Positions 1 through 64,000 of a stretch of 64,000 nt of DNA are shown here, in pieces (positions within the stretch are counted from its first letter, which is position 1; each line of letters begins with the position of its first letter). The translations under genes were made by a program, and so were the position numbers. The DNA is from Hemileia vastatrix (taxonomy: Eukaryota > Basidiomycota > Pucciniomycetes > Pucciniales > Zaghouaniaceae): contig JASXTE010000007.1 in NCBI GenBank assembly GCA_030280995.1, positions 6,263,501-6,327,500 of the forward strand. Direction: 5' to 3'. Below the pieces are notes generated by a model that was not told where the DNA came from, made no database searches, and saw only the letters and a program-made list of their open reading frames with translations.

Positions 1-855
1 TAAGCACAAGCTAGAAGGTTGTGTGAAGTTGAAGGAAAGAGAAGGTACTAGTTCAAGGTCAAAAAACTAGTAGATAGTTTACTTGTGTGCAAAGCAAACT
101 ATCTTATCTCGCCTAGTGCACAGAACTTCCATGTCTTAAGGACTGGAGTTGCCTTAAACCGCTTGAGATTCATTCCTTTCAAGGAGGATATCCCCTTCAG
201 TTGTCTTATAGACTCTGGAGCTTCAACTTCTTTTGTTATTTTATCTTTTGCCGAGAAGTTACAACTGACATTTACAGATATCAATCGAACTCCAATTTAC
301 TTGGCCAAATCAGAGGAACCCAAATATTGGGTAAGTAAGAAAGTTTTATGGGTTTTGAACTTTCCGAAATTTCCCTCCTTCAAGTGGGAATTGTCAGTCT
401 TGGACGCCCCAAGGATGGACTATACCATTCTTGGCCATGGCTTTTTAATGCATTGGAATCCTGAAATTGATTGGACATGGGGATTGATCACCCCACACAC
501 TAAGTATATTTCTTATTCTTCAATGCAGGTCAATAGGGAGTTAAAAAACCCGCCTGAAAATGTCCTGCTAGAGGAAAAATCTCTTCCAGATGACTTGCAA
601 GCATCTGATCTTTCTCTAAATGAGAAATTGGCTAACCCTTCTAGCTCGATGACTTCACTCGAAGAGGATTTAAATTGCCTCAAAGTAATCAAATTATGCT
701 CTCTCAATTATGGTCTTCCCTTGACAGATTCTCTTGAAGATGATGAGGACAACCAAATAAACGTTGAAGCCATTAAATCAACTCTACCAGAAATATATCA
801 TGATTTCCTCGATGTTTTCTCAATTTTAAAGGCCAATAAGTTACCACCTCATTGA
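1..855 (+). pseudogene. Gag tail and retropepsin-like aspartic protease remnant (element A)
   Basis: The frame that is open from 85 contains the aspartic protease signature DSGAS (catalytic Asp at 211-213) within a hydrophobic context (CLIDSGASTSFV), about 43 residues in. Further on, the ILGHGFLMHWNPEIDW stretch is the typical protease C-terminal flap region of chromoviruses. An acidic linker follows, leading to the start of reverse transcriptase (ILKANKLPPH). In-frame stops lie upstream at 1-3 and 49-51, so this is a fragment of a Gag-Pol polyprotein and not a gene with its own start. The protease would have cleaved Gag-Pol in the virus-like particle. It ends at a TGA (853-855) that replaces an expected arginine codon. 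Confidence 0.85.
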
Positions 856-2208
856 CCGTAAAACCATCAAATAGAGTTAATAGGTCCAGTACCTCTGGCA
901 GGTCCTGTCTATTCTTTTTCAAAGGACAAATCTCAAGTTCTTTGGGACTACATTGCAGAGAATGTAGCCAAAGGTTTCATCAGAGCCAGTAAATCTCCAA
1001 CCGGCTCCCCTGTTCTTTTTGTAAAGAAAAAAGATGGTAGCCTTAGGTTGTGTGTTGACTATAGAAACCTCAACACAGTCACTAAGAAGAATGCATATCC
1101 TGTTCCTCCTATGCCATTGCTTCTTACCCTTTTCAATGGTGCTAATTTCTTTTCTAAAATTGATCTTAGAGGCGCTTACAATCTTATTTGCATTGCAGAA
1201 GGTCATGAACCACTGACTGCAATGCGCACTAGATTTGGTAGTTTTGAATATTTAGTTATGCCTTTTGGATTGTGCAACACACCATTGACTTTTCAAACTT
1301 TTGTCAATGACATCTTTCAAGATGTTGTCAAACAATTTTTTGTCATCTATTTAGATGATATTTTAATTTTTGCGAAGACACTAGATGAACATATTCATCA
1401 TGTTGGACATGTTCTAAATTGACTTCGAGATCACGGTCTCTACGCCAAGCACAATAAATGCAAATTCCATCTTAAATCAATTGATTTTTTGGGTTTTACA
1501 TTATCCACTGATGGTTTAGTCATGGACAACAAAAAGGCCCAAAAGGTCCTCGAATGGCCTGAGCCCAAAACTGTTAAATCCCTACAAGGATTTTTGGGTT
1601 TTGCAAATTTCTATAGAAGATTTATTAAAGATTACTCTAAAACTATTTCCAATCTTACTTCTCTTCTTAGAAAAGATATTCCTTTTGTTTTTACTTCTAC
1701 AGAACAAAAGGAATTTGAAGCATTGAAGACTGCATTTACCACAGCTCCAATTCTTCGACACTTTGAGACTTCTGCTTCGACAATAGTCGAGACAGACGCT
1801 AGCGATTATGCTATCGCAGGGGTCATTTCTCAAGTCAATCCTGAAACAAAATTTTCTCATCCTGTTGCTTTCGAATCACGCAAAATCATTGAAGCAGAAA
1901 TAAATTAAAAAATTCATGACAAGGAGCTTTTAGCTATTATCCATTGTCTTAAAAAATGGCTCTCTTTTCTTCTCAGCCTAGATAGTCCTTTTCAAATCCT
2001 GACTGACCATAATTCTTTGAAATACTTTATGTCTTCCAAAGTGTTAACCAGGCGTCAAGTCAGGTGGGCCGAATTTTTGTCTGAATTTCCTTTTTCTATT
2101 TCCTATTGCCCAGGTAAGAGCTGCATTGTCCCAGATATCCTGTCATGTCGTGACAACGTTTACCCACAGCGGGGGACACATTTGCTGACAAGAACCCAGC
2201 AAATGTGA
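856..2208 (+). pseudogene. Reverse transcriptase and RNase H remnant (element A)
   Basis: Same frame as the protease. RT blocks are in order: SPVLFVKKKDGSLRLCVDYR (ends near 1065), SKIDLRGAYN (1156-1185), the GSFEYLVMPFGLCN block, and the catalytic YLDD box at 1348-1359. RNase H follows with its acidic residues visible: TDAS (Asp at 1795-1797), KELLAI (Glu at 1924-1926) and LTDHNSLKYF (Asp at 2005-2007). The GFLGFANFYRRFIKDYS connection block lies at about 1588-1640. Stops at 853, 874, 1420 and about 1906, and a frame change near 2205, break it. The protein would copy the element RNA into cDNA. The family assignment is secure and the copy is inactive. Confidence 0.9.
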
Positions 2209-3330
2209 AATCAATATTCAACGAATCAATGTTAACAACTCATCAACTTAATTTGATGAAAATTCAATCTTTTCAAAATCCACTATCCAACATCCTTGAA
2301 GCTCAGTCGAAGGACAATTATTGTTTAGGGATAAAAGACAAAATACTCTCGAAGCAAGGGGCTAAAAAATTTAGTGTTGAATCAGGTCTATTAGTTTTCA
2401 AAGGTAGAGTAGTCATACCCGGCAATAATGAAATAAAATTATGGATTTTGAATAGTCGACATGATTCTCCATTAGCTGGTCATTTTGGGGTTGATAAAAT
2501 CTACCAGTTAATTGCGAGGGATTTCTTCTGGCCAGGAATGACCAAAGAAGTCAAGGCCTATATAAGATCTTGTTATGAATGTAATAGGAATAAGGCTCCC
2601 CATCACTGGAAGCATGGGTTGCTTCAACCACTTCCTATTCCCTCTAAACCTTGGGAATCTTTATCGATGGATTTTATTTCTCAACTTCCTCTCTCTAATA
2701 ATTTTGATGCTATATTAGTAATAGTAGATAGATTTTCAGAGATGTCTATTTTCATTAAAACCACTACTACTGCTACAGCAGAAGATTTGTCAAAATTGTT
2801 TCTAGAATATTTATTTTCCAAACATGGCTTACTTAATGATATTATTTCAGATAGAGGCTCATTGTTTGTATCCACATTCTGGACTCAATTGTGTTGACAA
2901 CTCAATATCACAAGAAATATCTCCACGGCCTATCATCCTGAAACCGATGGGCAAACGGAAAGGGTAAATCAAATCCTCGAACAATACATTTGAATGTATG
3001 TCAGTTACCAACAAGAAAATTGGACCACATGGTTACCATTGGCCGAATTTGCTTATAATAACTCAACTCATTCTTCAACACGACAATCTCCTTTCAAGAC
3101 TATTTATGGAAGACATCCTGGATTCAACTCAATCCACGTAGGAACTAGTCATCCTGCTGAACATTATCTTTGAACCATATCACGACTCCAAGAAGAAATT
3201 AAATCAAGTTTGGAATTAGCGATTCGAAGGTACAAGGAACAGGCCGACAAACATCAACAATCTGCTCCTTCTTTTAAACCAGGCAACAAAATATGGCTCA
3301 ATGCACAAACATTCGAATGACTCGACCATC
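2205..3330 (+). pseudogene. Integrase remnant (element A)
   Basis: The N-terminal HHCC zinc module is visible: HDSPLAGHFG, then CYECNRNK about 30 residues later. It is followed by the rve catalytic core, with first Asp in MDFISQLP, second in IISDRGSLF, and the Glu region [14 protein letters not shown] stops at 2895, 2991 and 3171 interrupt the core; in each case relatives have arginine there. Around 3300 the homology moves to another frame (WLNAQ, then NIRMTRPSKKL), so there is a frameshift as well. Integrase would insert the cDNA into the chromosome; this copy cannot be active. Confidence 0.88.
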
Positions 3331-3716
3331 AAAGAAACTGGCTTAAAAATGCTTGGGACCATTTGAAATTGACTCCGAAGTCTCTAAAACTGCATTTTGA
3401 CTCAAGCTACCTGCTAAATGGCAGGCTAATCACCCTGTTTTCTACATATCTCTCCTATAACTGGCTTGAGAAATATACCCGGGCAGGAACCAACCTCCTC
3501 CAGAATCAGTTGAAGTAGAAGACCATCTAAAGTGGGAAGTAAGCCATATCCTTGATTCAAGAATGCGCAAGGGGAAACTTCAATACCTTGTGGAATGGGA
3601 AGGCTTCCTCGATGACGCAGACAAAACATCCTGGGAACCAGCCATCAATGTTTCTAACACCCCTGAACTCCTAAAATCTTTTCATCTTAAATATCCTTTA
3701 AAACCAAAACCTTAGA
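3331..3716 (+). pseudogene. Integrase C-terminus with chromodomain (element A)
   Basis: After the frame change, the GPFEI...HPVFYISLL block of the integrase C-terminus can be read, with a TGA at 3398. Then comes a well preserved chromodomain at about 3520-3690: WEVSHILDSR, GKLQYLVEWEGF and TSWEP. The aromatic positions that bind methyl-lysine (W/Y/W) are all present. The frame ends at TAG shortly after YPLKPKP. In chromoviruses this domain steers integration towards H3K9-methylated chromatin, which would suit the repeat-rich setting here. It is the best preserved part of element A. Confidence 0.88.
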
Positions 3717-4626
3717 ACTCTCTTTTTTTTTCTTCTTTCTCTTTTCTTTTCTTTTCTTAACAATTTCTAAAAACTTCTTCACTTCTAAAAATCCTTACTC
3801 TGTTTTTTTCTTTTCTTCTTTTTCTTCTCAAAAAGCTTTTTTTTTCAAACCTTCTTTAAAGAATAAAAAATAAATAAATAAAATAAAATAAAATAAAAAT
3901 AAAAATAAACTAAACAAAAAATTAAAATAAATTAAAAGTTAAAATTAAAAAAAAATAAATAATAAAAAATAAAATCTTAAAATTCATTGAAATTAAAATC
4001 TTAAAAAAATCAATAAATACCTTTAAATTTTCTTTTCTATTTTCAAAACTTTTCTTCTTTTCCCTTATTTCTTTTTCTTCAAACTATCTAAAATTTTCAC
4101 AAAGTCAATACGACAATCTTTCTCAAACTTCACTTCAACCTTTAAATCACTCTTTTAAAAATTCTTCAAAAAAATTATTTTTTTCTTTCAAATTCTTTTT
4201 TCAAAACTATTTTTTCTTCTTTCTTTTCAAATAATCAAAATTCCTAAAAAAAAAAAAAAAACTTCAATAAATAAAATTTCAGAAATAACAATTTTTCCTT
4301 TTCATTAAATTTTCACTTCAAACAAAATTGTTTCAATCAAATATTTCTTTTTCTTACTTAAATTTTTTCTTTTCAAAACTTGAACTAAAATTCCTTCAAT
4401 TAAATATTCTTTCTTTTCTTCTTTCAAAATTTAAAACAAAATTTTATTCAAATCTTTTCTTTCTTCCTTTTTTCTTTTCTTTTCTTTTCTCAAAATCTTA
4501 TAAAATATATATTAATATTTTCAATTAAATCAACAAAATAAAACAAATCAATAAATAAATACACAAATTGCTTTCTACTTTTTTTTCCCTTCCCTCTTTC
4601 TTTCTTTTCCTTTTCTTTCCATTTTA
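3717..4626. repeat. Pyrimidine-rich (C+T) low-complexity tract with A/T runs
   Basis: The plus strand is dominated by TTTCTT and TTTTCTTTTC runs, with A-rich islands (AAATAAATAAAATAAAATA) at 3865-4010. It starts directly after the element A stop codon. A short open frame at 4328-4528 is only low-complexity Phe/Leu/Lys sequence. No LTR boundary or gene is visible. It may be untranslated 3' sequence of element A that has drifted. Confidence 0.7.
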
Positions 4627-4974
4627 AATTTTCTCCTGTATTTTCTCCCAAACCAATCTCTTCATTTTTTCCAAAACCACTCTAATTTCTTTCCTGAATT
4701 TCTCAAAAACCTCCTCCTCTCCTACCCGTACCACTTCCCCAATTTCCAGTAATTCTTTGTCCACGTCGAAGGAGGCAGCATTGACAATCTTATTGACTTC
4801 AACACTTAAATCTTCGATGAATCGAGTTTGTCAACCTTGGTGAGGTTTCTTTGACCATACCTGGTCGAGAGTCTCTTCATTGTCCTCCCTCGAATCAACC
4901 ACTGGTTGATTTGCCTCAACTGGAAGCAATGGCACAGCTTCCACAATCTGAACTTCCACGATGACATCTGAATT
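4627..4974 (-). pseudogene. Unidentified decayed minus-strand reading frame, acidic protein fragment
   Basis: Read on the minus strand, about 115 codons are open between stops at 4975-4977 and 4624-4626, except for one TGA at 4831-4833 (CGA to TGA would explain it). The translation is acidic and mixed in composition (for example DVIVEVQIVEAVPLLPVEAN, then NKIVNAASFDVDKELLEIGE), unlike the low-complexity DNA next to it. It ends in a basic, helix-prone stretch. No family was recognised. It could be an exon of a decayed host gene or an accessory frame of a transposon. There is no ATG at its 5' end. Confidence 0.35.
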
Positions 4975-5031
4975 CTAAAAACTAGATCACCAGTAACAAA
5001 ATTTTTAAAATAACAGAAGAACGGACTTACT

Positions 5032-6540
5032 TTGAATAATGGGTCAGCTTCTAAGAATAATTTTGGGGTGACTTCTTTGTTAACTGAACAAGGGTATCAA
5101 GCATTGATGAGTGAATTACAAAGAGTTTCTGATGATTTTTTCAACTACAAAGTAACTCAGGAAAAGAAAGTTGCTTTGTGGAAAAATATCAAGAATGATT
5201 TGTCTAAATTAAAAAATACTGTGTCTATCTATTTCCATGAGCTAGAGGGACATAAGTTAAGCTTGAAGAGATTAGGTTACCATTATTCATCTCTTCAAAA
5301 TAAGAACAAGTTATCTTTTGCAACAATCAATGAGAGCTTATCTAGTATTCCAAGAGTGATTACTAGGATAACAACCATTGAAGAGAAATTGAATTCATTG
5401 TTACTTGACCAAAGGTTTTCTGAAATTTCTTTGAAAGAACCTGTTGCACAGGATACTCCAATTTTACCTGTCCCTAGTTCAGCTAAAGTAAAATTAGTGC
5501 CAGAATTGCCTGTAGATATTACTGAGTTTCCATAAAAAATTGATGATGTACCTGGTTCATCTACAAAAGGGTTAAACAATTAGATTACTGCCCAATCGGA
5601 GAAGTTACAGATTCTTCTTGCTTGGAAATAATCTTGTAATAAGGAGACTACTTCAAATCAAAAGAATTGGCCAAAACTTGACCAATATCCAACATTTGAT
5701 GGTGATTCTTCCTCTGATTGGCAACAATTTATTTACAGGATTGATAATCTGAAAAATACTCACAAACTCCCAGATAAGGAAATTGTGTCAAAATTAATTT
5801 CTTTATTTACCAATGTAGCCCTAATGCCGTATGAATCTGTCCGTCTAGATAAAAATGACTACTCATGGGAAGATTGGAAAAAATTAAGAGCACAATTTGG
5901 TGGTTCCAAGTTTAGCTAAGCTCAACAAAGGTAGTATGAAGAAGCCAGATTTAGATCTTCTTCTACTGAAATCCCTATTGAGTTCCTGATAGAACTTGTG
6001 AAAATTCTGAGGGCAAAGGACCCAGATATGGAGTTTGAATTATGGAAGGACAGGATCCTCTATAAATTACCTATGTCTCTGAGAGACTTAATAGTTGCTA
6101 GGACTGAGTTCTCAAGAGAACCTTCTTCTTTTATCAATACTTCTAATGAGATCCTTTTAAATAAAAAGTATGATTCCAAAATATTCATTTCTAGAACTTA
6201 ATTGGAGAAAACCTCCAATTACCAACAATAGCCTCTTGAAAAAGTTGGTAAATCTTCTGCCCCTGTTGAGCCAAAAAAGTATGCAAAAAACACTTGCTTC
6301 AAATGCAGCAAGCTTTGGCAGAAAGGCCATGTTTGTGAAAAGAAAGTAAATCTTGTTGAATAGATAGAGGGAAATGCTGATGACAAAGTTGCACTGGATG
6401 ATAATTCAAGTGATTGTGCCAGCAATATTTCATATGAATCTCAACAGGAAATTTTAATGCTGGAAGAAGATATTCATTGTTTAAATAATATTGATAATGA
6501 GAATAATGATTTATCTACAGTAGAGGATGCTGAGATTATA
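5032..6540 (+). pseudogene. Gag remnant (element B)
   Basis: 5032 is only where the frame opens (TTG), not a start codon; the Gag N-terminus is lost. The helical region (5100-5400) matches the Gag of element E around KLSFA. The capsid domain runs from QKNWPKLDQYPTFDGDSSSD (about 5660) to NEILLNKKYDSK (about 6180). A zinc knuckle CFKCSKLWQKGHVC sits near 6298-6340, of the CX2C...GHXC type common in plant and fungal Gypsy Gag. Stops occur at 5533, 5581, 5628, 5917, 5932, 6199 and 6361. Gag would package the element RNA; this copy is dead. Confidence 0.85.
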
Positions 6541-6921
6541 AAGAATCTTGAGGACAGCTCAATTATTATTGCCCCTCTCAAGGCACCAGTCTTGATTAAT
6601 TGAAATAACATTGAGGTTGTTTTAGATTCTGGAGCTGGAGGAAGTGTAGTATCTAAATAAGTACTTGCTAAAGTGGACCAGTATTATAAATCAAAACTTA
6701 TGCCCATCTTTTCTGAGAATTGAAGAGTTTATGGCTCTGTTTTGCCCCCCATTGGTAAATACAAAGCCAGAGTATTTTTCAAATATAACCATGGTTTTTT
6801 AAGAGCTATATGTGATTTTTTTGTCATGAAAAATGATAACTTAAGCAGTTGGTTCATTGTGGGAAATGATATTTTAACAAAATAAGGCATAAAATTGGAT
6901 CCTTAAAACCAATGCTTCACA
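6541..6921 (+). pseudogene. Retropepsin-like protease remnant (element B)
   Basis: Same frame as Gag, entered through EDSSIIIAPLKAPVLI. The catalytic motif LDSGAGGSVVSK is present with Asp at 6625-6627. The YGSVLPPIGKYKARVFFKYN and WFIVGNDILTK blocks follow, as in elements C and D. In-frame stops lie at 6601, 6658, 6721, 6883 and 6904. Gag, protease and RT appear to be one continuous frame in this lineage, so protease would be released from a single polyprotein. Confidence 0.82.
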
Positions 6922-8620
6922 ATGGGGATGAATGGGAAGAGAAAATTTAAGATTATCTCCCCTAAAAAATTATTAACACCAGGATTGAACAAATGTAATT
7001 TTGTAATTCAACATAAAGGAAGATCTACAATAGAAATACCTGCCATTTTTTCTGAAATTGAAAATTCTTCTTTTGGAGAACAACTTTCTGGTGAGGAAAA
7101 AGATTCCATAATTCAATCGATAAAATATTTTCCTGTGGCCTTTGCTCATGGGTCACATGAATTAGGATTGATAAAAAGAGAAATGAAACTTTTATCATCT
7201 TTCCCATTAACTGAAATACTACCTAGTTTAAAGAAGAAGACTTATCCGGCTTCTCCCACAAAGAGAAAAGATATTGAAGACAATATCTCTACCCTTTTAA
7301 AAATGAATATTATTGAAAAGGTAGTCGAAACACCTAAAAATTGTGCTATCTCACCTTTATTAATTTCTAATGAGAAAGATAAAGCTAGGTTATGTGGTGA
7401 TTATAGAACATTAAAAACCAATACTGTTGATGGTATCTATCCTTTACCCAGAATTAGCTCTATACATGCTACCTTACAAGGTGCTAGATATATCAGCTTT
7501 TTATGTGGTAATAAAGGATATCACCAGGTACCTGTTGAGAAAAATTTTTCAGAATTTTCTGATGATTTCCACTCATATGGGTATTTATAAGTATGTTAAG
7601 ATGCCATTTGGCCCCAAAAATGCCCCTTCAGTTTTTTAAAAAGTTATGGATAACACATTCGATCAGGAAATAATTAAAGGATGACTTATGGTTTACATTG
7701 ATGATATCATCATATTCTCTAAAACATTTGAGGAGAATCTTAACCACCTGTGTAAAGTGTTCCATAAGATAGATGTGATAAATATGGCGCTTGCCTTGAA
7801 GAAATGCAAATTTGGTTTTCAATCCTTAAAAGTGCTTGGTCATGTTGTCTCAGGTTTTCAGATATGTGTTGACCAAAAACAAAGTGGCAGCCATACAACA
7901 GGTGAAGGCTCCTACCACAGTTAGAGAGCTAAAGAGTTCTTTAGGAATGTGTGGGTACTATATACATTATATAAAAATTATCAAGTCATAGCATTACCCC
8001 TTACCCAATTAACTAAGAAAGATGTTGCTTTTGTCTGGAATAGTGAAAGACAAAGAGCTTTTGACACTATTAAACATTTTGTGATGTCAGAACCAACTCT
8101 TTCTTTGCCTGACTTCAATCAAACATTTGTTTTATACACTGATTCCAGTTTTATTGGTCTTGTTGTTTCTCTCCATCAAAAACAAGTTATTAATGATAAA
8201 GTATCAGAAGTAGTAATTTGTTATATTTAAAGAACCTTGAGAAATAGTGAATTGAAATATGGTGCCACTCAGATGGAGTGTTTAGCAGTAGTGTGGGCTC
8301 TAGAGAAGCTACATTATTATCTGGATGGCCAGAAATTTGAACTTCTCACTGACTTCAGTGCAGTTAAATCCCTCTTAAACTTGAGAACACCTAACAGACA
8401 TATGTTCAGATGGCAGCTAGCTGTTCAAGAATATATAGGGAGGATGACAATAATTCATAGGTCTGGTACTGTTGACTCATATGTGGATATGTTATCAATG
8501 TTACCTTTTCCAAATGATGACTCAAATCCTGCATATGTTCCTGTAGATGAGATAGTTTACATTCACGGGATATATATGGTTGATATGGAGGAAGAGCTAT
8601 TAAAGCTTACTCTGGATTAA
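6922..8620 (+). pseudogene. Reverse transcriptase and RNase H remnant (element B)
   Basis: The RT entry block PSLKKKTYPASPTKRKDIED is at about 7220-7290. The ARLCGDYRTL and GNKGYHQVPV blocks precede a frameshift near 7560. The catalytic YIDD box is at 7694-7705 in another frame. A second shift occurs near 7870. RNase H residues are visible as LYTDSS (about 8136-8153), ATQMECLAVVWALEK and LLTDFSAVKSLL. At least three frame changes and stops (7588, 7636, 7681, 8228) inactivate it. The product would have synthesised cDNA and removed the RNA template. Confidence 0.87.
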
Positions 8621-10135
8621 TATGATAAGGACACTAACTTAAAAAAGTTATGTACCATATTAAATGATCCAAAGAATGCTTCAATACAAGCATTAATTAA
8701 AACTCTCCCATCAAATTACCAGAAGGCTTTGGAAAAAGGTAAATTTTAAATTGATGATGGCTACCTCTATTATAGAAGAATGTTGAGTAATGATATTGTT
8801 ATTCCTCCTTCTATGAAAGAAATCATCTTGAAGATTTGTCATGATGAAATATTGGCTGGATATTTTGATATTGAGAAAACAATGATCAGAATTATAAACA
8901 CTGCTTGGTGGGTTAATATGTCTGAAGAAACCAAACTATATGTTGAATCCTGTGATTCTTTCCAAAAATCAAAAAGATTGACTGGTAAAAGAGCTGGATT
9001 AATGCAACATATTGAAACTCCTGATGCACCATGGCAAAAAAATAAAAATGGAATTTGTAACAGGAATACCCATTTCTGGGAAAGACAGTTATAACTCTTG
9101 CTGGGTTATTGTGGACAGATTCACAAAAATGTGTAAATTTATCCCTACCCACAAGGATGTTTCCACTTAAGAATTAGCTTTCTTGTGGTGATTTCATATG
9201 TTTAATACTACTGATTTTCCTAAGGCCATAATCTCTTTTAGAGACCCTAAATTTACTTCTGAATTTTGGATGTCTCTGATGGATGTTTGTGGTTGTGATC
9301 TGAAAATTTTTACTGCCCATCACCACAAACTGATGGATTAGCTGAAACAATGGTTCAGACCTTGGAGGATATGATAAGAAGGTATTGTGCCTTTGTCCTT
9401 GAGTACAAAGACAATGACAAATTTACTCATTATTGGGTTACCTTACTTCCTGGTTTAGAATTTGCTTATAATAGCACTGTTCATTCTGTTACTCAGAAAA
9501 AGCCTTTTGATCTCTGGCTTGGATATGTTCCAAATACTCCTTCCCAAATTCTCAATAATAAAATACCTAAATTAGATTCACATCCTGGTGTGAAATCTTT
9601 TCTTCAAATGCAACAACTTTGCAGAAGTCATGCTCAAAAATGTATTGAAAAAAATTTTTAATATGAGAAAAAGAGGTGGGACAAATCCCATAAAGAATAA
9701 ACCCTTAAAAAGGTTGATGAAGTACTGATTTCTACAGTACACTTCAATTAAAAAGGTAATAACAAATTAAAAGACCCATCTGTAGGTCCATTTGTTGTCA
9801 GAAGAATGGTTAGTGATAACGCAGTTGAAGTTATCCTGTATTCTCCATATGACAGAAAACATCCTGTTTTTCCAATATCTCTTTTGAAACCTTACACATC
9901 CAATAGTGATTTATTTCCTAGAAAGAGGGGAGGACTAAAGAAGACCACTAATAAAATCACCAAGACAGCAGAAATTGATAAGATTCTAAATGACAGAATA
10001 GTTACTGCTGAAAAATGTACTGAATACTTATTGAGATTCAAGAATAAATCTTCTGAATATGATTCTTGTATACCTGGGAAAGATATATCTAATCTTCCTA
10101 CTCTGCTAAAGAAATATAAAAAGAGAAAATCATAG
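8621..10135 (+). pseudogene. Integrase with chromodomain-like C-terminus (element B)
   Basis: The N-terminal zinc region is partly lost (CHDEILAGYFD, VESCDSFQKSKRLTGKR). The core is broken by frameshifts near 9060 and 9320. From 9350 on, QTLEDMIRRYCAF and ELWLG-like blocks are clear. The C-terminal 110 residues (9806-10135) end in IDKILNDR...TEYLLRFKNKSSEYDSCIP. This has the spacing of a chromodomain (ILxxR, EYLLRFK, then a W/C-IP block), with the last aromatic changed to Cys in this copy. It ends at TAG 10133-10135. Confidence 0.82.
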
Positions 10136-10150
10136 CATTTTTTTATTGTT

Positions 10151-10167
10151 TTTTTAGAGTGATGGAG
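10151..10167 (+). promoter_or_regulatory. Polypurine tract of element B
   Basis: A T-run followed by AGAGTGATGGAG lies directly against the LTR start TGTCAGCC. Elements C, D and E have the same arrangement (T-run, then AGAGTGAGCAAG, AGAGTAAGGGAA and GGGGTAAGGGAG), so it is the conserved plus-strand primer site. Confidence 0.7.
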
Positions 10168-10513
10168 TGTCAGCCAGGCTGATAGACTTACCCAGTAAAA
10201 TTAATAATTATTTACTGGGATGAAGCCACACCTTTTTATTTCTTATATATTATTATTAATTATAATATAATTACTTTAAATTTACTTTTAATAAATTAAC
10301 TAGTTACAAAAAAGTAAATTTAGTAAATAATTAAAATTAATATAAAAATGTCCCTTATATTTTATTTCCTGACACTGTGCTCAATAACAGGTTAAAGGAA
10401 TATTAAAATAAAAAGTAATAAAATAAAAATCAATATTGAAATATAATTTATTATTAAAATAAAAATAAATATATACAAAAAATTCAAAATACTTATTTAA
10501 AAATGACACTTAC

Positions 10514-11704
10514 TGTTGGCCGGTTGTCTAGAAGAAGATGAAAAAATAAGGTAGAAGGGGAAATAAAAGGTAACTGAAATAAAGAATATATAAAAAACTT
10601 AAAGACTTTTAATAAAGATGGACGGGGATCAATATGGTTAATAAAGTAAGTACGGTTTTATTCTCTCTGTTCAATTATCAACTATTAAAACTAAAATATT
10701 CTTATTACAACCTTTTAATATTTTATTGTATTACTTAAATAGTCAGAAGCGCAATTTAAATAGTAGTAAATAAAATGTATTTTGTAGTGTAATTAAAATA
10801 TGTTTGAGTAGTAAGTGATGAGCATAAATGAGATAACAAAAGGCCTTCTATAGGCAAAGGGACCAATGAGGCGCTATCACTGAGTATATACAAAATAATA
10901 ATAGGATGAAACAAAAAGATAAGAGAAAATAATTGAAACATAACGATGGAGAGAAAAAGATGAAACAAGTAATTAAAATCCCAATTAAGAACACAATTTT
11001 CACGCAACCATTTCCCAAATCATTTAAGTAACATAGTGAGTAATTAAACAATCTCTGAGACATGAGAACCATGTGAAAAAGTAATCAAATCAAGTATAAA
11101 AATATTTTTTATAGATTTTTTTAAGTGAAGCAAATGGAATGTTTTGACGCAACAAAATATTGTAATCAATTTTTGTATTAGTCTGTAGAAAATTAATAAA
11201 TTGTTTTGACTATGTAATAACTAGTTGAAACAAGTAATTAATCTTTCTACTGAACCAACTTTAGAATTTTAAATTTGTTATAATTATTATAATGCATTTA
11301 ATATTCAACACAAATAAGGGTCAAAAAACAACGTCAATAATTATGGATAATTTTAAATATGAAAAGGGTTAAATTATATATTTAAATTTAAAAATTAATG
11401 TAATTACAATATAAGATAATTTAATAAGATATAATTATATTATCAACATGTAATTAATTAATTATTCATTAAATACACATAACACCTCTTTATATGGAAT
11501 ATAATAATTACTTTAATGTATACTTAATTTATATGATAATAAAATTAGTATGAAATTTATTTTAATTATAAAATAATATTTTAATATAATTTATTATGTA
11601 ATATAAATTTAATATATATACATAAGCTGCAATTATTATTTCCTTTATTAGCTCCAATAAAATTGTATGTTTAATACTTGGCTCCTGGGACAGCCTGGCT
11701 GACA
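10514..11704 (-). mobile_element. Solo LTR of the C/D lineage inside the element B LTR
   Basis: Ends are TGTTGGCCGGTTGTCTAGAA and ACAGCCTGGCTGACA on the plus strand, which is the minus-strand orientation of the lineage. It is flanked by a perfect 5-bp duplication CTTAC (10509-10513 and 11705-11709). The conserved promoter block (GGCCTTCTATAGGC near 10840) is present. There is no internal region, so it formed by LTR-LTR recombination after insertion. Confidence 0.9.
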
Positions 11705-11870
11705 CTTACAGTAATTTTTAAATAAATCAATTTATTTTGACATATACAGTAAATACATATTTTAGACTCATTATTTTCAGAAAAATCTTATTATTTGAAA
11801 ATATTTTTCTGGAATTTTCTTTTTCTTCTCTCATACTCCTGTATATACGATCTTAACACCATGCTTTGTC

Positions 11871-13373
11871 TGTCAGGCTGAGGTCAAGTACAAGGACGTG
11901 AACTAGCTTGAATGGTCAGTTGTCTAGAAGATTTTAATGGTCCTATATGAATACTGTAATCTAAATCCAATAAGTAGTAAAATATAATCAAAATTAAAGG
12001 TCTCAGTAATATAATTCTCACTATTTTTATATATGGCTTACAATCTTTGTAGTTGGTAGAAAAATAGATTTTATAATTCAGATACTATTCAAAAGTCTTA
12101 TAAAAGTACTAAAATTGATATGTATTGTAATTTATTTGGTTATATTGGTAAATTGTAAATGATAAAGAATGTAGAAACAAGACCCAAAAACCTCCTCCTT
12201 TTATACACACTGAGTTCCCCAATAAATCCCTTGATATACCATCCAATACACAGTTAAAGACGCCTCAAATCCACAAATAGACCTGCCCATCAACATCCCT
12301 AGTGATCCATGACATAATTAGACAAGTAACAACCGCCGAAATCCTGTAATAATAAGGGAAATCCATCAAAATTAAAGAAAAAGACAAAAAGAGAGTATAT
12401 GCATATAAAACAATAATATAAAAGACTAAAGGAGACTTTTTAAGGCTAATAATAGCTTAATAATAAGGGGGATTTAATGTAGAAATGGAGGGGCTAATCC
12501 TGACATTATACTACATGAAATTCCCATTCAAAAAAAACCAAAATTGACTGAGAAACCACCAAAAAACATAAAACAGAGCGTGAGATGTGGGGTAACTACA
12601 TGCAGTCCTTGTCAGGTGCTTGCACGGGTAAATCCTTGACTAAAATTAGGTGAATTTAAGCGTGGTGATGAAATAAGATGCCAAGAATGAGGTTATTAAT
12701 GAAATTAGTGCATATAAATAAGGTCAATGCACTATTAATTAAGCTAGGACACTAAATAAGCGCCTGTTGCCTATTTTAGTGTGTTTCCCCACAGTGGGCG
12801 TAGAATGTGGGGTAATTATAGTGTGAAAAAGCTAACTTTGCTAAAAATAAAGCTATTCACACGGGAAAAAAGCAGGCAGTATGTGGCCAGTACACAGAAG
12901 CCATTTCTGGCATAAAAAACACCAAATTTGAAAAGTGTTATTTTTATGCATTTAAATAGCCAAATCAATAGTCCTAAATGAGCTCAATTGATCTGTCAAA
13001 GCGCATTTTTGATATTCTCAATTTTATAGCGCATATATTCAACTTTTAAGTGAAATAAAGTGCATTTCTTGTTTTTTGCGTAAAACAATGAATATAACAG
13101 CTTTAAGTGTACTTAAAAATTATGCAGCCTTATACTTAAGGTTCTTAAGATTGCCTTAACATATTCCAACTTAATATTAAGTACATAATACCTATAAAAG
13201 GTGGATATATGCGTGTATATAAGGTGTTATAATGGCATTTTTTTGTGTATTATCATAATTTTACTTATGTATACTGTTTGTGTACTCTCATTTATTGTTA
13301 CCATGTATAGTTCATGTGTTTAACATAACTTATAAGCACTTTTTACTCAGTCCTGGGGATATACAGGCCGACA
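11871..13373 (-). mobile_element. Solo LTR, 1.5 kb, distantly like the element E LTR
   Basis: The ends TGTCAGGCTG and CAGGCCGACA are flanked by TTGTC (11866-11870 and 13374-13378). On the minus strand it begins TGTCGGCCTGTATATCCCCA and then GGACTGAG, comparable with TGTCAGCCTAAATATCCTTA and GGACTGAG of element E. It is longer than the E LTR (1.18 kb). No coding region is seen. Together with the CTTAC solo LTR, it splits the element B LTR. Confidence 0.72.
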
Positions 13374-13752
13374 TTGTCTCTCTTTTGCCTATATAAGGCC
13401 TCCCCTTTCTGGTTGTTTTAAAGCATCCTTTACATACACATTTATTTTATTTATTACAAACCAAATATTATTTATTACTACAATTGATTGTTTTAGTATT
13501 TACACCACATATTTCAAAAATCATTAATTATAAAATTTTTACCTTCTAACTTGAGTATATCAAACAAAAGATAATTCCTCACATAAATTTGACTTTGAAA
13601 TCTTCAAACTCCACCTACCAACACCATTAAACCTTCACCAAAATCTTCTAGACAAAAAGCCCATACCAACGGAATTCTTACTTAGTTTCTGGAAATTCAC
13701 TTATCTGTTTTAATATCTCTAGTTATTCTTATCATATATATTCAATAAGTTA

Positions 13753-13949
13753 GGGGGTATCAAGTTTAGAAATCTTCCATTTAAAAATAATTTTTTTTCC
13801 ACCAAATTGACCATGATTATTATTTAAAATATACCATATTGTGCACCCAAAACACCTTCTTACTGAGAATTAGTTTCAATATTGTGGCTTTCCTTTTGTG
13901 TTGTGAAATAAATTTTAAATAATTAAAAATTTATAATTTTGATACCCCC
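13753..13949. mobile_element. MITE, copy 1 (TA target, GGGGGTATCAA ends)
   Basis: About 197 bp bounded by GGGGGTATCAAGTTTAGAAA and the inverted counterpart TTTATAATTTTGATACCCCC, with TA on each side. The inner sequence (TTCCACCAAATTGACCATGA and AAAACACCTTCTTACTGAGA) is shared with copies at 31676 and 48242. It has no coding capacity. TA duplication and size suggest a Tc1/mariner-type non-autonomous element. Confidence 0.82.
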
Positions 13950-15091
13950 TATTGTGTATAATCCATAATAAAAAGAGTATTGGTAGTTTATTTTACAAAA
14001 TTAGAGACTGTAACTTGACCAATAATGTGAATATACCATGGGGCTTTTCTAGTTTAAATTTAGAAATAAATTTGACATTATCAATCATTTTACTAATCTT
14101 TACTCTCTATCCAGTGTATCAGTAATTTTGTAACAATTTTTCTGAATTTTCATCACTTAGTGGTACTGTCATTTTGAAATTGGGATGTTTTTTGCTCCAT
14201 TTCTGAGCTGTTATCTTGAGCTAACATAGTTTTTCCTTACCAATAGTTGTGGGTTATCTTTAAGATTTTTCTTTGGGATGTTCATTAGGCAAATTAAATT
14301 GAAATTTTTCTTTAAGAACTTTGTATTGAAAAATGAAGGTAGGTAATGGTTATGAGATGTCAATAATAATAAAATTACTATAAACAATATTTTCTAAATA
14401 AGTTATTGAATTTATGATTAATAAGATATTATTGACACAAAAATAATGTATAATATGGTTATTTCAACTTGTGAGGGAATGAGAATAAGAATTTATAGTG
14501 AGTTTATACTGAAAATGAATGTTTGTGTTTGAAAATTAAAATACAATACCATCAACTAAAAGAGCTCTCCTTATATATAGCTGTAGCTCCCCACTTATAC
14601 AGATAATTAATTAAAATCAAAAGGTCATTAAGTTAGTAAATAATGTTTTTTTGGGAAGAAAAGAGAATAGAAAAGAAAAAATGATAATAATATGGTTCAC
14701 TTTAAAGAATTTTCGGCACTTGAAAGCAGGTTTTAATCCCTATCATTCACTTAATTTGATTTTAAATAAGCTATAGTTTTTCTTAGAACAATACACACTC
14801 AAAAATGAATTTTCCTTGTCATCTGGCATTAAATATGAGTTATTCTTGAACCAAAAATGGATTTAGGGTTTGGAAGCTGCTAGCAGGTTCTATGCGTTTT
14901 TTTGGTGGTTATATTCAAAATAAATATCAAGGCATTTGTTTATTATGAGAGAAAAATAACCCAATAAGATCTTGAGAACCACTTAAAGAACACTTAATTA
15001 AGAAAATTACTTAAAAAATAAATAATTAGTTTTAATTTTTAAAGTTAAGAAATTAAGGTGAAGTGATAATAGCTAACAGTGATAATTTAAT
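13950..15091. other. AT-rich stretch without a recognisable gene
   Basis: Short open frames only. No LTR boundary, intron-bearing gene or RNA gene was recognised up to the CATAT duplication that flanks element C. Confidence 0.6.
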
Positions 15092-15096
15092 CATAT

Positions 15097-16402
15097 TGTC
15101 GGCCAGTCATCTAGAAGAGGGATAGGAAGAGGAAAGGAAAAGGAGGAGGACAAAGAAAGGAAAAAAAAACTTAAAGAGAATAATAAAAATTAAAAGAAAT
15201 AAAAGAAAGAATATAGGGAGTATTTAAGGGGGGTGCAACAACAACTTTTGGGGCTATTGACAAGACAAAATTAATGGTTTAAAAAAAGGTATTATGATCA
15301 AGTAAGTACTTTTAAATTCTGCTTAAATAACAACTACAACTACTAATAGACTTAAAACAACCTTATTTTATTTATAAAAATTTTTTTGTAGGACTTGTAG
15401 TGTCACAAAAATAAAATAATTAAAGTATATAAATTTATATAAGTAATGTAAGTGATGGAGGCTAAAGGGGACTTCCAAGGCCTTTTTATAGGCAAGGAGA
15501 CCTCTGAAGCGCCATAATAGTGTTTATAAAAATAATAGAAATGTGAAACAAGAAGACGAGAATATAATTAAAACATAGAAATTAAGAGAAAAACATGAAA
15601 CAATAAACTAAACCCATGAGTAAGTAACCGATTTTCCCACCATAAGTTCCCAAAACAATTAATTAAAATAACCAGTATATAAGTAAGTCTCAAACATAAG
15701 AACTGTGAGTAAAATAATATAAAACAGATATTACAGTGAGATGTAATAAGTTTAATTAAAACAAAGAAAATTATTTTCACGCAAAAATTCATGTAATAAA
15801 TTTAATCCTGTATAAAGCAAAAATATTCAATTGTTTTAACTATGTAATTAATTCAATAACTAGTTTAAATGAAACAAATAATTAATTTAATGATATTTCT
15901 AATTTAAAGTGAGAATTTGAATACCATCTTATTAAATAAGTGTTTTAACTTGTTTAATATTTTGATGGCACAATTAAGAATCAAAAAAGCGCCCAATATT
16001 ATTGTTTAATAAGATATGTAAGGCTTTATTTAATATATAAACTTAATTACATCATAAGTTAGTTTTACACTTATAATTATTATATATGTTTGTAATTAAT
16101 TAATTATTAATTTATATTTTTATTGAATACATTAAAATGCGCCATAATTTATAGAATATAAAATATATCATGCTTAATTTAAATGTATAAATAATTTATA
16201 TAATAATAAAATTAATATAATACTTATTTTACTTATATTTAATAAGATACTTATTTTACTTATATTTAATAAGATACTTATATAATTTTAATATGCAATA
16301 AAATATTAATTTAAATACATAACATGCATATTTTTATGCCCTCTTTCAGGCCCAATGAATTAACATAACATTAACTGGCCTCCTGGTACAGCCTGGCTGA
16401 CA
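15097..16402 (-). repeat. 3' LTR of element C
   Basis: Plus-strand ends are TGTCGGCCAGTCATCTAGAA and ACAGCCTGGCTGACA. The outer 10-14 bases of the two ends are inverted repeats of each other. A promoter block reading CCTTGCCTATAAAAAGGCC on the minus strand lies at about 15478-15497. A 34-bp duplicated segment (ATACTTATTTTACTTATATT...) occurs at 16220-16280 and is single in the other LTR. Confidence 0.9.
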
Positions 16403-16425
16403 CTTGCTCACTCTAAAAAAACAAG
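16403..16425 (-). promoter_or_regulatory. Polypurine tract of element C
   Basis: On the minus strand a T-run is followed by AGAGTGAGCAAG directly before the LTR start TGTCAGCC. It matches the position and form of the tracts in B, D and E. It is the presumed primer for plus-strand cDNA synthesis. Confidence 0.65.
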
Positions 16426-16434
16426 AAAAAAATG

Positions 16435-17898
16435 CTAAGATTTTTTCTTTTTATAATTTTTTAACAGAGTAGCAAGATTTGAAATTTCTTTTACAGGTAT
16501 ACATGCATCATTTTCAGATAATTTGTTCTTATATCTCAATAAATATGCAATACCTCTTTCAGAAGTGATAATTCTATCATTGAGAGTTTTATCAATTTCT
16601 GCAGTTTCTGTGACTTCCTGAGGGTTTTTCTTAGGCCTTCCCCTTCTTTTGGAAAATAAGTCACTGTTGGAAGTATAACGTTTAAGAAATGAAATGGGAA
16701 AAACAGAATATTTCTTATCATATGGAGAATACAATACAACTTCTACTGCATTCTCTCCAACCATTCTGTTAACAACAAATGGTCCCACAAAAGGTTCCTT
16801 TAATTTTTTGTTTCCTTGTACATTGAAATGGACAGTAGATTTCAACACTTCATCACCCTTGTTAAATGTGTATTCTTTACGGGATTTATCCAATCTTTTC
16901 TTTTCATATTAAAATGCCTTATCAATACAGCTTTGAGCATGTTTTCTGCATATCTGTTGCATTTGCATAAAAGATCTTACACCAGGATGTAGGTCCAACC
17001 CAGGTATTTTATTATTGATAATATGAGCAGGGGTGTTTGGGACATCACCTAACCAAAGCTCAAAAGGCTTTTTCTTAGTGACAGAATGAACAGTGCTATT
17101 ATATACAAATTCAATACCAGGAAATAGAGTGACCCAGTCATGAGTAAATCTGTCATTATCTTTATATTCTAATCCAAAGGCAAAATACCTTCTAATCATA
17201 TCTTCCAGAGTTTGAATCATTCTTTCAGCTAGACCATCAGTCTGAGGATGGTGAGCTGTAGACAATTTTATCTCAAAGCCATAAATATCCATCAAATAAG
17301 TCCAAAATTCAGATGTAAATTTTGGGTCTCTATCAGAGATAATGGCTTTTGGAGATCAAATAATATTAAACATGTAAGACCACCATAAGAAAGCTAATTC
17401 CTTTGTGGACACATCTTAGTGGGTGGGAATAAATTTGCATGTTTTTGTGAATCTATCCACTATTACCCAACAAGAGTTATAACTGTCTTTACCTGCTACA
17501 GGAAGACCAGTGACAAAATACATATTAATGATTTGCCAAGGAGCATTAGGTGCTTCAATATGTTGAAACAATCCTACTCTTTTACCTGTCAATCTTTTAG
17601 ATTTTTGACGAGAATCACAAGATTCAACATAAAATTTAATGTCTTCAGACATATTAGCCCACCAATCAATGTTTTTAATTCTGATAATGGTTTTCTAAAG
17701 ATCAAAATGTCCTGTTAATATGTCATCATGACAAAGTTTTAAGATGGTTTCTTTCATGGAAGGAGGAATAACAATGACATTGGTCAGTTTTCTTCTGTAA
17801 TAAATATAACCATCTTTAATGGAAACTTTTCCTTTACTCAAATCACTTTGGTACTTTAGAGGAAGAGTTTTCATCAATTCTTGAATAGAAGCATTCAT
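16435..17898 (-). pseudogene. Integrase with chromodomain-like C-terminus (element C)
   Basis: Minus strand from 17898. The zinc module region shows CHDDILTGHFDL and VESCDSRQKSKRLTGKR. The core shows YFVTGLPVAGKDSYNSCWVI (first Asp position changed to Tyr), a second block near 17310-17340 and AHHPQTDGLAERMIQTLEDM with the Glu. The C-terminal 152 residues (16435-16893) carry the barrel (FNKGDEV...GPFVVNRMVG) and a chromodomain-like tail (IDKTLNDR, IAYLLRYKNK). Breaks occur at 17653-17695, 17296-17415 and 16894-16908. The product would insert element cDNA. Confidence 0.86.
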
Positions 17899-18039
17899 TT
17901 TATCATTCTAGATTGTAACCAAGATATTTAAATCAGAATCTTAATCATATGAATCCAGAATTAATTGTAACAGTTCTTCTTCCATATCAACTATATATAT
18001 ACCATGTATATGATCAGTATAAATTTAAGGCACATAGGC

Positions 18040-19433
18040 AGGATTGGAGTCATTATTTGGCAGAGGCAACCTTGAAAGCATATCAACATTGGAGTGAACA
18101 TTTCCAGCTCTATAAATAATATTCATTCTTCCTCTGTACTCCTGAACAGCAAGTTGCCACCTAAACATATGTCTATTTGGTGTCTTTAGGTTCAAGAGGG
18201 ATTTGACAGCACTACAGTCAGTTACCAGTTCAAATATTTGGTCATCTAGGTAATAGTAAAGCTTCTCAAGAGCCTAAAAAACTGGTAAACACTCTAATTG
18301 AGTGGCACCATATTTCAATTCACTATTTCTCAAGGTTCTTGAAATATATCAAATTAAAACTACTGAGGATTTATCATTAATAATTTGTTTTTGGTGAAGG
18401 CCAGCACCCAGTCCAACAAAGCTAGAATCTGTGTAAAGGACAAAAGGTTTACTGAAATCTGGAAGAGCCAAGAAAGGGGCTGTTTTTAAACAATTTTTCA
18501 ATGTATCAGAAGCTTTTTGAAAGTCATTATTCCAGATAAAGACAACATCTTTTCTGGTCAGTTTGGTAAGAGGTAAGGCTATGACCTGATAATTTTTAAT
18601 ATATTGTCTATAATAGCCACACATACGCAAAAAAATTTGGATTTCTCTCACAGAAGTTGGTGCTTTTACATTTTGAATTGCAGAAACTTTATTCTGGTCT
18701 ACAAAAATTTTAAGCCTGACACAACATGGCCAAGGACTTTCAAGAATTGAAAACCAAACTTACACTTTTTCAAGGACAAGGTCATATTAATTTCATCCAT
18801 TTTTTTGAAAACTCTATATCAGTGAATCATATGTTCATCAAACATTTTAGAAAAAACTATAATGTCATCAATATATACCATGAGCCATCCTTCAATTATC
18901 TCCTGATGGAAAGTGTTATCCATTAGTTTCTGAAAAACTGAAGGTGCATTTTTAGGGCCAAATGGCATCCTAAAATACTTATATATTCCCATATGAGTAG
19001 CAATAAGCAAGAAATTTTTTGAATTTTTCTCAACAGGTATTTGATGAAAACCTTTATTACCATCCAGACAACTAAAAAGTTTTGCACTTTAGAAGGTAGC
19101 ATGTATTGGATTAATTCTGGGTAAAGGTTAAATATCATCAACAGTATAAGTGTTTAATTCACTATAATCCCCACATAATCTAGCTTTATCTTTATCTTAA
19201 GAAATCAAAACTGGGGAGATGACACAATATTTTGGGGTGACATACACCTTTAAAATGATATTCATTTTTAATAAGGTGGAAATATTATCTTCAATATACT
19301 TTCTCTTTGTTGGAGAAGTAGGATATGGTTTTTTCTTAAGACTAGGAGGAATATCATTCAAATTACAAGATAAAGTAATTTTCATTTTATCTTTAAAAAT
19401 TCGTAAGACATGAGAACCATGAGAAAAAGCCAT
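18040..19433 (-). pseudogene. Reverse transcriptase and RNase H remnant (element C)
   Basis: RT entry PPSLKKKPYPTSPTKRKYIE lies at 19290-19350 on the minus strand. The catalytic box is intact as YIDD (18865-18876) within LMVYIDDIIVFSK. The MPFGPKNAPSVFQKLMD block is at about 18905-18970. RNase H covers 18040-18651 with LYTDSSFVGLGAGLHQKQ and an ELKYGATQLECL-like block. Frame changes occur near 19197, 19010 and 18720, with a further stop at about 18349. It is not functional as it stands. Confidence 0.87.
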
Positions 19434-19733
19434 AGGGAAAATTTTAATTAAGGATATTTTGAATCTTTCTGATCAACCGTTAATTGATCACCTTATGAAG
19501 CTGTTTCAATCTCAGACAATAATTCACCCATTTACTCTGTTTGTCTTCCTTTACATTGGAGCAAATAATGACAAGATTTTAATAAGGGTGCAGAATACTT
19601 CTTAGAAGATGAAATTTTAAATTTTTATTTCCCATTTGTTTGCAGGATCCAACTAAATGCCAAACATGGTTAAAATGTCATTTCCCATGATAAGCCAATT
19701 GCTTAAATTGTCATTTATCATCACAACAGCTTC

Positions 19734-20036
19734 TCAAATAGCTCTGAAAAGACTACCATTATATTTAAAGAATACAGTGGTTTTGTATTTTCCAATGGGA
19801 CATAACACAGAACCATAACCTTTCAATTTTTCAGATGTTATAGGTAATAATTTGCATTGATAATCCTTATCCACAGAAGCTAGTGCTTTCTCAGACACTA
19901 CACTTCCTCCAGCACCAGAGTCAAGAATAACCACAAAATATTTACCACTTATGATAACTGGAGCTCTCAAAGGTGATATTAAAATGGAACTGTCAGTAAT
20001 ATCTTTAATTACTTCAGCATTTTCTACAGAAGACAA
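19734..20036 (-). pseudogene. Retropepsin-like protease (element C)
   Basis: Minus strand, beginning in SSVENAEVIKDITDSSILIS. The catalytic motif ILDSGAGGSVVSEKALASVD is fully preserved, followed by YGSVLCPIGKYKTTVFFKYN. It stops after FRAI where element B reads on into ICDFFVMKN, so the C-terminal part is cut off by a stop codon. It would process Gag-Pol. Of the three protease copies in this lineage this is the best preserved. Confidence 0.83.
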
Positions 20037-20092
20037 GTCAACATCACAATTCTCAGACCAATTATATAAATAATGGATATCCTTTTCTAAAA

Positions 20093-21876
20093 CTAGAACT
20101 TCCGGAGAAGACTCATGGTCATAAGAGATATTGCTATTACAGTCACCAGAGGAATCCTCATGATCAGCTTGAGTATTTTCAGATTCCTCAGATTGATCAA
20201 CAAGATGAATTTTCTTGTCCCAAATATGTTCCTTCTGCCCTGATTTTTTACATTTAAAATAAGTTTTTGTTTCATATTTCTTTGGTGCAACTGGGGCAGA
20301 AGGATTACCAGTTTGTCTGGAAGTTTTGTGGAAGGCTTTTGATGGTCATGATAAGATTTAACAGGATAATTCCTTGGTTCATATTTATGATTTAGTAGGG
20401 CTTCATTACAGATATTAATAAAGAAAGAATTCTCTCTCACATGCTCAGTCCTTGCCACAATCAAATCTCTTAGAGAATTTGGTAATCTGTAGAGAATCTT
20501 ATCTCTCCAAACATCATAATGCATTTTAGGATCCATGGCTCTAAGAATTTTTGTAATTTTCATAAAAAAACAATAGGTTTTTCAGGGGAGGAGGATGCAT
20601 ATTTAGCATTCTCATATAATCTCTTCTGGGCAAGCCTGAATTTGGAACCACCAAATTGATTTTCAATCAATTTTTTCCACTCTTTCCAAGTATAATGTTG
20701 ATTGTCCAGTAAGACAAATTCATAGCACTTTAAAGCTTCATTTGAAAAAAAAGAAATTAATTTAGAGAAAATTTCTTCATCTGGTAATTTTTAAGAGTTT
20801 TTCAGATTATCAATTCTATGAACAAAGTGTTGCTAGTCAGATGAATAGTCACCATCAAAAGTGGGATATTTATCCAGTTTGGGCCAATTTTTCTGGCTAC
20901 TGGGATGGTCCATCTTTTGATTTGAATTATTTAACATTAATAATTCTTAAAGTTTAGCCAGGTGTTCAGAAATTTCATTATTTACAGAAACAGCTGTTTC
21001 ATGACCATTAAAACATTTTTTTCTAGTAGAAAAAGATTTTACAGACTCATTGGTAGTTTGTTTAATGGCTGAAATATGGGGAAGAAAAGAGCTTCTTTGT
21101 TCAGGCTCTTTTCCTTTATTTTTATGCAGCTGATGGGAAGCATTTTCATCCACACCAAAATGACTGATGGTTAAGGCTGAAAATTTTTCCTGTAGGCCAG
21201 ACAAATAATTTCTTATCCTTGGAATTTCAGACAGCTGGTCATTTATCTTTGCAAGTGATGAAACATTTCTGTCCTAAAAAACTGTGTGTTTGGTAGTCAG
21301 AGCTTGGAAATCATTTTTCAGCATTTTCAACTCACTGTGTAGAGACTTAATTTCACTTTTAAATGAATAATTCTCCTCAATAAGGGGTTTAAATTCACTC
21401 AAGGTTTTATGAAGATGAATATTTCTATCTGAGATAGCTCTGTGATCACTTCTTATTTGTTTTTGTTGGCTAAGAATAATATTCAAAGTTTCTTTAATTT
21501 TAAAATAAGCTGTATCTTTTACAGAAGAACTCACTTTACAATGTAAATGAAAATTATTCAATCTATAACTTTCATGTACTAATACATCTCTCAAATTTTT
21601 GTCTTTTACAACATTAAAATCAAGGGTATCTTTCAATATATCCTCAGAAGTTTTCTCAAGCAAGGTATAGACCTCAGGGGAAACAGAACCATTTTTAATT
21701 GCAAGAGAAGGATTAATTAAAGAAGTAGAAGTCAAATGTAAAGGTTCATCAAATGATAATTTACTAATTACATCATTAGGGCTTCTCATCAAAGAAATTT
21801 GTCTTTTTATGGGTTTAACTGTTCTTTCACCATGATCCACAATATTACCTGTGGAAGAATATTTGTTATTATACAT
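20093..21876 (-). pseudogene. Gag remnant (element C)
   Basis: Minus strand from MYNNKYSSTGNIVDHGERTV. Residues 1-200 are a charged, helix-rich N-terminal region (21274-21876). A second piece (20947-21204) continues after a stop. The capsid domain starts at QKNWPKLDKYPTFDGDYSSD (about 20830-20890) and runs to NEALLNHKYEPR (about 20380-20410). A zinc-knuckle region near 20240 is damaged (the first Cys is Tyr). A frameshift near 20320 moves the tail to another frame. The layout matches the intact 765-aa Gag of element E. Confidence 0.83.
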
Positions 21877-22552
21877 ACCAACATGTTAATCAAACAAATT
21901 ACTTACCATTGCAAGGGAGGAAATTTCCTCTGTGCCTTCTTTCCTCTGCCTCCCTGATAAGGATGGGCCTGAGGAGATGGATGGTAGGTTGGTGTCCTAG
22001 ATGGGCCAGGGTGTTGAGCTTCTGGCTTCTAAACATTCTGTTGGTAATGGTTCATTAGGTAATCCCACTTCCACTGTTCCAATTACAGAGTGCTTTGATT
22101 TTGAGTGAAAGAGCTGGGTGCCTGATGGGGCTGAGGCTGGGAAAGGAGGAGGTTGAAACTGCTTGTGATTTAATAGCTCCTGCATCTGTTACCAGTGTGT
22201 GCCTAATCTTGACTTGTATTTCATGATTTCTGCCTTCAGTTATTTTATTTGGGTGGACAGGTTGTTTATTTTTTGTGTCAGAGGGATCTTTTTTATTCTT
22301 ATACCCTTTAGAGGATTTTCCTAATTTATCTGAGGTTTTAATTCTTTCAGAGTAGTTTGGTGAGGGGGTTTTGCCACTTCTCCTGAAATTTCTACGTCCT
22401 GAAGGGTATGAAGGTTGTTTGTTAGCTGAAAAACTCTTGTAAGTTAATTTTGAAGAACCTACAGATTCATTATCAACATCCACTTCAATTTCATCCACAT
22501 GCAGATTATCCATTCTGTTTGTCAAACTACTGGAAATTAAAACTGTGAACAA
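21877..22552 (-). pseudogene. ORF1 and Gag leader, overlapping frames (element C)
   Basis: Minus strand. The leader encodes MDNLHVDEIEVDVDNESVGS followed by a Ser/Lys-rich stretch and KGYKNKK, closely matching ORF1 of element D (57047-57580). The end of ORF1 is shifted relative to D, so in this copy the text passes into the frame that leads to Gag (APSGTQLFHSKSKHS, then PLPTECLEARSSTPWPI). Elements D and E show the two frames overlapping here. The function is unknown. It has no similarity I recognise outside these elements. Confidence 0.6.
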
Positions 22553-23197
22553 ATTATCAAAATGATTTTAATGATTCAAATTAGTATTTTCAAAAAAAAA
22601 AGTAATCAAATGATTTTATAAAAAAAATAAAAATTTAAATTTTATTTAAAAATCAATTAACAAAAAATTTAATACAAAAAACATGTAATTACAAATTATT
22701 TTGTTAATAAATAAAAATAATTATTATGGGATCAACCAAATAGGTATAATAATTTAACCAAAAAATATATTGGTAATATTGGGGCTAAGAGCTGAGTACT
22801 ATTATGGTCAACCAATAAATCAAAAAAAAATTCTAAAAAATTAAGTTAGTAATTTATTAAATATTTTAATGATCCTCTAGGACTAAGAGTATAACTCCAT
22901 TGTGGTCAACTAAGAAAAAAATTTATTTAAAAAAATATAGATCACATACACTCAGTGACTCAGAAAAATAGCCAAGTCACTGTTATTGCAATAAAAATTT
23001 AATAATAGAGTTGATAGGTGCAAAGGTTTACTTACTATAGTGATTGAGAAATCACCTTAAAATATATATGCAATAATATTATATAAATCAAATAGGTCAA
23101 ACCCAAGTTAGAAAAATGGTTGTGGAAAAAATTTGACTTTTTTGGGCAAGGTGGTCTGTGTGTCAAGTCTATTGTCCAAAGTCGTTGTTGTTGTTTG

Positions 23198-23211
23198 GAA
23201 AGGTCCCCAGT
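23198..23211 (-). promoter_or_regulatory. Primer-binding site of element C
   Basis: Immediately inside the 5' LTR, the minus strand reads ACTGGGGACCTTTCC. Element E has ATTGGGGGTCTTTCC and element D ATTGGGAGACTTTCC at the same place. The shared TGGGG..C.TTTCC form would pair with the 3' end of a tRNA ending in CCA. Which tRNA is used cannot be told from this window. Confidence 0.7.
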
Positions 23212-24496
23212 TGTCAACAAGTTGTCTAGAGGAGGGATAAGAAGAGGAAAGGAAAAGGAGGAGGATGAAGAAAGGAAAAAAAAACTTAAAGAGAATAATA
23301 AAAAGAAATAAATGAAATATATGAAAGAATATATAGAGTATTTAAGGGGGGTGCAACAACAACTTTTGGGACTATTGGCAAGACAAAATTAATTGTTTCA
23401 AAAAAGGTATTATGATCAAGTAAGTATTTTTTTTCATTCTGCTTAAATAAAAACTACAACTACTAATAGACTTAAAGCAACCTTATGTTATTTATAGAAT
23501 ATTTTTTATAGGACTTGTGGTGTCACAAAAATATAGTAATAAAAGTATATAAATTTGTATAAGTAATGTAGTGATGGCAGCTAAAGGGGACTTCCAAGGC
23601 CTTTTTATAGGTAAGAAGACCTCTGAAGTGCCATAATAGTGTATATAAAAAATAATAAAAATGCTAAACAAGAAGACAAGAGAATATAACTAAAACATAG
23701 AAATTAAGAGAAAAACATGAAACAATATACTAAACCTGTGAGTAAGTAACCAAATTTTTAACCATAAGTTCCCAAAACAATTAATTAAAATAATTTGTAT
23801 CTAAGTAAGTCTCAAACATAAGAACTGCAAGTAAAATAATCTAAAACAGGTACTACAGTGAGATGTAAAGGGTTTAATTAAAACAAATAAAATTATTTTC
23901 ACGCAAAAATTCATGTAATCAACTTAATCCAGTATAAAGCAAAATTAATTAATTGTTTTAACTATGTAATTAATTCAATAACTAGTTTAAATGAACCAAA
24001 TAATTAATTTAATGATATTTCTAATTTAAAGTGAGAATTTGAATACCATCTTAGTAAATAAGTGTTTTAACATATTTAATAATTTCACTGACACAATTAA
24101 GGGTAAAAAAAGCGCCCAATATTATTTTTTAAAAAGATATGTAAGGCTTTATTTAATATATTTATTTAATTACATCATAAGTTAATTTTACAATTATAAT
24201 TATAATATATGTTTATAATTACTTAATTATTAATTTATATCTATTAAATACATAAAAATGCGCCATAATTTATAGAATATAATATATTTCATGCTTAATT
24301 TAAATGTATAAATAATTTATATAATAATAAAATTAATATAATACTTATTTTACTTATATTTAATAAGATACTTATATAATTTTAATGTGCAATAAAATAT
24401 TAATTTATACACATAACATGCATATTTTTACACCCTCTTTCAGGTCCAATAAATTAACATAACATTCTCTGGGCTCCTGGTACAGCCTGGCTGACA
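23212..24496 (-). repeat. 5' LTR of element C
   Basis: Plus-strand ends are TGTCAACAAGTTGTCTAGAG and ACAGCCTGGCTGACA. It is collinear with the 15097-16402 LTR over its whole length, with scattered substitutions and small indels. The promoter block (GGCCTTTTTATAGG, near 23600) is retained. The first bases (TGTCAAC) have diverged from TGTCGGCC. Confidence 0.9.
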
Positions 24497-25035
24497 CATA
24501 TCCACCTGAAAAACAACTTAAAATTCTACTTTGAATGGGAAATTCATACTTGATCAAGAAAAGTAATTATTTTAATTATAGGACATGAGTTTAGTTCCTG
24601 GGGAAAAATTAAAAAAATCCTCACATGAAATTTATTAGAGCCTTAAATACTTGTATTTCACTTTATCAACCCAAGTTAAAATATTTCCTTTTTTAACTGT
24701 TCTTTTTTCTTATTTTCTTATTTTCTTTTTCCTTTTATAGTTTTTGGTATGAATTTGTCTCACCACATGTATATATAAATAAAACAAGATTATGGCCATA
24801 TAAGGAGGAATATAAATGTGAGAAAAGGGGGTTTTCTAAAAAAATAAATTTTTTATAACCAGTTAAAATCAACAAATTTTTGTTATCTACAACTCTTAAA
24901 GTAATAAAAATAAATATGTTACTATTAAAAGTCACTTTTACTGTCACAGTGTTATCAAATGTTATTAATTCTTGAAACTAAAGTATTATATAAATTTATT
25001 AAGGATAATTTAGCATCAGTACCTCCATTTTTCCC

Positions 25036-25600
25036 TGATAGATTTTTTAGTCAAACCTATAGTACTAGCTATAGGCCTTGAACAAGGGATTTGGAGAAAA
25101 ACTGAGAAAAAACCCCTGTCTCTTTGAGAAATACAAGGTGAGATTAATTTTCTACATCAAATTGAAGAATTTTACAATACCCCTTCCAGAAAATTTATTG
25201 ACTTCTTTAAAAGTCTAGAAAGTAGCCCAGATGACTACAAATAAAACAAACCTGAAATACAGAGAAAATCCACACCAGAAACCAAAACACAGTGCAATTT
25301 TTTCACAGAAAAACATCAATTATTCTTGATTCAGTTTACAAAGCTACACCAGAGATACCAGTTACAAGAGTTGATATCCAATGAAGAACTAACATTGCAG
25401 AATCACAGTCACTTATTGCCAAAAAAAGAGCAAAAAATTAGCAAGAAAAAGTGATCTAATTATCATATGGTTTTATGATCAATAGAGTTGTCTCAGACTG
25501 TCTTCTTCAGTATGTACACACAGAACCACATTAAACTATAAAATACAGCTGAAAAATTGACTATACTACCAACAAAATTACATTTAAAACCAATAAAACT
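25036..25600 (+). repeat. Dispersed repeat module X, copy 1
   Basis: It aligns along its length with 60866-61400 in the same orientation. Examples are AGCTATAGGCCTTGA near the start, AATACCCCTTCCA, AAAGCTACACCAGAG and ACTGTCTT...CAGTATGTA. This copy is poorer in C and G than the other. No protein was recognised in either strand. Confidence 0.72.
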
Positions 25601-26869
25601 ATGAGAACATTAGAAAACACCTTAAACCTCAAAATATGTTAAAAATTAATCATGACATAAAATATAAAGAAAAATTAGATTTTTAAAATGGTTCTTAGAA
25701 ATTAACCATAACACTTAAGTATATCCCAAAAATACAAAAATCAGAAATCAACAGTTCCAAAAGAGCCTTTAAAACCCAAAATCAAAAAAATATCAACAAG
25801 AACTGAAATATAGAAAAAGACCAGTGCTATACAATGATAATAGAAAAATCCTCAGGGCTCAAATGTTCAGCCCAGGAATCCAGAAAATAATGTAAAATAC
25901 CCAATTTAAGTATACCTGACACCCCCAAAATTAAACCAACTACCAAAACAACACCAAATAACCTGCACAAAGGCAATACTATTTTTTATATTCCATAATG
26001 TGAGAAAAATAAATAAAGCTCCAGTGAGTCACTTCCTCACTAAAGTATTTCTTTTTTTATTCCAAAAGTGAATAATAAAAATTCACATCACCCAAATTAT
26101 TATAATGGCCAGTGACCACAAAAATTTCCTGGGATTCTCTTGAAAATACTAGTTCCTCAATCTATTTTCAATTAAAGAGTAACTCAAATTTAATTTCATG
26201 GGAGCTGGAACTCTCAGCATTCACTTCTCAGTTTTCTAAGAAAATCTACAGCTGATCTAAAATTGAATCAAATTAAATGTTGGGACTAGCACCTACTATC
26301 AGGTTCTTGAGAATAATTATTTCTGAGGCTCTTTCAACAATGATACTTGCAATGTTTTCCCCAAAAAGTTTTTAGACTTAAATTAGAAACAGCTAAAGTA
26401 GGTCTTCAAAACAAAAAGATCAGAGAATTGAAAAACTAATACAGATTCATTAGCTACATGTATCTCACCTTGAAAAGTTTGTAAATGTGCCCAAAAAACC
26501 TACATATTCACTTTTGTATGTCTAATAGGTGTTTCATAAGCACTACTCACTGAAAAATACAATTAAAATTGGCACTTGAAAGCTTTCATTGAACTGTTGA
26601 ATATTGGAAGAGGATTTTGGGGAAAGATAAATCAAGTTTTGAAATAAGTAATACTAATTTTTTGACTTGGTAATGAATGCTAAGGAAAAATGATTAAAGT
26701 GTGTATTGATCTTATCTTAAGGAGTGGTAAAGCCTTGTTTTATGATATGGAGTGTATTTCAAAACACTGAAAACTCTCCACTATTTATCTATCACTCCCA
26801 ATCTATAGTAGATAATTTTTACCAAAAAACCCGTTTTTCTTTATTACAGTTTCAACGTAATTGAAAAAA

Positions 26870-27095
26870 TAACTTACCTGGAGAGATGAGTTTAGAAAAA
26901 AATTGACTTCAAATTGTTTGAGGGATGCAAGAAGAGAGGAGGAAATAGATATGAGTGATGAAGGAAAAAAAGAATGACTTAAAAAGTATGCAATTGCAGA
27001 AAATATGTGATTTCAAGTTGAGTTGATGAAGGAAAAGAAAGAGACTTAAAGAAAAGAGACTTTAACTGAAAATTCAAAATCAAAGTCAATATGAA
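26870..27095 (+). repeat. Dispersed repeat module Y, copy 1
   Basis: It aligns with 60596-60815, for example ACCTGGAGAGATGAG, TTGACTTCAAATT and TTTGAGGGATG near the start, and AATTCAAAATCAAAGTCAATATG at the end. Here Y lies 1.3 kb after module X, while near 60.6 kb Y comes before X. Confidence 0.72.
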
Positions 27096-28117
27096 AAAAA
27101 ACATTCCAAGTGATTGAGTGAACATTATATCTGGGATTATGAACAATATTTTTCCCCCTTTGGTTGATGTAATGCTTTTTGGAATGAATCAACATATAAG
27201 CAAAAGTGTTTTCCAAATAAGAGTCAGAATCCAAGTAAGAAGTTGAAGATAAAGAAATAACATTCATAGTTGACCCAAGTCTCTTCCTATTAGAGGGGTG
27301 CTTCATTGTTGTTGGTTGAAGGCTTAGGTGATGAGGGAAGTGGAAATTTTCACCAAATTAGCAGGGGTGTGTGTAGATAGAAAAAAAACCTTAGGTTCTC
27401 ACCACCAAATGTAAGTGGCCTAGATTTAAGAGTGATATAGGGATGGCATCAGCATTTATATTTCATATTAATTTATTAAAAATAAATCATGAGTGTGATG
27501 AGTTTCAGACCGGGAATTAGGAATAGAAATTGGATTATAAGAGGTAAAATAGTGCAGTATTGTGCATTTCTTATCCACTAGCCCTTGGGGTAGTGTATAA
27601 GAATCTTCCAAAATTAATAATTTCTGATCTGGGGAAATAGAAATCCTGACCCCTAATTGTGGATGCCTTAATGTTCATACCCCCTAGTTTGAGAAATAGC
27701 CTCCCATTAAATTTACTTGGATTGATTAAATTTCATGTCATAATTTGCTTTTTTCCCTTAGCAAATGTGATGGTAGTAGGTTAATTCCCATTAATTCCAA
27801 ATAAATTTCATAATGAAGAAAATTATTTTGATGATTTTACGTGTAAGTAAATATTCATAATTATAATTTTTTTTTGGAAAAATGAATTTGAACTGTTCAT
27901 TCCTATGGGGTTGATAGATTCAGTTCTTGGTTACTGTCATTATGATAAGGGAGAAGGTGAATATAAGATCAGGATGTAGAATAAAAAAAAGAAGGGATAG
28001 ATTTTTAAAACCCGTAACATGACTTAATTGAAAACTGGGACTCATTGAAGTAAAAAATATTCAAGTGACGAATTAGACCAGTGTGTGTAAAGTGAGGGGC
28101 AAAGTCAGGAGGCAAAC

Positions 28118-29229
28118 TATTGGCGCGGTTGTCTAGAAGGTGGAAGAAGAAAGAAGAAAAAAGAGAAAAGGACACAAGAAGACAAAGAGTGAAAGAGGAA
28201 AGGGGGAAAGGACGCAAATAAGGGGAAAAGGTTTAATATTTAAGGTGAGTAGTATTTAATGATATTGTAATGTAAGTGTTTTAATTTCAATGCGCAACAG
28301 TCAATTTTTATATTTTAATGTTCTTACCGCAACCTTTAGAATTTTGTATATAGTATTTATTTATCTTATTTCAACTAAACTGTATTACTAGTTAAAAGAA
28401 AAAGAATTAATATGTGTATAAAAAATATATAAGTGTAAGTAAATGGTAAATATGTAAGTGATGCCGCTGAAGGGGGTTCCCAAGGCCCTTATATAGCCAA
28501 GGGGCCCTCTGAAGCACCACAAGAGTAAATAAAATAACTAATGAGTAAATGTAAGGGGTGAAAAATAAAGAATGTACTAATTTATTGAAATGCAGTAGTC
28601 AATATTTCACCAGTATTAATTCCCCCTGGATATTACGCATAAATAAGTACAAGACATATAAAAAATAACCAATGTAATTTAAAATAAGTATTATGCAGTA
28701 CTATTTTAAAGTGGAATGTAATTTATTACTATTTTAATTCATACAATTAATATAACTAATTATTTTAGATTAAAATATGAGAATGTAATTAGTTTAAATG
28801 TTTTAATAAATTTAATTACATAATTTTGAGCCACAGAAGGGCCCAAAAATCAGGAATAATAATGTATAAATTATTATAAGGGTCTAATAATTAATTAATA
28901 TTATTATAAGTCAACATTTTGCCTTATAAGTATAATATAATATTATAATTAATTAATTATTATTTTATAATTATTTAAATACATAAAAATGCGCCCAATT
29001 TTTATAGAATATAATATAATTTATGTTTATTTTAATAGTATATAGTTAATAACATAATAAAATAAATATAACCCTTATTTTAATTTTATTTAATAAGGTA
29101 ATTTGTACTTAATTTTATTATGCAATAAAATATAAATTTATATACATAAAAAGCATAAATTTTCGCCCTCTTTCAGGTCCAATGACTTAACATAAGTTTT
29201 ACTGGGCTCCTGGTACAGCCTGGCTGACA
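28118..29229 (-). mobile_element. Solo LTR of the C/D lineage, 1.1 kb
   Basis: Plus-strand ends are TATTGGCGCGGTTGTCTAGA and ACAGCCTGGCTGACA, flanked by CAAAC (28113-28117 and 29230-29234). A clear TATA box (CTATATAAG on the minus strand, 28488-28496) lies in the conserved promoter block next to CTGAAGC. There are no internal domains, so it is a recombined insertion. Confidence 0.92.
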
Positions 29230-29879
29230 CAAACAGTGCTTTTAAGGCAAAAAATCACTATTTTCAAAGAAGCCACATTTCTATTTCAAATTAAAAATAT
29301 AATTACTTTACATTAGTGGTGTTTATATTTACAAAGAAGAAATATCACTACAAAAGATACACAAGAAGAGAATGAACATAAGAAGTTAATGGTGCATGAC
29401 TGTGGAACTCCAGCTTTAGCATATATTGTTAAATTTAAATTGAGTACTATTTTGAATGATTTCAGAAACAGTTCAATTATCCTAATTTTTTAAGGTAGCA
29501 CAGCAATTTCTAATCTAATTTTTCAAGAACAATTGTACATGCTCTTAGATTTTGCATAGTAGTCAGATTTTTCAAAATGGGTGTAATTTCTGACCTCAAA
29601 TAAGCAATTTTTGCATGATTATTTCTTCAAAACCACATGTTGGCCAAAAAATCCCTGTGGAATTTCACACACAGACCTCTTTCTCTACCCATCAATCTTT
29701 GGAATGCACTCCGCATTGAAATTTTCAACACTAAATTGTAACATTCTTTAAATTTTTTAAATTTTCTTCATAAAATTTCCAGACTCAAAATTTATCTATC
29801 TTGTAATATTAATTTCATTCCTTTTTCTTCATTGCTTAATCACCCTTTTCCAGCTGAACTTCTATCTTTCCTTGCATCT

Positions 29880-30400
29880 TGATGTTTCTGATATATTGAC
29901 CTTAAAATTTGAGCCTTCATTTTCACACTATTTCCCTTTTTTTGTTTCAATGTTGTTGATATACATTCATAGTGAATTACTTAAGAGTTTCACTTTCTCC
30001 ATATTCAATCCCCCCCAAATTTCAACATTTCTCTTTCTCAATCTATTTTTCCCTACCTTTAAATCAAGGTAAGTGTCAAGTGCTTTTTATTTTTCATTCC
30101 TATTTAATATATTATTCTTTCTATAAAACACTCACAATTAAATATATGTAGGACTCTTATCTGGATAATGGTGGACTTACTTAACACCTCTTGTTGTCAT
30201 TTTCAATGTCACTTTTTGAATTTTCACACAAGTTGGAGATGAAAGTTTGAAGTAGGTTTAGGTTTAATAAAATATCATTCCACTTTACTGAAGATTTCCC
30301 AGAAGCCTAATTTTCATTTCCATCAAATAGTTTAAAATCTGGTTCAGTGTTTTTTGAGATATTGAAATTTAAACTTGAGCCTTTTTTTGCACTCTTTTAC
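29880..30400 (-). repeat. Inverted, diverged units of the ~300-bp repeat
   Basis: In reverse complement this region reads GCTCAAGTTTAAATTTCAAT, then ATCTCAAAAAACACTGAACC, GAAATGAAAATTAGGCTTC and AAACCTAAACC. These are the landmarks of the units at 33500-34069 and 59537-60130. It therefore lies in opposite orientation to that array. Confidence 0.62.
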
Positions 30401-31675
30401 TTTTGTTTAATTTAATATTAAATACTTAGAAAATACAGCTTCTGAAATTCTTATCTCATGATAATATGCATATTTTTAACATTAAGATTTCATTTCCAAT
30501 GATCATCTCAATTTTACTGATTTCACTTGCAATCTTGGGGACTTTTTGGCTTTATTTTGGTTCAATTTTGCATCTTTTTGGCTTGGATTTTTTTGAGCCT
30601 ATAATTGTGAAATTATATTAAAACAAGTAAGTATTTTAATTTTAAAATTTTATCAATAAATTCACAATTATCTCTGTATATTATAGAGTCATGTCAACTC
30701 AAATAAACAAAAATGGATACAGGTCTTCATCATTCTAGAGACAATCATCAAAAAAAAGCTACCTCTGGTTTACAGAAATGTGATGAATTCACTCATATTA
30801 GATTTTATCTTAAAATTAATAAAAAATAATCAATAGGGTAATTAAGGTAAGAAAATAGGGCTATACTAATGTTAAAAGATTAGGTAGACATGCAAAGAAT
30901 GAGGTATAAGAGAGGTTGCAATTTTTCCCTTTCAATATTATTAATTAATGTAGGAAAGGATATAAGCATTTAACTTACTTAAATATTAAGACCTTTGGGC
31001 CATGTGTTGGTGTAAATGTTAAAAATTGATTTTTGCATGTGTTAATGTCTTTCTTTGTTTTGACCACATTTATTTCCATGAATTTTAACAAATTTAAATT
31101 TTATATTTACTTTTATTGACTTGTTTATCATTAATTTATGGCTTTTAATTGAAACTTGGAGATCTGGACCCCCTACTAGGATTAATTTCAGGGAGAAGTA
31201 TTTCCATTTTTTAAAATTGAGAAATTGAGTTAAAAAGTTAGAAAAAAGCAATTTTTTTTGACTTATAAAACTGAAAGGAATATAAATTTCATATTAGAAA
31301 TATAAAAATATATGCACTTACATGGATGAATTTTAGATAACAAAAAATAATTCAAAAATATAAAAGATTTATATCTTAATTAATTACATTTGGTTAAAAT
31401 AACATGATAATTAATGTAACATTCTTTTTCATAAAACTTATCTGGTGCACAAAAGAATTTTCACTATTTAATTCAGTGAAAAATGGTACCTTGTTTTCAA
31501 TTAATTAATTGTTTTCACCTTGAGCAGTTTTTAAATAAATGGAATAGTTTAACTATCAAAAAAATCAATACATATTATGAAATCCTCTTTTTGAATAACC
31601 TGAGATTATTCAAGTTGCTCTTATTTGGTTGGCCAAGAAAGAAGAGCAGTGATGCATGGTTTGGTATAGCTATTA

Positions 31676-31873
31676 GGGGGTATCAAAGTTAGAAATCTTC
31701 CGTTTCAAAATACCTCTTTTTTCCACCAAATCAACCATGACTATTTTTTAAGGTATGCAATCTTGTGCCCTCAAAACATCATTTTACGGAGAATTAATGT
31801 CATGCTTGTGGCTTTCTTTTTGTGCTGTGAAATACCATTTAAACATTTACAAATTTCTAACTTTGATATCCCC
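31676..31873. mobile_element. MITE, copy 2
   Basis: It begins GGGGGTATCAAAGTTAGAAA and ends TTTCTAACTTTGATATCCCC, flanked by TA. One base of the right terminus differs (ATATCCCC for ATACCCCC). The interior matches copies at 13753 (same orientation) and 48242 (opposite orientation). It is non-coding. Confidence 0.85.
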
Positions 31874-33499
31874 TATTAATTGAGCCATACTATAAAGAGA
31901 AGATATTAGGGGGTGTCAGTTCTGGTAAAAACAACACTTAACTTAAGTGTGGATTTCAAACCAAATCAGCACTTAAATTTTGCAAAAAAGTCACTTATTT
32001 CAAAAATTGGTGTCAGTTATGAGCTCAAATCAGCACTTTTTTCCCAATTTTTTTTCACAACCACATGTTAGCCACATCATTTCTTCTTTCCCACCCTGTC
32101 CCTGTCACATGTGACAATGAGACCTCAATCCTCTAATTGCTCCTTGGCACATACACCTCACTGAGATTTGAAACTGTTTATTGCAAATTATAACCAGGCA
32201 TGTTTTTTTCCTTCTTTTTTTATGCTTTCAAACTCTTAATATCTTTTCTTGTAACATAAAAGTTTTATAATGCCTCTTGTAAAATCCAACACTCAAAAGG
32301 CAACTCAAAAAAAGCTTCATCACAAAGGTCTTCCCATAATGAAACCCCTCACCTGAGAAATCAAAGTCTGGACAGCCAAGAAAGGAAGATTATCTCATCA
32401 TTATCAACTTACTCAAAATTAGATCAAATTATGATTCATTTTTTGAATGTAAGAAGTCTACCCAAATCAGATTTCCACCTTCATCAAAATTCAATGGCTT
32501 CTTGTTTATGGAAAATGAAGTAAAAATGAAAAAAAGGGGAAATTAAAATCAATCCTAAGCAAATGAAGGAGAGGTTCAAAATTTTTCAATCAAAATGAAA
32601 AAGGCACATTTTTATTCCACTTCTACTGGCTTTTTTATTGATTATTATGATTTGGAGAATGGAATCACTACAGTTTCCAAAGAGCTCAATGTCATGTGTC
32701 TTCTCTATGAGGAAATGTATATTTTTTTTGGTTCCAAATTTAAAATTTACTTTAAATCTTATCAAAAATAGTTATATCATGAGATTCTGACAACACCATT
32801 TCTCAATACTGGACTCTAAAATATTGAACTTTTGGAATTTCATATGGTAAAATAGTACTGGCACCTCTGCAAAAATCCTCATCACCAACATAATTTTATC
32901 ACCTCACCACCAATTTACATTTCTAAATAGAGATAAGTTAAAAAAACTCTATATCTTTTTGAAAAAATTGGGAATACCCTCCCCTGAATTTTATTGAAGC
33001 AAGGGGTGGGTATCACCAAAATTTTCTAAGTCATCAATTTTCCATGTCCAATTTGAAAATTTGGCAATACCCTCCCCTGCATTTTCTTGAATTAAGTGGT
33101 GAAAATCACCAAAATTTAATATAATTCCACAAATTAATAAATAAATAGATAGGACAAATCAAATTTAATAGTTTTAAAGTAATGAAAATCCCTCAAGCCA
33201 AAATGTGGACCAAGTCTAGAAACTAAGTTTAGGACTTTCCACAGGTATAGGTAAGATGAACCCCACAAAAAAATTTAATTTTATCATGATTACTGCTTAT
33301 AAAACACAAGGTTTTTGGATCATTACTTTAGTTTAGTAAATTGAAATATCAGATTTATTTATTAAAACTTTATGAAAGAAAAAAAATATTTCATTACTTT
33401 ACAAATACCCAACCTTTTTTTGATCTACCTAAAAGATTAGGAATTTATTAATTCTACCTTGTTTATTTGTTTGACTAACTTTTACTGGCCTGATAAGAG

Positions 33500-34069
33500 C
33501 AGTGAAAATTAGTGAAGGGTTAGACATATGAAAATGGTAAGAAAAAGAAAAAAACACACCATGATGAAAGGAAAGAATAATAAGTAAATGGGAAAGGTAT
33601 TTTGAGGAATCTGAAAGGATAAATGAATGATATAAACATTATGATATGCATTATGAAATAAATAAAAGTGAGATTGGTAAAAAAAAGGCTCAACTTTTAA
33701 GGTCAATATCTCAGAAACCACTGAACCAAATTCAAATCAGTTTTCTAAAAATAAAGGATAGACTTCAGAAGAGTCTTCAGCTAAAAGGACAGTAGTTTTG
33801 AATAAATATAACCCTATTACTGACTCTGATTTCCAAAATTTCACAAAACTTGAAAATTGATGATGTAAATTCCAGCATGAGGGAGATAAAAGTCTAGATA
33901 ATCATAGGAATCTAGAAGGATAAATGAATTATGTAAATGTTATGATATGCATTATGTAATAAATAAAAGTAAAATTGGGAAAAAAAGACTCAAATTTAAA
34001 GGTTGATATCTCAGAAATAACTTATCCAAATTTAAATTGGCTTGCTGGAAATGAAAGATAGGCTTCAGA
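33500..34069 (+). repeat. Tandem ~300-bp units, left part of array
   Basis: Two units are visible, with landmarks AAGGTCAATATCTCAG at about 33700 and AAGGTTGATATCTCAG at about 33998. Each is followed by CCAAATT...GAAATGAAAGATAGGCTTC and by TGATATGCATTATG. The second unit is cut by the insertion of element D at AGTAT and resumes at 59537. Confidence 0.75.
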
Positions 34070-34074
34070 AGTAT

Positions 34075-35369
34075 TATCGGCCAGTTTTCTAAAAGAAGGA
34101 AAAGAAGATGGAAAGAACAGTGAGGAGGAGGAGGAAAGCTAGGAATAGGTTTAAAAGGTAGAGAGATAAAATAATAAAATAATATAGTTATTTAAAAAAA
34201 AGAAGCAACAAGAATTTCTTGTGATTTGACATAACAGTGAGGCTTATTAAATTATAATATATTTATTTAAAATAAGTATTACTTTCAATTTTCAGCAAAA
34301 ACTGTTATTATTAATAGACCTATTGAAACCTTAAATAATTTATTTATTTTTAACTTAGATTTATAATGCTAATAAAAATAAAATAAAAGTATAATATTTA
34401 AAATTGTAGTTAAGTAGAGTGTATAATAAGTGATGAGGCTACAGGGGGTTACCCAAGCCTTCATATAGGCAAGGGGCCCTCTGAAGCGCCATAATGAAGT
34501 ATATAAAAAGAGTAATAAAAATATAATAACAATTAAATGATTCTGAGTAAGTATAAGGGGAAATATGACACAATTAACTAAAAAACATGAGTTAGAGCCT
34601 TAATATCCACCAATTTAATCCCAAACAGTTACTATAAAATTAGTGAGAAATTAAATAAGTTTGAGACACATACAAATAATTAAATTAAATTAAAACATGT
34701 CTTATAATCTTTTTAAATAATAACCAATTTAAGTGAAACATGAAAAATAACTTATTTTAACACGTTAAAAATAATGTAATTAATTTATTTAGTATAAAAA
34801 TGAATAATCAATTATTTTAATTACTTTTATTAGTGTAATAATTAATTTAATTTAAAACAAATACTTATTATAACAAAATTACTAATTTTTAGAATAAAAC
34901 ATTAATAATATATTTAGATAAGTCTTTTAACTTGTTTAATATTTTGAAGAAACAATAAGGAATCAAAAAAGCACCCAATATTATTGTTTAATAACATATG
35001 TAAGGTTTTATTTAATATATAAAATTAATTAATTAATTTGATTACATTATAAGTTCATTTTACACTTATAATTATAATATATGTTTATAATTAATTTATT
35101 ATTAATTTATATATATTAAATATATAAATAATGCGCCATAATTTATATAATATAACATTTATTATGCTTAAGTTAAATGTATATATAATTTATATAATAA
35201 TGAAATTAATATAAGACTTATTTTATATATATTTAATAAAATACTTATATCATTTCATTATGCAATATAATATTAATTTATATACATAATAAGCATATTT
35301 TTACGCCCTCTTTTAGTTCCAGTAAATTGACATAACATTTACTGGGCTCCTGGTATAGCCTGGCTGACA
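34075..35369 (-). repeat. 3' LTR of element D
   Basis: Plus-strand ends are TATCGGCCAGTTTTCTAAAA and ATAGCCTGGCTGACA; the first dinucleotide is TA rather than TG. The promoter block (CATATAGGCAAGGGGCCCTC, then TGAAGCGCC) lies near 34463-34490. It is collinear with 58269-59536. Confidence 0.9.
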
Positions 35370-35392
35370 TTCCCTTACTCTAATAAAACAAT
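35370..35392 (-). promoter_or_regulatory. Polypurine tract of element D
   Basis: The minus strand reads a T-rich run, then AGAGTAAGGGAA, then the LTR start TGTCAGCC. It matches the tracts of B, C and E in place and form. Confidence 0.65.
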
Positions 35393-35401
35393 AAAAAAAT
35401 G

Positions 35402-36900
35402 CTAAAATTTTTTCTTTTTATACTTTTTTAACAGAGTAGTAAGATTTGAAATTTCATTTCCAGGTATCCATGCATTATTTTCAGATGACTTGTTCTTATA
35501 TCGCAATAAATATTCAGTACCTCTTTCAGAAGTGATAACTCTATCATTGAGAATTTTATCAATTTCTGAAGTGTCTGTGATTTCCTGAAGGTTTTTCTTA
35601 GGTCTTCCCCTTCTTTTGAAAAATAAGTCACAGTTGGAGGTATAAGGTTTAAGAAATGAAATGGGAAAAACAGGATGTTTCCTATCATATGGGAAATACA
35701 ATACAACTTCTACTGCATTATCTCCAACCATTCTTTTAACAACAAATGGTCTCACAAAAGGATCTTTTAATTTGTTGTTACCTTGTAGATTGAAATGGAC
35801 AGTAGATATCAACACTTCATCACCCTTGTTAAATGTGTATTCTTTATGGGATTTATCCCATCTCTTCTTTTCATATTCAAATGCTTTATAAATACAGCTT
35901 TGAGCGTGTTTTCTGCATAGCTGTTGCATTTGCATATAAGCTTTTACACCAGGGTGTAGTTCCAACTTAGGTAATTTATTATTGAGAATTTGAGCATGAG
36001 TGTTTGGGACATAACCTAACCAAAGCTCAAAAGGCATTTTTTCAGTGACAGAATGAACAGTGCTATTATATGCAAACTCAAGACCAGGAAATAGAGTGAC
36101 CCAGTCATGAGTAAATTTGTCATTGTCTTTATATTCTAATCCAAAGGCACAATACGTTCTAATCATATCTTCCAGAGTTTGAATAATTCTTTCAGCTAGA
36201 CCATCAGTCTGAGGATGGTGAGCTGTAGACAATTTTAACTCACAGCCACAAATATCCATCAAAGAGGTCCAAAACTCAGATGTAAATTTTGGATCTCTAT
36301 AAGAGCTAATGGCTTTTATGAATCCAGCAATATTAAACATTTAAGACCACCATAAGAAAGCTAATTCTTTTGTGGATACATCTTTGTGGGTGGGAATAAA
36401 TTTACACATTTTTATGAATCTATCCACTATTACCAAAAAAGAGTTATAGCTGTCTTTACCTGCTACAGGAAGATCAGTGACAAAATCAATGTTATGATTT
36501 GCCAAGGTGCATCAGGTGCATCAATATGTTGTAACAATCCTGCTCTTTTACCCGTCAATCTTTTAGATTTTAGACAAGAATCACAAGATTCAACATACAA
36601 TTTAGTGTCTTCAGACATATTAGCCCACCAAGCTGTGTTTTTAATTCTGATAATGGTTTTTTAAAGATCAAAATATCCTGCCAATATGTCATCATGACAT
36701 ATCTTTAAGATGGTTTCTTTCATGGAAGGTGGAATAACAATGACATTGGTCAGTTTTCTCCTGTAGTAAATATAACCATCTTCAATGGAAAACTTTCCTT
36801 AACTCAAATCACTCTGGTACTTTGGAGGAAGAGTTTTTATAAATGCTTGGATAGAAGAATTCTTTGGATCATTCAAGATTGTAACCAATTTATTCAAATC
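35402..36900 (-). pseudogene. Integrase with chromodomain-like C-terminus (element D)
   Basis: The longest open piece of this copy is 35402-36340 (312 residues). It contains YRDPKFTSEFWTSLMDICGC, AHHPQTDGLAERIIQTLEDM, the barrel FNKGDEVLISTVHFN and a chromodomain-like tail ending EYLLRYKNKSS...AWIPGNEISN. The aromatic Trp of the tail is kept. Upstream of 36340 the zinc module and first Asp region are broken by stops and shifts (for example near 36500-36680). The second core Asp is affected (SYRDP in place of SDRDP). The product would have integrated cDNA and, through the tail, read chromatin marks. Confidence 0.87.
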
Positions 36901-37035
36901 AGAATGTTTACCATATGAATCCAGAATTAATTTTCAAATTTCCTCTTCCATATCAACAATGTATATACCCTATATATGTACTGTATCATCTTCAGGTACA
37001 TACGCTGGATTTGATAAATCATTTGGAAGAGGTAA

Positions 37036-38530
37036 TCAGGACAACATATCAACATTTGAATGAACATTTCCAGCCCTATGAATAATAGTCATTCTACCTC
37101 TGTATTCTTGAACTGCTAGTTGCCATCTAAAAATATGTCTATTTGGTGTTTTCAAGTTTAAAATTGATTTCACAGAATTGAGATCAGTAACTAATTCAAA
37201 CTTTTGATCATCTAAATAATATTGAAGCTTTTCTAAAGCCCATACAACTGCTAAGCACTCTAATTGAGTGGCACCATATTTCAATTCACTTTTTCTTAAC
37301 ATTCTTGAAATATAACAAGTTACTACTTCTGAAAATTTTTCATTAATAATTTGTTTTTGACAAAGAGCAGCTCCAAGTCCAATAAAACTTGCATCTGTAT
37401 AAAGAAAAAAAGGCTTATTGAAATCTGGAAGGGCAAGGATTGGAGCTGACATTAAACATCTTTTTAATGTATCAAAAGCTCTTTGACTGTCCTCATTCCA
37501 TATATAAGCCAAATCTTTTCTTGTTAGTTTGGTAAGTGGTAAGGCTATGACTTGATAATTTTTTATGTATTTTCTATAGTAGCCACACATTCCCAAAAAA
37601 CTCTGTTTTTTTTACAGATGTTGGTGCTGACACATTTTGGATAGCAGCAACTTTTCCTTGGTTTACAGAGATCTACAAGCCAGACACAACAAGACCCAGG
37701 ACTTTTAAGGATTGAAACCAAAATTTACACTTTTTTAAGGATAAAGTCATGTTAATTTCATCCATTTTCTAGAAGACTTTATTCAAGTGTTGTAAATGTT
37801 AATCAAAAGTTTTATAAAAAACTATGATGTTATCAATATAAACCATTAACCAACCTTAAATTATTTCCAGATGAAATGTGTTACCCATCACTTTTTGGAA
37901 TACTGAAGGGGCATTTTTAGGGCCAAAAGGCCTCCTAAGATATTTGTAAATTCCCATATGGGTTTAAATTAGCAAATTATTTTGGGAAGACTGTTAAACA
38001 GGTATTTGATGATAACCTTTATTACAATCCAGACAGCTTATGAATTTAGCACCTTGTGAGGTAGCATTTATAGAGCTAAATCTGGGTAATGGGTAAATAT
38101 CATCCAAAGTATAAGTATTAAATGCTCTATAATCTTCACAAAGTCTAGCTTTATCTTTTTCATAAGAGATTAAAACTGGAGAGATGACACAATATTTTGG
38201 TGTAACATCTACTTTTTCAATAATATACATACTAAATAAAGTTGAGATATTATCTTCTATATCTTTTCTCTTTGTGGGAGAAGCAGGGTAAGGTTTTTTC
38301 TTTAGGCTAGGAGGTATTTCATTCAAATTTCAGGATAAAGAAATTTTCATTTCATTTTTAACCAAGCCTAACACATGGGAACAATGAGAAAAAGACATTG
38401 GGAAAGATGTAATTAAGGCTACTATTGAATCTTTTTGGTCATCAGTTAATTGATCACCAAATGAAGCTGTTTCAATTTCAGACAATAATACATTCATTTC
38501 CTCTGTTTTTCTACCTTTAAATTGGATCAA
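37036..38530 (-). pseudogene. Reverse transcriptase and RNase H remnant (element D)
   Basis: RT entry IPPSLKKKPYPASPTKRKDI is at about 38255-38320, and GAKFISCLDCNKGYHQIPV at about 37994-38050. The catalytic box reads YIDN instead of YIDD (37829-37840), a GAT to AAC change that would abolish polymerisation on its own. RNase H (37036-37596) is well preserved: LYTDASFIGLGAALCQKQ, KYGATQLECLAVVWALEK and LVTDLNSVKSIL supply the acidic residues. A frame change lies between 37600 and 37990. Confidence 0.87.
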
Positions 38531-38769
38531 AGAATGACAAGATTTTAGTAATGGTTAAGAATGCTTTTTAGAAGAAGAAATTTTAAATTTTCCTTTCCCA
38601 TTCATTCCCAAAGTAAAAAAATTGCTTGCAGGATCCAATATAATGAAAAAATGGTTAAAATATCATTTTCAATGATAAACCAATTGCTTAAATTGTCATT
38701 TTTCATCACAACAAATTCAAAAATAGCTCTGACAAAACCACCATTATATTTAAAGAATACAGTGGTTTT

Positions 38770-39081
38770 TTATTTTCCAATGGAACATAAAACAGAACCA
38801 TAACCTTTCCATTTTTCAGATGTTATAGGTAATAATTTGCATTGATAATCCTTATCTACAGAAGCAAGTGCTTTTTCAGACACTACAATTCCTCCAGCAC
38901 CACAGTCAAGAATAATCTCAACATTTTTACCATTAATGATAACTGGTGCTCTCAAAGGTGATATTAAAATGGAACTGTCAGTAATATCTTTAATTACTTC
39001 AGCATTTTCTACAGAAGATAAGTCAATATCACAATTATCAGACCAATTATCTAAATATTGGATATCCTTTTCTGAAACCAA
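38770..39081 (-). pseudogene. Retropepsin-like protease (element D)
   Basis: Minus strand, with the same entry as in C (SSVENAEVIKDITDSSILIS). The catalytic motif reads ILDCGAGGIVVSE, with Cys replacing the Ser/Thr of the D-S/T-G triad. It ends at a stop after CSIGK, before the flap and C-terminal blocks. Both points argue against activity. Confidence 0.82.
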
Positions 39082-40302
39082 AACTTCCTGATAAGACTCA
39101 TGGACATAAGAGATATTACTATTACAGTCACTGGAGGAATCATCAAGATAAGCTTGAGTATTTTCAGATTACTCATTTTGTTTAACAAGATGAATTTCCT
39201 TGTCACAAATATGTCCTTTTTTCCATGTTTTTTACATTTAAAACAAGTATTAGTTGCATATTTCTTTGGAGCAACTGGGGCATATGGTCTACCAGTTTCT
39301 TATGGAAGTTTTGTGGAAGGATTTTGTTGGTCATGATAAGATTTAACAGGATAATTCCTTGGTTCATATCTATGATTTAGTAGGACTACATTACAGATAT
39401 TAATAAAGAAAGAATTTTCTCTCACATGCTCAGTCCTTGCTACAATCACATCTCTCAGAGAATTTTATCTCTCCAAATATCATAATCCATTTTAGGAACC
39501 ATGTCTCTAACAATTTTTGTAATTTTCATAAGGAAAACTATAGGTTTTTCAGGAGAGGAGGACACTTATTTAGAATTCTCATATAATCTCTGCTGGGAAA
39601 GCCTGATTTTCGAACCACCAAATTAATTTCCAATCAATTTTTTCCACTCTTTCCAAGTATAATGTTGGTTGTCCAGTAAGACAAATTCATACCACATTAA
39701 AGTAACATTGGAAAATAAAGAAATTAATTTAGAGACAGATTCTTCATCTGGAAATTTATAAGAGTTTTTCAGCTTATCAATTCTATGAACAAAGTGTTGC
39801 CAGTCAGATGAAGAGTCACCATCAAAAGTGGGATATTGATCCAGTTTGGGCCAATTTTTCTGGCTACTGGGATGGTCCATCTTTTGGTTTGAATTATTTA
39901 AAATTAATAATTCTTGAAGTTTAGCCAAGTGTTCAGAAATTTCATTATTTACAGAAACAGCTGGTTCATGACCATTAAAAGATTTTTAGCTAGTAGCAAA
40001 AAATTTTACAGACTAATTGTCAGTTTGTTTAATGGCTGAAATATGGGGAAGAAAAGAGCTTCTCTGTTCAGGTTCCTTTCCTTTATTCTTATGCAGCTTA
40101 TGGGAAGCACTTTCATTTACATCATAATGATTGATGGTTAAGGCTGAAATTTTTCCTGCAGGTCAGACACATAGTTTCTTATCCTTGGAATTTCAGACAT
40201 CTGGTCATTAATTTTTTCAAGGGATAAAACATTTCTGTCCTCAAAAACTGTGTGTTTGGTACTTAGTGCATGGAAATCATTTTTTAGCTTTTTCAACTCA
40301 TT
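39082..40302 (-). pseudogene. Gag, C-terminal part (element D)
   Basis: Minus strand. The capsid domain begins QKNWPKLDQYPTFDGDSSSD near 39800-39860 and continues with SLFSNVTLMWYEFVLLDNQH. A knuckle region near 39210-39270 is damaged by stops and shifts. The piece begins abruptly at 40302 inside the helical N-terminal region (ELKKLKNDFHALSTKHTVF in element C terms), because the 16-kb element interrupts it here. The N-terminal half continues at 56356. Confidence 0.83.
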
Positions 40303-40335
40303 CACCACGGGAAATCTGGGGGTGAACTGCTAGCA
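40303..40335 (+). repeat. Left terminal inverted repeat of the 16-kb element
   Basis: It starts CACCACGGGAAATCTGGGGG and continues TGAACTGCTAGCA. About 29 of 33 positions match the reverse complement of the right end. Behind it CAGTTTCC and GGAAACTG recur several times (40335-40400), forming short inverted motifs of the kind often found under transposon ends. Confidence 0.88.
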
Positions 40336-40579
40336 GTTTCCTCTATTTTAAACTATCAGGAATTTGTCAGGAAACTGTTGGGAAACCATCCTGAAACTGT
40401 CAGAAATATGTTTTTAAATCTGATGAAAAAACATTGAAAAAATAAACTGTCACAGATTGAATCCAGAACAATCCCTCCTTGAGCAGAGCATAGGAACCAC
40501 ATTGAACATCAGTTAATCTCAGGTTTGGCAAAAGGTTGAACAACATCACTTAGCATACCTTAATATTCAAATACTAAAC

Positions 40580-40940
40580 TTGAATATATGTTGCGTGTAT
40601 GATATAGATGCATATGCATTTGAATTTGCATGGTGGATACTTATTGCATGTTAAAAATTGATGTGAAATGCCTATCTAAAGTGTATGCATAATGACTATG
40701 AAGAATAAATATGCATAAAAAATATGCATATTGAATATGCATTAAAAATATGCATATTGAATATGCAAAAAAAAGGTGCATATATGTATATGAATAAAAT
40801 ATATTAATTTGCATACAAATCAGTATAATGAATATGCATATGCATATTCATATCCATAAATATGCATAATGATTGAAAAATGCAAAAAAATGATGCTTAA
40901 AAAGTATATTTTATGCATAAATAGAAATATGCAATATGAA
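40580..40940. repeat. Cluster of TATGCAT / ATGCATAT motifs
   Basis: More than a dozen copies of the self-complementary ATATGCATAT or parts of it (for example AAATATGCATATTGAATATG) sit in about 350 bp of the left arm of the 16-kb element. The right arm has only a single TATATGCATAAG near 56098. No coding sequence is present. Confidence 0.75.
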
Positions 40941-41358
40941 TTCATATTGCATACAGATAACACTGGCAAACCAACTTGACCAAAACTCATACTAAATTTT
41001 CATTCTGGACTAAAGGTGTGAGGGAAGGAAGAAAAACAGTCCAATGTTAGAAAAATGCTACATGCACTCATTTTGTAGCAGAGCAAATGAGAAATGCTGA
41101 ATTATGGTTGGTGCCCATAATTTAGTATGATATCATAATTTTATTTAATTGTTTTCAATATTGAAAAGACTTTAGGTTGGTTGGTATGGATCTAGCTGTG
41201 CCAGGGTCTAATCTAATTATTTTAACAATTTCTTAATAATTAATGGGTTTTAATACAAAAACAGGTTGTATTTTTTGTGGGATATTGGATATGATAAGGT
41301 CTTTTGTAAAAAAAAACTTATATTGTTAAAAAATACTCCTGAATCAGATGTGGGATAA

Positions 41359-42538
41359 TGTCAGCCTAAATATCCTTAGGACTGAGTATTTCTTATGCTT
41401 AAAATAAGATAACCTTAACTAGATTAAGCTTATATCTTAAAAATAAGGTTAAAATAATAATATATATTATTTTACTATATATATATATATAATTATTATT
41501 CTATTATATAATTTATAATAGTTTAAATAGCTTATCCATGGCCTAATAATACTTATTAAGGTGTTAATGGAGTCATAATATACTTATCTTAAGTGATATG
41601 AAGTAATTATTGACATACATAAGCTTATATGTATACATAAATCTCATATTCAGTGAAATATGCAGTATATTATGTATATTTAGGTATATAAGTGGGTTTT
41701 AGCCCCTTAATAGCCTATAACCTTTGTTTTTCTGCTTATTTTAGGTCATATGGACAAAATCAGTGGACTCACAACGCCTACAGAAGCATAGACACCTATA
41801 TCAGGCGCATACACCCAGTTTGGACAACTAAAATTACTTCCTTGGATGGTTATTCACGGATTTATGGGTTGGAAAGATGTTTTTGGGTTGATGTGGATGC
41901 TTGGGGATGTTATTGGGGGCTTGGAAATTTTATTTGTTTCCTTTATATGCTTTTAGTTTCATTAAATCTCTTTTTGATCATTTATTTTACCTGTTTCTTT
42001 ATGGTATCCGCTTTTATCTGGGTTTTCTATTTATGGTATGACTCTGTGTTATTATTAATAGTGATGGAGGGTCCTTACTGGAGGTCTGGGTGTTGAAACT
42101 GCTTGAAGTGGAAGCCATGGGGAGGTGATGGGCCCTCACAGTGCTGTAATTGCCGGGGATAGCAGTGACATCATCTGGATTGAAGGTCTGTGCACTCCAG
42201 TGGATTTGGGTGTAAGTAAGGAGGGATTTTGACGGTTTATTATCATCATTCAATTACTACACTTCAAACAAACACTATAATAGAATTATTAGCAATCAGA
42301 AATATATTATAAAGCCCTTATAAATTGATATTATCTTTATAATAAGCTATAACTATATTTTATTCTTCTATTTTCCACCACTAGCACGCATTTAAATCCA
42401 AGTATTGTGAGTTTTATTTGAGTATAACTATTCTATTAGTCTTCCCCTGAGGTTTAATCACTAAATCATTTATAAATAAGTAGTAGGACCATAAAATAAC
42501 ACTATTATATCATACTTACATACTAGACTATACTGACA
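41359..42538 (+). repeat. 5' LTR of element E
   Basis: It starts TGTCAGCCTAAATATCCTTA and ends ACTATACTGACA. A TATA box (TATATAAG, 41685-41692) is a plausible promoter, followed by a GC-richer transcribed part. A TA-repeat microsatellite lies at 41477-41491. Open frames inside it, such as 41692-42096, also occur in the other LTR copy but look like chance frames. Confidence 0.93.
41685..41692 (+). promoter_or_regulatory. TATA box in the 5' LTR of element E
   Basis: TATATAAG is preceded by AT-rich sequence and followed about 30-40 bases later by pyrimidine/purine transitions typical of start sites. The same sequence is kept in the 3' LTR (46540-46547). No start site can be mapped from sequence alone. 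Confidence 0.5.
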
Positions 42539-42553
42539 ATTGGGGGTCTTTCC
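42539..42553 (+). promoter_or_regulatory. Primer-binding site of element E
   Basis: ATTGGGGGTCTTTCC follows the LTR directly. TGG is the complement of a tRNA CCA end. Elements C and D have close variants at the same place, which supports a conserved tRNA primer. Confidence 0.72.
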
Positions 42554-43049
42554 TTATATTTTACTTATTATTTAGTATAAGCCTTGGGACGTGATTTTTA
42601 CCTTAGTAAAACTCAAAATTAACCAAATATTTGGGTCTGCTGCATATTAGTGGGTCATAATAACTCATTGATTGCGGAAAAGAACCCTTATAATAATTGT
42701 ACTAATTTTTTACCATAAAAATTAGATATTTGCAGTAGTAACTGTACCCAATATAAACCCAATTTCACTTGGTATTTGGACACCAATATAACACCCAATT
42801 AAATTGGTATTTGGCTAAAGCTTGGTAAGCTAATTATTCACCCTTATAGAGGTCTAGTTAAACTTATTATTATATTTTTAACAGATTTTTTCGAATTTTT
42901 CTTATATTTTATTTAAATAAATAAAGATATAAATTCAGGGTAAGCTCCATTGCTTTTTTATTAGTAATATAATTGCTAATATTATTTGTCTACTAATTAC
43001 ACAGAGTTTTTTCCTTTTGTAGACGTAAAATATTGTTATTCTGAACAAT

Positions 43050-45347
43050 ATGAGTGCTCCCCAGGATAGTGTAAGTGAACAGCCTGCTTATAATACCAGG
43101 TCTAAAGCTAACAAAAACTTTCCAGGACATCACCATGGAGGGACAACAGTACCCCCAGCCAGAAAGCATGAGTATAGAGGAAAAGGACGCCCTCTTAAAA
43201 AAGATAACTATAAAAAAGACGTCTCCTCCTCTTCAGGATCAACTGTCCCACCTGGCCAAACAGGTTCTGAAGTTGGAGGAATCAAAATCTCTCATGTTCA
43301 AAGAAGTAGAGCAGTTGCAAAACAATTGCAAGGTAGGATTTCAGCAGATGAATCAGGCAATGGCAGAATTAAAGGGAGGCCAGCCCAGTCAATCAAATCA
43401 GCAACCCCCTACCCAAGGAGGGTCCACTCACTCCCAGGAGAAAATCCTGGTAGACAAATGGAAATGGGACTGGTTTCACCAACAGTGGACAAGCCACAGT
43501 TGCAACAGGGATCCGCCCCCTCATCTGACTTCCTCAGCTCACCCTTACAAGGGAAAAAAGCGCCAAAAATCAGGACTGGCAACCATCCCTTGGTAAGTAA
43601 CTTACCCTCTCAGATTAGACATAATACTGATAATTACAATATAGGTAATTCTATTGATGTTAAATCTGTACAAAAAATAGAGGAGGATTTAAGAAATTTA
43701 GGTTTTAGAGTAGATACACCTGACTTGTCTTTTGTCCATAATAACAGTACTATATACAATGATAATACAGTTAATCTTCAGTTGCAACCACCTACTAGTG
43801 AGATGAGAAGTTCACAGGAGAGTGAGAGAATTGAAAAGGAGGACATGGAATATTTTAACAATAATCCAACTGTCCATAGAATTGTTTCAGCATTGTGGAA
43901 TAGAATGACTGATTGTGAGGAACAGACAGTTAAACTCACTAGTGATACAATTTCATCCTTAACATTGAACATTTCTCAATTAGCAACACGTAATAAAGAA
44001 TTAGAGAAAGAACATTTGTCTCTAACTCTTAAATATGATTCATTGAGTATTAAATATAATGACCTTTCAAACAAATTTTGTGAGTTAGAAAAATTATATG
44101 AAACACACTTATTAAAGACTGAATCAAGAACAAAGTTATCTTTTGCACAGACAAATCAAAGTGTCTCTGAGCTGCTACAAAGATTAACTAAAGTTGAGAT
44201 TGAAACTGCCAATCTACTGATGAACCAGGATAATCATAAGTATAATCAATATAATAATAATCCTTTCATTGGAAAAAGTGAATCTCATTCCTTCCCTGTA
44301 CCACCACAATTAAAACCATCTGGTGGTAGTGTCAAATCTGAAAATGTAAGTCACAAATCCGTGCAGGAAGAAATACTAGACCATTTATCAACAGTGAATG
44401 AGTTGTTGAATTTACCTAAGATTAGTGAGATAAAATCCAATCAGAAGAACTGGCCTAAAATAGATCAGTACCCAACTTATGATGGGGAAGCCAGCTCTGA
44501 TTGGCAACATTTTATTCAAAGAATTGACAACTTGAAATTCTCATATAAGTTACCAGATGAAGAGATAACATCAAAATTAATTTCTTTATTTAAGGATGTT
44601 GCTTTATTATGGTTTGAAGCTGTCTTAAGTGAGGGTAGAGACTACTCTTGCGCTGAATGGAAACAACTTATTGAAAAACAATTTGGAGGTTCTAAATTCA
44701 GGCTTACTCAGCAGAGAATGTATGAGAAGACTAGGTATAATCCGTTGAATGGTGACAAACCTATGGTATTTTTAATGAATTTAAACAAAATATTAAAAGC
44801 CATTGAGCCTCATATGGATTTTAACTTATGGAAAGATAAGATAATATACAAATTACCTATATCTGTCAGAGACATTGTTGTAGCTAGAACATTAAATGTT
44901 ACTGAATATTCTGACTTTATTAATATTTGCAATGAAATATTATTAAACCATAAGTATGAATCAAGGTATTCCACTTATAAACAAAATTTTGAACCTGTAA
45001 AAACTCAGAATTCAAAAACACTTCAGGAGAAGCAGAAAAAACCTACTGCACCTGTAGTACCTAAAAAGTATGAAACAAATACTTGTTATAAGTGTAACAA
45101 ACCTTGGGTAAAAGGTCACAAATGTGAGGAAAACATAAATATTGCTGAAAATCAACATGAATCTGAAAATGAAGTAGAAAAGAGTAATGATTCAAGTGAT
45201 TATGACAGTAATATCTCATATAGTGATGAAAATGAAGTCTGTATGTTGGAAGATGATTTGTCCATCTTTTACAATCCAATATTAAATATAGACTCAAATG
45301 AATCTTTAATGAATTTTGAGGATGTTAAGATCATTAAGGATATATAA
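43050..45347 (+). CDS. Gag polyprotein of element E, intact, 765 aa
   Basis: It forms the particle that packages element RNA. The ATG at 43050 is the first after the LTR and primer-binding site that opens a long frame. Residues 1-190 are basic and low in complexity (RKHEYRGKGRPLKKDNYKKD). Residues about 270-400 are charged and helix-prone, probably coiled coil. The retrotransposon capsid domain spans about 463-636 (NQKNWPKIDQYPTYDGEASS to NEILLNHKYESR). A zinc knuckle CYKCNKPWVKGHKC is at 679-692, and the tail is acidic. It has no internal stop or frameshift, unlike every other copy here. The TAA at 45345-45347 is created by the deletion joint. The first 180 residues overlap a second frame (43135-43596). 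Confidence 0.92.
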   Translation: MSAPQDSVSEQPAYNTRSKANKNFPGHHHGGTTVPPARKHEYRGKGRPLKKDNYKKDVSSSSGSTVPPGQTGSEVGGIKISHVQRSRAVAKQLQGRISADESGNGRIKGRPAQSIKSATPYPRRVHSLPGENPGRQMEMGLVSPTVDKPQLQQGSAPSSDFLSSPLQGKKAPKIRTGNHPLVSNLPSQIRHNTDNYNIGNSIDVKSVQKIEEDLRNLGFRVDTPDLSFVHNNSTIYNDNTVNLQLQPPTSEMRSSQESERIEKEDMEYFNNNPTVHRIVSALWNRMTDCEEQTVKLTSDTISSLTLNISQLATRNKELEKEHLSLTLKYDSLSIKYNDLSNKFCELEKLYETHLLKTESRTKLSFAQTNQSVSELLQRLTKVEIETANLLMNQDNHKYNQYNNNPFIGKSESHSFPVPPQLKPSGGSVKSENVSHKSVQEEILDHLSTVNELLNLPKISEIKSNQKNWPKIDQYPTYDGEASSDWQHFIQRIDNLKFSYKLPDEEITSKLISLFKDVALLWFEAVLSEGRDYSCAEWKQLIEKQFGGSKFRLTQQRMYEKTRYNPLNGDKPMVFLMNLNKILKAIEPHMDFNLWKDKIIYKLPISVRDIVVARTLNVTEYSDFINICNEILLNHKYESRYSTYKQNFEPVKTQNSKTLQEKQKKPTAPVVPKKYETNTCYKCNKPWVKGHKCEENINIAENQHESENEVEKSNDSSDYDSNISYSDENEVCMLEDDLSIFYNPILNIDSNESLMNFEDVKIIKDI
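43135..43596 (+). CDS. Overlapping ORF1 of element E, 153 aa, in another frame than Gag
   Basis: The ATG at 43135 has strong context (CACCATGG). The product begins MEGQQYPQPESMSIEEKDAL, has a heptad-like helical stretch (LSHLAKQVLKLEESKSLMFK and on to residue 90), then a Gln/Pro/Ser-rich region and a WKWDWFHQQW motif near residue 113. ORF1 of element D (57047-57580) has the same architecture and a WKWDYLMNHY motif. In both copies Gag lies in the -1 frame relative to ORF1, and the same nucleotides encode WKWD in one frame and MEMGL in the other. Leaky scanning from the Gag ATG or a frameshift could produce it. The function is unknown. Confidence 0.62.
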   Translation: MEGQQYPQPESMSIEEKDALLKKITIKKTSPPLQDQLSHLAKQVLKLEESKSLMFKEVEQLQNNCKVGFQQMNQAMAELKGGQPSQSNQQPPTQGGSTHSQEKILVDKWKWDWFHQQWTSHSCNRDPPPHLTSSAHPYKGKKRQKSGLATIPW

Positions 45348-46099
45348 GAAGATATTGTGCTTTTGGTCTTAATTTTAAAGACAATGACAAATTCATGCAT
45401 GATTGGGTAACCCTTATCCCAGGTTTAGAATTTGCATATAATAGTACAGTACATTCTGTCACTGGCAAAAAGCCATTTGAGTTATGGCTGGGTTATGTAC
45501 CTAATACCCCTGCTAAAACTCTTAATAAGTTACCTAGATTGGATATTCATCCAGGTACTAAATCTTTTCTTCAGATGCAGGAATTATGCAGAAAACATGC
45601 TCAAGAATGTATAAATAAGGCTTTTGAGTATGAAAAGAAAAGATGGGATAAAGCCCATAAAGAACAAATGTTCAAAGAGGGTGATGAAGTCCTTATTTCA
45701 ACGCTACATTTCAATTTAAATGGTAATGTTAAATTGAAGGATCCATTCATTGGACCATTTGTAGTTAAAAAGATGGTTGGTAATAATGCTGTTGAGGTTA
45801 TTCTATATGCACCTTATGATAGAAAACATCCAGTATTTCCTATTTCTCTTATAAAACCATACCATTCTAATGATACTGCTCTCTTTCCAAGAAGATCAGG
45901 AAGGCATAAACAGCAACCTGAAGAAATAGTGGAAAAAGCAGAAATTGAAAAGATACTTAAAAAGAGACACCTTACAAAAGAAAAGGGAGTTGAGTATCTA
46001 TTAAGATTTAAAAATAAATCAAGTGAATATGACCAGTGGATTCCAGAAAATGAAATCTCTGATCTTAAAAATCTCTTGAAAAAATTTAAATCTAAATAA
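45344..46099 (+). pseudogene. Integrase C-terminus with chromodomain-like tail (element E), orphaned by deletion
   Basis: The frame opens at the deletion joint (RRYCAFGLNFKDNDKFMHDW) and is uninterrupted for 251 codons. The last part of the catalytic core (GLEFAYNSTVHSVTGKKPFE), the barrel (FKEGDEVLISTLHFNLNGN) and a chromodomain-like tail (EIEKILKKR, GVEYLLRFKNKSSEYDQWIP) are intact. It has no start codon before Met at 45395 and sits in a different frame from Gag, so expression is doubtful. The tail, with EYLLRF and W-IP at the right spacing, is the clearest evidence that this lineage is chromodomain-bearing. Confidence 0.85.
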
Positions 46100-46185
46100 T
46101 ACTGTTCATTCAGTATATGTATTATAAAAATTATTTTTTATTTTATTATTTCATTCCTTAAGATTAATTAAAATGTCTTAACATT

Positions 46186-46215
46186 TTTTTTATTGTTTTT
46201 TTTGGGGTAAGGGAG
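46186..46215 (+). promoter_or_regulatory. Polypurine tract of element E
   Basis: TTGTTTTTTTTGGGGTAAGG, then GAG, lies directly before the LTR start TGTCAGCC. The T-run plus purine tract is the same arrangement as in B, C and D. It is probably functional, given the youth of this copy. Confidence 0.72.
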
Positions 46216-47393
46216 TGTCAGCCTAAATATCCTTAGGACTGAGTATTTCTTATGCTTAAAATAAGATAACCTTAACTAGATTAAGCTTATATCTTAAAAA
46301 TAAGGTTAAAATAATAATATATATTATTTTATTATATATATATATAATTATTATTCTATTATATAATTTATAATAGTTTAAATAGCTTATCCATTGCCTA
46401 ATAATACTTATTAAGGTGTTAATGGAGTCATAATATACTTATCTTAAGTGATATGAAGTAATTATTGACATACATAAGCTTATATGTATACATAAATCTC
46501 ATATTCAGTGAAATATGCAGTATATTATGTATATTTAGGTATATAAGTGGGCTTTAGCCCCTTAATAGCCTATAACCTTTGTTTTTCTGCTTATTTTAGG
46601 TCATATGGACGAAATCAGTGGACTCACAACGCCTAAAGAAGCATGGACACCTATATCAGGCGCATACACCCAGTTTGGACAACTAAAATTACTTCCTTGG
46701 ATGGTTATTAATGGATTTATGGGTTGGAAAGATGTTTTTGGGTTAATGTGGATGCTTGGGGATGTTATTGGGGGCTTGGAAATTTTATTTGCTTCCTTTA
46801 TATGCTTTTAGTTTCATTAAATCTCTTTTTGATCATTTATTTTACCTGTTTCTTTATGGTATCCGCTTTTATCTGGGTTTTCTATTTATGGTATGACTCT
46901 GTTTTATTATTAATAGTGATGGAGGGTCCTTACTGGAGGTCTGGGTGTTTAAAATTCTTGAAGTGGACGCCATGGGGAGGTGATGGGCCCTCACAGTGCT
47001 GTAATTGCCGGGGATAGCAGTGACATCATCTGGATTGAAGGTCTGTGCACTCCAGTGGATTTGGGTATAAGTAAGGAGGGATTTTGACGGTTTATTATCA
47101 TCATTCAATTACTACACTTCAAACAAACACTATAATAGAATTATTAGCAATCAGAAATATATTATAAAGCCCTTATAAATTGATATTATCTTTATAATAA
47201 GCTATAACTATATTTTATTCTTCTATTTTCCACCACTAGCACGCATTTAAATCCAAGTATTGTGAGTTTTATTTGAGTATAACTATTCTATTAGTCTTCC
47301 CCTGAGGTTTAATCACTAAATCATTTATAAATAAGTAGTGTGACCATAAAATAACACTATTATATCATACTTACATACTAGACTATACTGACA
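46216..47393 (+). repeat. 3' LTR of element E
   Basis: Collinear with the 5' LTR. By eye, differences are scattered single substitutions, a small group near 46949-46970, and a 2-bp shorter TA run near 46335. It is followed directly by the GATAA duplication. Confidence 0.93.
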
Positions 47394-48241
47394 GATAATC
47401 ACTACAAAAAATTGTAGTACTGTGGGCAATAAAATATATGCACAAGCAGTAAAGAAAGGACTGAGTGAACCCTTTTTGTGCAGTGGGAATCATTATAGTG
47501 GAATTGTGGATGAAAAATATAATTCATTATTACCATTTTATTTAATCAAAAAATTTATAATATTAAAAAGAACTATTGATTAATTGGTATTTGACCTTTG
47601 TGCCTCACTCATATTTATCATTTGATTGATTTTTTGTCACCATTATGTTATAAATATTATAAGTATAGCAAAAACTCGTGTGCCCAACGCATACCGGGTG
47701 ATGTTACACCTTTTATAATATTATTAAATAAAGGTAAAAAAAGATGAAAATGATTTGTTTTACAAAAAAATAAATTGATATCCAAAAGCAATATGAGGGA
47801 TAAAAAGGTAAAATTAAAGGGATCAAATATGAAATAAAAAATTAAAATAAAATTACTGCCATCAAGAGCAAGTAGACATGTTGGGGTGAACGCTCACCAG
47901 TGGCACTAAACTTGGACTATAATTGCTTTTTCTAAAAACAAAAAAGTGCCAATCTGAGGCTTAACAAAACTTCAGCAGAACTATTTAGCCATATCAAACA
48001 ACTTCTAGTGCAATGATTGAGAGAGAATCAATCACACCAGACTGCATGTGACCAAAAGTGTCCAGCACAAGTTCGGCCAAACTTGTGCTGGACACATTTA
48101 TGGCGGAGAGTAGCTAGGGTAGAATTTTTCTACAGTTAATCTGGTATTTCTTATAAACATGTCCATTGGTACTTAATCTTTGTGCCTCACTCATATATAT
48201 CATTTGATTAATTTATTGTCACCATTATCTTATTAATATTA

Positions 48242-48439
48242 GGGGGTATCAAAGTTAGAAATTTGTAATTATTTAAAAGGCATTTCACAACACAAAAAGA
48301 AAGCCACAAACGTGACATTGACTCTCAATAAAAAGGTGTTTTGGGGGCACAATATGTCATATTTTAAAAAATAGTCATGTTTAATTTGGTGGAAAAAAGA
48401 AGTATTTTGAAAGGGAAGATTTCTAACTTTGATACCCCC
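48242..48439. mobile_element. MITE, copy 3, inside the ~605-bp array
   Basis: It starts GGGGGTATCAAAGTTAGAAA and ends TTTCTAACTTTGATACCCCC, flanked by TA (possibly TATTA). Neighbouring array units read AATATTATAAGTATAG across the empty site, confirming the insertion. It lies in opposite orientation to copies 1 and 2. Confidence 0.9.
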
Positions 48440-51400
48440 TATTATAAGTATAGAAAAAACTCATGTGCCAAATGCATACCAGGTGATGTTACACCTTTTA
48501 TAATATTATGAAATAAAAGTAAAAAAATATGGAAATGATTAGCTTTACAATAATTTAAATAGATATTAAAAAAAAAGAGAAATAGAAAAAGTGAAATTAA
48601 TCTCAAAGAGATCAATTATGAAAAACAAAATACTAGTAAAATTCATGCTCTCAAGAGCCAGTAGAAGTGTTGAAACAAATGGGAGCCATCAGGGCTAAAT
48701 TTTAATAAGTGACCTTTTTTTATAAAGATAAAAAATTATACACCTGAGGTTGGGAAGAACAACAGGTGGATTATTCAGCTAAACAAAATTATTTGTAGTG
48801 AATTTTAATAAAAAATGTTTTTTTGTTGCCATAGAGAGAATAGATCCCATCTGACTGCACTTGACCAAAAGTGTCCAGCACAAGTTTGGGCAAAATTGTG
48901 CTGGACACTTTTATGATGGAGAGTAGCTTGGGTGGAAATTTTCATCAGTTCCTTCATCTTGTATTTCTTATAAACATGTCTACTGGTATTTGATAAGTCT
49001 GTATCTTTCATATTTATCATCCGATTAATATTTTATCAACATTATATTATTAATGTTATTAGTATAGCAAAAACTTGTGTGCCAAATGCATACCATGTGA
49101 AGTTATACCTTCAATAATTTTTTAAAATAGACTTAAATAAATATGGAAAGGATTAGTTTTACAAAAATTAAATAGAAATTTAAAAGTAAAAATAGGAATA
49201 AAAGAGTAAAATAAAAGTCAAAGAGTTCAAATACAAAAAAAATACTAGTAAAATTCCTGCTATCAAGAGCCAGTAGAGGTGTTAAAGCAAATGGGAGCCA
49301 TCAGGGCTTAATTGTAATAAGTGACCTTTTCTTTAAAGATAAAAAATTATGCACATGATATTGGGCAGAACAGCAGGTGGATGATTCAGCTAAACCAAAC
49401 TACTTCTAGTGAAATTTGATAAAAAAATTTTTTTGTTGCCATACAGAGAATTGATCCCATCTGACTGCACATGACCAAAGGTGTCCAGCACAAGTTTGGC
49501 TGAACTTGTGCTGGACACTTCTATGATGGAGATTGGCTGGGTTAGAATTTTTCTTCAGTTCATCTGGTATTTCTTACAAACATGTCTACTGGTATTTTAT
49601 CTTTGTGCCTCACTCATACATATTGTTTGATTAATTTTTTGTCTTAATTACATTATTAATTATATAAGTATAGCAAAAAATTGTGTGCCAAATGCATACT
49701 GAGTGATGTTACACCTTCTATAATATTATTAAATAAATATATAAAGATATTAAAATAATTTACTTTCAAAATTATTAATTGATATCCAAAAGCAATATGA
49801 GGAATAAAAAATAAAGTTAAAGGGATCAAATATGAAAAAAGAAATCCAAGTATTATTCCTAATATCAAAGGCCAGTAGAGATGTTGAAGCAAATGAGAGC
49901 CATCAGGGATAAATTGTACTAAATTGACTGTTTTTTAAAGATAAAAAATTGTGTACCTGTGGTTTGGATGAACTATAGGTGGATAATTCAGATATATCAA
50001 ACTACATCTAGTGAATTTTCTTATCAAATTATTTTTTTTTGCCATAGATAGAATTGATCCCATCTGACTGCACCTGACCAAAAGTGTCCAGCACAAGTTC
50101 AGCCAAACTTATGCTGGACACTTTTATGATGGAGAGTAGCTAGGGTGCAGGTCTTCTTCAGTGCAACTGTTATTTTTTTAAAACATGTCAACTGGTATAT
50201 GATCTTTCTGTGTTATTCATATTTTATTATCTGATTAATTTTTTGTCATTAGAATATTATTAATTTTATTAGTATAGAAAAAACTTGTGCGCCAAATGCA
50301 TGCCATGTTATATTACACCTTTTATAATATTATTAAAAAATGTTAAAAAAATATGAAAATGATTTTTTTCCCAAAATTATAAATTAATATCCAAATGTAA
50401 CATAAGTGATAAAAAATTAAAGTATAAGAGATCAAATATGAAAAAGAAAAATTCAAGGAAAATTCCTGCCTTCAAGAGCCAGTAGAGGTGTTGAAACAAA
50501 TGGGTGCCATCAGGGCTAAATTTGATAAAATTTAATTTTTTTTATAGATAAAAATTTTTTCACCTGAGGTTTGGAAAAACTCAAGGTGGATAATTCAGCC
50601 ATAACAAATTGCTTCTAATGTAATTATTTAGCATTTTTTTAAATTTAATTTCCACAGAGAGAATTGATCCCATCTCACTGCACCTGAACAAAAGTGTCCA
50701 GCACAAGTTCGGCCAAACTTGTGCTGGACACTTTTATGATGGAGAGTAGCTAGGGTGGAAGTGTTTCTCAGTACATCAGTTTTTTGTTTTTCACATTTCT
50801 ATTGGTTTTTTAACTTTTTTTTATCATTCATATTTATCTTATAATTAATTTTTTGTCACCATATATATTATTAATGTTTCTAGTATAGCAAAAACCTGCA
50901 TTCCAAATGCAAAATTGGTGATGTTACACCTTTAATAATATTATTATATAAAGTTAAAAAAATATGAATATATTTAGTTTTTAAAAAAATAAATTGATAT
51001 TTAAAATTAAAAAGAGTAATAGAAAAGTAAAATGAAAATAAATGGGATCAAATACAAAATAAAAAATACAAGCAAAATTTTACTATCAAGAGCCAGAAGT
51101 GGTGTTGGGAAAGTTGGGGACCCCTAGGTCAAGACTTGGTCTAAACTTAATTTTATGTATAGCTAACAAATTTTGAGCTGAGGTTTGGACAGACTTCCAG
51201 GGGACAATTTTACAATATTAAACATTCTATACTTCAATAATTGAGTAAAATATCATTTTCATTGCCATAGAGAGAATTTATCTCATATGACTTCATGCAA
51301 CCAAAAGTGTCCAGCACAAGTTTGGCCGAACTTGTGCTGGACACTTTTATAATTGAGAGTAGGCATACAGCAAATATTCTTAAACTCAAAAGGGATTTCT

Positions 51401-53714
51401 TATAAACATTTCCACTGGTATTTGATGTTTCTGTGTCATTTTAATTTACCATTTGATTAATTTTTTTTCATCATTATATTATTAACGTTATTACTATAGT
51501 AATAACTTGTGTGAAAAATGCATACCAGGTGGTGTTCCACCTTTAATCATATATTATTAAATAAAGGTATAAGAGCATGACAATTATTTATTTTAAAAAT
51601 AAAAATTGATATCCAAAGCAATATGAGCAATAAAAAAGTAAAATAAAAGGGATAAAATAAGAAAAAAAATCTAAGGAAAATTCCCACTATCAATAACAAG
51701 TAGAGATGTTAGATCAAATGTGCACCACCAGGGCTTAACTTGGACTATATTTTCTTTTTTGTTAAACCAAAGAAAGTGTCCTGATGAGCTTTGAAAAATC
51801 ATCAGGAGGACTTTTTGGAAATATCAAACTACTTATTGTGCAATGATTGAGAAAAATGTCATTTTCATTTCCATAGAGTAAATTTATCCCATCTGACAGC
51901 ATGCAACCAAGAGTGTCCAGCACAAGTTCGGCCGAACTTATGCTGGACACTTTTATGATGGTGAGTATCTAGGGTTCAGGTATTCCTTATAAACAAATCC
52001 ACTTGTATATGATCTTTCTGTGTCATTAATATTTATCATTTTATTCATTTTTTTCACCATTATACTATTAATGTTATTAGTACTGAAAAAAATTATAAGC
52101 CAAATGCATACTGGGAGATGCTACGTCTTTAATAATCTTATTAAATAAAAGTAAAAAAATATGAAAAGTATTAGTTTTACAATAAATAAATTGATATTTG
52201 AAAGCAAAAAGAGGAATAAAAAAGTAAAATAAAAGTGATTAAATATGAAATTAAACATTCAAATAAAATTTCTGACATCAAATATAATTTAAGTTTTTAG
52301 ACCAAAATTGCACCACCAGTTCTAGATTTGGAATATATTTTCACTTTTTTAAATTAATAAAAGTGTCCACCTGTGGTTTTAAAAAAAATCAGGAGGATAG
52401 TATAGCAGTATAAAACTACTTCTTGTGCAATTATTGAGAAAAAATTCATTTTAACTTCCATTGAGTAAATTTATCCCATCTCACTGCATGCAACCAAAAG
52501 TGTCCAGCAAAAGCTCAGCTGAACTTGTGCTGGACACTTTTATGATGGAGAGTAGCTAGGGTGCAAGTCTTCTTCAGTTAATCTTATATTCATTTTAAAA
52601 ATGTCTATTGGTATTTGATCTTTCTGTGTCATCCATATTTATTATTTGATTATTTTTTAGTCACCATTATAGTATTAATGTTTTTGGTATAGAAAAAACA
52701 TGTGTACTGAATGTACACTGTGTGATTTTACAACTTTAATAATATTATATAATAAATGTAAAAAAATGTGAAAGTTATTGGTTTTACCAAAATAAAATTG
52801 ATATTTAAAAGCTAAAGGATAAATAAAAGGGTAAAATTAAAATTAAAGAGATCAAACATGAAATAAAGATATTAAGTATAATTTCTGCTATTATGAGCCA
52901 GTAGAGGCTTCAGATAAAATGGGCACCATCATAGATTAACATGGATTAAATTTACTTTTTACCAAAGTAAAAAATTGTCTACCTTAGGTTTGGACAAACT
53001 TCCGGGGGACAATTTTTCCATATAAAACTACTTTCAGTGCAATGATGGAGTGATCATTCAGTCTCATTTCCATAAAAAGAATTGATTGCATCTGACGGCA
53101 TGCAACCAAAATTGTCCAGCACAAGTTTGGCCAAACTTGTGCTGGACACTTTTATCATGGAGAGTAACCAGGGTGAAAGTCATTTTAAATCATCTGGAAT
53201 TTCTTATAAACATGTCCACCGTTATTAAATCTTTGTGCCTGACTCATATTTATCAATGGATTAATTGTTTGTCACCATTATATTATTAATATTATCAGTA
53301 TAGCAAAGACTTGTGTGCCAAATGAATACTGGGTGATGTTAAACCTTTTATAATATCATTAAATAAAGGTAAAAAAATATGAAAATGATTTATTTTACAA
53401 AAAATAAACTTCTATCCAAAAGCAATATGAGAGGAATAAAGTAAAATAAAAGAAATGAAAGATGAAAATTAAAATCCAAGTTAAATTCCTGCCATAAACA
53501 GAAAAAAGAGATGTTGAATCAAATTAGCACAATCAAGGCTAAACTTGCACTAAATTTTCTTTTTTGTAAAAATATAAAAAAATCCACTTAAGCTTTTCCA
53601 AAACTTCAGCATGAAAATTTTTCCATATCAAACTACTTCTAGTGTAATTTTTTATTAAAAATTTATCTTCATTTCCATAGAGAGAATTGCTCCCATCTGA
53701 CTGCACTTGACCAT

Positions 53715-53756
53715 AAGTGTCCAGCACAAGTTCGGCCGAACTTGTGCTGGACACTT
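53715..53756. repeat. Perfect 42-bp palindrome of the array
   Basis: Left arm AAGTGTCCAGCACAAGTTCG, centre GC, and a right arm that is its exact reverse complement, meeting at CGGCCG with no loop. Other units keep the outer GTGTCCAGCACAAG / CTTGTGCTGGACAC arms and vary mainly in the central TTCGGCCGAA. Confidence 0.93.
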
Positions 53757-55549
53757 TTATGATGGAGAGTAGCTAAGGTAGAATTTTTCTTCAGTTCATC
53801 TAGTATTTCTTACAAACATGTCTACTGGTATTTTATCTTTGTTCCTCACTCATAAATATCATTTGATTAATTTTTGGTTGCCATTATATTATTAATTTTA
53901 TAAGTATAGAAAAAACTCATGTGCCAAATGCATACCAGGTGATGTTACGCCATTTATAATATTATTAAATAAATTTATAAAAATATGAAAATAGTTTATT
54001 TTAAAAATTATTAATTGATATCCAAAAGCAATATTAGGAATAAAAAATTAAGATAAAGGGATCAAATATGAAAAAAGAAATCCAAGTAACATTCCTACTA
54101 TCAAAGGCCAGTAGAGGTGTTGAAGCAAATGAGAGCCATCAGTGATAAATTGTACTAAATTGAATTTTTTTTAAAGATAATAAATTGTGCACCTGTGGTT
54201 TGGATGAACTCTAGGTAGAAAATTTGGCTATGTAAAACTACTTCTAGTGAAGTTTTTTATCAAATAATTTATTTCATTGCCATAGCAAAAATTGATCTCA
54301 TATGACTGCACCTGACCAAAAGTGTCCAGCACAAGTTTGGCCAAACTTGTGCTGGACACTTTTTTGATGGTGAGTATCTAGGGTGCAGTTCTTCTTCAGT
54401 GCAACTGGTATTTTTTTAAAACATATCCACTGGTAATTGATCTCTCTGTTTTATTAATATTTTATGATTTGATCAATTATTTGTCACCAGTATATTATTA
54501 ATTTTATTAGTATAGCAAAAAAACATGTGCCAAATGCTTACAGGGTGATGTTAAACCATTAATAATTTTATTAAATACAGGTAAAAAATTATGAAAATGA
54601 TTTGTTTTACATTAAATTAATTGATATCTAAAAGAAAAAAAAGGGATAAAAAGAAATAGGTTGAATAAAAGGGATTTTATATGAAATTAAAAATTCAAGC
54701 TAAATGCCTACTTTCAAGGCTCAGAAGAGGTGTTGGATAAAATGGGCATCACCAGGAATAAAATTGTACTTAATTTGGTTTTTTTAAAAACTAAATGAAG
54801 TTTTCAACTTTTTTTTTTCCAATATTTAGTTGGAAACTTTGTCTATATCAAATTACTTCTAGTACCATGATTGACCAAATTAAATCCTCATTTCCATATG
54901 CAGAATTGATCCCATATGGCTGGACCAGGCCAAAGGTGTCAACCACAAGTTTGAGAATTCTTCTGGTGGACACTTTTATGATGGACAGTAGTAGGGTGCA
55001 AGTCTTCTTTAGTTAATCTAGTATTCCTCATAAACATTTCCAACTTATTTTTGGCCAAAAATCAGGTGGAAAGTTTGTCCATATCAAACTACTTCTAATG
55101 CCATGATTGACTAAAAATTGATTCTCATTTCCATATAGAGAGTTGATCCCATATGACTGGATCTGGCAAAAGTGTCACCACAATTTTTGATAAACTTAAG
55201 TTTGAAAATTTTATGATGGAAAGTAATTGCAAGTCTTCTTCAATTCATTAAGTAATCCTCATAAAAATTTCCACCTGTATTTTGGCCAAACTTTAGGTGG
55301 ACACTTTGGCCATATTAAATTAATTCTAGTTCCATGTTGATAAAAAACTGATACTTATTGCCATATATAGATATTAAACCCATCAGACTGGGCCTTTCCA
55401 AAAGTTTCTACCTGAATTATGGCTAAACCTCAGTTGGACACTTTTATGATGCAGAGTAGCTAGGGCAAAAGTATTCTTCAGTTAATTTGGTATTCATAAG
55501 AAATTAATCCTCCTGAAGTTTAGCCTAACTTCAGGTGGACAATTTCGGA

Positions 55550-55780
55550 AAGCACCAGTTAGTCACTATCCATCAAAAAAGTTTTCACCAAAGTTTTGGC
55601 TAAACTTGTGGTGGACACCTTTGATCAGCAACAGTCAGATGAGATCAACTCTTTAGATGGAAATGAGGATGATGTTTTGGTCAATCATGGAAATAGAAGT
55701 AGTTTGATGTGGCCAAATTACCCCCCTGAAGGTCAGACAAACCTCACAAGGACACTTTTTAGCAGGGAGTAACTGAGAAA
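55550..55780 (-). repeat. Inverted unit at the right end of the array
   Basis: In reverse complement this reads GGTAATTTGGCCACATCAAA, then CTACTTCTATTTCCATGATT, GATCTCATCTGACTG and GGTGTCCACCACAAGTTTAG. This is the normal order of a unit. The flank CACTATCCATCAAAAAAG (about 55565) is the reverse of the usual post-palindrome ATGATGGAGAGTAG. Orientation therefore switches at this unit. Confidence 0.8.
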
Positions 55781-56322
55781 AATCCATTTATCAGAAGGAA
55801 AATCTTTTATTGGATAGATGCCAAGGTTTCATACTTGTGTATTATGGTCGGAATTAATTTTGAAAGTGTCTGTCCAAGCAATTTCATTGCCCATCATGAC
55901 ACATTTTGTTTTAAATGTTTCAAACTGTGTGATACAGTATTAAGGTGTCACATAGTATAATTAAGTTCTATTAAGTGCCCTCCTATGATGCCTAAATTTA
56001 TAATTTAATATCTTACATAATAATTTTTTTATATATAAATTCATCAATATTTTATTTTATTATCAAATTTAATAGAGCAAGTATCCTGAATTATTATATA
56101 TGCATAAGCTTAGGTTAGATCAATCTGTACTCAATTTGTGCTCAACAGATGACCAAAATCTAGTTCTGGAGGATCAACTTGTGCATAATTTGGAATCAAA
56201 TGATATTCTGTCTATAATCAATCTGAGAATAAATGTAAATCTAACTCTAATTTACTTATGTTTATAAAGTATTCATAAACCTGGCATAATTAAGGGACAC
56301 TATAAATTTCAAGAGAGGGGAT
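55781..56322. other. Right arm of the 16-kb element, no gene seen
   Basis: AT-rich sequence between the inverted array unit and the right terminal repeat. No open frame or clear similarity to the left arm beyond the terminal repeat was found. Confidence 0.6.
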
Positions 56323-56355
56323 TGATAGCAATTCACCCCTAGATATCCCGTGGTG
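56323..56355 (-). repeat. Right terminal inverted repeat of the 16-kb element
   Basis: Reverse complement starts CACCACGGGATATCTAGGGG and continues TGAATTGCTATCA. It pairs with the left end at 40303-40335. Directly outside it lies ATT, then the resumed Gag sequence of element D. Confidence 0.88.
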
Positions 56356-57194
56356 ATTGTGTAGAGTTTAATTTCACTTTTTAATGAATAATTTTCCTCA
56401 ATAAGGGGTTTCAATTCACTCAAGGTTTTATGCAGATGAATATTCTTATCTGAGATAGCTCTATGGTCACTCCTTATTTGTTTTTGTTGGCTAAGAACAA
56501 TATTTAAAGTTTCTTTGATTTTAAAATAAGCTGTATCTTGTACAGAAGAGCTCACTTTACAATGCAAGTGCAAATTATTCAATCTATCACTCTCATGTAT
56601 TAACACATCTCTCAAATGTTTGTCTTTCACAACATTAAAATCAAGTGTATCTTTCAATATTTCTTCAGAAATTTTCATAATTAAGGTATAGAGTTCAGGG
56701 GAAACAGAAACATTCTTAATTGCAAGAGAAGGATTAATTAAAGAAGCAGAAGTTAAATGTAAAGGTTCATCAAATCATAATTTTCTAATTACATCATTGG
56801 GGCTACTCATTAAAGGAAGTTGTCTTTTTAAGGGTTTAACTGTTCTTTCACCATGATCCACAATATTACCTGTGAAAGAATATTTGTTATTATACATTTC
56901 AACATGTTTATCAAACAAATTACTTACCATGGCAAGGGAGGAAACTTCCCCTGTGCCTTCTTTCTTCTGCCTCAATAAGGATGGGGCTGAGGAGATGAAT
57001 GGTAGTTTGGTGTCCTGGATTGGCCAGGGTGTTAAGGTGTTGGTTGCTAAAAATTCTGTTGGTAATGGTTCATCAAGTAATCCCATTTCCACTGCTCTAC
57101 CTGCAGAGTGTTTTGGTTTTGAGTGAAGGAGCTGGGTGTCTGATGGGGCTGAGGTTCAGGATGAGGCTGAGAGGCTGGGAAAGGAGGAGGTTGA
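56356..57194 (-). pseudogene. Gag, N-terminal part (element D)
   Basis: Minus strand. The frame from about 57194 reads TQLLHSKPKHS, then MEMGLLDEPLPTEFLATNTL, MVSNLFDKHVEMYNNKYSFT and the helical region to LKSEIKLYT at the insertion point. A TGA near 56775 interrupts it (RKL*FDEPL). It matches element C residue by residue over most of its length and continues, after the 16-kb insert, at 40302. It is inactive because it is split and carries a stop. Confidence 0.83.
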
Positions 57195-57580
57195 GCCTGT
57201 TTGGGATTTAATAACTCCTGCAACTGTTTCCAGAGTGTGTCTACTCTTGCCTTGTATTTCATACTTTCTGCCTTCAGTTCTTTTATGTGACTGGAAAGGT
57301 TGTTTACTTGTTGAGTCAGATTATATTTTTTATTTTTATACCCTTTAGTGGATTTTCCTGATTTATCAGAGATTTTGCTTCTTTCAGAGGTGTTTAGTGA
57401 GGGGGGTTTGCCACTTCTCCTGCCATTTCCACATCCTGAAGGTTCTTTGTCAGATAAATAATTTTTGTAAGTTAATTTAGAAGAACCTACAGATTCAGTG
57501 TCAAGATCCACTTCAATTTCATCCACATGTAAGTTATCCATGATGTTAGCCAAACTACTGGACATAAAAACTGTGAACAA
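57047..57580 (-). CDS. ORF1 of element D, about 164-177 aa, overlapping the Gag frame
   Basis: The frame opens at 57580 with a TTG; the likely start is MDNLHVDEIEVDLDTESVGS about 13 codons in. A Ser/Lys-rich region and a short helix (HIKELKAESMKYKARVDTLW) precede a Pro/Gln-rich stretch and WKWDYLMNHYQQNF at the end. The last ~100 nt overlap the Gag frame, which is -1 relative to ORF1, as in element E. Intact in a copy whose other genes are dead, it may simply have escaped mutation. The function is unknown; no family was recognised. Confidence 0.55.
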   Translation of the reverse strand: MFTVFMSSSLANIMDNLHVDEIEVDLDTESVGSSKLTYKNYLSDKEPSGCGNGRRSGKPPSLNTSERSKISDKSGKSTKGYKNKKYNLTQQVNNLSSHIKELKAESMKYKARVDTLWKQLQELLNPKQAQPPPFPASQPHPEPQPHQTPSSFTQNQNTLQVEQWKWDYLMNHYQQNF

Positions 57581-58253
57581 TGAATCAAAATGATTTTAAT
57601 GATTCAAATTTGTATTTTCAAAATAAAATATAATTAAATGCTTTTTTAACAAAAACAAAAAAAAATTAAATTTTTATTCAAAAATCAATTAATTAACAAA
57701 AAATGTAATACAAAATATATGTAATTACAATTGTTTATTAAGAAATAACAATAATTATAATGGCACAAACCAACAAAGGTTTAACAAGTCAGCCATAAAT
57801 AATTAATTCCAAAAAATATATTGGCAATATTAGGACTAAGCACTGAGTACTATTATGGTCAACCAATAAATCAAAAAATATTTAAAAAAAAGTTCATTTA
57901 TTAATTTATTAAAAATTTAATGATCTTCTAGGACTAAGAGTATTACTCTATTATGGTCAACTAGGAATAAAAAATTAATAAAAATTTGAACACTTACACT
58001 CAGTGAATCAGCAATTTAGCCACAATCACTGTTATTGAAATAAAAATTTAATAATATAAGTGAGAGGTTCAAAGGTCAACTTACTATAGTGATCAAGAAA
58101 TAACTGTAAAATTATATAATTTTTAATTAAATATAAACCTAAAAGGTCGAACCCAAGTTTGAAACACGTTCATGGCAAAAAAATTTCTTTTTGACTTGGG
58201 TGGTCTGTGCGCAATGTCGTTTGTTGCAAGGTGGCATATTGTTGTTGACATTT

Positions 58254-58268
58254 GGAAAGTCTCCCAAT
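58254..58268 (-). promoter_or_regulatory. Primer-binding site of element D
   Basis: The minus strand reads ATTGGGAGACTTTCC directly after the 5' LTR. It differs from the element E site at two bases (GGAGAC for GGGGTC). Confidence 0.68.
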
Positions 58269-59536
58269 TATTGGCCGGTTGTGTAAAAGAAGGAGAAGAA
58301 GATGGAAAGAACAGAGAGGATGAGGAGGAAAAGTAGGAAAAGGTTTAAAGTGTAGAGAAATAAAATAATAAATTAATATAGTTATTTAAAAAAAAGAAGG
58401 CAACGAGAATTTCTTGGGAATTGACACAACAGTGAGGCTTATTAAATTAAAATATATTGATTTAAAAAAAGTATTACTTTCAATGTGCAGAAAAAACTGT
58501 TATAATTAATAGACCTATTTCAACCTTAAATAATTTATTTATTTTTAACTTAGATTTATAATACTAATAAAAATAAAATAAACATATAATATTTAAAATT
58601 GTAGTTAAGTAGAGTGTATAATAAGTGATGAGGCTACAGGGTGTTACCCAAGGCCTTTATATAGGCAAGGGGCCCTCTGAAGCGCCATAATGAAGTAAAT
58701 AAAAATAGTAATAAAATATAATAACAATTAAATGATTCTGAGTAAGTATGAGGGGAAATATGAAACAATAAACTAAAACACATGAGTTAGAACTTAAATA
58801 TTTACCAATTTAATCACAAACAGTTACTTAAAATTAGTGATTAATTAAATAAGTTTGAGAAACATAAAAATAATTAAATTAAATTAAAACATGTCTTATA
58901 ATCTTTTTAAATAATAACCAAAATTAAGTGAAACATGAAAAATAACTTATTTTAACATGTGAAAAATAATTTAATTAATTTATTTAGTATAAAAATGAAT
59001 AATAAATTATTTTAATTACTTTTATTAGTGTAATAATTAATTTAATTTAAAACAAATACTTATTATTACAAAATTACTAATTTTTTGAAGAAAACATTAA
59101 CAATATATTTAAATAAGTCTTTTGAATTGTTTAATATTTTGATGACACAATTAGGAATAAAAAATCACCCAATATTATTGTTTAATAACATATGTAAGGT
59201 TTTATTTAATATACAAATCTAATTAATTAATTTAATTACATTATAAGTTCATTTTATACTTATACTTATAATATATATTTATAATTAATTAATTATTAGT
59301 TTATATTTATTAAATACATAAAAAATGCGCCATAATTGATAGGATATAACAGTTATTATGCTTAAGTTAAATGTATATATTATTTATATAATAATGAAAC
59401 TAATATAACACTTATATCGTTTCATTATGCAATATAATATTAATTTATATACATAATAAGAATATTTTTACGCCCTTTTTTAGTTCCAGTAAATTGACAT
59501 AACATTTACTGGGCTCCTGGTATAGCCTGGCTGACA
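58269..59536 (-). repeat. 5' LTR of element D
   Basis: Plus-strand ends are TATTGGCCGGTTGTGTAAAA and ATAGCCTGGCTGACA. The promoter block is well kept: on the minus strand GGCGCTTCAGAGGGCCCCTT, then GCCTATATAAAGGCC (58649-58686). It is followed by the AGTAT duplication (59537-59541). Confidence 0.92.
58649..58686 (-). promoter_or_regulatory. Conserved LTR promoter block with TATA box
   Basis: CTATATAAAGG on the minus strand follows a GC-rich GGCGCTTCAGAGGGCCCC block. The same block, with small changes, is found in the LTRs at 10840, 15480, 23600, 28490 and 34470. It is the best conserved part of these LTRs and the likely core promoter. Confidence 0.65.
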
Positions 59537-60130
59537 AGTATCTTCAGAAAAAAGAACAGTAGATTCAAATAAACCTAACCCTAATACTCACTCTGATTTT
59601 TGAAATTGCACAAAAACATTAAAATTTATGATGAAAATTCCAACAAGAGGGAGATAAAAGCCTAGATGATCATCAGATAAAAGTTTCAGAAGCCTTATTC
59701 TCTAATGATGCAATATAAAAACAAGAAATAAATTAAGGGAAATCGAGAAAAAATAGCTCAACTTCAAAGGTCGAAATCTGAGCAACCACTGAACCTAATT
59801 CAAATCTGTTTGTGGGAAATGAAAGATGGGCTTCTTTAAAATCTTAAGCTAAAGGACATGTGATTTAAACAAGCCTAACCCCAATTTTTTAAATAAAAAC
59901 ATGAACAAAAAAAAGTCAAATTGGGAAAAAAGGCTCAACTTTAAATGTCAATATCTCAGCAACCACAGAACAAAATTCAAATCTGTTTAGGAGAAACGAA
60001 AGATAGTTTTCAGGAGAATCTACAGTTGAAAGGAGACCAGACTCTAATGAAACTAACTCTACTCAAAATCTGACTTTAAAAATTCTACAAAATCTTGGAA
60101 AGTGATAATAAAAATGACAACATGAGGAGT
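59537..60130 (+). repeat. Tandem ~300-bp units, right part of array
   Basis: This resumes the unit cut at 34069 (GAAGTAT, then CTTCAGAAAAAAGAACAGTA). ATCTGAGCAACCACTGAACC at about 59777 and ATCTCAGCAACCACAGAAC at about 59950 mark further units, some shorter (about 180 bp). AAACCTAACCCTAAT and GAGGGAGATAAAAGCCTAGA are shared with the left part. Confidence 0.72.
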
Positions 60131-60595
60131 TGAATAAGTCAACTTTTATCCAGATATGAGTACTAAACATATTTAAGTATAAAATTTTCATAGAAAGAAA
60201 GAGATATCATATAGAAATGAAAAACAGGAGATGAAACTTAACATGATTGAAATGTAAGAAAAATAGAGTGAGAAAGGGTGAAGTTGGAATTTTGGGGAAA
60301 ATTAATATGAAACAAGTGAAATGCTTAAAAAAATGTGCAATGTATGTGTTTCAATGAGATGGAACCAGAAAAAAATTGAAATAGGAGAAAGGGGGAATAA
60401 TGAAAATGCCAAGAAGGGATGAAGAGTAGGATGATGGAGCTAATAAAAGAAAGAAAAGAGGAAGAGAAGAAAAAAAAAGAGGTTAATTTTACTTTAAAGT
60501 AAAAAAAAACCTCTTACTAAAAAATTTTTGATACAAGAAACAAAAAAATAAAAATAATTAATTAGCAAAGATATGAGTAAAAATGAAAAAATGAC

Positions 60596-60815
60596 CTACC
60601 TGGAGAGATGAGTTGTAAAAAAAATTGACTTCAAATTATTTGAGGGATGAAAGAGGAGAGGAGGAAATGAATATGAGTGATGAATGAAAAAAAAAGACTG
60701 AAAAATTATGCGATTTCAGAAAGTATGTGATCTCAGGTTGAGTTGATAAAGGAAAACAAAGAGAGTGGAACAAAAGAGACTAACAGAAAATTCAAAAAAA
60801 AAGTCAATATGCAAA
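60596..60815 (+). repeat. Dispersed repeat module Y, copy 2
   Basis: Matches 26870-27095 in the same orientation (ACCTGGAGAGATGAG to AAAAGTCAATATG). It lies just before module X here. Confidence 0.72.
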
Positions 60816-60865
60816 TTACACTACCAACACCATTTGTTATGCCACAAGGCATAAAAAATGCATAG

Positions 60866-61400
60866 CAGTTGTGTAGCAGTGTAGACAATCCTATAGCACT
60901 AGCTATAGGCCTTGACCAAGGGAGTTGGAGTAAAACTGGAGAGAAAAACCCCTGTCCCTTTGAGAAATACCAGGTGATTTATTTACTACAGCAAATTAGA
61001 GACTGTTACGATACCCCTTCCAACACACTACTTGGCTGCTTAACAAGTCAAGACATTAGCCAATAGCAGACCACTGAGAACCAAAGAACCAGAAACCAGA
61101 AATGCAGAAAGATCCACACCAGAAAAACAGAACACTGTGCACTTGTTGCACAGAAAACAGCAATAATACTTGATGCAGGTTGCAAAGCTACACCAGAGGA
61201 ACCAGTTGCCAAAGTTGAGTTAAATAAAGAAATAACCTTGCAACAAACACAGCCAATTGTGGCCAAAAAACAGTGAAATCTGAGTGAGAAACAATGATAT
61301 CACCTCCGGATGGTTGTATGATAATTAAAGTTGCCCCAAACTGTCTTATACAGTATGTATACACAGACCACCCTCTAAAAAATCCATGCACAGCAACAAA
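60866..61400 (+). repeat. Dispersed repeat module X, copy 2
   Basis: Matches 25036-25600. It retains more C and G (for example TTACGATACCCCTTCCA against TTACAATACCCCTTCCA). Short open frames on both strands (60869-61066, 61188-61457) have no recognisable domain and are not kept in copy 1. Confidence 0.72.
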
Positions 61401-61892
61401 TTTGGCGCTTTTCACAGCCAAATTGAATAAAAACACTCTAGAAACGCATCCCAACATTCTATAACCAAGGCAGGCAGGCAGCCCTCCTAGAAGCGGCCAG
61501 ACCTCCCTGAAGCCAAAAAACTACCAAAAAACTCCAATAAAGCCCAAAATACTTAGAAAAATATACCACAACTACTAAAACCCTTAAAACACAAAATTAA
61601 GCTATGACAACATTGTTACATGAAATATAGAGCCAAATTAGCTCTACTTAATGGTACTAAGAACTTAACCCCAAGACTTAATTTTAGCCCGTAAAACACA
61701 AAAAACAAAATTAAACAGCTATCTTTTATAAATGAAAAATGAGGAAATGACCCCTTAAAACTTAGAATATGAAAATTGTCATCAAGAAATAAGATATAGA
61801 TAAAAATCGGGGATATTAAATGGTAGTACCTAAGTAACCATACTCCCAATATTCACTGAATAAAACCAGAAAAACACCCAATTATTCAACCA
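61401..61892. other. Interval without a recognised gene
   Basis: AT-rich sequence between module X and the candidate two-exon gene. A minus-strand open frame at 61616-61849 is hydrophobic, low in complexity and unsupported. Confidence 0.5.
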
Positions 61893-62637
61893 ATGTCAAT
61901 TAAGACATGCCAAAACAGTGCCAAAAAGACCAAAAAAGGCTTCTGCCAATTTTGGAAGACAACATCCTCCCTCCAATTGAGAATGCCTGCATTCTCCTTC
62001 ACCAAAACCACCATGTTCACACATTTTTCAAAATCAATCTCTGAAAGGGGTTCCTGTCAATACTGTATTGACCATAACCTCATCTGCACCATAAAACCAC
62101 CAACTCATCCATATAGAACTGCTTGTGATGGCTGCTATTCTAGAAAGAAATCTTACTCCAGACCTGGTCCATTATCATCTGCAACAGATTCACCTCCCCC
62201 TCAACCTGGTCCATCTTCCAGCAAAACCAAAAGATCTAGGCCTTCAATCTTGATACCCAGATTAATAAAAAAATTACAAACTTTCAAAAAGAGTGCCAAT
62301 ACCACCACAGCCACTAGCTCTACCATACCTGGTCCTTCTGATGGTAAAATCAATGCTTCTCCATACTAAAATTTAAAATGATTAATTTTAAGTTCATTCC
62401 CATACAGAAAGTGATGATGACAGTGTGGGAACCATTGAAACACCACCACCCAATCAATTGCCCACCTTCAAGAACAAATTCCAACAACAATCTTCTCAAC
62501 AAAAACATCTCATTCTAAAGTACTTCAAATCCACTCCTGCCAAAGATCCACAGGAAATTGAGAAAAGAAGACACCTCACCCACCAGTTCAAGACTAATTC
62601 TGAACACTTTGTTTCATCTCTTGATTTTCCTCTGTAA
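61893..62637 (+). CDS. Candidate two-exon gene with a Zn2Cys6-like cysteine pattern
   Basis: Exon 1 61893-62343 and exon 2 62408-62637 give about 226 aa. The proposed 64-nt intron starts GTAAAA and ends CATACAG, and joins two open frames in phase. Residues about 55-90 contain CQYCIDHNLIC and ACDGCYSRKKS, a CX2CX6CX12CX2C pattern like fungal binuclear zinc clusters (typically ACDxCxxRKxxC), but the sixth Cys is missing. A Ser/Pro-rich, basic region follows (PQPGPSSSKTKRSRPS). Alternative starts are Met at 61984 or about 62011. DNA binding is an inference; it may be a decayed or transposon-associated protein. A broken relative lies at 63252. Confidence 0.5.
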
Positions 62638-62727
62638 TTGATTCTTGCCTGTAATTCTTGATTTGGAAATAAAAAAATTGACCACTTTCCAGACTTTCTG
62701 AATGTAGCCAACCATAAAAAAATTCCT

Positions 62728-63110
62728 CAGTTTAAAGTCTTGGGGAACTAACTGCCCTCATTTAATAGTCTTGGGGGACTCAAAACCTAAATCATAAAGA
62801 CAGAACCAGAGATCAAACCATTAAAGACCAAAAAAAATTAAACTAAAATTCTGGGGTACCTGTTCTACAGAGCAGCCGGCTCATCAGTTACCCCCACACT
62901 TGCCTTAACTGAATTCAGTGCCTTGCCCTTTGGATGCCCTCTGCTAGAATTACACCAACATCACATTATTAGTTTATAGTCCTGAAGGACTCAAACATCA
63001 AACCATCCTCAGTTTATGGTCTTGGGTGACTATACCATTCTTCATTTTACAGTCTTGATGGACTGACCACAGTGTTCAGTTTAGAGTCTTGACAGAGTTA
63101 CCACACTTTA
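62728..63110 (+). repeat. Short repeats of AGTCTTGGGGGACT type
   Basis: Six irregularly spaced copies: AGTCTTGGGGAACT (about 62737), AGTCTTGGGGGACT (about 62768), AGTCCTGAAGGACT (about 62977), GGTCTTGGGTGACT (about 63018), AGTCTTGATGGACT (about 63052) and AGTCTTGACAGAGT (about 63086). The best copies have complementary AGTC/GACT ends and could form tiny hairpins. No gene is seen here. Confidence 0.6.
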
Positions 63111-63251
63111 CATAAAAAGACGGAGCCAATTCCATGCACAGTACTCCACAACCATCCTACTGAACTTCCACTTTCTCTTCATCATCTACATATCACTGGT
63201 AAAAGATTTACTTTTATCTCTTTTCTCTTCATTGTTGTCTCATCACAGATA

Positions 63252-63704
63252 ATGGCTGGATCCCCAGATTTTGACCCCTCAGACCTTCCTTGTTTCACTT
63301 CTCTCAAGGACTATGCTTGAAAACAGTGTATCCACTTGTGCAGACCTTGAACTTTCACTCTTCCAACTTCTGAATCCAAACTCTACAACAGAGCCTGTGA
63401 TTCTTTCAACTCCAAAAAGAAAAAATGTGACAGAGACCTCAATTATCCTATACCACCACCTTCACCTTCACACAAATAAATCTCTGGATCTCCCACCAGA
63501 TCCCCAGAGCAAGGTCCTGCTTCTTCTTCTCTATCTTTAGCTCCATCCAGGAGATCATGCTGCTCTGTCCCCAGAGCTCTCTCCAAAAGACCTACTTTTT
63601 CATCTCAAGAAACAGCATTTATCTCAGCAAATTCAGCTAAAACAGCTTCAAAATCAGCTCCCAGGCTGCTAGACCAAGTCCAGGTGGCCCGCCCGCCTCG
63701 CTAA
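63252..63704 (+). pseudogene. Decayed relative of the Zn-cluster-like gene
   Basis: From ATG 63252 the frame reads MAGSPDFDPSDLPCFTSLKD and then is broken by TGA (63318), TGA (63348) and TAA (63477) before a final TAA (63702). Between the stops ACDSFNSKKKKCDRD corresponds to ACDGCYSRKKSYSRP of the gene at 61893; here the last Cys is kept and an earlier one lost. Pro/Ser-rich text follows in both. A possible upstream intron (GT at 63199, AG at 63248) ends just before the ATG. It is not functional as it stands. Confidence 0.5.
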
Positions 63705-64000
63705 GAAGCAAAAATCAGGCTCAAAACTTCCAAATTCAGCCAGAAAACAGCCAAAATCCACCAGTAAACACCAACAACTCAACACAACAACCTCCTAGTG
63801 CTCCCAGAGTAATGCGCTCAACAATTTCTTCATCCAAAAATGCCAAAAATTCAAAAACTTTTAAAATACCTGCCAGAGGGCCTCAAGAAGACACCAGAGC
63901 ACTAAATACTGCTCCCACACAAAAATTTCCCTCTCAAACAAGAAAAATTAACTACACCTCTCCTATGCCAGCCATTACTCATCTGAAAGTTCTATTTCTT
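63641..64000 (+). CDS. Partial open frame leaving the window, Gln/Asn/Pro/Ser-rich
   Basis: Open for 120 codons to the window edge, +2 relative to the pseudogene frame it overlaps (63641-63704). The text is SSQAARPSPGGPPASLRSKN, then Gln/Asn/Pro-rich, then basic (KNAKNSKTFKIPARGPQEDT). It may be the continuation of the relative at 63252 after a frameshift or intron, or the N-terminus of a retroelement protein. It has no start codon of its own and its family is not recognised. Confidence 0.35.

What the first reader, a model, noticed from the sequence alone, without database searches (positions are those of the whole stretch)
40303..56355. A 16-kb terminal-inverted-repeat element made mostly of a palindrome array
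Two matching ~33-bp inverted ends (CACCACGGGAWATCTRGGGG...), an exact ATT duplication and the intact site in element C define the element. It has no visible transposase, and its main content is a ~605-bp tandem array. A mobile element that carries a satellite as cargo is unusual. The ends do not match a family I can name; 3-bp duplications are known for CACTA-like and some other superfamilies.
Basis: partly seen in the sequence, partly recalled or inferred. Interest (0 to 1): 0.87.

Follow-up and report, generated by a model that had tools for sequence, protein, structure and literature searches.

The report
Transposon carrying a palindromic satellite array
A non-autonomous cut-and-paste transposon, about 10 kb before a younger insertion, is made mostly of a repeated noncoding unit with a conserved 46-letter palindrome; similar satellite-carrying transposons are known from plants, so it is an unusual example of a known phenomenon.

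Summary
An element at 40303-56355 has inverted ends matching at 29 of 33 bases, an ATT duplication, and a paralogous unfilled site (ACT) in a second copy of the LTR retrotransposon it sits in. The original element was about 10.0 kb, about 8.2 kb of it array region. Array units differ from one another (K80 minimum 0.123, median 0.32) more than the host retrotransposon's LTRs do (0.071), so the array was probably already old when the element landed: it was carried. Each of 11 aligned units has one 46-bp palindrome, the best-conserved stretch of the unit. No transposase was found in what I tested. CAC..GTG ends with 3-bp duplications match rust-fungus EnSpm families (PMC12730594); PlavakaB is close. 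I call it a probable non-autonomous EnSpm/Plavaka-type element. CACTA elements with satellite arrays are published for Chenopodium (PMC8978399). A second copy or an autonomous relative could not be sought: the own-genome search did not complete (13 attempts).

The parts
40300..40302 (.). target-site duplication ATT, left copy
40303..40335 (+). left terminal inverted repeat, 33 bp
   Evidence: 29 of 33 identical to the right end
40303..41358 (+). left arm, noncoding; 11 ATGCAT motifs between 40608 and 40918, possible subterminal repeats
   Evidence: positions: 11 observed, 2000 dinucleotide shuffles of 40303-41353 mean 1.79, largest 7; longest stop-to-stop frame 68 aa in 40303-41353
41359..47393 (+). 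younger Ty3-type chromovirus nested in the element; LTRs 41359-42538 and 46216-47393, TSD GATAA; gag-like frame 43029-45347 (no Pfam match) and chromodomain end 45338-46099, no room for the pol part between them
47582..55042 (+). tandem array of ~605-bp units (11 palindrome-bearing units)
48237..48444 (-). MITE-like insertion inside the array, other copies at 13750-13953 and 31671-31878
54801..55760 (.). distal part of the array region: ~231-bp modules lacking most of the 605-bp unit's spacer, the last one inverted (55565-55760)
48054..48099 (.). palindrome 1, 21/23 pairs
48867..48912 (.). palindrome 2, 21/23
49477..49522 (.). palindrome 3, 19/23
50080..50125 (.). palindrome 4, 20/23
50690..50735 (.). 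palindrome 5, 22/23
51303..51348 (.). palindrome 6, 22/23
51909..51954 (.). palindrome 7, 21/23
52496..52541 (.). palindrome 8, 21/23
53108..53153 (.). palindrome 9, 22/23
53713..53758 (.). palindrome 10, 22/23
54318..54363 (.). palindrome 11, 23/23, perfect
55761..56355 (+). right arm, one ATGCAT; no complete frame of its own over 92 aa (a host-element frame, 56262-56774 minus, runs into its last 94 bases)
56323..56355 (-). right terminal inverted repeat, 33 bp
56356..56358 (.). target-site duplication ATT, right copy
34073..59536 (-). host LTR retrotransposon D, split by the element; LTRs 34073-35369 and 58267-59536, TSD AGTAT
15096..24497 (-). retrotransposon C, paralogue with the unfilled site near 21333-21336; TSD CATAT

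Best explanation
It is a non-autonomous DNA transposon of the EnSpm/CACTA-Plavaka kind. The ends and the 3-bp duplication are shown. A transposase supplied in trans by another element, acting on the CACCACGGG ends, cut it out and pasted it into an older LTR retrotransposon (inferred). It carried a noncoding array with it (favoured by relative divergence, from one copy). The array probably grew from a ~231-bp module with two related palindromes, still at the right edge, into ~605-bp units by unequal exchange (inferred). The strong 46-bp palindrome is kept better than the rest of the unit, either because a DNA-binding protein uses it or because hairpin-prone sequence is corrected between units; this step is open. 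Later a chromovirus landed in the element; a MITE-like copy also sits in the array, its date unresolved.
For: TIRs, TSD and paralogous unfilled site. CAC..GTG ends with 3-bp TSDs are reported for three TET-bearing EnSpm families of Puccinia striiformis, with related EnSpm families in other rusts including Austropuccinia psidii (PMC12730594, passages). No Pfam match at E up to 1 in 6 of 6 frames of the left arm; longest stop-to-stop frame 92 aa in 47399-56355. Array older than the insertion: 55 unit pairs, K80 minimum 0.123, median 0.32; host LTRs 0.071, inner LTRs 0.0154. Palindrome columns 0.915 mean pairwise identity against 0.704 for the rest; best non-overlapping window 0.813. Three direct ~231-bp modules match the palindrome-bearing part of the 605-bp consensus at 75-77% over 220-259 bp, an inverted one at 76% over 196 bp.
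Against: The pentamer is CACCA, not CACTA. ATGCAT motifs crowd the left arm only (11 left, 1 right), whereas CACTA subterminal repeats are expected at both ends. One copy only; no transposase with the same ends seen; right arm and array were not scanned against Pfam. The dating assumes equal rates, no LTR gene conversion, and that the retrotransposon did not itself move with the element already inside. The host organism is not identified.
Confidence: 0.72

Rival explanations
1. A short TIR element inserted first and the satellite grew inside it in place, so the array was never carried.
For: Only one copy is known, so cargo has not been shown by a second insertion.
Against: 54 of 55 unit pairs have K80 of at least 0.21 and the closest pair 0.123, above the host LTR divergence of 0.071 that bounds the insertion's age.
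Confidence: 0.12
2. It belongs to PlavakaB or another superfamily rather than EnSpm; the mechanism (trans-mobilised cut and paste) is the same, so this overlaps the best explanation and disputes only the family.
For: PlavakaB has 2- or 3-bp TSDs and 5'-CATCA..TGATG-3' ends (PMC12730594), one base from CACCA.
Against: The third base differs; the same paper found no TET-bearing Plavaka in Pucciniomycotina. Whether this host belongs there is not known.
Confidence: 0.25
3. Assembly artefact: 40303 and 56355 are joins.
For: The ends sit beside long repeats, which are hard to assemble.
Against: Three nested insertions with separate target duplications AGTAT, ATT and GATAA, and continuous homology to C across both edges.
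Confidence: 0.02

Closest known systems
EnSpm families of rust fungi (PMC12730594; passages read)
   Same: CAC..GTG termini, 3-bp TSDs
   Different: the three families described there carry a transposase and a TET/JBP dioxygenase gene; here no such gene was found; satellite content is not mentioned in the passages I read
PlavakaB (PMC12730594; passages read)
   Same: 2- or 3-bp TSDs, CA..TG termini
   Different: CATCA..TGATG rather than CACCA..TGGTG
Jozin CACTA-like elements of Chenopodium with captured satDNA (PMC8978399 passages; PMC7320549 abstract and outline)
   Same: CACTA-type element with an internal satellite array; one of 16,523 bp with a 5,550-bp array of 171-bp monomers near the 3' end
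   Different: that element keeps a coding region; here none was found and the array fills most of the element; no palindrome is described in the passages I read
MITEs and Helitrons with internal tandem repeats (review PMC12628747, passages read)
   Same: tandem repeats inside a mobile element; palindromes said to be frequent in satellites
   Different: other superfamilies; MITE arrays much shorter (recalled)

Membership tests
EnSpm/CACTA | 3-bp target-site duplication | tested here: met
   ATT/ATT and paralogous site ACT
EnSpm/CACTA | CAC..GTG termini (fungal EnSpm as in PMC12730594) | tested here: met
   CACCACGGG at both ends
EnSpm/CACTA | exact CACTA (or CACTG, recalled) terminal pentamer | tested here: not met
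   CACCA at both ends
EnSpm/CACTA | subterminal repeats at both ends | tested here: inconclusive
   ATGCAT 11 times in the left arm, once in the right
EnSpm/CACTA | transposase with C(2)C and H(3-4)H motifs, in it or in a relative with the same ends | tested here: inconclusive
   no Pfam match in the left arm, no frame over 92 aa in 47399-56355, right arm and array not scanned; autonomous relative not sought because the genome search did not complete
PlavakaB | CATCA..TGATG termini | tested here: not met
   CACCA..TGGTG
PlavakaB | 2- or 3-bp TSD | tested here: met
PIF/Harbinger | TWA target duplication (recalled) | tested here: not met
   ATT
Ty3 chromovirus (inner insert 41359-47393) | LTRs with 5-bp TSD and C-terminal chromodomain | tested here: met
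   GATAA; PF00385 E 2.2e-08

The most novel reading that the evidence does not exclude
The palindromes are working parts of the element: repeated binding sites, for the transposase, an accessory protein or a host chromatin protein, kept by selection while the surrounding unit drifts, so that the transposon spreads a ready-made satellite with a protein-binding platform around the genome.
Probability: 0.15. Interest if true: 0.7.

Novelty: new variant of a known kind. Interest (0 to 1): 0.42.

Why it matters
Where new satellites come from and how they spread is an open question. This locus gives relative dates: the array units had diverged before the element landed, which favours transport over growth in place. 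The conserved palindrome gives a concrete site to test for protein binding or hairpin-driven exchange. It does not change what is known about CACTA elements carrying satellites; it adds a noncoding, array-dominated case, possibly in a fungus.

Tried and rejected
Rejected: that the whole 16 kb is one original element (chromovirus inside). Rejected: that inverted similarity alone proves the ends (1,116 inverted 33-mer pairs in the window pass the same cut, this one included). Rejected: compensatory change holding the palindromes together; of changes from the consensus 20 are on one arm only and 3 on both, of which 1 keeps pairing, so sequence rather than pairing is conserved. A second weak palindrome about 137 bp before the strong one scored 9 to 14 of 20 in the 11 units, shuffled control mean 10.5, 95th percentile 13, largest 16: visible in the consensus, not convincing unit by unit. 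The 'P1' column was off by one base and is replaced. Folding as single-stranded DNA: 3 of 3 palindromes tried (of 11) gave z of -7.6 to -9.5; the two transposon ends gave no significant fold (z -0.61 and -1.15).

Led nowhere: TIR and palindrome patterns in viral contigs (0 hits each) and in genome contigs, which is prokaryotic (0 hits each); plasmid tblastn of the chromovirus end (none); Rfam and tRNA scans (none). Paper searches for rust fungi or basidiomycetes with CACTA or TIR elements plus satellites listed nothing relevant (2 papers; 1 paper), in this library only; some searches were general, asked for Plavaka.

Host organism: the chromovirus end has its best match (76%) in a record labelled uncultured Paraburkholderia MAG, presumably contamination; among the 20 hits the only named eukaryote is Austropuccinia psidii (38% over 99% of the query, 47% over 53%). 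Of 47 hits to a frame of host element D only Cicer and Tarenaya are named organisms, both weak. A fungus of or near the rusts is my inference, not shown.
Full report
Check of the observation. The two ends are real. The left reads CACCACGGGAAATCTGGGGGTGAACTGCTAGCA, the right, reversed, CACCACGGGATATCTAGGGGTGAATTGCTATCA: 29 of 33 identical. ATT stands on both sides. A self-BLAST of the window shows retrotransposon C (15096-24497) aligning with retrotransposon D (34073-59536) up to 40300 and again from 56358, the matching points in C being 21334 and 21336. C reads CAACTC-ACT-GTGTAG there and D CAACTC-ATT-[element]-ATT-GTGTAG. So the unfilled site is a paralogue with one changed base, not an empty allele. 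As a caution, 1,116 pairs of 33-mers in the window, this one included and overlapping registers counted apart, share the first 10 bases in inverted orientation and reach 27 of 33 (listing cut); similarity by itself is weak here, and the case rests on position and duplication.

Nested history. The host D is an LTR retrotransposon on the minus strand; RNase H and chromodomain frames lie at 37039-37611 and 35405-36340. Its flanks carry AGTAT and its LTRs differ by K80 0.071. C has CATAT and LTR K80 0.089. The TIR element entered D. A chromovirus then entered the TIR element at 41359-47393, with GATAA on both sides, LTRs of about 1,180 bp at K80 0.0154, a gag-like frame of 772 aa without a Pfam match at E up to 0.001, and a chromodomain end (PF00385, E 2.2e-08); the two frames abut, so the pol part is missing. 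Without it and the duplicated 5 bp the element is 10,013 bp. A MITE-like copy of about 208 bp lies in the array at 48237-48444, with relatives at 13750-13953 and 31671-31878.

Anatomy. The left arm (about 1.05 kb) has 11 ATGCAT motifs; 2,000 dinucleotide shuffles averaged 1.8 and reached at most 7. The motif was picked after looking at the sequence, so this is descriptive. The right arm (about 0.6 kb) has one. The array spans 47582 to about 55042 in units of about 605 bp, followed to 55760 by shorter modules of about 231 bp, the last inverted. Three direct modules match positions about 311-569 of the 605-bp consensus at 75-77%, so a 605-bp unit is such a module plus about 370 bp of other sequence. 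I infer that the short module is ancestral.

Palindromes. A scan of the window (60 bases at either end left out) for palindromes scoring at least 14 found 11, all in the array, one per unit. The consensus is AAAAGTGTCCAGCACAAGTTyGGCCrAACTTGTGCTGGACACTTTT; the 11 copies pair at 19 to 23 of 23 positions, one perfectly. The palindrome columns have mean pairwise identity 0.915, the rest of the unit 0.704, and the best window not overlapping it 0.813; counting its own, 5 of 552 windows are at least as conserved. The units were aligned on their palindromes. The conserved island also takes in some 35 bp before the palindrome, so conservation does not stop at its edge. Changes are mostly on one arm (20) rather than both (3), so it is the sequence that is conserved, with no sign of compensating changes. 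Three of the 11 palindromes folded as single-stranded DNA gave -22.5 to -24.7 kcal/mol, far below shuffles.

Was the array carried? The element's insertion cannot be older than D's, which is dated by the LTR divergence of 0.071. The array units differ more: of 55 pairs the closest (u4, u11) is 0.123, the next 0.214, the median 0.32. Unless the array mutates faster, D's LTRs were converted, or D itself moved with the element already inside, the units had diverged before the element arrived. This favours cargo over growth in place, but it is an inference from one copy.

Transposase. No stop-to-stop frame exceeds 68 aa in the left arm or 92 aa in 47399-56355. The six frames of the left arm have no Pfam match at E up to 1; the right arm and the array were not scanned. 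Movement must have come from a transposase elsewhere (inferred).

Family. PMC12730594 (passages read) reports three TET-bearing EnSpm families of Puccinia striiformis with 5'-CAC..GTG-3' termini and 3-bp duplications and related EnSpm families in other rusts, PlavakaB with 5'-CATCA..TGATG-3' and 2 or 3 bp, and a wider CMCT clade with CA..TG termini in most cases and 2 to 5 bp. The element meets the EnSpm description, not the literal CACTA pentamer, and is one base from PlavakaB. I therefore say it works like a non-autonomous EnSpm/CACTA-type element and leave strict membership open.

Precedent. CACTA-like elements of Chenopodium contain captured satellite arrays, one of 5,550 bp in a 16,523-bp element (PMC8978399, passages read), and derivatives of a Jozin transposase domain are involved in making a satellite (PMC7320549, abstract and outline). 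A review describes tandem repeats inside MITEs and Helitrons and palindromes in satellites (PMC12628747, passages read). What I did not find in those passages is an array-dominated noncoding form with a conserved palindrome and a relative date. Searches for a fungal precedent were narrow and cover only an open-access library.

Limits. The own-genome search did not complete in 13 attempts, so copy number, further insertions and the autonomous relative are unknown. The host is not identified: chromovirus protein matches point weakly to a fungus near the rusts, and a second search named only plants among its weak hits.

Noticed in passing
41359-47393: Young chromovirus (LTR K80 0.0154) in which a gag-like frame abuts the chromodomain end, so that protease, reverse transcriptase and RNase H are missing; probably non-autonomous itself.
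   Followed up: partly
13750-13953, 31671-31878, 48237-48444: Three copies of a ~205-bp MITE-like element with inverted ends like AGGGGGTATCAAAGTTAGAAAT; A/T-only target duplication, length unresolved.
   Followed up: partly
5653-10181: A further related retrotransposon part on the opposite strand, about 74% identical to C and D.
   Followed up: no
protein P0001: A record labelled uncultured Paraburkholderia MAG holds a chromovirus end 76% identical to the inner insert; probably eukaryotic contamination of a bacterial bin.
   Followed up: no
48054-54363: The closest pair of units is 7 apart (u4 and u11, 0.88; mean 0.773 of 4 pairs), but units 9 apart average 0.785 (2 pairs), so a higher-order repeat is only hinted at.
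   Followed up: partly
60001-64000: AT skew 0.33 in 60001-62000, then GC skew -0.367 with raised GC in 62001-64000; not looked into.
   Followed up: no
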